A stretch of 45,816 bases of DNA, taken from contig JAKSBG010000519.1 in the NCBI GenBank assembly GCA_022361255.1, positions 1 to 45,816 on the forward strand, written 5' to 3'. How positions within the stretch are numbered: position 1 is the first letter of the stretch; each line of letters begins with the position of its first letter. Below the pieces are notes generated by a model. The model saw nothing but the letters and a program-made list of their open reading frames with translations. It searched no databases and was not told the DNA's origin. The position numbers and the translations under genes were made by a program. Below are positions 1 to 45,816 of this stretch, piece by piece. The stretch comes from Verrucomicrobiales bacterium (GTDB lineage: Bacteria > Verrucomicrobiota > Verrucomicrobiia > Verrucomicrobiales > DEV007).

Positions 1-203
1 CATGGAAAGGCTATACGAAAAAGAACTTCGGCGTCGTTTGGCAAACTGATTTTTTCGATCACCGATTACGCAATCAGGAAAGCAAGATTGGGAAATGCAA
101 CTACATCCGTTTCAATCCAGTAAGGAAGAAGTTGTGTCAAACTATCGAAGAGTGGCCTCACTGGTTTGGATTCGATCATCGAACCGGAGAAGAATTCCGA
201 TAG
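1..203 (+). CDS. REP-associated tyrosine transposase (RAYT), C-terminal fragment cut by window edge
   Basis: An open frame enters from the left edge (first full codon at position 3) and stops at TAG 201-203. It encodes about 66 residues with the typical C-terminal signature of the Y1/IS200-like RAYT family: VVWQTDFFDHRLR, then a helix with YIRFNPVRKKL, then EEWPHWFGF. The catalytic HUH motif and Tyr lie upstream, outside the window, so activity cannot be judged. RAYTs are single-copy, domesticated relatives of IS200/IS605 transposases that process REP palindromes. The two inverted REP-like elements just downstream (216-242 and 340-366) fit this role. Convergent with alaS. Confidence 0.85.
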   Translation, partial: WKGYTKKNFGVVWQTDFFDHRLRNQESKIGKCNYIRFNPVRKKLCQTIEEWPHWFGFDHRTGEEFR

Positions 204-215
204 CAGAGAAAACCC

Positions 216-242
216 GGTGGGGCGAAGCGTCCCCGCTGAGCC
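216..242 (+). repeat. REP-like element, left copy of an inverted pair
   Basis: A 27-nt sequence that recurs as a perfect reverse complement at 340-366. It can fold on itself: GGGG at 219-222 pairs with CCCC at 231-234, an inner CG/CG pair follows, and one T bulges. An imperfect stem of this sort is usual for REP palindromes. It lies 12 nt after the RAYT stop codon, the arrangement expected of a RAYT with its own REP/BIME. No third copy was seen in the window. Confidence 0.75.
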
Positions 243-339
243 GTCGTCGGCAGGATTAAAGTTTTGCGCCATTCACAAACGGTGCATCGGGTGTATGCGA
301 TAGGTTCCTCAGTAGTTCGGGTTGCGGCACTGTTACCAT

Positions 340-366
340 GGCTCAGCGGGGACGCTTCGCCCCACC
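340..366 (-). repeat. REP-like element, right copy of an inverted pair
   Basis: Exact reverse complement of 216-242, separated from it by 97 nt of sequence with no gene. The pair forms a BIME-like unit between the RAYT fragment and the 3' end of alaS, and a long hairpin between the two copies could also act as a transcription barrier for both convergent genes. Confidence 0.75.
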
Positions 367-404
367 TTTCTTACAGCCAAAATCGGCGGTTGGTTCGATG
401 CTCA

Positions 405-3233
405 TCACCCCATCACCTCAACCGCCTTCGCGATCACGGCGTCAGCCTGATCCCCGATATTGGGAGCGGCTCCGCGGGCCATTTCGGGTTTTCCTCCGCC
501 TTTGCCTCCGGCAACAGCGAGAGCTTCGCGGACGATGTCTCCGGCGCGGACACGGTCGGTGGCGTCTTTTGAAACCACGGCACCGAAATGCAGCGTCCCC
601 TCAGCGACAACACCGAGAGCAACAGCCCCGGAGAACTGACGGGCCTTAACGATATTCATTGCCTCCTGCAGCAGGGCCGGGGAATCTCCCGGTAAGAGTC
701 CTGCGTAGTTTTCCCCGTCAAAGTCGGCGAGTGTTTCCTCGTACCATTGCGAAGCAATCTGCGCGGCGGCTCCAGCAGACGCTTTTTTCACCGCTTTGTC
801 AGCTTGAACAGCCGCCGCTTTTACCGCGTCGCGGTGCGCTTCGAATTGTTTGAGTAGGGCATTTGCGGAAGCGAGTTCGTCTTTATCGAGAGCTTCCTGA
901 ATCTGCTCAGCCAACTCATCGACGGCTTCCACGGTGACAGGCTCTTTGTCCAGAGACTGAAGCTTTTCGTTCGCAGCGCTGAGCTTGATATTCGCTTCAC
1001 CCAGCTCAACGACAACGGCGTCGGCCTGATCACGAATCAGCTCCCCTGCGGCACTTCCACAGACAGCTTCGACCCGGCGGATACCGGCCGCTACCGCTCC
1101 CTCGCTTTTCACTTTGAAAAAACCGATCACTCCAGTGGACTTCGTGTGCGTTCCCCCGCAAAGCTCCATTGAGTAACCATTGAAACTGCCGTCATTCCCA
1201 CCGATCTGGACGACGCGGACTTTGTCTCCGTATTTGTCACCGAAGAACTGCATGATGTCCGGATTGTCTTTGATCTCGGCATGAGGAACTTCCGATACAG
1301 AAACCGGATCGTCCGAAGTAATGCAGCTGTTTACTTCGGATTCGATGCGGGAAATCTGATCTTCGTCCAAAGCCTTGGAATTAAAATCAAAACGCAGGCG
1401 GTCGGGAGCAACGAGTGATCCCTGCTGGGTTGCATCGGGACTGACGACCTGGTGCAACGCCCAGTGAAACAGGTGCGTCGCAGTGTGATGCTTCTCAATC
1501 TCGCGGCGACGGTCTGCATCAATACGAAGAGTGACGCTCCCGGATTCGTTTGCCGGCTTTTCTGAAACCTGCAGGAGAGTCGCGTCGCCCACACCAAGCA
1601 CTTTCGTCACGGCAATTTCCTCTTCGCCGACCGTCATCGTGCCGATATCGCCAAGCTGGCCACCTTTTTCGATGTAAAAAGGACTGCGGTCGACGATGGC
1701 AAATGCACCGCTGTCATTCTCCACCCATTCCACGATCGAAGCATCGCAGGCGTCTTTCTCAAAACCAACGAATTCGGTGACGACATCCGTTTCAAAGTCG
1801 ACCGCTTCGACAACCTGTGAGGATTGTCCTTCTGCGCCGGTACCTTTGTGGGCGGCAACGAGCTCAGCGACTTCGTCGGGATTCGTCTTCAAACCGCGCT
1901 CATCGAGCAGCAACTCGGTCAGGTCCGTGGGGAAGCCGTAGGTTTCCCACAATTTCACCACGGTAGCTGCAGGAAACTGCGCGCCGCTTTCAACCGCCTC
2001 GGCGGCTTCGTCGAAAAGTTTGAGCCCGCGGTCGAGAGTGCGGTTGAATTGCTCTTCCTCGGCACGGAGCGTCTCGGTGATCTTTTCCTGACGGGATTTC
2101 AACTCGGGAAAAACGTCTCCCATTTCCTCCACGAGCACGGGGACGAGCTGATGGAGAAAGGGGTTCTTTGCATCGAATCCCAGCACCCGGCCAAAACGAA
2201 CCGCACGGCGGAGAATGTTTCGAATCACGTAGTTGCGACCTCCGTTACCCGGTTCAATGCCGTCAGCAATGGAAAAGCTCACGGTCCGGATGTGGTCTCC
2301 GATCACGCGGAAAGCGATATCGACCTGCTCCTGTTCCGAAAGACCGCTTCTCGCACCGTCCGCCGGCACGGTTGAGGTGTATTTTTTCCCCGACATCGCG
2401 GAGAGCTTGTCAAAGATCGGGGAGAAAACGTCCGTATCATAGTTCGATGCGAGCACCGAGAAATCCGTGAATCCCTTTGTGCACTGCACAATGGAACAGA
2501 CTCGCTCAAATCCCATCCCCGTGTCGACATGCGTCGCCGGAAGCGGACGGAACGTGCCGTCTTCATTCGCGTTGAACTGAATGAAAACGAGGTTCCAGAT
2601 TTCGATGCAGCGCGGGTCGTCGGCGTTAACGAGACTGCCCTTTGTGTCGCCCTCCGGAGTAAGGTCGATGTGGAGCTCGGAACACGGGCCGCAGGGACCG
2701 GTATCTCCCATCATCCAGAAGTTGTCCTTTTTGTCGCCGTTTACGATGTGAACTTTCGGATCGAGGCCTGCGTCGGTGAAAATCTCCTCCCAGAAATCGT
2801 GGGCTTCCTGATCAAACTCTGCCGGATCACCTTCGCCCGGCATGTAAACGGTCGCATAGAGACGCTCAGCGGGAATCTTCCAACGCCCCGTGAGAAGCTC
2901 CCAGGCCCAGGCGATGGCCTCTTTTTTGAAATAGTTACCAAAGCTCCAGTTCCCGAGCATCTCGAACATGGTGTGGTGATAGGTGTCGTAACCGACATCC
3001 TCGAGATCGTTGTGCTTGCCTCCGGCCCGGATGCACTTCTGCGTATCAGCTGCCCGCGGCGGATCATACGGCGCCGCCTCCGTCCCGAGGAAATACGGGA
3101 TGAATTGATTCATACCTGCATTGGTGAAAAGCAGGTTCGGGGATGTTGGCATGAGGCTGGCAGACGGCACAATGGTGTGCTGTTTTTCTTCGAAAAAATC
3201 GAGAAAGGACTGCCGGATTTCGCGTGAGGTCAT
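405..3233 (-). CDS. alaS: Alanyl-tRNA synthetase
   Basis: Charges tRNA(Ala) with alanine in the cytoplasm. The 942-residue protein is somewhat longer than the common 870-880. It starts MTSREIRQSFLDFFEEKQH, the usual class II N-terminus. The editing domain carries the zinc motif HTATH near residue 583 and CGGTH near 692, followed by the conserved GFFKVKSEGAVAAGIRR. The C-Ala domain ends with the glycine-rich GGKGGGKPEMARGA stretch near residue 907. The ATG at 3233 is the first that gives the canonical N-terminus; no clear Shine-Dalgarno sequence precedes it. Divergent from icd across a 183-nt gap. Confidence 0.98.
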   Translation of the reverse strand: MTSREIRQSFLDFFEEKQHTIVPSASLMPTSPNLLFTNAGMNQFIPYFLGTEAAPYDPPRAADTQKCIRAGGKHNDLEDVGYDTYHHTMFEMLGNWSFGNYFKKEAIAWAWELLTGRWKIPAERLYATVYMPGEGDPAEFDQEAHDFWEEIFTDAGLDPKVHIVNGDKKDNFWMMGDTGPCGPCSELHIDLTPEGDTKGSLVNADDPRCIEIWNLVFIQFNANEDGTFRPLPATHVDTGMGFERVCSIVQCTKGFTDFSVLASNYDTDVFSPIFDKLSAMSGKKYTSTVPADGARSGLSEQEQVDIAFRVIGDHIRTVSFSIADGIEPGNGGRNYVIRNILRRAVRFGRVLGFDAKNPFLHQLVPVLVEEMGDVFPELKSRQEKITETLRAEEEQFNRTLDRGLKLFDEAAEAVESGAQFPAATVVKLWETYGFPTDLTELLLDERGLKTNPDEVAELVAAHKGTGAEGQSSQVVEAVDFETDVVTEFVGFEKDACDASIVEWVENDSGAFAIVDRSPFYIEKGGQLGDIGTMTVGEEEIAVTKVLGVGDATLLQVSEKPANESGSVTLRIDADRRREIEKHHTATHLFHWALHQVVSPDATQQGSLVAPDRLRFDFNSKALDEDQISRIESEVNSCITSDDPVSVSEVPHAEIKDNPDIMQFFGDKYGDKVRVVQIGGNDGSFNGYSMELCGGTHTKSTGVIGFFKVKSEGAVAAGIRRVEAVCGSAAGELIRDQADAVVVELGEANIKLSAANEKLQSLDKEPVTVEAVDELAEQIQEALDKDELASANALLKQFEAHRDAVKAAAVQADKAVKKASAGAAAQIASQWYEETLADFDGENYAGLLPGDSPALLQEAMNIVKARQFSGAVALGVVAEGTLHFGAVVSKDATDRVRAGDIVREALAVAGGKGGGKPEMARGAAPNIGDQADAVIAKAVEVMG

Positions 3234-3368
3234 AGAGCGGGGACGGTAACTCGCGATGCGCGATGCGCAAGCGGTGGGAGGAGGTTCTCGCGGGTGAGTA
3301 AATTTCGCGATCCAATGCCCGGTCGTTCATCACCACCATCGGTTGATTTTGCCTCAGCTTGGGCTTAG

Positions 3369-5627
<2,259 letters not shown>

Positions 5628-6239
5628 ATGCCCAAAGCAGAGCCATTTCCCCTCCCCCACGAGCTGTATCCCGGTGAATGGTTCCGGCGGCTTGATCGCG
5701 AGGAAATTTTTCCGGGCGACAGCCCCGTCGAACTCGACCTCGGTTGTGGTGACGGATCGTTTCTCGCCCGCATGGGTGCGGAATTGACCGATGTCCGCTT
5801 TCTCGGAGTCGAGCGCCTCCTTGGACGGGTCCGCAAAGTGAGTCGGAAGGCGTCTCAGGGAGGCCTGCAAAATGTCAAAATCCTTCGCGCCGACTCCAAT
5901 TACGCGGTGAACTGGTTGCTTCCGGAAAAGTGCTTTCGCCGCATCCACTTTCTCTGCCCCGATCCGTGGCCGAAGAAAAAACACGCTCGACGCAGGCAGA
6001 TGTGCCAACTGCCTTTCCTGCAGGCGCTCCACGGACTGCTCGAGAAAAACGGCGAGTTGCTCTTTAAAACCGACTCCCGGGATTACTACGAGGAAGCCGT
6101 CGAAACGCAGGAGGAATGTGACTTTTTCAAAGAGGAACCATGGGAGAAAGACGCCTTTTTCTATCCCAAAACCGACTTTGAGGAACAATGGTTGGCCGAA
6201 GGCCGAACCATGCACGGGCTGCGTTTGCGAAAGATTTGA
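5628..6239 (+). CDS. trmB: tRNA (guanine-N7-)-methyltransferase
   Basis: Methylates N7 of G46 in the variable loop of tRNAs using S-adenosylmethionine. The 203-residue protein has the SAM-binding motif ELDLGCGDG at residues 35-43 and the diagnostic CPDPWPKKKH at 110-119, followed by RRR. C-terminal LFKTDSRDYYEEA matches the family's TD-containing active-site loop. The ATG directly abuts the TAA of icd (0 nt), so translation is probably coupled. The stop lies 10 nt before a BIME-like hairpin pair. Confidence 0.95.
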   Translation: MPKAEPFPLPHELYPGEWFRRLDREEIFPGDSPVELDLGCGDGSFLARMGAELTDVRFLGVERLLGRVRKVSRKASQGGLQNVKILRADSNYAVNWLLPEKCFRRIHFLCPDPWPKKKHARRRQMCQLPFLQALHGLLEKNGELLFKTDSRDYYEEAVETQEECDFFKEEPWEKDAFFYPKTDFEEQWLAEGRTMHGLRLRKI

Positions 6240-6249
6240 GTTAAGAAAT

Positions 6250-6311
6250 GTAGAGCGGACTTCCCAGTCCGCTTCGCGCCTCGCCGGCCGACTGCGAAAC
6301 GGACCGGCTAC
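6250..6311. repeat. BIME-like element: two REP-type hairpins facing each other with GTAG ends
   Basis: The element begins GTAG (6250-6253) and ends CTAC (6308-6311), so both strands start with GTAG. The first hairpin is AGCGGACT-TCCC-AGTCCGCT, a perfect 8-bp stem. On the opposite strand the second REP has CCGG pairing with CCGG around a longer interior. GTAG followed by a palindrome is the classical REP layout recognised by RAYT proteins. It fills the gap between the convergent trmB and GrpE-like genes and includes the stop codon of the latter. Its sequence differs from the REP at 216/340. Confidence 0.7.
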
Positions 6312-6892
6312 CCGATCATGATCTCAGCCTTGCGAACGATCATGGTCTGGTCATCACCATGGAGATACAGATACCCGCGCTGAACCGTTTCAGCGACAAC
6401 GGAACGCTCGCCCTTCACTTCGCCACCAACGATTTGAATGCGGTTGCGAACATCGGTGTCGATGACTGTTCCGGGAGAAAAAACAAACGCTTCGATTGCG
6501 CACTCGTCGAGCAGATCAAGAAACTCATTCCGTAAAATTTGAAGCTGCTTTTCGAGCTCGCTGTCTCCTTTCTTTTCAGCATGCTTCAGCATCGACTCCA
6601 CAAAATCAATCTGCTTGATGAGCGAGTTCCCGACAGCGAGATCACGATGCCGGTCATGCGGAGAACGCGCCATTTCTACGACCGGGGAAATGGGTGCGGT
6701 GGGATCGTCTGTTTCCTCCTCTCCCTCAATTTCGACAGGCGGGGATTCAGGAGGCGTTTTTCTTTTTCCGAGGAGGAAACCGAGAAAGAATCCCCCGACA
6801 AGTGTCGCTGCGGCCGCAATGGCAGCGCACACCCAACCGCAAAATACAACTTCGCTCAAAACCGGCAACATAGGTCCATCAACTCCTTCCAA
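6308..6892 (-). CDS. Membrane-anchored GrpE-like protein
   Basis: A 194-residue protein with one transmembrane segment (about residues 17-42, ending LGFLLGKRK), then an acidic Pro/Glu linker, then a region laid out like GrpE: a helical stretch (LIKQIDFVESMLKHAEKKG and on) and a C-terminal beta part (FSPGTVIDTDVRNRI, ETVQRGYLYL, VRKAEIMIG) that resembles the GrpE beta domain of nucleotide exchange factors for DnaK. A separate canonical grpE lies at 16456-17064. The ATG at 6892 overlaps bioD by 37 nt; an internal ATG at 6871 would shorten the overlap to 16. The GrpE relationship is by eye and moderate; an Hsp70 role at the membrane is inference. Confidence 0.6.
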   Translation of the reverse strand: MEGVDGPMLPVLSEVVFCGWVCAAIAAAATLVGGFFLGFLLGKRKTPPESPPVEIEGEEETDDPTAPISPVVEMARSPHDRHRDLAVGNSLIKQIDFVESMLKHAEKKGDSELEKQLQILRNEFLDLLDECAIEAFVFSPGTVIDTDVRNRIQIVGGEVKGERSVVAETVQRGYLYLHGDDQTMIVRKAEIMIG

Positions 6893-7485
6893 TTCTGGTC
6901 AATCACTGGAATTTCTTCCAGATTCTCTTGCAGCACTTTCGCATTGCTCATGCAGGATTGATCATACGTATCCGGCAACGGATTGAGATACACTCCGGCG
7001 CAGACGAGGCCGCTTTCGCGGATCGCCCTCACCGTGAGCAATGTGTGATTCAGCACGCCCAAACGGTTCGCCGCCACGATCAGAACAGGAAGATCAAGCA
7101 ACCCGGCAAGGTCAGCCATCGTCCGATCGTCATCAACGGGAACGAGCCAGCCACCGGCGCCTTCCACCACAACGAGTTCATGAGCGTCGGCCAGCTCGTC
7201 AAACCGCTGCTTCAGAATCGTGAAATCAATCTCCGGTATTTCCGGAAAAGCCGCCGGAGCGAGCGGGTCAGGGAGGTGGATGGGATTGACCTGCTCCCGC
7301 GTCAGGCCGGCTTCACCGGATGCTGCCGCGATCGCATCGGAATCATCATGGCTGCCGCACTCGATCGGCTTCATCCCGACCGCATCGATGCCGTTTTCCC
7401 GCAGCGCCTGAATCAAGCGCGTCGCGACCCAGGTTTTTCCGACGTCAGTGTCGGTGCCTGTGATGAAAACGCCCCGCGCCTTCAT
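6856..7485 (-). CDS. bioD: Dethiobiotin synthetase
   Basis: Closes the ureido ring of dethiobiotin from 7,8-diaminopelargonate, CO2 and ATP, the penultimate step of biotin synthesis. The 209-residue protein has the P-loop GTDTDVGKTW at residues 10-19, GMKPIECG, VVVEGAGGWLVPV and the nucleotide-binding VAANRLGVLNHT. The ATG overlaps the glmM stop by 4 nt (ATGA), so it is translationally coupled to glmM. No other biotin gene is in the window, so this is an isolated bioD. Confidence 0.95.
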   Translation of the reverse strand: MKARGVFITGTDTDVGKTWVATRLIQALRENGIDAVGMKPIECGSHDDSDAIAAASGEAGLTREQVNPIHLPDPLAPAAFPEIPEIDFTILKQRFDELADAHELVVVEGAGGWLVPVDDDRTMADLAGLLDLPVLIVAANRLGVLNHTLLTVRAIRESGLVCAGVYLNPLPDTYDQSCMSNAKVLQENLEEIPVIDQNWKELMDLCCRF

Positions 7486-8846
7486 TCGCCAATTTCGGTC
7501 CGGATCGCCTCAGCCAGCTCGTCGGCCTGCTCTTCGATCTGATCCTTGTCGCTTCCTTCCACCAAAATGCGCAGCAGCGGTTCCGTTCCGGAGTAACGGA
7601 TCAGAACTCGACCGGCACTGCCGTGTCCTTCTTCGATTTCACGGATGCGTGAGGCGGCCGCAAGCGAGCTGATTTCCGGCTTGGAGGAAACGCGAATGTT
7701 GCGCTGTGCCTGCGGAAATTTCGTCATTACCTTTCGCAATTCACTGAGAGGCTGTCCTTTTTCCCTCATGATACGGAGCAGCTGAACCGCTGATACGATT
7801 CCGTCTCCGGTCGTGTTGTGGTCGAGAAAAATGAAGTGCCCACTCTGCTCGCCACCGAGCGAATAGCCGTGCTCCTTCATCAATTCGAGAACGTAGCGAT
7901 CGCCGACCCCGGCCCGCGCCACTTTTCCCCCGGCCCGCTCCACGGCTACATCAAGACCGGCGTTGCTCATCACGGTGGCGACGAGCGTGTCTCCGGCGAG
8001 CGTTCCGCTTTCCAGACCTGCAATCGCAGCGATGGCCATGATTTCATCTCCGTCGAGAACGGACCCGGCCTCATCGCAAAGCAAAACCCGGTCGGCGTCT
8101 CCATCGTGAGACACTCCGACATCTGCTCCCGTTTCGTGAACCAGTTGCTCGATTATTTTCGCATGCGTGCAGCCGCATTCCTCATTGATATTGATGCCGC
8201 TGGGGCGGTTGTGAAAAGTGCTCACTTTTGCACCGAGCGCCTGCAGAATCGCCTCGCTCGTTTTGCTGGCCGCGCCGTTTGCTGCATCAAGGGCGATGTG
8301 CAATCCCCGCAACAGTTCTCCGTCCTCCACTCCGGACCTGACAAAGTCGACGTAACGCTCGGTCGCATCCTCGATGGTGGAAATGCGACCGATCGGCGAG
8401 TCCGGCGAAGCTCCGGAATCCTCTTCGAGGCACCGCTCGATAGCCAGCTCCACTTCGTCATCGAGCTTAAATCCGTCGGGGCCGAAAAATTTGATTCCGT
8501 TGTCTCCGAAGGGATTGTGGGACGCAGAAATCACGACTCCGAATGAAGCCCCGGTCTCCCGCGTCAGCATCGCAACTGCCGGGGTCGGAATAACTCCGGC
8601 AAGACGCACATCCACTCCACAGCTGGTAAGGCCCGATGCAATCGCACTCTCGAGCATGTCACCGGACTGCCGGGTATCCTTTCCAATCACTACAGTAGGC
8701 CAGGTCCGCCCGGCTCCCGGATCGGGAATGAGAACTTTCGCCGCAGCACGGCCCAGTCGAACCACATTCCCCGGAGTCAATGGCCCTTGATTGACCCGTC
8801 CGCGAATTCCGTCTGTTCCAAAAAATTGTCGTTTTGTATCCGTCAT
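7482..8846 (-). CDS. glmM: Phosphoglucosamine mutase
   Basis: Converts glucosamine-6-phosphate to glucosamine-1-phosphate for UDP-GlcNAc, hence for peptidoglycan and lipopolysaccharide. From ATG 8846 the protein has 454 residues, the family length, beginning MTDTKRQFFGTDGIRGR. The phosphoserine loop is VISASHNPFGDNG with catalytic Ser109, the metal site is DGDADR and the phosphate-binding loop RYSGTEP is near the C-terminus. An upstream in-frame ATG at 8906 adds 20 residues without family support. It follows cdaA and a small CdaR-like gene, matching the cdaA-cdaR-glmM operon known in Firmicutes. Confidence 0.96.
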   Translation of the reverse strand: MTDTKRQFFGTDGIRGRVNQGPLTPGNVVRLGRAAAKVLIPDPGAGRTWPTVVIGKDTRQSGDMLESAIASGLTSCGVDVRLAGVIPTPAVAMLTRETGASFGVVISASHNPFGDNGIKFFGPDGFKLDDEVELAIERCLEEDSGASPDSPIGRISTIEDATERYVDFVRSGVEDGELLRGLHIALDAANGAASKTSEAILQALGAKVSTFHNRPSGININEECGCTHAKIIEQLVHETGADVGVSHDGDADRVLLCDEAGSVLDGDEIMAIAAIAGLESGTLAGDTLVATVMSNAGLDVAVERAGGKVARAGVGDRYVLELMKEHGYSLGGEQSGHFIFLDHNTTGDGIVSAVQLLRIMREKGQPLSELRKVMTKFPQAQRNIRVSSKPEISSLAAASRIREIEEGHGSAGRVLIRYSGTEPLLRILVEGSDKDQIEEQADELAEAIRTEIGE

Positions 8847-8902
8847 GAAAGATAAAGAAAGAGGCGTCCACCACTTACCCGGGTTGTCGGGAGGCGCGAT
8901 AA

Positions 8903-9133
8903 TCAATTCCCGCTATCATTCCCCGGCACCGGCGGCGTGAGGGGAGAAAGAAGAGTGTCATCCAGGTTCGGCCCGGTCGTCGGGCGCGGGACCGGAGAAG
9001 TTGTTGTGCCAGGCACCGGAAAGGTCGGATTCTCCGCATCGAGATGGGATTTGATGAGATACCAGATTGCGATTGCCACAATGAGGGATGCCAGCTTCCC
9101 ACGCCAATTGGTCTGGAAGAAGGTCCTAATCAT
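8903..9133 (-). CDS. Small CdaR-like single-pass membrane protein lacking YbbR domains
   Basis: A 76-residue protein between cdaA and glmM, the position of cdaR (ybbR). It has a short N-terminus with WRGKLASL, one transmembrane helix (about SLIVAIAIWYLIKSHL) resembling the CdaR anchor, then a Pro/Thr-rich tail. The three or four YbbR domains of Firmicutes CdaR are absent, so it keeps only the anchor. ATG 9133 is chosen because GGAGGAGGG sits 6 nt upstream, one of the strongest ribosome sites in the window; an upstream ATG at 9160 adds 9 residues. The gene overlaps cdaA by 8 nt. Function as a cyclase partner is inferred from position and anchor only. Confidence 0.65.
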   Translation of the reverse strand: MIRTFFQTNWRGKLASLIVAIAIWYLIKSHLDAENPTFPVPGTTTSPVPRPTTGPNLDDTLLSPLTPPVPGNDSGN

Positions 9134-9941
9134 CTTTGCCCTCCTCCCCGTCAGGTTCATCGTCGCCCGGTTCCTGATTGCTCAGCAATTCCTGCAGCCG
9201 GTTGCGCAACTCCTCCTCGCCGAGATCCCGCTCCAGCTTTCCACCCACCGCAATCGAGATGGCGCCGGTTTCCTCTGAAACCACGAGAGCTATCGCATCA
9301 GATTCCTCCGTGATTCCCATCGAAGCCCGGTGACGCAGGCCGATGCTCTGGTCACCAAGTTCCCGCTGATTCAACGGAAAAACGCAACCCGCCCCCGAGA
9401 TTCGTTCGTCAGCAACACGAATGATGAGGCCACCGTCGTGCAGCGTTGTTCCGCTGTAGAAAATGGTATAGACCAGCTCCGGAGAAAGCTGGGAATCCAT
9501 CTCCGTCCCCGTCTCCAGATATTGTTTCAAATTGATGCTTCGCTCCAGCGCAATCAGCGCTCCGGTTCTGCGCCCGGAAAGGGTCTCCACAATTTCGAGA
9601 AGCTCGTCGACGAATTTGGCTCTCACCTCTTCGGTCAGTGAAGAAAAAATCCGGTGACTCCCCAGCTCTGCCAGAGCCCTCCGCAATTCCGGCTGGAAAA
9701 TGATGACGAGAGCGATTGCGAGGAAAACCGAAACGTATTTCAACAACCAACCGATCACCGTCAAATCGAGCCAACCCGACAGAAGGGTCATCCCGATATA
9801 CATCCCAACCAGCGCCGTGAATATCCGGGCCCCACGGGTCGCACGGAAATACTTGTAGGTGCTGTAGATGATCGCCCAGAGAATCACGATCTCGAGAGCG
9901 TGCTTCCAATGCTGGGAAATGTAGAGGCCGACCGCTTCCAT
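9126..9941 (-). CDS. cdaA: Diadenylate cyclase, CdaA type
   Basis: Makes cyclic di-AMP from two ATP. The 271-residue protein has three predicted transmembrane segments in the first about 90 residues and a DisA_N cyclase domain with LHDGGLIIR, ISGAGCVFPL and the RHRA motif in GLRHRASMGITEESDA. The usual DGA triad reads DGG here, a small change in an active-site motif that needs checking. It heads a cdaA-small membrane protein-glmM arrangement. c-di-AMP commonly controls K+ uptake; trkA/trkH are elsewhere in this window, but no link is shown by the sequence. Confidence 0.94.
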   Translation of the reverse strand: MEAVGLYISQHWKHALEIVILWAIIYSTYKYFRATRGARIFTALVGMYIGMTLLSGWLDLTVIGWLLKYVSVFLAIALVIIFQPELRRALAELGSHRIFSSLTEEVRAKFVDELLEIVETLSGRRTGALIALERSINLKQYLETGTEMDSQLSPELVYTIFYSGTTLHDGGLIIRVADERISGAGCVFPLNQRELGDQSIGLRHRASMGITEESDAIALVVSEETGAISIAVGGKLERDLGEEELRNRLQELLSNQEPGDDEPDGEEGKDD

Positions 9942-10020
9942 TCAGGAGGAGGCACGAATTTCGCGCCGGAGTAATCTACAACGGGATTGTCCTGATTGCA
10001 CCCTGCTAGACGAACGAAAA

Positions 10021-10509
10021 TCAATCCCGCTCCGGAAGAGCGATCGACGCGGAGGCGAGCGCGGCAATTCCCTCTCCTCTTCCGACAAACCCCATTGTCT
10101 CATTCGTCGTTGCCTTGATTCCCACATCGGCGGCACCAATGCCGAGAGAAGCGGCGATTTCCTCCTTCATTGCCGTCGCGTGCGGCATTACCTTCGGTTC
10201 CTCCGCAATCAGAGTCGCGTCGATATTCTCGATACGCCCTCCTTTCTCTACAACAAGCTCGGCTGCTTTCTCGAGAATTTTCAAACTGCTGATTCCCTCG
10301 ATGGACTCGTCGGTCGGAGGAAACCAGTATCCGATATCCGGTTCACCAATTGCCCCCAAAATGGCATCGGCAATAGCATGAGAAAGAACGTCTGCGTCGG
10401 AGTGACCGGCGAGACCTTTATCGTGAGGAATCTCAATTCCCCCGAGAATAAGAGCTCGCCCTTCTGCGAACTGATGAACGTCGTATCCGATGCCGCTTCG
10501 ATATCTCAT
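10021..10509 (-). CDS. ispF: 2-C-methyl-D-erythritol 2,4-cyclodiphosphate synthase
   Basis: Fifth step of the MEP isoprenoid pathway, cyclising CDP-ME 2-phosphate with release of CMP. The 162-residue length is standard. Zinc ligands are in GYDVHQF (Asp10, His12) and LSHAIADA; AGHSDADVLSH, the flexible-loop PPTDESIEG and C-terminal KATTNETMGFVGRGEG are family hallmarks. It lies 22 nt after the inositol monophosphatase gene and 79 nt before cdaA on the same strand. ispH of the same pathway is at 28801-30021. Confidence 0.96.
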   Translation of the reverse strand: MRYRSGIGYDVHQFAEGRALILGGIEIPHDKGLAGHSDADVLSHAIADAILGAIGEPDIGYWFPPTDESIEGISSLKILEKAAELVVEKGGRIENIDATLIAEEPKVMPHATAMKEEIAASLGIGAADVGIKATTNETMGFVGRGEGIAALASASIALPERD

Positions 10510-10531
10510 AGAAAAACAGGTTCAGGAAAGG

Positions 10532-11283
10532 TCAAAGCAGTCCCTCAAAATTCAACTTCCCGTTGTAGGACACGATGCCCGATTTATCCGGGTCGATTTC
10601 GGACGGAGAAAGCTCCACTTTCCCGCCCCCTCGCTCCAGCATAAGCTGCCCTGCTGCAATATCCCAAATGCTGATCATCTCTTCCACATAGGCATCGAGG
10701 CGACCGCATGCAATGTAGGCCAGAGCGAGCGCCGCGCTCCCCATCATGCGGGTTTTGCGGACGCGATGCGCGAATCTTCTGTATCTCTCCATACCGGCAT
10801 CGATTGACTCCTTGCTCTTCGAAAAGCCAAGCGTCACAACCGCCTCGGAAAGTTCGCCACGGTCACTGGGCCTGACCGGACTTCCGTTACGCGTCGCAGG
10901 CCCTTCAAAATCCACCGCAAACATTTCATCGAGCATCGGATCGTAAATCGCACCAATTTTTAATCCCCCCCCTGACGCATAGCAATGGATACGCAGAAGT
11001 GCGGTATCCCGAAAAAGAAATTCACCGTTCCATCAATGGGATCGACAATCCATTCGGTATCGCTGTCCTGATTTCCCGCAACTCCCTCTTCGCCGTAGAT
11101 TGCGTGGTCGGGAAAGGATTCGAGAATGCGTTTCTCGATCAAATCCTGGCTTTTGACATCCAGAGCCAGCTTGATGTCGTGGGTCAACATTTCGTCGACC
11201 TCATGGTCCCCTCCGAAGTTTTCACGGAGAAGAGCGCCCGCTTCTCGAGCGGCAGCAGTGGCGAGGGTGAGTTCAGGAGACAT
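10532..11283 (-). pseudogene. Inositol monophosphatase family protein, frameshifted at a run of eight G
   Basis: Two frames together make one full protein. The 5' part (ATG 11283 to a stop near 10963) has YGEEG and the metal site WIVDPIDGT, reaching HFCVSIAMRQGG. After a run of eight C on the plus strand (eight G in the coding strand, 10965-10972) the frame breaks. The other frame continues with LKIGAIYDPMLDEMFAV and contains the third motif ISIWDIAAGQ before its stop at 10532. One extra G, or two fewer, restores a single gene. All catalytic motifs are intact, so the lesion is recent, a slippage-switchable site, or a sequencing error. The enzyme would dephosphorylate inositol phosphate or a related sugar phosphate. 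Confidence 0.85.
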
Positions 11284-11315
11284 GCGCGGTCAGTGTGGCG
11301 CAGGATCGCTTTTCC

Positions 11316-11756
11316 TCAACCGGAACCCAACGACAATACCATCTTCCGATGCGGAATTCCGACTTCGATAAAATCCTCTCCGGACACCTCAAACCCGAGC
11401 CTTTCGTAAAAACCGACCACCTCTGTTCTGGAATGGAGAAAAATCTCCGCAATCCCTTTTTCGTGCGCAGTTTCAATCACCTTCTCCATGAGTCGGCCAC
11501 CAAGACCTTTGCCCTGCCGGTCCGGATCGACCGCAACCTGGCGAACCTTCCAGCTCCCGCCTGAGAGAGGGATCACGATCAAACCGCCGACAACTCTGCC
11601 GTCTTCGAATGCGACAAGGTGCCGTTGCCCCTTCTCCGCCTCCAGATCTGCCGGAGAGAAAGACAAGCCCAGTGGCGCGCGCAGGATTGGCTCCCGCAAC
11701 GCGACCCAGGCTTCGTATTCCGGTCCCTCCGGATCGACCCAGCGAAGCTCCGCCAA
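11316..11756 (-). CDS. GNAT family N-acetyltransferase
   Basis: A single-domain protein with the acetyl-CoA-binding motif VDPDRQGKGLGGRLM (Q/R-x-x-G-x-G/A) preceded by a strand VRQVAV, and the C-terminal motif GFYERLGFEV. The substrate is unknown. The frame is open far upstream inside the aminotransferase gene, but family similarity begins near ELRWVDPEGPEYEAWV. A TTG at 11756, one base after the aminotransferase stop, gives 146 residues, the usual single-domain length, and is my preferred start. Sits between the aminotransferase and the phosphatase gene on one strand. Confidence 0.85.
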   Translation of the reverse strand: MAELRWVDPEGPEYEAWVALREPILRAPLGLSFSPADLEAEKGQRHLVAFEDGRVVGGLIVIPLSGGSWKVRQVAVDPDRQGKGLGGRLMEKVIETAHEKGIAEIFLHSRTEVVGFYERLGFEVSGEDFIEVGIPHRKMVLSLGSG

Positions 11757-11757
11757 A

Positions 11758-12924
11758 TCAGTGGGCGTGGCAGAATTCCTCGAAGCGGTCGAGACCTTTC
11801 TTGATGATGTCGAGACTGGTCGCGTAGCTGAGACGGACCGACATGTCATACCCGAATGCGGCACCGGGAACGGCGGCAACGAGATAACGGGAGAGCAGCT
11901 TCTCCGAAAGGTTCATCGAATTCAGTCCGATTTTTGTCGTATCGACGAGGAAGTAGAAAGCTCCCTCCGGCTCAACGATGTCGATGTTTTTGATGCCCTG
12001 AAGCCGGCTCATCATGTACTGACGGCGCATGTCATACTCCTCGACCATGTCATTGATCATGTTCTGGTCACCCTGGAGTGCCGCGATTCCACCCCACTGA
12101 GCGAACGTGGTGGGATTGGATGTCGTGTGGCTCTGGATGATGCCGATTGCTTTCGCGATCTCCGGCGGCGCAGCAGTGTAACCAAGACGCCAACCGGTCA
12201 TGGAATAGACCTTGCTGAGGCCGTTGATCGTGATGGTGAGATTCTTTGCCGCCTCACTGACAGAAGCCGTGCTGACATGCTTTTTGTCGTTGTAGACAAG
12301 TTTCTCGTAAATCTCATCAGAAAGAATGATGATGTCCTCGGACTCCGCCACTTCGACGAGTGCTTCGAGCTCCTCTTTGGAATAGACAGACCCGGTCGGG
12401 TTGTTCGGGCTGTTGAGAATGAGCATACGGGTGCGACCACTGATCGCCTCTTCAAATTCCTCAGCTGTGAGCTTCCAGCCGTTCTCACGCTTCGTTTCGA
12501 CGATGTAGGGCTCGGCTCCGGCAAGGCGAACCATCTCCGGGTAACTCGTCCAGTAGGGAGCCGGAATGATCACTTCGTCCTCAGGATCGCAGCAGGCGAG
12601 AATCGCGTTGTAGCAGGAGTGCTTGGCACCGCAGTTCACAGAAACCTGACTCTCTTCGTATTCGAGACCGTTTTCGAGAAGCAGTTTCGCCTGAATCGCC
12701 TCTTTCAGCTCAGGAATTCCTGTGGCAGCCGTGTATTTCGTTTTTCCCTCCTGGAGTGCCTCGATGCAGGCATCCTTGATGTGCTGAGGGGTGTCAAAGT
12801 CGGGCTCGCCGGCTCCGAAGCTGGCGACGTCCTTCCCTTCCGATCTCATCTTCTTTGCGGCAGCAGTGATTGCGAGAGTTTGCGAGGGGGCGATTTGTGA
12901 AAATTTTTCGGCGATGAAGCTCAT
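11758..12924 (-). CDS. PLP-dependent class I aminotransferase, aspartate aminotransferase type
   Basis: Transfers amino groups between aspartate (or related acids) and 2-oxoglutarate. The 388-residue protein follows the class I fold: FGAGEPDFDTPQHI near residue 36, NSPNNPTGSVYS, DEIYEKLVY, the Schiff-base lysine in INGLSKVYSMTGWRLGY and the C-terminal VRLSYATSL with the carboxylate-binding Arg. It fits the I-beta aspartate/prephenate aminotransferase group; specificity cannot be read from sequence alone. First gene of the long minus-strand cluster; a 325-nt gap separates it from holA. Confidence 0.93.
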   Translation of the reverse strand: MSFIAEKFSQIAPSQTLAITAAAKKMRSEGKDVASFGAGEPDFDTPQHIKDACIEALQEGKTKYTAATGIPELKEAIQAKLLLENGLEYEESQVSVNCGAKHSCYNAILACCDPEDEVIIPAPYWTSYPEMVRLAGAEPYIVETKRENGWKLTAEEFEEAISGRTRMLILNSPNNPTGSVYSKEELEALVEVAESEDIIILSDEIYEKLVYNDKKHVSTASVSEAAKNLTITINGLSKVYSMTGWRLGYTAAPPEIAKAIGIIQSHTTSNPTTFAQWGGIAALQGDQNMINDMVEEYDMRRQYMMSRLQGIKNIDIVEPEGAFYFLVDTTKIGLNSMNLSEKLLSRYLVAAVPGAAFGYDMSVRLSYATSLDIIKKGLDRFEEFCHAH

Positions 12925-12999
12925 GTCTGTTGTCTACTTTGGGCTGAAAGCGCATCGCTTCAGCCGGTTTGCCCCAAACTCGCTCCCAACCGCATCATA

Positions 13000-13110
13000 A
13001 TGAACGATTTCGGAATGCGTCGCCGGAACAGAAGCCTTTACGATACACCGGACCCGCATCGACGGGAATCAGGTGATGGCTTTGAGAAAGACTCGACCGC
13101 AACTCCGTAA
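13000..13110 (+). CDS. Possible small protein of 36 residues
   Basis: ATG 13000 to TAA 13108-13110 encodes a basic, Arg-rich peptide beginning MNDFGMRRRNRSLYDTPD and ending KDSTATP. It is not recognised. A hairpin overlaps its stop codon, as might be expected for a small independent transcript. Against it: no Shine-Dalgarno sequence, short length and no family. It may simply be leader sequence of holA. Confidence 0.22.
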   Translation: MNDFGMRRRNRSLYDTPDPHRRESGDGFEKDSTATP

Positions 13111-13123
13111 TCAATGCGGAGTT
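13101..13123 (+). terminator. Hairpin, possible terminator
   Basis: AACTCCG (13101-13107) pairs perfectly with CGGAGTT (13117-13123) around a 9-nt loop, followed by TTCC. The T run is short, so termination is uncertain. It overlaps the stop of the small frame at 13000-13110. Confidence 0.35.
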
Positions 13124-13249
13124 TTCCAGTACGCGATCTGTCCCCAGATTCAAGAAAAATGGTTACGGATTCGCATTTTCTCCTTCATTTCCAAATCAAA
13201 CATCTTCCCCGTTGCGCAAAAGCAGCAAACCCGCTATCTCTGATCCGGT

Positions 13250-14350
13250 ATGGCGGGAAGCTCGAACATCCATGCCTTTTTCGGCAACGATGAAGCCAGG
13301 GTCAAGGAAGCGGCCCTCCGGCTTTCGCAACAAATTGCCCCGAAAGACGACGAATTTGGCCTCGAAATTGTAAGCGGTGCCGCCGACAACGCCGATCACG
13401 CCGTCCGAATCATCGGGAGCACCGTCGAAGCTGTTCAAACCCTGCCTTTTTTCGGCGGGGAAAAAGTCGTCTGGCTGCAGGGAGCAAACTTTTTCAGCGA
13501 CAACCAAACCGGAAAAGCTGAGTCTACGCTGCGAGCGGTAGAATCCCTGACGGAATTACTGGAAGGCGGGCTACCTCCCGAGGTTCAGCTGATCATCAGC
13601 GCCACTGAAGTAGACAAACGGCGGGCTTTTTACAAACGAATCAACAAACTGGGCAGCGTCGAAACATTCGACAAAGTCGACACATCCAAGCCGGGATGGG
13701 AAGCTCAAGTCATGTCCCACGCGGACAAACGCGCAGAGGAAATCGGACTCGTTTTTGACAGCGGTGCTTTGGAGCGATTTGTCATGATGGTGGGAGCGGA
13801 TTCCCGTGTGCTCGACAGTGAAATGGAAAAACTCTCGCTCTTCGTCGGGGACCGTCCCGCCACAGAGGAAGACGTCAGCCAGATTGTCGCAGCGAGCCAC
13901 CTCGGAGTCATCTTCGAAATCGGTGACGCCATCGCCAAAAAAAATCTTCCCAAATCCATCGACCTGATCGAGCGCCAACTGCGGCAAGGCGAAAGCGCGA
14001 TCGGAATTTTGCTTGCGGCGATTGTTCCCCGCGTCAGAAATCTCCTCCACGCCCGCGACCTGATGGAGCGGCACGGACTCCGGGCGAGTGGTCGCTACCC
14101 TGCATTCGCCAAGCAACTGGAGTCTCTTCCGCGCTCCGAGACCGCTCATCTCCCCCGCAAGAAAGACGGTGGAATCTCCGCCTACCCCATCTTCCTTGCC
14201 GCCCAGGTGTCGAATCGGTTCACCTCGTCCGAGCTGCGATCCGCTCTCGAAGCCTGCCTCGAAGCCAATGAGCGACTTGTGACTACCGCGCTCGAACCGC
14301 ATCTCGTCCTGAACGAGCTTGTCGCTAAAATCCTCGCCAGGCCGGTATAG
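13250..14350 (+). CDS. holA: DNA polymerase III subunit delta
   Basis: Clamp-loader subunit that opens the beta sliding clamp during replication. The 366-residue protein has the delta layout: IHAFFGNDEARVKEAALR at the N-terminus, LPFFGGEKVVWLQGANF, a central LIISATEVDKRRAFYK, then the helical domains with AALERF-like GALERFVMMVGADSRVLDSEMEKLSLFVG and the C-terminal collar VRNLLHARDLMERHG. The N-terminus, normally the clamp-contacting end, is complete. Stands alone on the plus strand, divergent from the aminotransferase. Confidence 0.9.
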   Translation: MAGSSNIHAFFGNDEARVKEAALRLSQQIAPKDDEFGLEIVSGAADNADHAVRIIGSTVEAVQTLPFFGGEKVVWLQGANFFSDNQTGKAESTLRAVESLTELLEGGLPPEVQLIISATEVDKRRAFYKRINKLGSVETFDKVDTSKPGWEAQVMSHADKRAEEIGLVFDSGALERFVMMVGADSRVLDSEMEKLSLFVGDRPATEEDVSQIVAASHLGVIFEIGDAIAKKNLPKSIDLIERQLRQGESAIGILLAAIVPRVRNLLHARDLMERHGLRASGRYPAFAKQLESLPRSETAHLPRKKDGGISAYPIFLAAQVSNRFTSSELRSALEACLEANERLVTTALEPHLVLNELVAKILARPV

Positions 14351-14439
14351 AGCATCCCGGGCCTACGCGTTCTTCTGCCCTCGATAGGACTTCCGTGCCC
14401 GGTTGTGAAAGCCTGCCGGGGTCCCGCTCCTGTATCCCG

Positions 14440-14469
14440 TAGACATGATTACAAACCCTTCACTATTAT
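14440..14469 (+). promoter_or_regulatory. Possible sigma-70-type promoter for the SHD1 protein
   Basis: TAGACA at 14440-14445 and TATTAT at 14464-14469 are separated by 18 nt, 42 nt before the ATG at 14512. Both boxes match the consensus in 4-5 of 6 positions. The rest of the 161-nt gap after holA shows nothing clear. Confidence 0.4.
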
Positions 14470-14511
14470 GCACTATGCAATCAGCCCGTAAAAGCTTACC
14501 ATCGTTTAGCC

Positions 14512-15246
14512 ATGAAACACCTACCCCTTTATCTACTAACTGTTTCCGCACTGCTGCTTTCCCTCCCTGCGGGCGCCAATCCAAGGGAGTTTACATCTAC
14601 CGAGGGGAAATCTTTCACGGCCGAACCGATCAAAGTTACCGCAACAGAGGCGGTTTTTAAACGAGTTGGCGCTTCGAATGTGACCGTTCCTCTGAATCGG
14701 TTCACACCGGAGGATCAACAGTTTCTCAAAAACTGGGCGGAGAACGAGAAAAAGAACCGTATCCCGAAAGTCGAGATCAGGGTCAACACAAACAAACGTG
14801 ATCGTCGCCAGGAGAACGCCTATGAGGACCGCCAGGGTGAATTTCAATTCGAAATTGAGATTGAAAATGAAGAGCGGAATTTTGACCTCAAAAGCGCAAA
14901 AGCGACCCTGCTCGCGTTAGGTACAGACATGGATGATGAAAACAGAGGCCAGGGCGTGGTGATGGACCGGACCGAGTTTAGAGATATCAACATCAAGGAA
15001 GGCGACACAACAACGTTAAAAGGGAAGCTGGTGCGATTTGAATACGACAAACGAGGATTTACGCACGGGGAAAAATACACCGGCTACCTTTTTCAACTGC
15101 GGACGGCACAGGGAAAGGTCATCGAAACGCGAGGTTCAACTCCGAGAATCGAAAACGACGCCGAAGTGATCCTCAAGTTGAAACAAAACGAAAAATTTGA
15201 CGAACGGACCTTTCGCTCTCTTACCGGGTCAGAAGTTCGTCGCTAG
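14512..15246 (+). CDS. Secreted protein with N-terminal SHD1-like module
   Basis: A 244-residue protein with a signal peptide (hydrophobic LYLLTVSALLLSLPAGA, cleavage near residue 23). After it comes REFTSTEGKSFTAEPIKV...VTVPLNRFTPEDQQFLKNW, the pattern of the SHD1-like repeat common in exported proteins of Planctomycetes and Verrucomicrobia. The remaining about 170 residues form a beta-rich charged region with no name that I recognise. Probably periplasmic. It converges on dnaJ with 6 nt between the stop codons. Confidence 0.75.
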   Translation: MKHLPLYLLTVSALLLSLPAGANPREFTSTEGKSFTAEPIKVTATEAVFKRVGASNVTVPLNRFTPEDQQFLKNWAENEKKNRIPKVEIRVNTNKRDRRQENAYEDRQGEFQFEIEIENEERNFDLKSAKATLLALGTDMDDENRGQGVVMDRTEFRDINIKEGDTTTLKGKLVRFEYDKRGFTHGEKYTGYLFQLRTAQGKVIETRGSTPRIENDAEVILKLKQNEKFDERTFRSLTGSEVRR

Positions 15247-15250
15247 CCAA

Positions 15251-15265
15251 TTTCACCCGGTGAAA
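15251..15265. terminator. Short palindrome at convergent stop codons (SHD1 gene / dnaJ)
   Basis: TTTCAC-CCG-GTGAAA is a perfect 6-bp stem that includes the dnaJ stop codon at 15253-15255. No long T run follows on either strand, so its role as a terminator is tentative. Confidence 0.35.
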
Positions 15266-16413
15266 AACCGCTTCGCTTTGGAAAAGAAACTTTCTCCTAC
15301 CGGGTGATTCTTCTCTGTCACCGTATCGGCGAACTGCTGAAGGATCTGCTCCTGATCTTTGCTGAGCTTTACCGGAACCTCTACCTGAACATTAACCAGC
15401 AGATCTCCTTTCCGGCCGGTCTGTAAGTCAGGAAGCCCTTTGTCACGCAAACGAAAAACAGTGTTCGTCTGCGTTCCGGGGGCAACTTTCACGGAAGCTT
15501 TCCCGTTCAACGTGGGAACGATCAATTCACCGCCCAGCGCAGCCAGTGTAAATGGCAGGGGAACTTCACAATGCAAATTGGAATCATCACGCTCAAACAC
15601 CTCGTGCGCTTTGATATGAATGATCACATAGAGGTCGCCAGCGGGACCGCCCTGACGCCCCGCCTCCCCGTGCCCGAGAGAACGTAGACGCCCTCCTTCC
15701 ATAATCCCCGGGGGGATTTTGAGCTTGATACGACTGCTCCCTTTTACCCTTCCCTCCCCGGAACATTCCCGGCAAGGGTTGGAGATACTCTCCCCGCTGC
15801 CATTGCAATCGGGACAGGTCTGTTGCACTTGAAAAAATCCACGACTCGTAATGACCTGGCCGACTCCGCCACATGTGGGGCAACTCCGCACATCACCGCT
15901 TCCTCCCTCGGCTCCGGTTGCCTCGCAGGACTCGCATTCAACAAGACGCTCGATTTTCAGCTCTTTTTCCACTCCCTCAGCAGCTTCTTCAAGCGTGATT
16001 TGCAAATCATAGCGGAGGTCGGCACCGCGCTTGCGGCGCTCGGCGCGGGAAGCTCCGCCACCTCCAAAAATCTCATCAAAGATACTTCCGCCGCCACCAC
16101 CTCCGCCGCCGCCACTAAATACCTCACGAAAAATGTCAAAAGGATCAGCTCCTCCGAAACCGCCCCCGGCTGAAGCCCCGGTCCCCTGACTGAACGCGCG
16201 ATGACCGTACCGATCATAGGCAGCCCGTTTTTGTTCGTCCATCAGGATCTCGTACGCCTCGCCGATCTCTTTAAACTTTTCTTCCGCTTCGGGATCGTCA
16301 GGATTTTTGTCGGGATGAAATTTGATCGCAAGCTTGCGATAAGATTTCTTGATCGTCGTGCCGTCGGCGTCCCGGGAGACCTGCAGAATTTCGTAGTAAT
16401 CGCGCTTTTCCAT
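15253..16413 (-). CDS. dnaJ: Chaperone DnaJ (Hsp40)
   Basis: Delivers unfolded proteins to DnaK and stimulates its ATPase. The 386-residue protein has the J domain with the HPD motif in FHPDKNP (about residues 33-35), a Gly/Phe-rich linker with an uninterrupted run of nine Gly, and four zinc-finger repeats: [32 protein letters not shown]. The C-terminal substrate domains follow, ending [11 protein letters not shown]. It lies 42 nt after grpE on the same strand, so grpE-dnaJ is likely an operon. dnaK is not in this window, which is unusual for a grpE-dnaJ pair. Confidence 0.97.
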
Positions 16414-16455
16414 GAAAACGTAGGTTTCCCTGTAAGGGAATGATAATTGACCTTC

Positions 16456-17064
16456 TTACTCTCCGGATTCAGGCCCTGAAGAGACAACCACGTTCGCGGC
16501 CCGCAATATTCGATCCTTCAACCGGTATCCGCGACGCATCGTGAACATCACGTGGCCTTCGGGAACAGAGTCACTCGGCTCCTGCTTGATCGCTTCATGA
16601 ACATTCGGGTCAAAGGAAACATCGTCTGACGGGATAATCTCCACCCCCTGCCCGGTGAGAAAGTCATCAAGTTGCTTTCGAACCATCGCCATCCCCTGAA
16701 TGATCATCGACTGCTCTCCCTCCGCTTCACGGGCAGCCTGCAGGCCCATTTCAAAATTATCAATCACTGGAAGCAACTGTTCCAGCAAGTTTCGGTTGGC
16801 ATAGAGAATTGCTTCACTCTTCTCTCTCGCCATCCGCTTACGATAATTCTCCAGTTCAGCGCTTGCCCGGGCTGCATGGTCCTTCCACTTTTCCACCTCC
16901 TCTTCAGGTGTTGCGGGAATCTCATCCTTCTCTGAATCCTCTTTGGTAGTCTGTTCGGATTCCCCCGTTACAGGTTCTTCAAGAACTTCCTCAGAAATAT
17001 GGATGTCCTCCTCCTCGTCTGACACGGGAGTTTCGGCATGGTCGTTTGTAGACTCGTTGCTCAT
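16456..17064 (-). CDS. grpE: Nucleotide exchange factor GrpE
   Basis: Releases ADP from DnaK. The 202-residue protein has a long acidic N-terminal segment (about residues 1-55, many Glu), the dimerisation helix with KDHAARASAELENYRKRM, LLPVIDNFEMGL and the beta domain GVEIIPSD...FDPNVHEAI...VMFTMRRGYRLKDRILRAA. Upstream of dnaJ on the same strand. A second protein with a GrpE-like layout but a membrane anchor is at 6308-6892. Confidence 0.96.
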   Translation of the reverse strand: MSNESTNDHAETPVSDEEEDIHISEEVLEEPVTGESEQTTKEDSEKDEIPATPEEEVEKWKDHAARASAELENYRKRMAREKSEAILYANRNLLEQLLPVIDNFEMGLQAAREAEGEQSMIIQGMAMVRKQLDDFLTGQGVEIIPSDDVSFDPNVHEAIKQEPSDSVPEGHVMFTMRRGYRLKDRILRAANVVVSSGPESGE

Positions 17065-17139
17065 TTCAATGAAAAATCGTTTCCTGCATCACCACTGATG
17101 CAGCAATAAAATTCCCGGAATCGGGAAGGGCGGGACTAT

Positions 17140-18579
17140 TCACCGTTTCTCGATTGCAATCAAGGTGATGTCGTCAGTTTGGGCAGTCCCTTCGGAAAAC
17201 TTGATGACATCCTCGTTGATAATCTGAATAAGTTCGCTCGATGACGTCCCCGAATGCATTTTTACAATTTCACAAAGTCTTTCGACGCCATACTCGTCCC
17301 CCATGCGGTTTTCACTTTCGATAATCCCGTCTGTGTAGAGCAAAAGTATATCGCCAGTGTCCATGGTAAAGCGGTGATCTTTCACCGACCTTTTGAAAAC
17401 GGGGCCTTCATCGATCCCTGCGGCGAGCCCCGGAGGCTCAATCAATTCAATTTCACCCGTTTCGCGATGAAACAGAATGGGGGGCTCATGGCCCGCACGC
17501 GCCAGAGTAATTTCGTTCGACCCCCTCTCCAGAATGAGATAAAGGAGACTGACGAAGAGGTCCTCCCTGATATCGGGAAAGATCAGCCTATTTACATCAT
17601 GCAGAACAGAAGCGGGTGAGAGATTCTCCGAAGTCCTCCCGCGCAAATTGGTCCTGCACATAGCCATAATCAATGACGCTGCGACCCCCTTACCGCAGAC
17701 ATCACCGATTGCGATACCGTAACGGTCGTCATCCACGCGGAGATAGTCGTAGTAGTCTCCACTCAGTATTCTTGCAGCACGGTATTCAGCGGAGACATCA
17801 TAGTCTGTCAATTCCGGCGAGACCCGGGGAAGAAGAACTTTCTGAATCTCTCCAGCCTGCTCCAGCTCGCGCTCGAGCCGTCGCTTTTCATTCACCTCAA
17901 TATGAATTATCGCACTTCCCAGAGCGTAAGCGCTTTGCTCCGCCACACTGTCAAAAACCTCGCGGTCATTCTGAGTAAATTCCTTATCCCCCTTCTTCAC
18001 TACGGCAAGAACCCCAACCCTCTTCTGCCCGTATACCAGGGGTGCCCCGAGGAAAGCGACATCATCCAGAAACGGGTTTTTATTTGTTTGGAAATCGGAA
18101 TGAGTTTTCAACTCCGGCAAATACACACCCTCATCCATTCCAAGAGTTTCCCCGAGAAGGTTCCCATCCGAAGGGAGAGGCGAAAGCCTTACGTAGTTTC
18201 GATAGGCGCGCTCCACTTTCCCACTGCCTCCTGAAGTCAAAATTTCCGTCGGGAGCGGGATGACCGGGGCTAAAGACTCCGTTTGCGCAACCGGGACGAG
18301 CTGACTTGTCTCCGCATCGAGAAGGTAGAGAATCCCGGCATCTGCCCTGATTACTTCGACCACCCCGTTCACGATGTAACTGTGCATGTTGGCAGGAGAG
18401 GTATCTTCCTGGAGCTCTTCCCCCAACCCGTGTAGAAATCCGAACATGCGGCGCTCCTCCCGCTCGATTGCGTCTTTCTCCTTCTCGTGCCGCAATGCGA
18501 CTCCGTGCTCTCTTCGCCACAGGAAGACCGCGACACCCGTGAGAATCACCAAAGCAGCCCCATACAGAAAATGTTCCAT
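17140..18579 (-). CDS. Membrane-anchored GAF-SpoIIE (PP2C-type) serine phosphatase
   Basis: Resembles RsbU-type phosphatases that dephosphorylate anti-anti-sigma factors. From ATG 18579 (479 residues) there is one N-terminal transmembrane helix (YGAALVILTGVAVFLW), a coiled-coil, a GAF domain (about residues 55-230), a linker ERELEQAGEIQKVLLPR and a PP2C-like domain with metal sites SGDYYDY, IGDVCGKGV, LYTDGIIES and TDDITLIAI. The ATG at 18627 lies within the preceding gene and would add 16 residues without support. Directly downstream of a STAS protein (22 nt), its likely substrate. Confidence 0.92.
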   Translation of the reverse strand: MEHFLYGAALVILTGVAVFLWRREHGVALRHEKEKDAIEREERRMFGFLHGLGEELQEDTSPANMHSYIVNGVVEVIRADAGILYLLDAETSQLVPVAQTESLAPVIPLPTEILTSGGSGKVERAYRNYVRLSPLPSDGNLLGETLGMDEGVYLPELKTHSDFQTNKNPFLDDVAFLGAPLVYGQKRVGVLAVVKKGDKEFTQNDREVFDSVAEQSAYALGSAIIHIEVNEKRRLERELEQAGEIQKVLLPRVSPELTDYDVSAEYRAARILSGDYYDYLRVDDDRYGIAIGDVCGKGVAASLIMAMCRTNLRGRTSENLSPASVLHDVNRLIFPDIREDLFVSLLYLILERGSNEITLARAGHEPPILFHRETGEIELIEPPGLAAGIDEGPVFKRSVKDHRFTMDTGDILLLYTDGIIESENRMGDEYGVERLCEIVKMHSGTSSSELIQIINEDVIKFSEGTAQTDDITLIAIEKR

Positions 18580-18601
18580 GAACAGCGGTGACAAAAAAGG
18601 G

Positions 18602-19135
18602 CTAGCTTTCGCTGCCCTGACTCTCAAGATCCTTCTTCAAAAATTCAACAACATCACAAAATCGGCTCCGGTTCTCCTCGTTCGCCTCGATCAATGCCTC
18701 ATGAGCATCAAGGACCAGTTCCGCTCGTTCCTCCCGAGTCTGCTTTTGCGAGCATAACGGGTGTTTCAAATTTTCTTCGACGAGATGCTTTTCCTCAGAC
18801 CAAGATGCCCCATCCCTGTCAATGCGGATCATCGCATCCAGTCCCAACTTGCGTATCGACCTCTCATTCCGGTCTCCCGGATGGATGACATCAACCGAAC
18901 CGGACTCGCTTTTCTCCGTCACATCTGCAGCCAGTCGATAGAGCATTCCGATAAAAGTGGAATCGATTCCGATACAGTTTTGCAAATCAATCACAAATCT
19001 TGACCAGCCCTTCTCGAACCTTCCCCGGAGAAAGTCACGTATTTGACCTGCATTTTCCTGATTCGCAGGCCCATCAATCCGCACCCAGGCAACCGAGCCA
19101 AGGCAACCCACCAATATAGATCCGGGAGTGCTCAA
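18602..19135 (-). CDS. STAS-domain protein (anti-anti-sigma-like) with C-terminal extension
   Basis: The first about 110 residues form a STAS domain: a strand VAWVRIDGP, then the phosphorylation-site region FVIDLQNCIGIDSTFIGML, where the Ser of IDST matches the site phosphorylated in SpoIIAA/RsbV. A further 65 charged, helical residues follow (EERAELVLDAHEALIEANEE) that typical SpoIIAA lacks. With the SpoIIE phosphatase next to it, a partner-switch module is likely. No anti-sigma kinase (HATPase) is in the window. Confidence 0.85.
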   Translation of the reverse strand: MSTPGSILVGCLGSVAWVRIDGPANQENAGQIRDFLRGRFEKGWSRFVIDLQNCIGIDSTFIGMLYRLAADVTEKSESGSVDVIHPGDRNERSIRKLGLDAMIRIDRDGASWSEEKHLVEENLKHPLCSQKQTREERAELVLDAHEALIEANEENRSRFCDVVEFLKKDLESQGSES

Positions 19136-19208
19136 AACTTTACCAATTTACAGATTGCTGAACTCTGCCGAAAAAAAGCAGGACCAGTGATACAGGGACG
19201 ATCCAAAA

Positions 19209-19691
19209 CTATTTCCACAAAAAGGATTTGAATTCCGCTACAACAACACCGTTTTCCACAACTGTCGCACGCCACTGCGTAACCCGTCCCATCTCTTCGT
19301 ATTCCTCCCCGATTACTTCGAAACGCGTCGCATTTCGCCCCTTTGGCTTCGATACGTGAATTTCCTTTTGATGGATCTCCGGGCCCGTTGCTGCAACGCG
19401 ATATTCGAATCGAACAGTTGCCGGAGCTTTCGTCTTCGTATTCCAGAAGACCGTATAATAATACCCTTTCCGTTCCCGAAAATCCGCCGAATCAACGGCC
19501 CCGTAGGAGAGACGCCTCCTCTCAAACTTGATCATCTCGTCATCGGTCTTCACACTGCGGGAAGTCTCGAGATGATAAGGATTTACTTTCGAAATGGAAA
19601 CAGGTCCGGGGTTGGTTGTAGTGCACCCGCACAACTGCAGGATTGCACCTGCCACAACAGACAAAAGGAGGATTTCGCGCAGGAATGTCAT
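19209..19691 (-). CDS. Putative lipoprotein of unknown function
   Basis: A 160-residue protein with a signal sequence (LREILLLSVVAGAILQ) ending in a lipobox-like LCGC, Cys23 being the probable lipidation site, followed by TTTNPGP. The mature part is beta-rich (YYYTVFWNTKTKAPATVRFEYRV), with no recognised family. Likely outer-membrane-anchored. Located between mazG (110 nt) and the STAS gene (73 nt) on the same strand. Confidence 0.75.
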   Translation of the reverse strand: MTFLREILLLSVVAGAILQLCGCTTTNPGPVSISKVNPYHLETSRSVKTDDEMIKFERRRLSYGAVDSADFRERKGYYYTVFWNTKTKAPATVRFEYRVAATGPEIHQKEIHVSKPKGRNATRFEVIGEEYEEMGRVTQWRATVVENGVVVAEFKSFLWK

Positions 19692-19801
19692 GGATGGGAA
19701 ACTTGGAGAAGCGTTTGTCCACTTGCCGGACTTGTCATGTGGAATTTTAAAAAAACGCGTCGAAAAAGATACGCTGCTTTTGGAGAGGCGACAACGAAAA
19801 G

Positions 19802-20623
19802 TCAGTTCTTCATTTTCGCCGCCTCCCAGGCTGCATCCATCTCTTCAAGACCGGCCTCCTCCAATGAAATGCCTCTGTTACGCAGGGCATTCTCCACCAG
19901 CTGAAACCGATCCACAAACTTCCGATTTGCCCGGTGAAGCAGCAACTCCGCCTCATTACCGGTCTTACGTGCGAGGTTTACGACCGCGAAAAGAAGGTCG
20001 CCTATCTCCTCCGCCACACTGTCGTCTGATTCCTCCTCCATCAGTGCCCCTGAGACCTCGTCCAGCTCCTCCGCAACTTTCGCGAGAACAGGCTTCAGGG
20101 ACGGCCAGTCAAAACCTACTTTCGCGACCTTTTTCTGAATCTTTTGCGATGCCATCAGCGCCGGAAGCCCCTCATTTGCCTTTTGCAGAAACGGTTTCGG
20201 GGAGGAGGCCTGCTCCTCATCCGATTCGCCTTTTTCTCCGGCCTTAATCTGCTCCCATTGACTCAATACAGCGTCCGGATCAGCTGCTGTCGCATTTCCG
20301 AAAACATGGGGGTGACGCCGAATCAGCTTTTCGCAGATCGCATTGGCGATGTCATCGAGGGTAAACCGCCCCTCTTCCGAGGCAATCTCCGCATGAAAGA
20401 CTGGCTGCAGGAGCAGATCACCCAATTCATCGATGATCTCCGCATCATCGCCCCCGCGTACGGCTTCCGCCACTTCATAGGACTCTTCGATAAGATGCTT
20501 CAGCAGGGATTCATGGGTTTGCTCTGCGTCCCACGGGCATCCGCCGGGAGATCGCAGCAAATGCATGATTTGTCGAAGGCGCTCAACAGGGGGGAGGTCG
20601 GCGGAGGGTATCGGGCGTGGCAT
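19802..20623 (-). CDS. mazG: Nucleoside triphosphate pyrophosphohydrolase MazG
   Basis: Hydrolyses (d)NTPs to monophosphates and PPi, a house-cleaning and stress-related role. The 273-residue protein has two MazG domains. The N-terminal one begins LRSPGGCPWDAEQTHESL and carries metal motifs EESYEVAEA and DELGDLLLQ; the second has EELDEVSGAL and EIGDLLFAV. The linker includes KVGFDWPSLKPVLAKVAEE. Complete and of usual length. Follows the ECF sigma gene by 83 nt. Confidence 0.94.
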   Translation of the reverse strand: MPRPIPSADLPPVERLRQIMHLLRSPGGCPWDAEQTHESLLKHLIEESYEVAEAVRGGDDAEIIDELGDLLLQPVFHAEIASEEGRFTLDDIANAICEKLIRRHPHVFGNATAADPDAVLSQWEQIKAGEKGESDEEQASSPKPFLQKANEGLPALMASQKIQKKVAKVGFDWPSLKPVLAKVAEELDEVSGALMEEESDDSVAEEIGDLLFAVVNLARKTGNEAELLLHRANRKFVDRFQLVENALRNRGISLEEAGLEEMDAAWEAAKMKN

Positions 20624-20706
20624 ATCAGGAGCGGACTACAGTATTCCCGACAAGGAACCCTGATTCCCCGGACTTTCCAGCACGAGAGTCTTTAATTGGG
20701 CTGAAA

Positions 20707-21219
20707 TCACGCCCCGATCTCAATCGCTTCGCGGGACAGACAGCGGCGCAGAGCATCCATCCCGTAGCGATAGCGGGATGCGGCCGTGTTCGGGGAGATT
20801 TCCAGTGTTTTCCCGATTTCCTCAAATGTTTGCTCCCCCCAGATTTTCAAGGTAATCACTTCCCGAAACTTTTCGGGAATTTTTGCCATCGCAACCTGAA
20901 GAGCCCGCGAGGTGTCGTCCTCGGGCAGAGAAAACCAGGAGACTTGTTCAAAATTCTCCCGAAGAGCCTGATCTTCACGATGCCGACGACGGTCGATGCT
21001 GCGAGCAAGGTCGATCGCACAACGCCGGATGTTCGTGTAGGCAAGACTGACGACTTTCTCATCAGGAGCGCCATGATGGGTTTTCCAGGTCTTAACGAGT
21101 GCCGACTGGAGAACATCCTCGGCATCAGCTTCCGAGCGCGTTTGCTGGCGGGCAAAGAGAAGCAATCGACTTCCATACTCCGCCAACCATTCTTTCCACT
21201 GGTCCGAATGATTCTGCAT
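20707..21219 (-). CDS. RNA polymerase sigma factor, ECF type
   Basis: From ATG 21219 the protein has 170 residues beginning MQNHSDQWKEWLAEYG. Region 2 is ARQQTRSEADAEDVLQSALVKTW; region 4 is a helix-turn-helix IPEKFREVITLKIWGEQTFEEIGKTLEISPNTAASRYRYG. The ATG at 21282 would add 21 residues not expected in the family and lies against the sulfatase stop, so it is not preferred. No transmembrane anti-sigma gene is adjacent; the neighbours are a sulfatase upstream and mazG downstream. Target promoters unknown. Confidence 0.9.
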   Translation of the reverse strand: MQNHSDQWKEWLAEYGSRLLLFARQQTRSEADAEDVLQSALVKTWKTHHGAPDEKVVSLAYTNIRRCAIDLARSIDRRRHREDQALRENFEQVSWFSLPEDDTSRALQVAMAKIPEKFREVITLKIWGEQTFEEIGKTLEISPNTAASRYRYGMDALRRCLSREAIEIGA

Positions 21220-21281
21220 ATAACTATGAGACGACCACGCGGGAGAAACGTTCAGAAAAAAGGGGAAAAAATCGCGCCTCA

Positions 21282-22643
21282 CTACTGTCCCACCATGCTC
21301 TTCTCTTTCTCTTCGCGAATCTTCAGCAATTCCGCCACGACTTCCGGATGGTCAGCTTTCCGATTCGTTGTCTCACCGATGTCTTCATCGAGATTCGCGA
21401 GAAAGAGCTTTTTGTCCTCTCCGGTGAGCTCGCTGACACCTTCCGGCCTCACATTTTCCATCGTATTGCCAAGTAGCTTCCAGGGCCCTTTTCGCACTGC
21501 CCACTTGGCTTTATCAGGATTTCCGCCAAGACGCCAATAGAAGGAGTCATGCTGACTCCCTGCATCCTCGTCGAGCAGCACATTGACCATCGACTTGCCG
21601 TCGATGATATGGTCGGCCGCGATTTCCGTTCCGGTCAGTTCCATAATTGTCGGGAACCAGTCCATTCCGGTCACAAGCTGATCACGCACCTCTCCTTTCG
21701 GCAGACCGGCAGGCCAACTCACAACGGACGGCACCCGAAGCCCGCCTTCAAATAAATTGCCCTTGTGTCCGCGATAGGGGCCGGCCGAGCCACCGCCGTG
21801 AAAAGTTCGCTCCTCGACCGAGTGCCCGTGGTCGGATTGAAAAATCACCATCGTATTCTCGCGCAGCCCCGATTTCTCAAGGTGATCAAGCAATTGCCCC
21901 AGCAAGTCATCGGTCGATGACAGGAATGCAGCGTACTTGTCGCGAGGGTGCTCCAGATCTTTGTAGTAATCGCGCCATTTCGCCGTCCCCTGCAGCGGGT
22001 AGTGCGGCCAGTTGATCGCCCAGTAGACAAAAAACGGGCCGTCTTTTTCCTTGTCGATGAAGGCGTTGATTTCGTCGACCATTGAGTCCCCAAAATAGAC
22101 TCCGTCCTGCCAGATCTCTTCGCCGTTGCGCCAGAGGTCGTGTCGGTTCGGCCCCTGCCAGTAAAAGAAGTGCGAGTAGTTATCAATGCACCCCCCCATG
22201 TGGCCGAAAGAATAATCAAAGCCCTGTGCATTCGGCATTGTTTCCGGCGTGTAACCGAGATGCCATTTCCCGATGTGACCTGTTGCGTAGCCGGATTTCC
22301 TGAGAGCTTCAGCGATTGTGATTTTCTCTGTCGGCATTCCGGAGTTCCCTTTTGCCGAAGAAACGTTCGCCGGTACCCCGGCCCGCGCAGGCATTTGTCC
22401 GGTCAGCAATCCAGCGCGCGATGCAGAACATATCGCAGAGGGCGCCAGCATCTGGGTGAAGCGCACTCCTGTTTCGGCAAGCCGATCAATATGGGGGGTG
22501 GCGAGGTCGGTAGCACCATAGCAATTCGCGTCGATCGAACCCTGATCATCGGTGTAGACGATAATCACGTTCGGCTTTTCAGCTGCGAAAAGGTTCAGAG
22601 AAGCAGCGAGAACTATCGGAACAAGAAGAAATCGAAGGTGCAT
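21282..22643 (-). CDS. Exported sulfatase (formylglycine-dependent)
   Basis: Hydrolyses sulfate esters, probably of polysaccharides. The 453-residue protein has a Sec signal peptide (first about 20 residues, ending LNLFAAEKP), metal-binding VYTDDQG at residues 29-35 and the sulfatase signature CSASRAGLLTG at 72-82, in which Cys72 is the residue converted to formylglycine. GKWHLGY and SDHGHS are also conserved. Periplasmic or surface location is expected. No maturase (anSME/FGE) is in the window. It lies 62 nt upstream of the ECF sigma gene. Confidence 0.95.
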   Translation of the reverse strand: MHLRFLLVPIVLAASLNLFAAEKPNVIIVYTDDQGSIDANCYGATDLATPHIDRLAETGVRFTQMLAPSAICSASRAGLLTGQMPARAGVPANVSSAKGNSGMPTEKITIAEALRKSGYATGHIGKWHLGYTPETMPNAQGFDYSFGHMGGCIDNYSHFFYWQGPNRHDLWRNGEEIWQDGVYFGDSMVDEINAFIDKEKDGPFFVYWAINWPHYPLQGTAKWRDYYKDLEHPRDKYAAFLSSTDDLLGQLLDHLEKSGLRENTMVIFQSDHGHSVEERTFHGGGSAGPYRGHKGNLFEGGLRVPSVVSWPAGLPKGEVRDQLVTGMDWFPTIMELTGTEIAADHIIDGKSMVNVLLDEDAGSQHDSFYWRLGGNPDKAKWAVRKGPWKLLGNTMENVRPEGVSELTGEDKKLFLANLDEDIGETTNRKADHPEVVAELLKIREEKEKSMVGQ

Positions 22644-22732
22644 GCTTCAAGTATCCCCCGTCTCGCTTTCCACAGCAAGCCCGGAAGACTCCCCGCTTCT
22701 GCGGAGCCGATCAGATTCCCGCTGTTCACTTT

Positions 22733-23167
22733 TCAGCCACCCCATCCCCCCGAGCGGTGCCGATCCACAAAATACTTCATCGTCAGATATACGACCGACC
22801 GGAGATCGTGCCGGGACTGCCACCCGAGGCGCTCCCTGACTTTCGTCACATCCGGAATCCGGCGGTCGCAATCTTCATAGCCTTCACCGTAAAATTCATC
22901 AGCGCTTACCGAGATGATTTCGGGATCGGGATCTCCCTCGATGCGGAATTCTTCGTCAAAGACCTCTTTCATCAGCTCGGCAAACCCGCGGATGGTCGTC
23001 TCGTTTTCAGGTGTCCCGATATTGAAAATTTCCCGATCGCACACGCCGCCCGGATTATCAATTATCCGAATCATGCAATCGACAGCATCATCGATATAGG
23101 TGTAGGCACGATAATTTCGCCCTCCGTCCACCAGCTTCATCGGAGTGCCATAAAGCAGGGAATTCAT
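22733..23167 (-). pseudogene. NAD-dependent epimerase/UDP-glucuronate decarboxylase-like, C-terminal part only
   Basis: 144 codons match the C-terminal half of ArnA/UXS-type short-chain dehydrogenases: NSLLYGTPMKLVDGG, YTYIDDAVDCMIRII, EIFNIGTPENETTI and YGEGYEDCDRRIPD. The Rossmann GxxGxxG and the YxxxK catalytic motif, expected about 200 residues earlier, are missing. The frame upstream of ATG 23167 (positions above 23167) reads unrelated residues and hits a stop at 23234-23236. The loss begins exactly where the TPR protein on the other strand also loses its N-terminus, at a GAATTC (23160-23165). Truncated gene or chimera. Confidence 0.85.
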
Positions 23168-24254
23168 GATTCCTCCTCTCGCGGGATGGATCGCGCTCGG
23201 CGCAGTCCTCGCAGCCTTCAGCTTCCTAACCAGTCAACAAAGTCAGACCTGGAAAAATGCGGAATCTTTATGGAGGCACGCCATTGCGGTTACCGGGCAA
23301 AACTACGTTGCCCACAATCAGCTCGGCCTCGCGCTTCTGGAATCCGGCCGGTTTGAAGAAGGTGTCGCAGAATTAAAAAATTCCAACAAGGCCAACCCAA
23401 AAGTCCCCCTGGCTCTGGGCAACCTGTCTATGGCCTACGCCAAACAGGGACAGTTTGAAGAAGCGCTGGCCTGGTTTAAAAAGGCCGGGGAAGGACTCCC
23501 CGATCGAGACAGATACCGGAAGGAACTTGCCAGCGCCTGTCTTGCAACAGGCAATGCAGACCTTGCTGAAAAACTCTGGGAAAACGGAATCAAAGAGAGC
23601 CCTGATGATCCCGACGTCCACCTCGACGCAGCGGATTTCTTTTACCAGCAGGGAGACCCCGAAAAAGCGCTCACTTACTATCACCGCGCTGCGGAGCTTG
23701 GATCAAAGAATATTCGGGCCACCCAGAGCGTCGGAGCCATTCTCCTGAAGAGGAGAAAAGTCGAGGAAGCCCTCCCTTTCCTGGAACGCAGCGTTTCCAT
23801 GAAAGCACCTCCTGCGGAGGCCGCCTCAGCCCGCCGAACACTTGCCCAGGCGTATCTTTTACAGCGCAACTGGACGGCATCCCTGCAGCAATATTCCGAA
23901 GCGGTTTCACTGGCACCGGAACAACATGTGGCCGTAAACGAATTCGCCCAGCTCCTGCTGCAATGCCCGGAGAAATCACTCCAGAATCCTTCACGCGCTC
24001 TTGAACTCGCAACTACTCTGCCGGTCCAGAATCTTGCAGAAGGTGAGATACCGAATCCCCGCTATCTCGTCACTCTGGCAACGGCCCATTCCCGCACCGG
24101 CAATTCCGGGCGTGCAGGAAAAGTCGCGGCAGCAGGACTGAAAGTGCTCGACATCATTTCGCAAAAGGAACCGCTCTCGGAGCCGTGGACCACGGAAGAA
24201 ATCGAGTCACTGCGAAAGAGACTTCAGCAAGTCATCCCTGCCGCTCAGGAATAG
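23166..24254 (+). pseudogene. TPR membrane protein, C-terminal part only
   Basis: 362 codons begin within a last transmembrane helix (LAGWIALGAVLAAFSFL), continue with TWKNAESLWRHAIAVTGQNYVAHNQLG and then TPR repeats to about residue 340. That linker is typical of large proteins with about 10 transmembrane segments followed by TPRs (TMTC/PMT-like family in bacteria); the segments before the last are missing. In-frame stop TAA at 23151-23153 precedes the ATG, so the gene does not continue to the left. The missing N-terminus coincides with the junction described for the epimerase. Its 3' end overlaps the convergent queC by 10 nt. Confidence 0.8.
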
Positions 24255-24898
24255 ACCGTCGGGTCTTCGACTCCGGCGATGGCAAACGCCTCTTTCCGCT
24301 CGACGCAGGTTCCGCATTTTCCGCAGTGTAACTCACCGCCTTTGTAGCAGGACCACGTTTCCGAAAAATCCACCCCCAGCTCCGCTCCGACGGAGACAAT
24401 ATCCTCTTTTCGCTGGTCAATGAACGGGCGGATAATCTGCAGATCCGCATAGGTCCCCGCCGCAATCGCCTCCGCCATGGGGCGCATGAACTCTTCCCGG
24501 CAATCCGGATAAATCGCATGATCACCCGAATGCGCTGCGATAACAAGGCCCTCCGCGCCTATGCTCTCTGCAAAACCTGCGGCGATAGAAAGCAGGATCC
24601 CGTTCCGGAAAGGAACCACCGTTTGCTTCATGTTATCCGCTTCGTAGTGCCCTTCCGGGATATCACCGCCGCTCTTTAATAGATCGCTCTGAAAATGCGC
24701 ATTGATGAATGGCAGTGCCATCACTTGATGCCTTACTCCAAGCTGCTCGCAGTGCCACTCCGCGAAAGGAATCTCCCGGCCATTGTGCTTCGAACCGTAA
24801 TCGAAACTGAGACCGGCTACGATTTCGTGATTCTTCGCCGCGTGGTGCAAAGCCGTCACGGAGTCCATTCCCCCACTGACGAGAACGACGACCTTCAT
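24245..24898 (-). CDS. queC: 7-cyano-7-deazaguanine synthase
   Basis: Makes preQ0 from 7-carboxy-7-deazaguanine, ammonia and ATP in queuosine synthesis. The 217-residue protein has the PP-loop SGGMDS at residues 8-13, SFDYGSKHNGRE, VPFRNGILLSIAAGFAE and a C-terminal zinc site of four Cys in TWSCYKGGELHCGKCGTC. Start ATG overlaps the queF stop by 4 nt, so the pair is translationally coupled. Confidence 0.96.
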   Translation of the reverse strand: MKVVVLVSGGMDSVTALHHAAKNHEIVAGLSFDYGSKHNGREIPFAEWHCEQLGVRHQVMALPFINAHFQSDLLKSGGDIPEGHYEADNMKQTVVPFRNGILLSIAAGFAESIGAEGLVIAAHSGDHAIYPDCREEFMRPMAEAIAAGTYADLQIIRPFIDQRKEDIVSVGAELGVDFSETWSCYKGGELHCGKCGTCVERKEAFAIAGVEDPTVYS

Positions 24899-25344
24899 TC
24901 TGATCCGGATCCATCAATTTCCTCCAGCCCCGCATCCGGATACGAAGCCGTCGCAGTCAACTGAATCCCGCCCCGGGGTGAAAAACGGCCCCTCACGATC
25001 ATCCGACGCGGCGAACAGGCACCCGATAGATCGTCGAGAATCCGGTTCACAATGTCCTCATTGAACGAGGGTGTATTCCGGAACGACGCGAGATAGAACT
25101 TCAGCGACTTTGTCTCAATGCACTTCTCCCCGGGAATGTATTTGATCACGAGATGCGCGGTGTCCGGCTGTCCCGTTACGGGGCAGAGGGAACTGAATTC
25201 CGGATAGTCCAGCTCGATCCAGTAGTTCCTGTCCGCATTCCGGTTCGGAAACACTTCGAGCGTGGCATCCTCCGGTGAGGTCGGGAGCCGGTTTTCGCTG
25301 TGACCTAACAGGGTTAGGTCTTTGACTGAAGAGGGTTGAGTCAT
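24895..25344 (-). CDS. queF: NADPH-dependent 7-cyano-7-deazaguanine reductase
   Basis: Reduces preQ0 to preQ1, the step after QueC. The 149-residue single-domain (type I) protein has the catalytic FSSLCPVTGQPD with Cys54 and Asp61, the IKYIPGEKCIETKSLKFYLAS stretch and FNEDIVNRILDDL. Heads the queF-queC operon. No preQ1 riboswitch was recognised in the 98-nt upstream region, which is A/T-rich. A perfect 8-bp hairpin (25302-25320) lies inside its first 15 codons. Confidence 0.95.
   Translation of the reverse strand: MTQPSSVKDLTLLGHSENRLPTSPEDATLEVFPNRNADRNYWIELDYPEFSSLCPVTGQPDTAHLVIKYIPGEKCIETKSLKFYLASFRNTPSFNEDIVNRILDDLSGACSPRRMIVRGRFSPRGGIQLTATASYPDAGLEEIDGSGSE
25302..25320 (-). promoter_or_regulatory. 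Hairpin inside the 5' coding end of queF
   Basis: GACCTAAC pairs perfectly with GTTAGGTC around a 3-nt loop, 25-43 nt into the coding sequence. It could slow translation, or be incidental. The queF leader carries a related sequence (25350-25364), and another lies before the SNF2 gene (36712-36726). Confidence 0.3.
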
Positions 25345-25442
25345 AGAGGTGATAGGGTTGGGTCCAACTCTTTATCCTTATCACTTTTCTTTTTCCTTAT
25401 CCTCTAAAGAAAACAGGAAGGAGAAAAAAAGAAGCGCGGGCC

Positions 25443-26627
25443 CTATTCCACCGGAACAGCCCTGGCCGGTTGCGCCGGTGCGTCTACGGGATCGACCGGT
25501 CTTGCACGAGCCGGCTCATCTGTGACCGGAACCGCCCTTGCCGGCTGCGCCGGCTGATCAACACTTTCAGGCTGCTTCACCACGATCTCGACGCGACGAT
25601 TGATGGCCTGCTCCTCCTTTGTTCCCTCAAGCGAAACAATGGGACGGGTTTTCCCCAGCCCCACGACCTTGATATTCGAAGCATCTATCCGAAGACGCTC
25701 GACGAGCCACTTCCGAACCGCCTCGGCGCGAAGCAAACTCAGCTTCCGGTTGTATTCATCATCACCGATTCCGTCCGTGTGCCCCTCGATCACAAACGTC
25801 GCCTCCGGGTTTGTCTGCACGATAAAGGCGAGTTTCATCATGCTGAGCCGGGCCTGCTCTTTCAGGTCTGACTCATTGAACTCAAACAGAATGTCCGTCG
25901 GCAATGCGATCTTTTCCTCGCCCGGAGGAAGCCCCCCGGTGCGTCCAACGAGGTCATCGAGATTGGCATACCCCTCCATGAATTCACCGGCCTTGTCCCC
26001 GAGTGCCTTCGAAGCAGCCTCTTTGAAAAATTGATCCGTATCAACGGAATCCCCCAGATTGTCGGTTTCCACCAACTCCAGAACCGGCTGCGCGGCAGAG
26101 ACATTGGCTGAGGAATCGATCAGCTTATTTCGCATGTCATCGAGGTCCTTTGCGAGAACCTCCGCAACTGAAATGTCCAGTCCACCGGCTGCAATATTGA
26201 GAGCCTCTCCAGGTGCCTTCGGGGCTTCCCCGGAAAAAACCTGCGGAGTCTCGATCGGGGACATCCGGATGATTTCATCCTTCATTTCCTCCATCAAGTC
26301 GAACTCGTCGAATTCCTGCACCAGATCGAGGTCACTGATTTTCTCCGGCTCCAAAGGAGTGTCCTCAGGAATAAACGGCTCTTCGAGAAGGCGGTTCAAC
26401 TCTTCCTGATCGATCTTGAGTTGCTCCCGGGTATTCTGCCAGACGACTTGATCGCCCTTAATCCCCATCGCGCTGCGTTGAATCCCGCCGAGAACCATGT
26501 AAAGAATCACGTGAACGATCACCGATATCAAAATCGCAAGCAGCACCCACCAACCGAGGTTGCGGGTTTCCACCTTGAAGACGGATTGGCCTTTGGTGGC
26601 CGGATGCCAATCATAGGACGAAGCCAT
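25443..26627 (-). CDS. OmpA/MotB-type protein with N-terminal membrane anchor
   Basis: From ATG 26627 the protein has 394 residues: a cytoplasmic N-terminus, one transmembrane helix (about residues 25-48, WWVLLAILISVIVHVILYMVL), a long acidic helical region (about 60-240), and an OmpA-family peptidoglycan-binding domain with FEFNESDLKEQARLSM, VIEGHTDGIGDDEYNRKLS and INRRVEIVV. It ends with a repeat of PAQPARAVPV seen twice, also repeated at DNA level. The single anchor plus OmpA layout is MotB-like, but there is no motA neighbour. The ATG at 26759 adds 44 residues overlapping the divergent gene and is unlikely. Role: cell-envelope anchoring, inferred. Confidence 0.85.
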   Translation of the reverse strand: MASSYDWHPATKGQSVFKVETRNLGWWVLLAILISVIVHVILYMVLGGIQRSAMGIKGDQVVWQNTREQLKIDQEELNRLLEEPFIPEDTPLEPEKISDLDLVQEFDEFDLMEEMKDEIIRMSPIETPQVFSGEAPKAPGEALNIAAGGLDISVAEVLAKDLDDMRNKLIDSSANVSAAQPVLELVETDNLGDSVDTDQFFKEAASKALGDKAGEFMEGYANLDDLVGRTGGLPPGEEKIALPTDILFEFNESDLKEQARLSMMKLAFIVQTNPEATFVIEGHTDGIGDDEYNRKLSLLRAEAVRKWLVERLRIDASNIKVVGLGKTRPIVSLEGTKEEQAINRRVEIVVKQPESVDQPAQPARAVPVTDEPARARPVDPVDAPAQPARAVPVE

Positions 26628-26738
26628 GAAAATGAGGGATAATTTCCACAATAACGCACTTTTCCGGTTTCGGCAAAGGGCGTCCGTGTTTATAAGAAAC
26701 GTCTCAGGCACCGCGAAAAACAGAGAAAAATCACCAGT

Positions 26739-28331
26739 GTGACGAAAGAACCCTGGCATACCATTTTCGGATTCGATACGGATCGATACAGGATCGGGCG
26801 CTCACTCATGATCCGCGCTCTCGGTCTGGTCTACTTTATCGCGATCACATCCTGGTGGACGCAGGTCGGGATGCTCGTGGGGAAAGACGGCCTGAGCCCG
26901 GCTTCGGAGCTGCACGCAATTCTCAAAGATCGACTCGGAGCGGCTGGCGAAAGCCCTTTCCTCGCCCTGCCGAATGCTTTCTGGATTTTCGGAACCAGTG
27001 ATTTCGCGCTGCAGTTTCTCTGCTTCATCGGGGCTATCCTCTCGCTTTTCGTCATAGTTGGACGGTTCTCCGGGCCCGCGCTGATTCTTCTCTGGATCAT
27101 CTACCTTTCACTCGTGAATACCGGCGGGGTTTTCATGAGTTTCCAGTGGGACATCTTACTCCTTGAAGCAGGATTCCTGGGAATTTTTCTGACCAGTTGG
27201 AAACTTCACTCCACCTGGAGCAACCCGCCGCGCCTCAGTCTGGTCAATCGTATCGCGCTGGTGTTTTCGTGGTTTCTCATTGCGAAACTGATGTTCTTTT
27301 CCGGATGGGTGAAGCTGGCATGGGCCGGAGATGCCACACCGGAATGGTGGCCGGAACACACCGCAATGACCTTTCACTACATGACACAACCGATTCCAAC
27401 ATGGACGGCATGGCATGCACACCACTGGTCAGAGGGATTTCACAAGTTCTCGATCTGGCCGATGTACTTCATCGAATTGATTCTGCCTTTTGCGATTGTC
27501 TTCGGACGCTTCGGAAGGCTTACTGCCGCAATTGGTTTCAGCCTTTTGATGGTCGTGATTCTCGCGACAGGTAACTATACCTTCTTCAACTGGCTTACCA
27601 TAGCACTCTGCCTGCCTCTGATCCACGACCGGCTCTGGCCGAAGTGGTTTCGCGAACTGCTGAAATTCACGCCGGAGGGCCTCGTTCCGCGACCGGTATG
27701 GAAACAACGAGCGATCAAACTTTCTGTCGCCGGACCGATTTTCGTTTTGCTGGGACTGCTGAATCTACACGTCGTCCTGAGCGATTTTCACCAGGCTCCC
27801 AATCCGGTATTCAAAAAAAACCTCACGCCCGGTTGGTTCGATGTGTTTCGCCGGCAAATGAATCCGTTCCGACTTGTTTCGGGGTATGGCCTGTTTCGCA
27901 CGATGACAACAGAGCGTCCCGAAATCATTCTGGAGGGAAGCTGGGACGGAACGTCGTGGTTCGAGTATGATATCGCCTGGAAAGTCGACGAACTTTCTGA
28001 CCGTCCCAAATTTGTCGCCCCGCACCAACCTCGGGTCGCGTGGCAGTTCTGGTTCGCAGCTCTGGAGAAACGGTTTGATCCCCGTAGCCGGTATGCGAAA
28101 TGGATAGAATCTCTTATTGTGAAACTGCTGCGTGGCGATTCGAGTGTCGAAGGGCTCATCAAACACAACCCTTTTCCCAATAATCCGCCACGGTTGATTC
28201 GCGCGCGGCTTTTCAACTACAACTTTACAACACCTGAGGAACGCGCCCGAACCGGCGACTGGTGGAAGCGCGTGGCTGCAGGGGAATACCTCGGCCCCGT
28301 CAGTCTCCCGAATCCGAAAAACGAATCATGA
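26739..28331 (+). CDS. Lipase maturation factor 1-like membrane protein
   Basis: A 530-residue polytopic membrane protein with several hydrophobic segments in the first about 350 residues (LGLVYFIAITSWW, LQFLCFIGAILSLFVIV, FSGPALILLWIIYLSL, YFIELILPFAIVF). Its C-terminal domain carries the LMF family pattern: HQPRVAWQFWFAAL, HNPFPNNPPRLIRARLFNY and DWWKRVAAGEYLGP. In animals LMF1 helps lipases fold in the ER; the bacterial role is unknown. GTG 26739 is the start in this frame with no strong ribosome site. Its stop overlaps the next ATG by 4 nt, so the two are coupled. Confidence 0.85.
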   Translation: MTKEPWHTIFGFDTDRYRIGRSLMIRALGLVYFIAITSWWTQVGMLVGKDGLSPASELHAILKDRLGAAGESPFLALPNAFWIFGTSDFALQFLCFIGAILSLFVIVGRFSGPALILLWIIYLSLVNTGGVFMSFQWDILLLEAGFLGIFLTSWKLHSTWSNPPRLSLVNRIALVFSWFLIAKLMFFSGWVKLAWAGDATPEWWPEHTAMTFHYMTQPIPTWTAWHAHHWSEGFHKFSIWPMYFIELILPFAIVFGRFGRLTAAIGFSLLMVVILATGNYTFFNWLTIALCLPLIHDRLWPKWFRELLKFTPEGLVPRPVWKQRAIKLSVAGPIFVLLGLLNLHVVLSDFHQAPNPVFKKNLTPGWFDVFRRQMNPFRLVSGYGLFRTMTTERPEIILEGSWDGTSWFEYDIAWKVDELSDRPKFVAPHQPRVAWQFWFAALEKRFDPRSRYAKWIESLIVKLLRGDSSVEGLIKHNPFPNNPPRLIRARLFNYNFTTPEERARTGDWWKRVAAGEYLGPVSLPNPKNES

Positions 28332-28798
28332 ACCCGTTCTGGACAGACATGATCGTAAAGGCAGTTCTACCGTGGGGAACAAAGTGGGCCCGCAGGCAGG
28401 AAGCCGTCATTCTCGCCGAAGGTCGCCCCCTCAGCGAATGGGAAACCATGTGGGCCACCGATGTGGGGGTCTCCAAACCGGAAGCGGTTCGTATTTTGCC
28501 CGTCCCCCGCATTCCGACACCGGGTTCGTGGTTTACGAAGCTCTTGCGAATCTTCTCCGAAGGCCCAACCGGAATGGCTGTGAACTACGGCATCTACCTC
28601 GAGGCTTCGCAGGCAACGAATCCATCGCTGCTGGTTCACGAACTCACCCACGTAGCGCAATTCGAGCGACTTGGGGGAATTGAAAACTTCCTGCGGGAAT
28701 ATCTCACCCAGTGCGTTCGCGACGGATACTGGGAAGCGGAGATGGAAATCGAAGCGAGAGAGGCTGCCGCTCCGTTTACCAGACCCCCGGGAGGGTAG
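28328..28798 (+). CDS. DUF4157-like protein with HELTH metalloprotease-type motif
   Basis: A 156-residue protein from ATG 28328, which overlaps the stop of the LMF-like gene (ATGA). Residues around 100-120 read LLVHELTHVAQFERLGG, an HExxH-type zinc motif as found in DUF4157 proteins, followed by a Glu-rich DGYWEAEMEIEAREAA that may give the third ligand. Catalysis is not shown; DUF4157 domains are often regarded as toxin-associated or inert. No signal peptide. Convergent with ispH with a 2-nt gap. Confidence 0.65.
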   Translation: MNPFWTDMIVKAVLPWGTKWARRQEAVILAEGRPLSEWETMWATDVGVSKPEAVRILPVPRIPTPGSWFTKLLRIFSEGPTGMAVNYGIYLEASQATNPSLLVHELTHVAQFERLGGIENFLREYLTQCVRDGYWEAEMEIEAREAAAPFTRPPGG

Positions 28799-28811
28799 AT
28801 TTACGCCTCCC
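28789..28811. terminator. Hairpin at convergent stop codons (DUF4157-like / ispH)
   Basis: GGGAGG (28789-28794) pairs with CCTCCC (28806-28811) around an 11-nt loop that spans both stop codons. No T run follows, so function is tentative. Confidence 0.35.
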
Positions 28812-30021
28812 TTACCTGTTCAGGCGAGACGCCGCGAAGCTCGAAGGCCTTCAGAATGGTTTCCTCGATCAAATTGCTCGGGCAGGATGCCCCTGCAGTG
28901 ATCCCAACTACGAGATCACCGTCTCCGGTAAACCCTTTGAACTCACTGTTTACTTCCGTCTTCCGGTGGAGGTCGTAGTGAACAATTTCCTCGAGCGATT
29001 TCAGGCATTTCGCGCTCCGGATAAAAAAGGTGGGCAACTCTTTCTCACCAATTTCAACAAGATGGGTTGTATTGGAACTGTTGTAGCCACCAACAACGAG
29101 GAGAACATCCATGTGATGATTCAACATCTCGAAGAGCGCATCCTGGCGTTCCTGAGTTGCGCCACAGATCGTGTCGAATACGAGAAAATTGTCGGCACTT
29201 CCGTCGCGATCTTCAATCGCAACTCTGACGCGCCGTTGAATCTCCTCCGTCTCGGACTTCAACATCGTCGTCTGATTTGCCACCCCCACCTGTTTGAGAT
29301 GTTTATCAGGATCAAACCCTTCAGAAACGGAGCCCGAAAACCGGGAGAGAAAAGCCTCGCGATCACCGCCGTTGCGGATGTAATCACAAACAACGTCGAC
29401 ATCCTCCAGCGTGAGCACGATAAGGTAACTGCCCTTGCCGTCATCACCAGCAGCACGCGAAGCCGTAGCCCGAGTCTCCTCGTGATCGGCTTTCCCGTGA
29501 ATAATCGATGTTACTCCGTCCTTTGCGAAATTCCGGACGCGGCGCCATACCTTCATGACATCGCCACAGGTGGTGTCCACAATCTGACATCCCTGCGACT
29601 CAACCTTGTCCATGAATGAAATCGGAGCACCGAAGGCAGGAACGATCACAACATCATTCTCGTCCAAATCATCATATTGCTCGTCCATTTCCCTCCAGGG
29701 AAGGGAAACAATCTTCATCTCCTCGAGCTGCCGATTCACCTCGGGATTGTGAATGATTTCTCCGATCAGAAAAATGCGGTTGTCGGGAAATACCCGGCGC
29801 GAAGCGTAGGCAAGATCAATCGCCCTCTCAACCCCGTAGCAAAAACCAAACTGCTGGGCGAGACGGACAGTCGTTTTCCCAATCGTCAGAACCCCGCCAC
29901 GAGAGCGGACTTTTTCAACAATTGAACTCTGGTAGTGATTCGCCACTTCCGCCTGGACGCGCTCCATCACTTCCGGCGTGCGGACATTCACACGCTTCTT
30001 CTTCTTGGGGACGGCTGGCAT
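28801..30021 (-). CDS. ispH: 4-hydroxy-3-methylbut-2-enyl diphosphate reductase (long form)
   Basis: Last step of the MEP pathway, giving IPP and DMAPP through a 4Fe-4S cluster. The 406-residue protein is the long type known from cyanobacteria and plastids, not the about 310-residue E. coli type. Cluster ligands are in FGFCYGVERAI (Cys61), DTTCGDVMKV and AGASCPSNLIEE; TICGATQERQ is also conserved. ispF of the pathway is at 10021-10509. ldt lies 26 nt upstream on the same strand. Confidence 0.95.
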   Translation of the reverse strand: MPAVPKKKKRVNVRTPEVMERVQAEVANHYQSSIVEKVRSRGGVLTIGKTTVRLAQQFGFCYGVERAIDLAYASRRVFPDNRIFLIGEIIHNPEVNRQLEEMKIVSLPWREMDEQYDDLDENDVVIVPAFGAPISFMDKVESQGCQIVDTTCGDVMKVWRRVRNFAKDGVTSIIHGKADHEETRATASRAAGDDGKGSYLIVLTLEDVDVVCDYIRNGGDREAFLSRFSGSVSEGFDPDKHLKQVGVANQTTMLKSETEEIQRRVRVAIEDRDGSADNFLVFDTICGATQERQDALFEMLNHHMDVLLVVGGYNSSNTTHLVEIGEKELPTFFIRSAKCLKSLEEIVHYDLHRKTEVNSEFKGFTGDGDLVVGITAGASCPSNLIEETILKAFELRGVSPEQVREA

Positions 30022-30047
30022 GAAATCAGATTCGAACTCCGTAGTAA

Positions 30048-30749
30048 CTAGAACCAGACGTTATCCATATCGGTAAAGACAGCATCCGATGCGCGCACAG
30101 AAGGTGGGGAGTCCGGATGAGCATAGTCGGTGGGACGCGGCACATTTTTACCAATCGTGGCGTCTTCTGGCAGACTGTTTTGAATGATGACCGGAGTGCC
30201 AACCTTCACCATGTGGTAGAAATCATCGGCAATTGTCTTATGAAGGCGGAGACATCCGTGAGTTCGAGGCTGAGGCCAAACTGCTCCGGCGTGGAATCCG
30301 CATCCATGAGAAAAGTAGACCCAGTAGGGAAGCGGATAACCAACGTAGCGGTATCCGGAAGGCATTTTTCGACGCTCGCCGGGAATCACTTGACCGTCTT
30401 TCACGAAAAACCCGTAACTGCTGGAACGTTTTTTGACCTCTTTGTGCTGCACCTTGAAAGTTCCTGTCGGAGTGGGATCTGAAGGAGTCCCAATAGCCAC
30501 CGCGGCAACAAAACGAGGCTCATCCCCCTCCATCACATAGACCGCGCGATTGCCCAAACTGACCTTCACCTTCACCTTGCTCATGTCCTGAATCGTTCCA
30601 TATCGAACAGCCATACTGGCCGGAACCGTTTCCTCCGGCGGCTTGGTCGCACATCCGACTACCACCATCGCAGCGACTGCGGTGGCAATTCCTGTGATGC
30701 AGGCCCGGATCGAGCCGGCCCTGGGAATGAAAGAACAAGATGGTTTCAT
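30048..30749 (-). CDS. L,D-transpeptidase (YkuD) lipoprotein
   Basis: Crosslinks peptidoglycan stem peptides or attaches proteins to them, in the periplasm. The 233-residue protein has a signal sequence with a lipobox ending VVGC (about Cys33), then a YkuD domain with YGFFVKDGQVIPGE, FHAGAVWPQP and the catalytic motif RTHGCLRLH containing the nucleophilic Cys. Upstream of ispH on the same strand. A 357-nt region without a gene lies before it. Confidence 0.9.
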   Translation of the reverse strand: MKPSCSFIPRAGSIRACITGIATAVAAMVVVGCATKPPEETVPASMAVRYGTIQDMSKVKVKVSLGNRAVYVMEGDEPRFVAAVAIGTPSDPTPTGTFKVQHKEVKKRSSSYGFFVKDGQVIPGERRKMPSGYRYVGYPLPYWVYFSHGCGFHAGAVWPQPRTHGCLRLHKTIADDFYHMVKVGTPVIIQNSLPEDATIGKNVPRPTDYAHPDSPPSVRASDAVFTDMDNVWF

Positions 30750-30844
30750 GACTCAAAAACTGGCCCGAAATCTACACCAAACCGGCTACGGAGCGAGAAA
30801 AGTTGGATAAATTGGAAAAAAATGAAGTTTTTAACGCTTTATTG

Positions 30845-30872
30845 TTGACTAAACTTAAATATTAACTATTCT
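30845..30872 (+). promoter_or_regulatory. Sigma-70-type promoter
   Basis: TTGACT (30845-30850) and TATTCT (30867-30872) with a 16-nt A/T-rich spacer, the best promoter match seen in the window. It points right, away from ldt, and toward no obvious protein gene. Confidence 0.6.
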
Positions 30873-30878
30873 ATAGTC

Positions 30879-30960
30879 GGTTACTTTCTCGGTAACTGTC
30901 TGTTTGTGTTTCGTGTTTTGGGGTCGCTTGTTCTTCGGAGTAAGCGGCCCCTTCACTTTT
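30879..30960 (+). ncRNA. Candidate small RNA ending in a terminator hairpin
   Basis: Transcription from the promoter at 30845-30872 would start near 30879. The about 80-nt product would have a 5-bp stem GTTAC/GTAAC (30880-30896) and a 10-bp stem GGGGTCGCTT/AAGCGGCCCC (30920-30951; one G-T pair), followed by TTCACTTTT. Promoter, short body and terminator-like end make a compact RNA unit. It may be a leader of unknown downstream gene instead. Confidence 0.45.
30920..30960 (+). terminator. Intrinsic terminator-like hairpin
   Basis: 10-bp stem 30920-30929/30942-30951 with a 12-nt loop, then TTCACTTTT. The stem is strong; the T tract is interrupted. Confidence 0.5.
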
Positions 30961-31106
30961 CAGGGGGCTCGGCGAGATGTGGAAACTCTTGTGGTGTGCC
31001 TTTTCTTTTTTTCCGGACTACTTCAGTTCGCCTTTTCTAACGAACCACCTCCGGCACGGACGTCCGGTTCGTTATTGCCTTTCCCGGACTTTCTCGTTTG
31101 CCGAAT

Positions 31107-31427
31107 TCAGATCGAGAACGGGATCATAAGTCCCTTTGAGAAGACATTATCTCCCATCAGGCGCACATTGACCTTTCCGACATCCCAATCTTGAGCGCGC
31201 AGGTAACCCGGATCATCCGGAAAGCCGAAAGCGATATTTTCATACAGCCGGGCCTTGAGACATTCGGTTATCGCGTTCTTCGGAACAATTTCGGAATCAG
31301 TCAGCCGGATACGTAACATCTTGCACTCCTCCAGCTTGGCTTGAAAACGCCCTTCCTGTAATCCAGTTGAGTAACCGACAACAGCACCAACAATGATCGA
31401 CAGGATTATGACGGCGACGAATTTCAT
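31107..31427 (-). CDS. Hypothetical small membrane-anchored protein
   Basis: From ATG 31427, 106 residues: a signal anchor at the start (MKFVAVIILSIIVGAVVGYS), then a charged soluble part with two Cys (LEECKMLRIR, AITECLKARL). Not recognised. Upstream ATG at 31454 would add 9 polar residues before the anchor and is less likely. It stands alone between the candidate small RNA and the tandem repeat. Confidence 0.55.
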   Translation of the reverse strand: MKFVAVIILSIIVGAVVGYSTGLQEGRFQAKLEECKMLRIRLTDSEIVPKNAITECLKARLYENIAFGFPDDPGYLRAQDWDVGKVNVRLMGDNVFSKGLMIPFSI

Positions 31428-31802
31428 TCGCCCATTCTGCCATTCGGAATGCATCCCGGGAAGCCGGAATCATTTGAACCTGTGCAATGTATCACAAAGC
31501 ACATGCAAATAACGGTCATTGCTGTCGGTAGGCTACACGGCATTGAACTTCGGAGGGTCACGGTCCTCCGTGACTGCAAACCGAAGTCACATTCAACCCA
31601 GCAGTCGACGGGACGTCGCCCCTCCGGAAACGAGGTATCGACAGCTTTTCGCAGATCAAGGCAAACCCCACGGAGGGTCACGGTCCCCCGTGACTACAAA
31701 CCGAAGTCACATTCAACCCAGCAGTCGACGAGACGTCGACCATCCGGCAGCGAGGTATCGACAGCGCTCCGGAATCAGTCGCGTTTTCGAAATTCGCCCG
31801 CT
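31428..31802. other. Intergenic region between hypothetical gene and recA end, mostly tandem repeat
   Basis: 375 nt without a supported gene, dominated by two 120-bp repeat units (31551-31765 in all). Nothing distinct in 31428-31550. Confidence 0.6.
31551..31765. repeat. Two tandem 120-bp repeat units with internal palindromes
   Basis: Unit 1 starts at 31551 and unit 2 at 31671 (exact 120-nt period); the first 95 nt of each are about 90 percent identical. Each unit has GTCACGG-N4-CCGTGAC (7-bp stem) and CGACG-N3-CGTCG (5-bp stem). The few differences lie mainly in the loops and flanks, not in the stems, which suggests the folded form is selected. It follows the 3' end of recA on the minus strand. 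Confidence 0.8.
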
Positions 31803-33032
31803 CTATTCCTCGTCTCCGCCGTCCATGGCAGCCTTCACTTCTGCTTCGACTTCGGCGTAGAGGGCTTCATCCGCTTTCAGGGCCTCCTTGGCAGCGTCAC
31901 GCCCCTGCGCGAGCTGGGAACCCTTGTAACTGATCCAGGAACCGCGCTTCTGAAGAATATCGTGCTCAATCGCGAGATCGAGCAGCGAACCGACTGCAGA
32001 AATCCCTTCATTGAACATGATATCGAATTCAGCTTCCCCGTAGGGAGGAGCCACTTTGTTTTTCACCACTTTGAGACGAGTGCGGTTTCCAGCGACATTG
32101 CCATCGGATCCCTTGATGCTACCGGTCCGGCGAATGTCGCACCGAACGGAACTGTAGAACTTGAGCGCACGACCGCCGGGCTGGGTCTCGGGGTTTCCGA
32201 ACATCACACCGACCTTTTCCCGAATCTGGTTGGTGAAAATCACCACAGTGCGGGCCTTTGAAATGATAGAAGTAAGTTTCCTCAGCGCAGCACTCATAAG
32301 ACGGGCCTGCGCCCCAACGGTGGCATCGCCAATTTCCCCGTCCAATTCCTGCTTGGTCACAAGTGCTGCGACGGAGTCGAGAATGATGACATCGAGTGCG
32401 TTGGAACGAACCAGTGTTTCGACGATACGAAGCGCTTCCTCACCGGAGCTCGGCTGCGAAAGCAGCAAGTTGTCCAGGTCCACCCCGAGACGGCGTGCAT
32501 ACTGCGGGTCCAGCGCATGCTCGACGTCAACAAATGCAGCGAGCCCACCCATTTTTTGCGCCTGCGCAACCGCTGTCAAAGTCAGGGTCGTTTTACCGGA
32601 AGACTCAGGCCCATAAACTTCGACAATTCTTCCGCGTGGGAAACCGCCTGCTCCGAGAGCGCGATCAATGATGAGGTTCCCGGTGGGAATGACCTCCACG
32701 TCCATGTGGTTGTCGGTGCCGAGGCGCATGATCGCCGCCTCGCCAAAATCTTTTTGAATCTGGGAAATCGCGAGGTCGAGATTCTTTGCTCTCGCTTCTG
32801 CAATTCGATTGGTTTCCTTGTCTGCGCTTTTCGAGGCCATTGTTTCTTGGGGTGCGGATTTCGATTTGGTTGGCGATTTCGTGGCGCGCTTTCCGGATGC
32901 CGATTTTGCAGATTTCTTCCCGGTGGCGCTCTTCGCCTCTTTGATGTCTGTAGCAGGAGAAGTCGCTTCCGACGTATCGGGCGCACTGGTAGCGGCGGCT
33001 TCGTTTTCGTTAGGAGATAGCAGTTCAACCAT
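31803..33032 (-). CDS. recA: Recombinase RecA with Lys/Ala/Ser-rich N-terminal extension
   Basis: Forms filaments on single-stranded DNA, catalyses strand exchange and triggers LexA cleavage. The core is canonical: [13 protein letters not shown]-loop GPESSGKTT at 141-149, DNA-binding L1/L2 with [20 protein letters not shown]. The reading frame adds about 75 residues before the usual start, rich in Lys, Ala and Ser with repeats like [14 protein letters not shown]. An internal ATG (Met65, 32840) would give 345 residues, close to the usual length; no good ribosome site precedes either start. Promoter-side GTTC/GAAC sites are at 33069-33133. Confidence 0.95.
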
Positions 33033-33068
33033 AATATGCCAAAGGATTTCGAGAAGAATACCATTAAG

Positions 33069-33133
33069 TGTTCACCCGTCCAGTAAAAAAGTGAACAAAG
33101 TTCAATTATGCAGCAATGTTCCCTTTGCTGAAC
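33069..33133. promoter_or_regulatory. Cluster of GTTC/GAAC half-sites upstream of recA (possible SOS operator)
   Basis: TGTTCAC (33069-33075) and GTGAACA (33091-33097) are an inverted repeat with a 15-nt spacer; TGAAC-AAA-GTTCA (33092-33104) is a tight palindrome; further GTTC (33118-33121) and GAAC (33130-33133) follow. LexA boxes in several phyla are built of GAAC/GTTC halves. Located 37-101 nt before the recA ATG in the gap to trpS. Spacing does not match one known LexA box exactly. Confidence 0.45.
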
Positions 33134-33235
33134 TGGAGATCTGCTGGTGGCTGGATGAGCACGGGCTTTCCGGGAATTGTTTTTCACCGCTGATTTGATT
33201 TCGTCGCGGTCCTGTAGAAAGGTCTGCCAATTACC

Positions 33236-34201
33236 ATGCGCATTTTATCAGGGATCCAACCGAGCGGTCGCCCGCACATCGGAAACTACCTCGGAATGAT
33301 GGAGCCTTCGATCCGACTTCAGGACGAGGGCGATGCATTTTATTTCATGGCGGACTATCATTCGCTGACATCGACGCACGACCCGGATACCCTCCGGAGC
33401 AACGTTCGCAATCTCGCAATCGACTTTCTCGCCTGTGGGCTGGATCCCGAAAAGGCGACTTTCTGGCGTCAATCCGATGTTCCCGAAGTGACGGAACTGG
33501 CCTGGATTCTCAGTTGCGTAACACCTATGGGATTGTTGGAGCGCTGCGTTTCCTACAAAGACAAGATCGCCCAGGGGATCTCCGCTTCTCACGGCCTTTT
33601 CGCTTATCCGGTTTTGCAGGCGGCGGACATCTTGATCTTCGATTCCAACATCGTCCCGATCGGTAAAGACCAGAAGCAGCACATCGAGGTGACTCGCGAC
33701 ATCGCCGGAAAATTCAACGACCGCTACGGCGAAGATCTTCTCGTTGTGCCCGAACCCCGGATTCGTGAGGACACCGCGACGGTTCCGGGACTCGACGGCC
33801 GAAAGATGAGCAAGAGCTACGACAACACGATTGAACTCTTTGAGGAGACCGAGAAAAAGCTCCGCAAGAAAATCATGAGGATCGTGACGGATTCCACTGC
33901 GGTCGAAGATCCGAAGAATCCCGATGAAAGCTACATCGTTGAGCTGTATCAGCTTTTCGCTTCACCCGGTGAGGTGGAGGAAATGAAAGATTCATTTCGC
34001 GCCGGCGGTCAGGGATACGGCCATTACAAACAGCAACTCTTTGAATCGATCCGTGACCACTTCGCACCGATGCGCGAGCGTCGCGAGGAACTGGTGCAAG
34101 ACGCCGCCTACGTCGACGGAGTTCTGGAATCCGGGGCAAAACGCGCCCGGGAAAAAGCACGGGAAGTGATCGACCGCGTTCGGAGTGCTGTGGGGATGTG
34201 A
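33236..34201 (+). CDS. trpS: Tryptophanyl-tRNA synthetase
   Basis: Charges tRNA(Trp). The 321-residue class I protein begins MRILSGIQPSGRPHIGNYLG, with PHIGN as the HIGH-equivalent, and has the KMSKS loop in LDGRKMSKSYDNTIEL. LLERCVSYKDK, FAYPVLQAADIL and VPIGKDQKQHIE are family-typical. Divergent from recA across 203 nt; its stop is part of a palindrome shared with the next gene's stop. Confidence 0.97.
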   Translation: MRILSGIQPSGRPHIGNYLGMMEPSIRLQDEGDAFYFMADYHSLTSTHDPDTLRSNVRNLAIDFLACGLDPEKATFWRQSDVPEVTELAWILSCVTPMGLLERCVSYKDKIAQGISASHGLFAYPVLQAADILIFDSNIVPIGKDQKQHIEVTRDIAGKFNDRYGEDLLVVPEPRIREDTATVPGLDGRKMSKSYDNTIELFEETEKKLRKKIMRIVTDSTAVEDPKNPDESYIVELYQLFASPGEVEEMKDSFRAGGQGYGHYKQQLFESIRDHFAPMRERREELVQDAAYVDGVLESGAKRAREKAREVIDRVRSAVGM

Positions 34202-34212
34202 GCCCCGCTCAC
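34198..34212. terminator. Palindrome spanning both convergent stop codons (trpS / OB-fold gene)
   Basis: GTGAGC-CCC-GCTCAC, a perfect 6-bp stem that contains the TGA of trpS (34199-34201) and of the minus-strand gene (34209-34211), followed by TTAAAAT. A likely weak bidirectional terminator. Confidence 0.4.
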
Positions 34213-34736
34213 TTAAAATACTTCTTCGGATCGACCGGTGGCTTCTTCTTCGCTTCCTCCTTTTTGTCGTCCGACTCTTTCTCCTCTTCCTTCTTCGGCA
34301 TTGCTTTTTCCCCGGCTTTCTCCTCTTCCGCTTTCGCGGCTCCCGGCGGAGGAAATTCTTCGCCCTCTTCGAGGATCCGGACCTGGTCCGGCGAGGTCAG
34401 CTTGATCTGTGGCTTTTCTTTGTAAATGGAAACCACCCCGGTGACGGCAATGCGTTTATCATCGTAGACATCGGCAGGTTCTCCGTCTTCGAATTCATCG
34501 ACGTCGCTTTTAAAGGTGACAAGGTAAAACTCAGCGCCCTTGAAATTCACAAAGTTCATCCCGGACGATGACTTTCCGCTCCCGTGCGTTTCTCCGTAGA
34601 CGACCACCTTCTGCCCGTCCTTCGCCATGAGTTCTTCTGTCTGATCGGCGGAGACGTAGATGGGGGTCTCATCAGCTGTGGTGAAAAAAGGAACGGTGAT
34701 CACCGCGGAGAGGATGAGGTGTCGAAAGGCATTCAT
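34209..34736 (-). CDS. Secreted OB-fold protein with charged C-terminal tail
   Basis: A 175-residue protein with a signal peptide (LILSAVITVPFFTTA). The middle reads YVSADQTEELMAKDGQKVVVYGETHGSG, FVNFKGAEFYLVTF and RIAVTGVVSIYKEKPQIKL, the pattern of a small OB-fold (tRNA_anti-like) domain found in exported proteins. From about residue 125 the tail is almost all Glu, Lys, Ala and Pro, ending VDPKKYFK. Function unknown. It lies 2 nt after the next upstream gene, so both are probably co-transcribed. Confidence 0.7.
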   Translation of the reverse strand: MNAFRHLILSAVITVPFFTTADETPIYVSADQTEELMAKDGQKVVVYGETHGSGKSSSGMNFVNFKGAEFYLVTFKSDVDEFEDGEPADVYDDKRIAVTGVVSIYKEKPQIKLTSPDQVRILEEGEEFPPPGAAKAEEEKAGEKAMPKKEEEKESDDKKEEAKKKPPVDPKKYFK

Positions 34737-34737
34737 G

Positions 34738-35373
34738 TCAGGAGTCAGGGTTGTAGATTGATTTCACATTTCCGTCCGCATAGACGACCGCGATTTGCTT
34801 TTCCGTCGCCGGTGCGATTTCCTGTATCACGATTACAGAATCAGCGATGGCGTCAAGCACCGGCCGGTCATGAGGCACAATCTCAAATGCCACCGGACGA
34901 CCACCCGGATATGGGCTTCGCAGCAACTCATTCAATTCCGCCGTCGCGACGAAGGCTCCCGACAGCTGTTTCCACTCCGACGGGTAACGATCTGAATTGG
35001 CGCGGGCGTATGCCTCACACGCAACAAAAAGGCGCGATGCCTTGATCTGGGATTCTTTTCGGAGCCCCTCGGCCTGCCCGGTTTTCAACATGTTCACCGC
35101 CGGAAAAGAAATCCCGACCACGAGCATAAGCACAGGGAAAGACAACATTGAAAAGTAGCCCAGCCCCGTTCCAACCGTCGCAAGCCCGCGTCCACGAAGT
35201 CCTTCCACCTTTGTCCAGTAACGCGCCGCGTGCCCGACCACCGTTCCGGCAGCGCAGAGAAAAAGCCCGATCACCATCCAGAGCGTGGCGAATCCCATCA
35301 GAGAAAGGACGAAGCTCGCGATTGCGCTCCTCGACCAATGTTCAGCATCGGCACCGTGGGAAGAATGAGTCAT
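34738..35373 (-). CDS. DUF4190-type membrane protein
   Basis: A 211-residue protein with two hydrophobic segments in the first half (ASFVLSLMGFATLWMVIGLFLCAAGTVVGHAAR and GLGYFSMLSFPVLMLVVGISFPAV), the GxGLAxxGxxLG-like pattern between them being DUF4190-typical. The C-terminal half resembles the exported part of pilin-like secreted proteins (ASRLFVACEAYARANSDRYPSEW ... VVYADGNVKSI). Role unknown. Upstream of the OB-fold gene with 1 nt between. Confidence 0.65.
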   Translation of the reverse strand: MTHSSHGADAEHWSRSAIASFVLSLMGFATLWMVIGLFLCAAGTVVGHAARYWTKVEGLRGRGLATVGTGLGYFSMLSFPVLMLVVGISFPAVNMLKTGQAEGLRKESQIKASRLFVACEAYARANSDRYPSEWKQLSGAFVATAELNELLRSPYPGGRPVAFEIVPHDRPVLDAIADSVIVIQEIAPATEKQIAVVYADGNVKSIYNPDS

Positions 35374-35395
35374 TGATGAATGGAGAAAACCTCTA

Positions 35396-36613
35396 TCATG
35401 AAGCGTCCTCCGGGGAAACCACTAACTCATCCTGCTCCTCTGCAGGAGGAATCCTGCGAAACAAAAACGTAATAATCAGAAATGCCACTGTCGCGAGGCA
35501 GGCTCCGTGAATCAGTCCTCCGTCGAGGCCGAATTCCGAAACCACGATACCTGCCGTGACGCCGCCGAGCACCCGGGCAACGCCACCAATCGCCATCGTA
35601 AAGACACCCTGAATGGAATTGCGAAACTCATCCGTGGCGAGACGGTTCAGAAACATCACCGGCCCCACAAACAGAGCCAGCACCTCCAGTCCGTGACAGA
35701 TCTGCACCACCACCGCGACCCAGGCATAAGGGAAAAAAGCGAGCAGGAACATTCGCGCGACCATGCAGAAAAACCCGAGCACAAGAATCCCCTTCAGCTG
35801 AATTTTGCGCTGCAGCCACGGCATAAGGATCGTGAAGCCGACCTCCAGCACCACGCCGATATTGATGATCAGCCCGATGTAGCGCTTCGGGATGCCCACC
35901 TCTTCATCGAGAAAATTCCCGATAAACGCGTAGTAGGTCGTCGCCGCCATAAAACCGAAAAACAGGCCAATCGACAGCCAACGGGCCTTCGGAGAAAAAA
36001 TCGCCCCGAGCGCGACGCGTGTCGGAAGCTTTTTCCCTGACACAACAGGACGCTCCACGACCGGAAGCGTCCGTGCATTCGCCAGACTGAGCAGGCAGAA
36101 AACCACCGCACAGGGTAGAATCGAGGCAGCATTCGCTCCCTGCGAAAGCGGATAAAACAATATCAGGCTCGGCAGAATAAAACCCACCGTTCCCCAAACC
36201 CGGATCTGCGGATACTCGACCGCAGGCTCACCCCGCTTTCTCATCGATTCGGCAATCGAGAAAAAGTAACCGTCCTGCAGCGGAATCATCGCCACAAAGG
36301 AAAGCCCGTGGAAAATGAACAACGCGAGCGTAATCGCTATGTGGTTCGAGAAATACATCAGCGAGAGCACAACCGAGCTGCAGGTGTAGGCAATCGCGAG
36401 AATCTTCCGGGCGTCGACATTCCGGTCTGCAAGGAGTGTAATCAGAGCCGGCGAACAGAGCATTGGAATATTCATCAGCGACATTGCGAGGCCGATCTGA
36501 AGAAAATCAAATCCCCCCTGTTCCCTCAGAAAAACCGTCATCAGAGGCATCACGCTCCCGATCACGGCATAACTGAGAAAAAACTGACGGCGCAAAGCGT
36601 TCACGGGGGACAT
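35396..36613 (-). CDS. MFS transporter
   Basis: A 405-residue protein with about twelve hydrophobic segments. The N-terminal half has SYAVIGSVMPLMTVFLREQGG and LITLLADRNVDARK, resembling the D-x-x-x-R/K loop of the major facilitator superfamily; the middle loop is short. It looks most like the MFS_1-like (LacY/nucleoside symporter) group. The substrate cannot be inferred. Divergent from the SNF2 gene across 126 nt. Confidence 0.85.
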   Translation of the reverse strand: MSPVNALRRQFFLSYAVIGSVMPLMTVFLREQGGFDFLQIGLAMSLMNIPMLCSPALITLLADRNVDARKILAIAYTCSSVVLSLMYFSNHIAITLALFIFHGLSFVAMIPLQDGYFFSIAESMRKRGEPAVEYPQIRVWGTVGFILPSLILFYPLSQGANAASILPCAVVFCLLSLANARTLPVVERPVVSGKKLPTRVALGAIFSPKARWLSIGLFFGFMAATTYYAFIGNFLDEEVGIPKRYIGLIINIGVVLEVGFTILMPWLQRKIQLKGILVLGFFCMVARMFLLAFFPYAWVAVVVQICHGLEVLALFVGPVMFLNRLATDEFRNSIQGVFTMAIGGVARVLGGVTAGIVVSEFGLDGGLIHGACLATVAFLIITFLFRRIPPAEEQDELVVSPEDAS

Positions 36614-36671
36614 TCACGCAAAGGCCGGCCACCGCAACGGCTTTGCAGAGGGCAAAAGCAATTTTCGAAGA

Positions 36672-36704
36672 CAACCCTGTATAGTGAGGGAGGGAACAGG
36701 GTTG
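36672..36704. promoter_or_regulatory. Inverted repeat in the MFS / SNF2 divergent promoter region
   Basis: CAACCCTGT (36672-36680) and ACAGGGTTG (36696-36704) are perfect inverted repeats with a 15-nt spacer, a size suited to a regulator dimer. It lies between the divergent starts and close to a TATAGT box (36681-36685 region). No regulator gene is adjacent. Confidence 0.4.
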
Positions 36705-36739
36705 AATCATTGACCTAACCCTATCAAGTTCCGGGCCTG

Positions 36740-39700
36740 ATGTCTGACCCCGTTGCGCTTAGCCGAAAATTCCTCTCCGATTCCGGAGGCTGGAAGGAAA
36801 TGAAAGAAGCCCGGTCGCTCCACGCGGCCGGAAGAATCGACGACGCTTCGTTTGAAAACGGCGTGCTGGAGGGACTCGTGAAGGACAAGGGCAAAACCTT
36901 TCGGACGCGAATGGAGATTCATTCGCGAACCGATATGGAAAATCACTGCCCCTGCTACCGCGCCCGAAGGGAGGGGATCATTTGTGCACACGCCCTTGCT
37001 GTCGGACTCGAAGTCCTGGAGCCGACGGTAAAGCAAAGATCCGCAACACCGGCAGCGGTGGCGAAGGACGAGAAGAAAATGGCTCTCTCTCCTGACTGGC
37101 CGGAGGCCCGGGAACAGGCGGACAAGAAAACGAAGGCCGCGTCACTGCATCTCGTCCTGCCCCCAAATCTTGCCGCGTCCTGGGCAAAGGGAAGGGTTGC
37201 GATTGGTGTCGAAATCGAGATTGAAGGTGAAAGAAGCCTCCTCAAGGCGGTTCCAAGATCGACAGTTCTGTTTTTTGACGCGGCGGATGCGGCTCTTTAC
37301 CGGGTCCTGCAGCGGATCTCTCCGGAATCAGTCCCCGGGATGTTGTCAGTGACAACGGACGACCTGTCCCGGATTCTCTCCACCATTCCGGGACACGGGG
37401 GAGTTACGCTCGGGCGGGGAGACAGCTTGCGCCTTTCCCACCTTCCCTATAGGCCCTCCCTTTTGCGGAAGTCAGACTTGCGGTTTCGCGTTGACTGGCC
37501 GGACGGCGTGGAGCCTCTGCTCTCATCGATGGCGACGTGGGTACTTTCAGAAGAGAGTTTGCTTCAGCCGGTCGCTCCGGGCCTGGCGGGGGATTTGCAG
37601 GCAGTTTTGGTCGGGGGAATACAAGTTACCCCGGAGCGTGCCGCGAGTGCACTGGCGGAATTTCAGCAGCATTTTGAATGTGATGATCTCAAAATTTCCC
37701 GTCCCGGCGCAGACGTGCGCCTGGAGCTGGAAGGTTCCCTGAATCACCTCGACGCACATCTTTCCTTCGTTTACGGCGACGAAGTGGTTGCTGCGGCGAC
37801 GGATCGTCCATCGGTTCGCGAAACGGTCGCGGGCCTGGAGCTGGCGGATGCTGCGACCGAACGGGAGGCTGTCACGTCGCTGGAGGAAGCCGGTTTTCAA
37901 CGGCGCGGATCAGAAGGTCGGTGGGTGCTGAAAGACAAGGAAGCGATCCTTCAGTTCCTCGCACACGGTTTTCCCCGTTTCCAAAACCGGTTTCAAATCT
38001 CGACAGGCGAGCGTTTCGACCACGCCCTCGGGCAGGTTGAGCCGATCGAAACGCAGATGGAATTTCAGTCGAGCGGGGAAGACTGGTTTTCGATGGAGCT
38101 GGAGTTCGGAACCGCATCGGGAGCATCCATCCCGCGGCAGGAAATCGATCGACTTCTGCGAATGGGGCAGGGCAGCAAGCCTCTCGACGGAGGGAAAATT
38201 GCTGTGCTCGACCGTACGCTGGCGGACAGTTTTGATGAAATTTTAAGCGATTGCGAGCCGGAGCAAATCGCCCCCGGAACCTATCGGGTCGATCAATCAC
38301 AGGCAGGTTATCTAAAGGAGACGGCAAAGGATTTTTCCTTTCAAACGAGCGGCGCAGTGCCCTGGCAAACCACGGAAGAAGGAATCGAGTTTTACGACCT
38401 TTCGGATGACCTGACAGCAACTTTGCGGCCGTATCAGCTTGCAGGAGTCGAATGGATGCAGGGACTGGCGTCGCAGGGGATGGGGGGAATCCTTGCCGAT
38501 GACATGGGTCTCGGAAAGACTTTGCAGACGCTGTCTTTTCTCTACTCGGTCGGAGGCACTTCGCTGGTGGTTTGCCCGTCCTCACTGGTTTTCAACTGGG
38601 TCGCAGAGGCAGAGAAATTCACTCCGGAATTGAAAGCCGTTGCGATCGAGGGGCCGAACCGGGAGAAAATTCTCTCGGAGAACGACGATGCGGATATCTT
38701 TGTAACGAGCTATGCCCTCCTTCGGAGGGATGAGGCCGTGTGGGCGGAGCGTGATTTCGATGTCGTGATTCTGGACGAAGCGCAGCACATCAAAAATCCG
38801 GAGGCCCAGGTCAGCAAGGCAGCCCATCGGCTCAGCGGGACCTATCGCTTCGCGCTCACGGGAACACCGGTGGAGAACTCGGTTCGAGATTTATGGTCGA
38901 TCACGCAATTCGCGCTTCCGGGTTATCTCGGCAGGAGAAAGGATTTTGCGGAGCGTTTTGAGAAGCCCCTTTCTTCCAGTGATCCTTCCGCGCAGGTTCG
39001 GGACCGGCTTTCGCGGAGACTGCGACCGGTAGTCCTTCGACGCCTCAAGAGCGATGTCGCAAAGGATCTTCCGGAGAAAATCGAACAGGTCGTCTATTGT
39101 GACCTGAAGCCAAAACAACGCGAAATATACGAGGCCCTTCTTCGCGAAAGCCGCTCTGCTATTCTTGATGCGGACGGAGGTCGACAACGCATGCTCGCGC
39201 TGACAGCTTTGCTCAGACTGCGGCAAACATGCTGTGACCTGCGCCTTCTGGGGATGCAGGAGGTGAAAGACGAAGACGCTTCGGTGAAGGCAGATGCTCT
39301 TGGTGAGCTGCTGGACGAGGCAATTGAAGGCGGCCATCGTGTTCTCGTGTTCAGTCAGTTTGTGGAGATGCTCCAGATCCTGGTGCCGGATCTCGCCGCA
39401 AAAGGAGTCGACTTCTGCTACCTCGACGGTTCAACGCGCAACCGCAGTGAGGTGGTGAAACGTTTTCAGGAAAACGAGGTGCCGGTGTTTCTCATCAGTT
39501 TAAAGGCGGGTGGTGTCGGTCTCAACCTGACGGCGGCAGACACGGTGATTCACGTCGACCCGTGGTGGAACCCGGCTGTGGAAGCGCAGGCGACGGACCG
39601 GGCTCACCGGATTGGACAGACGAATGTGGTAACGAGTTACAAACTGATCACGCGGGGAACGGTGGAGGAAAAAATCCTCGCCTTGCAGAACCGGAAGCGG

Positions 39701-39778
39701 GAAATGACGGAAGCCCTGTTGAACGAGGCCGGGGATGCGGGACTCAGCGAAGGGGAGCTGCTGGAGCTGTTGCAATAA
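36740..39778 (+). CDS. SNF2-family helicase with SWIM zinc finger
   Basis: A 1012-residue ATP-driven DNA translocase. Near the N-terminus is a SWIM finger, CPCYRARREGIICAHA (Cys70, Cys72, Cys82, His84). Residues about 100-530 are a poorly conserved middle region. The SNF2 motor follows: LRPYQLAGVEWMQGL, Walker A DDMGLGKT near 587, DEAQHIKNP near 679, LTGTPVENS and the helicase C-terminal half with FSQFVEMLQIL, LISLKAGGVGLNLT and RAHRIGQT. This SWIM-plus-SNF2 layout is common in PVC bacteria. Ends in a clear terminator; divergent from the MFS gene. Confidence 0.95.
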   Translation: MSDPVALSRKFLSDSGGWKEMKEARSLHAAGRIDDASFENGVLEGLVKDKGKTFRTRMEIHSRTDMENHCPCYRARREGIICAHALAVGLEVLEPTVKQRSATPAAVAKDEKKMALSPDWPEAREQADKKTKAASLHLVLPPNLAASWAKGRVAIGVEIEIEGERSLLKAVPRSTVLFFDAADAALYRVLQRISPESVPGMLSVTTDDLSRILSTIPGHGGVTLGRGDSLRLSHLPYRPSLLRKSDLRFRVDWPDGVEPLLSSMATWVLSEESLLQPVAPGLAGDLQAVLVGGIQVTPERAASALAEFQQHFECDDLKISRPGADVRLELEGSLNHLDAHLSFVYGDEVVAAATDRPSVRETVAGLELADAATEREAVTSLEEAGFQRRGSEGRWVLKDKEAILQFLAHGFPRFQNRFQISTGERFDHALGQVEPIETQMEFQSSGEDWFSMELEFGTASGASIPRQEIDRLLRMGQGSKPLDGGKIAVLDRTLADSFDEILSDCEPEQIAPGTYRVDQSQAGYLKETAKDFSFQTSGAVPWQTTEEGIEFYDLSDDLTATLRPYQLAGVEWMQGLASQGMGGILADDMGLGKTLQTLSFLYSVGGTSLVVCPSSLVFNWVAEAEKFTPELKAVAIEGPNREKILSENDDADIFVTSYALLRRDEAVWAERDFDVVILDEAQHIKNPEAQVSKAAHRLSGTYRFALTGTPVENSVRDLWSITQFALPGYLGRRKDFAERFEKPLSSSDPSAQVRDRLSRRLRPVVLRRLKSDVAKDLPEKIEQVVYCDLKPKQREIYEALLRESRSAILDADGGRQRMLALTALLRLRQTCCDLRLLGMQEVKDEDASVKADALGELLDEAIEGGHRVLVFSQFVEMLQILVPDLAAKGVDFCYLDGSTRNRSEVVKRFQENEVPVFLISLKAGGVGLNLTAADTVIHVDPWWNPAVEAQATDRAHRIGQTNVVTSYKLITRGTVEEKILALQNRKREMTEALLNEAGDAGLSEGELLELLQ

Positions 39779-39781
39779 AAA

Positions 39782-39810
39782 AGCCCCGACCTTGCGGACG
39801 GGGCTCTTTT
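39782..39810. terminator. Bidirectional intrinsic terminator
   Basis: AGCCCCG (39782-39788) pairs perfectly with CGGGGCT (39799-39805); CTTTT follows on the plus strand and an A run (39777-39782) precedes it, giving a U tract for minus-strand transcripts too. It lies between the convergent SNF2 and Gfo/Idh/MocA genes. Confidence 0.85.
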
Positions 39811-39833
39811 GAAGACTTTTGGGCAAAGTAGGA

Positions 39834-41267
39834 TCAGGCCTTTTTACCTTTTTCTTTCTTCTGAGCTGCCTTGTCCCAGGGAAGCTTCCACTGACCGGGA
39901 ACGGCGATGGCGTAATCGCCATTTTCGTCCGGCTTGACGGGAGCTTCGGCGTTGAAGTCGAACTCCTCGGGCATGATGGAGAAGTCAGACTCAACTGCCT
40001 TGTCCCAGTCGACGACCTTGCCGCTGTAGCTGGCGAGCCGTCCGAGAACGGAAGTGAAAGAACTCTTTGCGCCGTAGTAGGCGTTGTTGAGCGGTTTGTC
40101 CTCCTGGATATGACGATAGAGCTCGTCGTGCTCCACCTGATAGGGGGAAACCGGGGTGCGTGGAGCGCGGTATTGCCACTTCACTTCTTTCCCGCTCGGG
40201 TCAGTGATACGGGTCTTGTTGCCTTCGAGGTAAAGGATTCCTTCGGTTCCGTGAATTTCTTCAGCAACTTTGTTGTCGCAACCGGGAAGGTGGCGGCACT
40301 GGCTCGCCATGACAACGTTGTTGTGCTCGGGGCCGTAGCGGAATTCGACGGAGTGGTGATCAAAGATCTCCCCGACTGAGGCGGGTTCCGATCCGGCACG
40401 ACCTCCGAAGCCGTATCCGGAAATCGGGTTTCCTCCGGCGACGGGGTCACCGCTTACGAACCAGTTGATGACGTCGATATTGTGAACGTGCTGCTCGGCA
40501 ATATGATCGCCGCAGAGCCAGTTGAAATGGTACCAGTTCCGCATCTGATACTCCATTTCGGTCCACCCCGGTTCGCGGGAAATGATCCAGGGACGACGGG
40601 TGTTCCACCAGGCGTAACCGGCAACAATTTCACCGATGAGACCTTCTTCGTGAACCTTTTTGAAAGCAGTGAGGTAGGAATCCTCGTAGTGACGCTGGAG
40701 GCCAACGACGACCTTGCGGTTCTGCTGGTCGGCGCGCTTCGCCGCTTCAATCACCTGGTTGAAGCCTTTCGCGTCAACACAGACAGGCTTCTCCATGAAA
40801 ACGTGCTTGTTCTGCTGAATCGCATAGTCGAAGTGAATCGGACGGAAGCCGGGAGGCGTTGCGATACAGACGAGGTCTACCTGATCGATGACTGCTTTGT
40901 AGGCATCAAATCCGGCATACTGGCGACTGGCCGGAACGTCGAACTGCTTTTCTTTGCCCTGGCTTTCGAGTTGCTTGCGAATCACGGGAAGTCCTTTTCC
41001 TCGCGGGCCGGTTCCGTCGATTTTGTCCTGAAAGGCGTCCGCAACCGCGACAAGGTGTGCGCTGTCATTGGCGGTGAGGTTCTGCACAATCGCGCCGGAA
41101 TTCCGGCCGCCGACACCTACCATACCGACTTTGATCTGATCGCTTCCGGCAACCTGTGCGGAAATTTCTACGGGCAGGGCTGATGCAGCAGCTCCCACTG
41201 TGGCGGCACCGGCAACGAATTTGCGGCGGCTGACGCTGGACTTCTGTTCTGTTTTTTCTTCAGTCAT
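39834..41267 (-). CDS. Tat-exported Gfo/Idh/MocA family oxidoreductase
   Basis: From ATG 41267 the protein has 477 residues. It opens with a Tat signal SSVSRRKFVAGAATVG (twin Arg14-Arg15), then a Rossmann domain VGMVGVGGRNSG, and EKPVCVDAK, the Gfo/Idh/MocA motif with the catalytic Lys of EKP. HVHNIDVINWFVSG is the second family motif. Probably an NAD(P)-dependent sugar or inositol oxidoreductase acting outside the cytoplasm; substrate unknown. The Lys-rich C-terminus is unusual. The upstream ATG at 41372 adds 35 unlikely residues. Confidence 0.92.
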   Translation of the reverse strand: MTEEKTEQKSSVSRRKFVAGAATVGAAASALPVEISAQVAGSDQIKVGMVGVGGRNSGAIVQNLTANDSAHLVAVADAFQDKIDGTGPRGKGLPVIRKQLESQGKEKQFDVPASRQYAGFDAYKAVIDQVDLVCIATPPGFRPIHFDYAIQQNKHVFMEKPVCVDAKGFNQVIEAAKRADQQNRKVVVGLQRHYEDSYLTAFKKVHEEGLIGEIVAGYAWWNTRRPWIISREPGWTEMEYQMRNWYHFNWLCGDHIAEQHVHNIDVINWFVSGDPVAGGNPISGYGFGGRAGSEPASVGEIFDHHSVEFRYGPEHNNVVMASQCRHLPGCDNKVAEEIHGTEGILYLEGNKTRITDPSGKEVKWQYRAPRTPVSPYQVEHDELYRHIQEDKPLNNAYYGAKSSFTSVLGRLASYSGKVVDWDKAVESDFSIMPEEFDFNAEAPVKPDENGDYAIAVPGQWKLPWDKAAQKKEKGKKA

Positions 41268-41329
41268 AAAATTTTCGTAATGAGAAGGGATTTCTTTCGG
41301 GGACTCCCAAAAAGGTATCAACTGGATTG

Positions 41330-41367
41330 GCGCAACGCAATGCAATCCTTGCGCGAGCCTGCGCGCA
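41330..41367. promoter_or_regulatory. Overlapping competing hairpins between recG and the oxidoreductase gene
   Basis: GCGCAA (41330-41335) pairs with TTGCGC (41349-41354); TGCGCG (41350-41355) pairs with CGCGCA (41362-41367). They share bases, so only one can form. They lie in the 189-nt gap upstream of the oxidoreductase, where the minus-strand leader would be; attenuation or termination after recG is possible but unproven. Confidence 0.25.
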
Positions 41368-41456
41368 TTCATGTAACTCCGGCTTCAGCAGGCAGGAGAC
41401 ATTCTTCCGCCCCGATCAAGGCCGGCTCGTTTCCTCCTCCGGCGGTAGCGGAACCC

Positions 41457-43508
41457 CTACGCTGGACTGCCCCTGTGAGTTTCCTCCCCCTCCCTATCGC
41501 TCTCCAGTATCCTCTCTGCTATCTCTTTCGCCTGCTCAACCAGTTTCGTGTCTCCGAGGAAATCGCCAAACTTCAAGTCCGGCAATCCACTTTGCTGTGT
41601 TCCCAAAACTTCTCCGGGTCCCCGCTGGCGAAGGTCCTCGTCGGCAATACGGAAACCGTCGCGGGTTTCTTCGAGAACGCGGAGCCGTTCTCTCGCTTCA
41701 GCAGCATCCGGATCAATCATGAGGACACAAAAACTCTTGTGCCGGCCACGCCCGATTCGACCCCGCAGCTGATGAATCTGCGCGAGTCCGAAACGTTCCG
41801 CGTTGTAGATCAGCATCACATTTGCATTCGGCACATCGACACCGACTTCGATGACTGTGGTGGAAACAAGAACCTGTGCTTGCCCCGAGCGGAACTCCCC
41901 CATAACAGATTCTTTCTCCTCCGGTGTCATTTTTCCGTGAAGCAGAACGAGTTTTGCTTCCGGCAGCCGTTTTTTCCAGGCTTCAAATTCGACGGTGGCT
42001 GCATTCGCCTTCAGCTTTTCTGACTCTTCGATCAGGGGATAAACCACATAAGCCTGACGGCCTTCCCTGAGTTGATCCCGGAGAAAGCCAGTGGCTTGTT
42101 CCGTCTGGGAAGTAAGCCGGATCCCGGTGATGATCCTTCCCCGTCCGGGAGGAAGCTCGTCGAGAATAGATACGTCGAGATCTCCGTAAAAAGCGAGAGC
42201 AAGCGTGCGTGGAATGGGAGTTGCGGTCATGACAAGAACATCCGGGGTGTCACCCCGTTCGATGAGTGACTGTCTCTGCGCGACCCCGAATTTGTGCTGC
42301 TCATCAATTACCGCAAGGCCGAGACCGTTGGCGAACCCTTCTTTATCGTGGATAAGAGCATGAGTGCCAATAGTGAGGCTGCCTTTCGCCATTTTCCCCG
42401 CATTTCCGGAGAACAGCGGGAGATCACCACCAGCTGCGCGATTCCCCGTTTTCAGTTTTACTTCGATGCCGAGCGGTTCAAACCAGCTTTGAAATGTCTG
42501 AAAATGCTGTTCCGCGAGTATCTGAGTGGGAGCCATCAGCGCAGCATCAAATCCCGCCTCGACGACAAGAGAAACGGCCGCCGCCGCGACAAGAGTCTTT
42601 CCGGCCCCGACATCCCCCTGAAGCAGGCGAACCATCGGTTCCCGGGCGGAAAGATCCGTACGGATTTCCTCGATTGTTCGACACTGCGCCCCGGTTGGCT
42701 CGAAAGGAAGCTGATCCTGCAATTCCTGCCACAGGTTTCCATGCCCGGCATGTACGGCTCCTCCCGATTCCCTGTGTTGACTGCGACGCTTTTGCAGAAC
42801 GAGTTGCAACCGGGCAAATTCTTCCAGAGCGAGGTAGCGACGCGCCGGCTCCAAATCCTCCATGGAATCAGGATAGTGAATTCCGCGAATTGCACGGGCC
42901 TTGCTGAGCCCGCCCGGACAAGCCCCGGGAGGTAGCCACTCCGGTGGTAAATCATCAGGAAGATCCGATAAGACTCGATATGCGAGAGTGCGTAAAGGCT
43001 TCTGTGAAACACCGGAAACAAGAGGATAAATGGGTACGATGCGCCCCATGTGAGCTTCGCTGGCAGATGTGTCGCCATCCACAATCTCGAAATCAGGATG
43101 ATCAATGACAAGCCGCCTGCCGCTCCATTTCGGTTGTCCAAACAGCACCATTTCGTGGCCGACTGTTATGATCTTTTGAATGTAAGCGAGATTGAACCAG
43201 CGAAGTACAATTCGATTCCCAAGAACATTAGCTCCCCCCTTCGGCTCAACGATAGCTTCAAACCAACGACGCCCGCGGCCCTTTCCAAACCGGCTGGAAC
43301 AATCAACCACCTCAATATGGAGGCACACAGGATGCTCAGTGGGTCCTTCCGGGAAAGTATCAAAGTGACGTCGATCCTCGTATCGACGCGGATAATGCTG
43401 CAGTAAATCACCGACCGAATGCAGCCCCATTTTCCCCATTCCATCCCGCATCTTCTTATCGATCCGGACACTTCCGACCTCGTTGAGCGGCGTATCAAGA
43501 GTCAACAT
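41457..43508 (-). CDS. recG: ATP-dependent DNA helicase RecG
   Basis: Remodels stalled replication forks and branch-migrates Holliday junctions. The 683-residue protein has the N-terminal wedge/OB domain (VGDLLQHYPRRYEDRR), Walker A GDVGAGKT, DEQHKFGVAQR (the DExH box), TATPIPRTLAL and the C-terminal FGLAQIHQLRGRIGRG. Full length. Downstream of trkH with 3 nt between, so likely in one operon with trkA-trkH. Confidence 0.97.
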   Translation of the reverse strand: MLTLDTPLNEVGSVRIDKKMRDGMGKMGLHSVGDLLQHYPRRYEDRRHFDTFPEGPTEHPVCLHIEVVDCSSRFGKGRGRRWFEAIVEPKGGANVLGNRIVLRWFNLAYIQKIITVGHEMVLFGQPKWSGRRLVIDHPDFEIVDGDTSASEAHMGRIVPIYPLVSGVSQKPLRTLAYRVLSDLPDDLPPEWLPPGACPGGLSKARAIRGIHYPDSMEDLEPARRYLALEEFARLQLVLQKRRSQHRESGGAVHAGHGNLWQELQDQLPFEPTGAQCRTIEEIRTDLSAREPMVRLLQGDVGAGKTLVAAAAVSLVVEAGFDAALMAPTQILAEQHFQTFQSWFEPLGIEVKLKTGNRAAGGDLPLFSGNAGKMAKGSLTIGTHALIHDKEGFANGLGLAVIDEQHKFGVAQRQSLIERGDTPDVLVMTATPIPRTLALAFYGDLDVSILDELPPGRGRIITGIRLTSQTEQATGFLRDQLREGRQAYVVYPLIEESEKLKANAATVEFEAWKKRLPEAKLVLLHGKMTPEEKESVMGEFRSGQAQVLVSTTVIEVGVDVPNANVMLIYNAERFGLAQIHQLRGRIGRGRHKSFCVLMIDPDAAEARERLRVLEETRDGFRIADEDLRQRGPGEVLGTQQSGLPDLKFGDFLGDTKLVEQAKEIAERILESDREGEETHRGSPA

Positions 43509-43511
43509 GAG

Positions 43512-44993
43512 CTAGTATTTCTTCCACAGAGACGGCACGAAGAGAACCAGCAGAGCAAAGAACTCTAAACGCCCCAGGATCATGAGGAAACTCAGGACAA
43601 TCTTGGTAGGCGGGTTGAGAAAACCGAAGTTTTCCGCCGGGCCTACCGCGTCAAATCCGGGACCGATATTGAAGAGTGTGGCGAACACACATCCGATCGT
43701 CGAAATCATGTTCAACTGGGGCTCCAGTAATGATACAAGGACACAGGAAGCTCCCGTCATAACGAAACCCATCGCGATGAAAAAAGAAGTAGTCGCAAAA
43801 ACCCGCTCGTCTGGAGCCACCCCGTTGAGACGTGTGCGAAAAACCTGATTCGGACGGAAAGACTGGATCAATTCACGACGGGCCGTCTTCACAAATAGAA
43901 TGACACGGTTCATCTTCACTCCACCGGCAGTAGATCCGGCGCACCCACCAATGAGCATCACCAGCATCAACAACATCTTCGAAAACAGAGGCCATGAAGC
44001 ATAATCAGAATTTCCAAATCCCGTGGTGGATGCCAGAGACACTACGTTGAAGAATCCATCGTGCAGAGCCCTCCGAAACCCGAAGTGCGTCGATGCAAAC
44101 ATCAGGTCGAGAGCGATTGCCAGAATCGCAATAACTAAAAGAATGAAATAATAGCGAGCTTCCTCCTCCGCTTTCAACCGCTTCCAATTTCGATTCAGAG
44201 CAAAAACATAAAGCATGAAACCGATCGACGAGAGGAACATGAATAGCGCGACCCACAACTCGATCCAGATATTGTCGTAGTGCCCGATGCTGGCATTCTT
44301 CGGGCTGAATCCCCCCGTCGCAATGGTGCACATAGCGTGGCACAAGGATTCGAAAACCGACATACCAAGAGCGCTCAATCCGAGCGTGCAGATAGCAGTC
44401 AGCGACAGATATACTTTCAGCAGGGTAAAGGCGAGATCGCGAATTCTGGCAGCACCGGCATCGGAAATATTGATACTGGACTCCTGCTGCACCAACGATC
44501 GGCTGCCAACCCCGAGAAACGAGAGCACTGCGACAAAAACCACAAGGATACCAATCCCCCCGAGCCACTGGGAGACTGATCGCCACAGTAGTATCGCGAG
44601 CGGAAAGCTTTCGATATCACTCATGATCGTTGAGCCGGTAGTCGTAAATCCTGACACAGATTCAAAAAAAGCATCGAAGAACCCAAGACCCGGCTCACAC
44701 AGCATGTAGGGCAGCATACCGAGCAATGAAATCTGGATCCAGCTCAGTCCCACGATGATCATCGCCTCACGCCGCAATACTTCCTGGCTACAACGGATAC
44801 CGGGCAAAAAGAGCAGAAATCCGAACCCTATCGCAATGGCGGAAGAAAGAGCCATAGCCCGACTCGCAGATTCGTTTCCCGGTGTTGGGTCCAGCTTCCA
44901 TTGGAACCAGGCATAACCCCAGCAAGCGACGAGAGCCAAACCAAGTATGACGGCAAGAGCACCCAGAGTTTTGGCGATGATGCGATAATTCAT
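43512..44993 (-). CDS. trkH: Trk-type potassium uptake protein TrkH
   Basis: K+-translocating subunit in the inner membrane. The 493-residue protein has the four pore loops of the family with filter residues in FTTTGSTIM, ATGGFSPK, TTGFGNSD and NIGPGFDAV, each with the key Gly. The loop GGCAGSTAGGVKMNR is a conserved hallmark. Its start overlaps the trkA stop by one base (TGATG), so the genes are translationally coupled. Confidence 0.97.
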   Translation of the reverse strand: MNYRIIAKTLGALAVILGLALVACWGYAWFQWKLDPTPGNESASRAMALSSAIAIGFGFLLFLPGIRCSQEVLRREAMIIVGLSWIQISLLGMLPYMLCEPGLGFFDAFFESVSGFTTTGSTIMSDIESFPLAILLWRSVSQWLGGIGILVVFVAVLSFLGVGSRSLVQQESSINISDAGAARIRDLAFTLLKVYLSLTAICTLGLSALGMSVFESLCHAMCTIATGGFSPKNASIGHYDNIWIELWVALFMFLSSIGFMLYVFALNRNWKRLKAEEEARYYFILLVIAILAIALDLMFASTHFGFRRALHDGFFNVVSLASTTGFGNSDYASWPLFSKMLLMLVMLIGGCAGSTAGGVKMNRVILFVKTARRELIQSFRPNQVFRTRLNGVAPDERVFATTSFFIAMGFVMTGASCVLVSLLEPQLNMISTIGCVFATLFNIGPGFDAVGPAENFGFLNPPTKIVLSFLMILGRLEFFALLVLFVPSLWKKY

Positions 44994-45816
44994 CAGGGAG
45001 CAACCAACTTGAGAAACTCTCGTTTCGCCCTGGGTCGTACCAGAGCATACAAACTGTCACCGGCTTTGATGACATCTTCTGCCGCAGGAACCTGCCCCCG
45101 TGCACCATGGAGCAACGCGACGAGCACGCAGTCAGTCGGCCAGGAAATTTCCCGAACACTTTTGCCAGCTGCCTTGGAATTCTCACAGACTGAAGACTCA
45201 ATCAACTCGACCCCTTCCAAACGCTGCACAAGATGAAAACGATCTGAAGTAATGAATCTGGCGAGATCTTTTCGGCTCGCTTCACGTGGACTGACTGCGG
45301 CAAGAATTCCCATTTTCTCACCGAATCCAGTCATCGTATCTGCATAGTCCGCACGGTGTATCAAAGGAAGGCAGTAATTCGTTCCCAGGCTGTGCGCCTG
45401 CAGACAAGTCATGACGTTGTCTTCGTCGACATCTGTTACTGCAATGAAAAAATCTGCGTCACCGATTCTCTCCTCTTTCATCTCGGCAATCGAAGTGGCA
45501 TCCGCATTGAGAATCGTAACGTTCGTCAAAAGATCACTGAGCTCGCGACACCGTTCGGCATTGGATTCGATGATCCGAATCCGGCAATTCCAACTCTCCA
45601 GTGACTGCGCCAAAGAAAAGCCGTATTCACCGCCCCCAAAGATCACAATATTGCTCTTTTGGTCTTTCCCACTCCGGTTCTGCAGTCGCAGGACGGTATC
45701 ATGCAGTCTGGAAGGTTCTCCGAAAAGAGTGACCTGATCTCCGGTCATTAGAACATCTTCTGCTGACGGAACAATTGTTTCCGACCCACGGGTAATCGCA
45801 CCAACCCGGACTCTCG
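44993..45816 (-). CDS. trkA: Trk potassium uptake regulator TrkA, C-terminal part, cut by window edge
   Basis: NAD(H)-binding RCK protein that gates TrkH. The frame continues to the right edge, past the internal Met at 45748, through VGAITRGSETIVPSAEDVL, the TrkA_C pattern, so the gene begins outside. Next comes a second RCK Rossmann core (IVIFGGGEYGFSLAQSL, with Glu-containing beta2 IIESNAERC) and a final TrkA_C domain to the stop at 44993. At least 274 residues lie inside the window; two tandem RCK units are normal for TrkA. Confidence 0.95.
   Translation of the reverse strand, partial: RVRVGAITRGSETIVPSAEDVLMTGDQVTLFGEPSRLHDTVLRLQNRSGKDQKSNIVIFGGGEYGFSLAQSLESWNCRIRIIESNAERCRELSDLLTNVTILNADATSIAEMKEERIGDADFFIAVTDVDEDNVMTCLQAHSLGTNYCLPLIHRADYADTMTGFGEKMGILAAVSPREASRKDLARFITSDRFHLVQRLEGVELIESSVCENSKAAGKSVREISWPTDCVLVALLHGARGQVPAAEDVIKAGDSLYALVRPRAKREFLKLVAP

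Follow-up and report, generated by a model that had tools for sequence, protein, structure and literature searches.

Two head-to-head truncated genes in a Verrucomicrobiales contig are probably the product of a single deletion within a conserved locus

Introduction

Among the spontaneous rearrangements described in Salmonella are deletions with short overlaps at their junctions, and 8 bp was deduced as the minimum overlap at which deletions were accepted as true (PMC3411829). A second point of comparison is the NCBIfam profile PRK11908 (ArnA dehydrogenase domain/UDP-4-keto-pentose/UDP-xylose synthase), which has 349 positions and a curated cut-off of 294 bits. The window (the whole stretch of DNA analyzed, 45,816 nt; contig C206, 1-45816) carries an epimerase remnant that shares the C-terminal part of this profile, matching positions 204 to 337. 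This remnant lies head-to-head with a truncated TPR membrane protein gene. A first-pass annotation of the window had suggested an in-vitro ligation chimera at a GAATTC site or, otherwise, a natural rearrangement or inversion breakpoint. The comparison with relatives described here points to a collinear deletion within one locus.

Results

The minus-strand open reading frame at 22733-23167 encodes 144 amino acids, the C-terminal part of an epimerase of about 360 amino acids. The remnant's alignment to full-length relatives (359 to 361 aa) starts at residue 216; residues 1 to 215, which include the NAD-binding N-terminus and Tyr-xxx-Lys region, are missing. Its score against PRK11908 was 112.6 bits, under the curated cut-off, whereas the intact epimerase of congener G005 scored 344 bits and exceeded it. 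An intact relative matched ArnA and UDP-apiose/xylose synthase. The remnant is presumably inactive, since its NAD-binding and catalytic parts are missing.

The plus-strand remnant at 23166-24254 (362 aa, from a protein of about 740 aa) matched TPR families in a profile search and aligned from about residue 372 of relatives of 738 to 740 aa (L034 and L035). The full protein is a polytopic membrane/TPR protein; its last hydrophobic helix and its entire TPR domain are retained in the remnant. For the intact protein, structure prediction gave TPR helices at high confidence in the C-terminal half and low confidence in the N-terminal half. Its family matches were to TPR only, with none for the membrane half, for which a GT-C glycosyltransferase fold is at most a candidate. 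These alignments bear out the initial description of an epimerase and a TPR membrane protein that are head-to-head and lack their N-terminal parts. A second TPR protein copy of the same family, adjoining a choice-of-anchor-like ORF, was observed in G029 (L039, C733).

Overlapping ATG codons form the starts of both remnant reading frames. The foreign-side frames close at a TAA at 23151-23153 (TPR frame) and at a stop at 23234-23236 (epimerase frame), and GAATTC occupies 23160-23165 on the plus strand, all at the positions first reported. All inspected relatives have TTC or TTT followed by ATG at the epimerase position that matches the remnant start, and then AAC or AAT in most cases. The window reads ATC-ATG-AAT-TCC there, and Met-Asn-Ser is also encoded by G026, indicating that the epimerase similarity reaches 23169 and that GAATTC lies within the native epimerase codons Met216-Asn-Ser. 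DNA similarity to the G026 and G005 epimerase genes ends at 23169. On the TPR side, the match possibly begins at about 23163, where R-E-F-M-I-P in the window resembles R-R-F-Q-I-P in G026 (R-x-F-x-I-P). The break therefore falls within 23163-23169, at the originally stated 23165 or slightly to its right. In this interval TTCATGA is assignable to either side and may represent a short overlap, with microhomology of at most about 7 nt. The double truncation placed at about 23165 is real and beyond chance, but GAATTC is distinct from the junction itself, and its presence at the break is incidental.

The ligation of fragments in vitro at this EcoRI site is extremely unlikely. The site does lie within 1 to 4 bases of the break, but it consists of native codons, and the four bases after it, over which the epimerase similarity continues, would need to match the epimerase by chance. 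The window contains 24 GAATTC sites, against 9 expected from base composition, and the 23 others are uncut, with intact sites nearby at 22946 and 23940. Both joined ends belong to a single conserved locus and keep their native orientation, and the contig derives from a draft genome assembly rather than from a clone.

A close epimerase (75 to 82% identity) was found in 5 of the 33 congeners searched (G001, G005, G015, G026, and G029), and the N-terminal half of the TPR protein was found in the same five. In these congeners both genes are divergent neighbors with intact N-terminal halves (in G001 the contig ends before the TPR coding region does). The join in the window thus lies within one locus, unlike a random ligation. 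The N-terminal half of the epimerase was present at 21 of 21 loci in a search of genome contigs, and no relative examined has a short form. The epimerase search also brought up named relatives; these are draft genomes of Verrucomicrobiota, and almost all were assembled from metagenomes. In the epimerase, the nearest relatives have about 80% identity, no closely related strain was found, and the epimerase matches from a plasmid search were all distant.

Between the epimerase and TPR genes, the congeners carry a family-2 glycosyltransferase gene and up to two further genes. The order in G005 is TPR protein (738 aa), choice-of-anchor-D-like protein (307 aa), TorF-like porin (265 aa, a weak match), family-2 glycosyltransferase (255 aa, similar to dolichol-phosphate mannose synthase), and epimerase (359 aa). 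The points homologous to the junction are located at 9772 and 14412 in G005 (L034), giving a spacing of 4.64 kb. The spacing was 4.63 kb in G015 and about 4.66 kb in both G001 and G026, the G026 value being calculated from joined coordinates because its cluster is split over two contigs that share exactly 55 nt at their ends. In G029, which is without two of the spacer genes, the spacing was shorter (2.7 kb). An inversion was rejected, as the gene orientations are the same as in relatives, and the proposed natural rearrangement is retained as a simple deletion. A misjoin of two unrelated organisms was also rejected, as both ends derive from one conserved cluster and G+C content is similar to the left and right of the junction.

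On the right flank, the genes for QueC, QueF, and an OmpA-family protein (24245-26759, minus strand) are collinear with G026 contig C105, where they and the next gene lie beside the full-length TPR gene in the same order as in the window. The caution that operon and synteny claims across the break are unsafe is justified in part, but it does not extend to this TPR-QueC-QueF-OmpA order. On the left flank, the sulfatase gene (21282-22643, minus strand) had its best G026 match on a separate contig, C64, and no epimerase was found in the stretch of C64 read around this match. The sulfatase gene is not beside the epimerase gene in G026 or G005, suggesting that the locus underwent further rearrangement on the left side.

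A synteny break lies at 22643-22733, left of the epimerase remnant. In the window, sulfatase and sigma-factor genes are directly adjacent (20707-22643); in G026 (L085, 10991-12666), methyltransferase-like and FAD-oxidoreductase-like ORFs are located between them. This interval is a second two-gene presence/absence difference near the junction. Across 14000-34000, similarity to G026 occurs in blocks of a few kilobases on at least six contigs (C23, C64, C173, C105, C101, and C122), a pattern that may reflect either fast gene-order change between congeners or fragmented assemblies.

The window is part of a draft assembly of 5.85 Mb in 548 contigs (95.7% complete), probably metagenome-assembled, and the junction is known from this one assembly of the species. 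When G005 proteins were used as queries, no orthologue of the epimerase N-terminal half, the TPR N-terminal half, or the glycosyltransferase was found elsewhere in the assembly, where the first-pass annotation had proposed to look for the missing N-terminal halves. As a positive control, the TPR N-terminal query matched all five congeners and again nothing in the window's own genome. Five porin paralogues with 52 to 62% identity were detected, none of which was evidently the missing copy. The absence applies to the epimerase half, the TPR half, and the glycosyltransferase.

It is conceivable, but rather improbable, that the organism, or some of its population, does carry the segment of about 4.65 kb and that assembly dropped it because of a chimeric read, a strain-level bubble, or a low-coverage stretch. 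The assembly is a highly divided draft, and the G026 contigs also break in this region, at their 55-nt overlap, indicating that it is hard to assemble there. Against such a loss, the missing epimerase and TPR halves and the glycosyltransferase are on no other contig of the bin, and the homologous points of a relative have no long flanking repeats that would be an obvious cause of collapse. Repeat-mediated collapse was rejected, since no repeats of at least 12 nt were detected around the junction in the window and none joins the two junction-homologous points in L050.

Both remnants are open, without stop codons. The neutral expectation is that the first stop in either remnant appears at a median of 0.012 substitutions per site and, in 95% of cases, by 0.051. 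Third codon positions carry most of the differences, and about 60% of third positions differ from G026. Relative-rate counts of the window remnants with G015, G029, G001, L052, L056, and L058 as outgroups gave at most a weak, mostly nonsignificant excess of amino-acid change. A large value arose once, for the epimerase with G015 (chi-square, 5.8), and was not repeated with the other outgroups. An excess against G005 was discarded, since for this cluster G005 is nearer to G026 than the window is and therefore is no outgroup. Old pseudogenes were rejected, given the absence of stops and of a consistent rate excess. Open frames combined with this third-position divergence indicate that the deletion, if real, is very recent compared with the species split, that the remnants are still constrained, or that the junction is an artefact. 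Loss of the segment in assembly is compatible with open and not clearly accelerated remnants, as an artefact or a chimeric read would also give no decay.

It is very unlikely that both short genes are retained as functional units, with the TPR product anchored in the membrane by one helix and the epimerase C-terminal domain acting as a stand-alone protein. The open frames, the ordinary evolutionary rates, the retained last helix with its whole TPR domain, and an AGGAGG 4 nt ahead of the epimerase ATG would suit such a function, but the short form was found in no relative and the epimerase is without its NAD-binding half. Shine-Dalgarno-like cores precede 4 of the 40 ORFs in the whole window, counted from uncurated start sites, which is no more than background. 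The AGGAGG was rejected as a functional Shine-Dalgarno signal for this reason and because it is simply the complement of Pro-Pro codons. Equally unlikely is the idea that the deletion made two short genes that share a CATG start and were then retained, the TPR remnant serving as a scaffold held in the membrane by a single helix.

Discussion

One collinear deletion of about 4.65 kb in the organism is the best explanation of both truncations, with a probability of roughly three in four; this figure and the gradings given to the alternatives are judgements and were not computed. A single deletion within a conserved locus accounts for both truncations, for the head-to-head orientation, and for the right flank. 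The ancestral divergent cluster would have had the membrane/TPR gene on one strand and, on the opposite strand, genes for a small surface-type protein, a TorF-like porin, a polyprenyl-phosphate-type glycosyltransferase, and an ArnA-like epimerase. The deletion would have run from inside the TPR gene to inside the epimerase gene and taken both 5' parts and the genes between, leaving two open truncated remnants that meet at 23163-23169. Illegitimate recombination, by short homology or end joining, may have been the route, as the lack of flanking repeats and a possible overlap of no more than about 7 nt are in keeping with this mechanism. The deletion probably occurred in the organism rather than in the assembly only, and it may be recent.

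The deleted cluster resembles a lipid-linked pentose modification pathway, judging from the sequence families of its ArnA-like enzyme, its polyprenyl-phosphate-type glycosyltransferase, and its polytopic TPR membrane protein. Because the deletion leaves the epimerase without its NAD-binding half and the TPR protein with almost nothing of its membrane half, this putative pathway is likely to be inactive in the window genome, and the species should not be credited with this sugar-modification cluster. The ORFs at 22733-24254 should be annotated as partial genes. The head-to-head neighborhood is real and conserved; the short forms are not conserved. The cluster is patchy in the genus, occurring in 5 of 33 congeners, and the window looks like a case of recent loss.

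Compared with the Salmonella set (PMC3411829), the possible overlap at the window junction (about 7 nt at most) falls short of the 8-bp cut-off and cannot tell a deletion from a chimera, and the window deletion is known from one draft assembly alone. What it has in common with the Salmonella rearrangements (PMC3411829) is a kilobase-scale collinear deletion whose junction shows a possible short overlap and lacks long repeats on its flanks.
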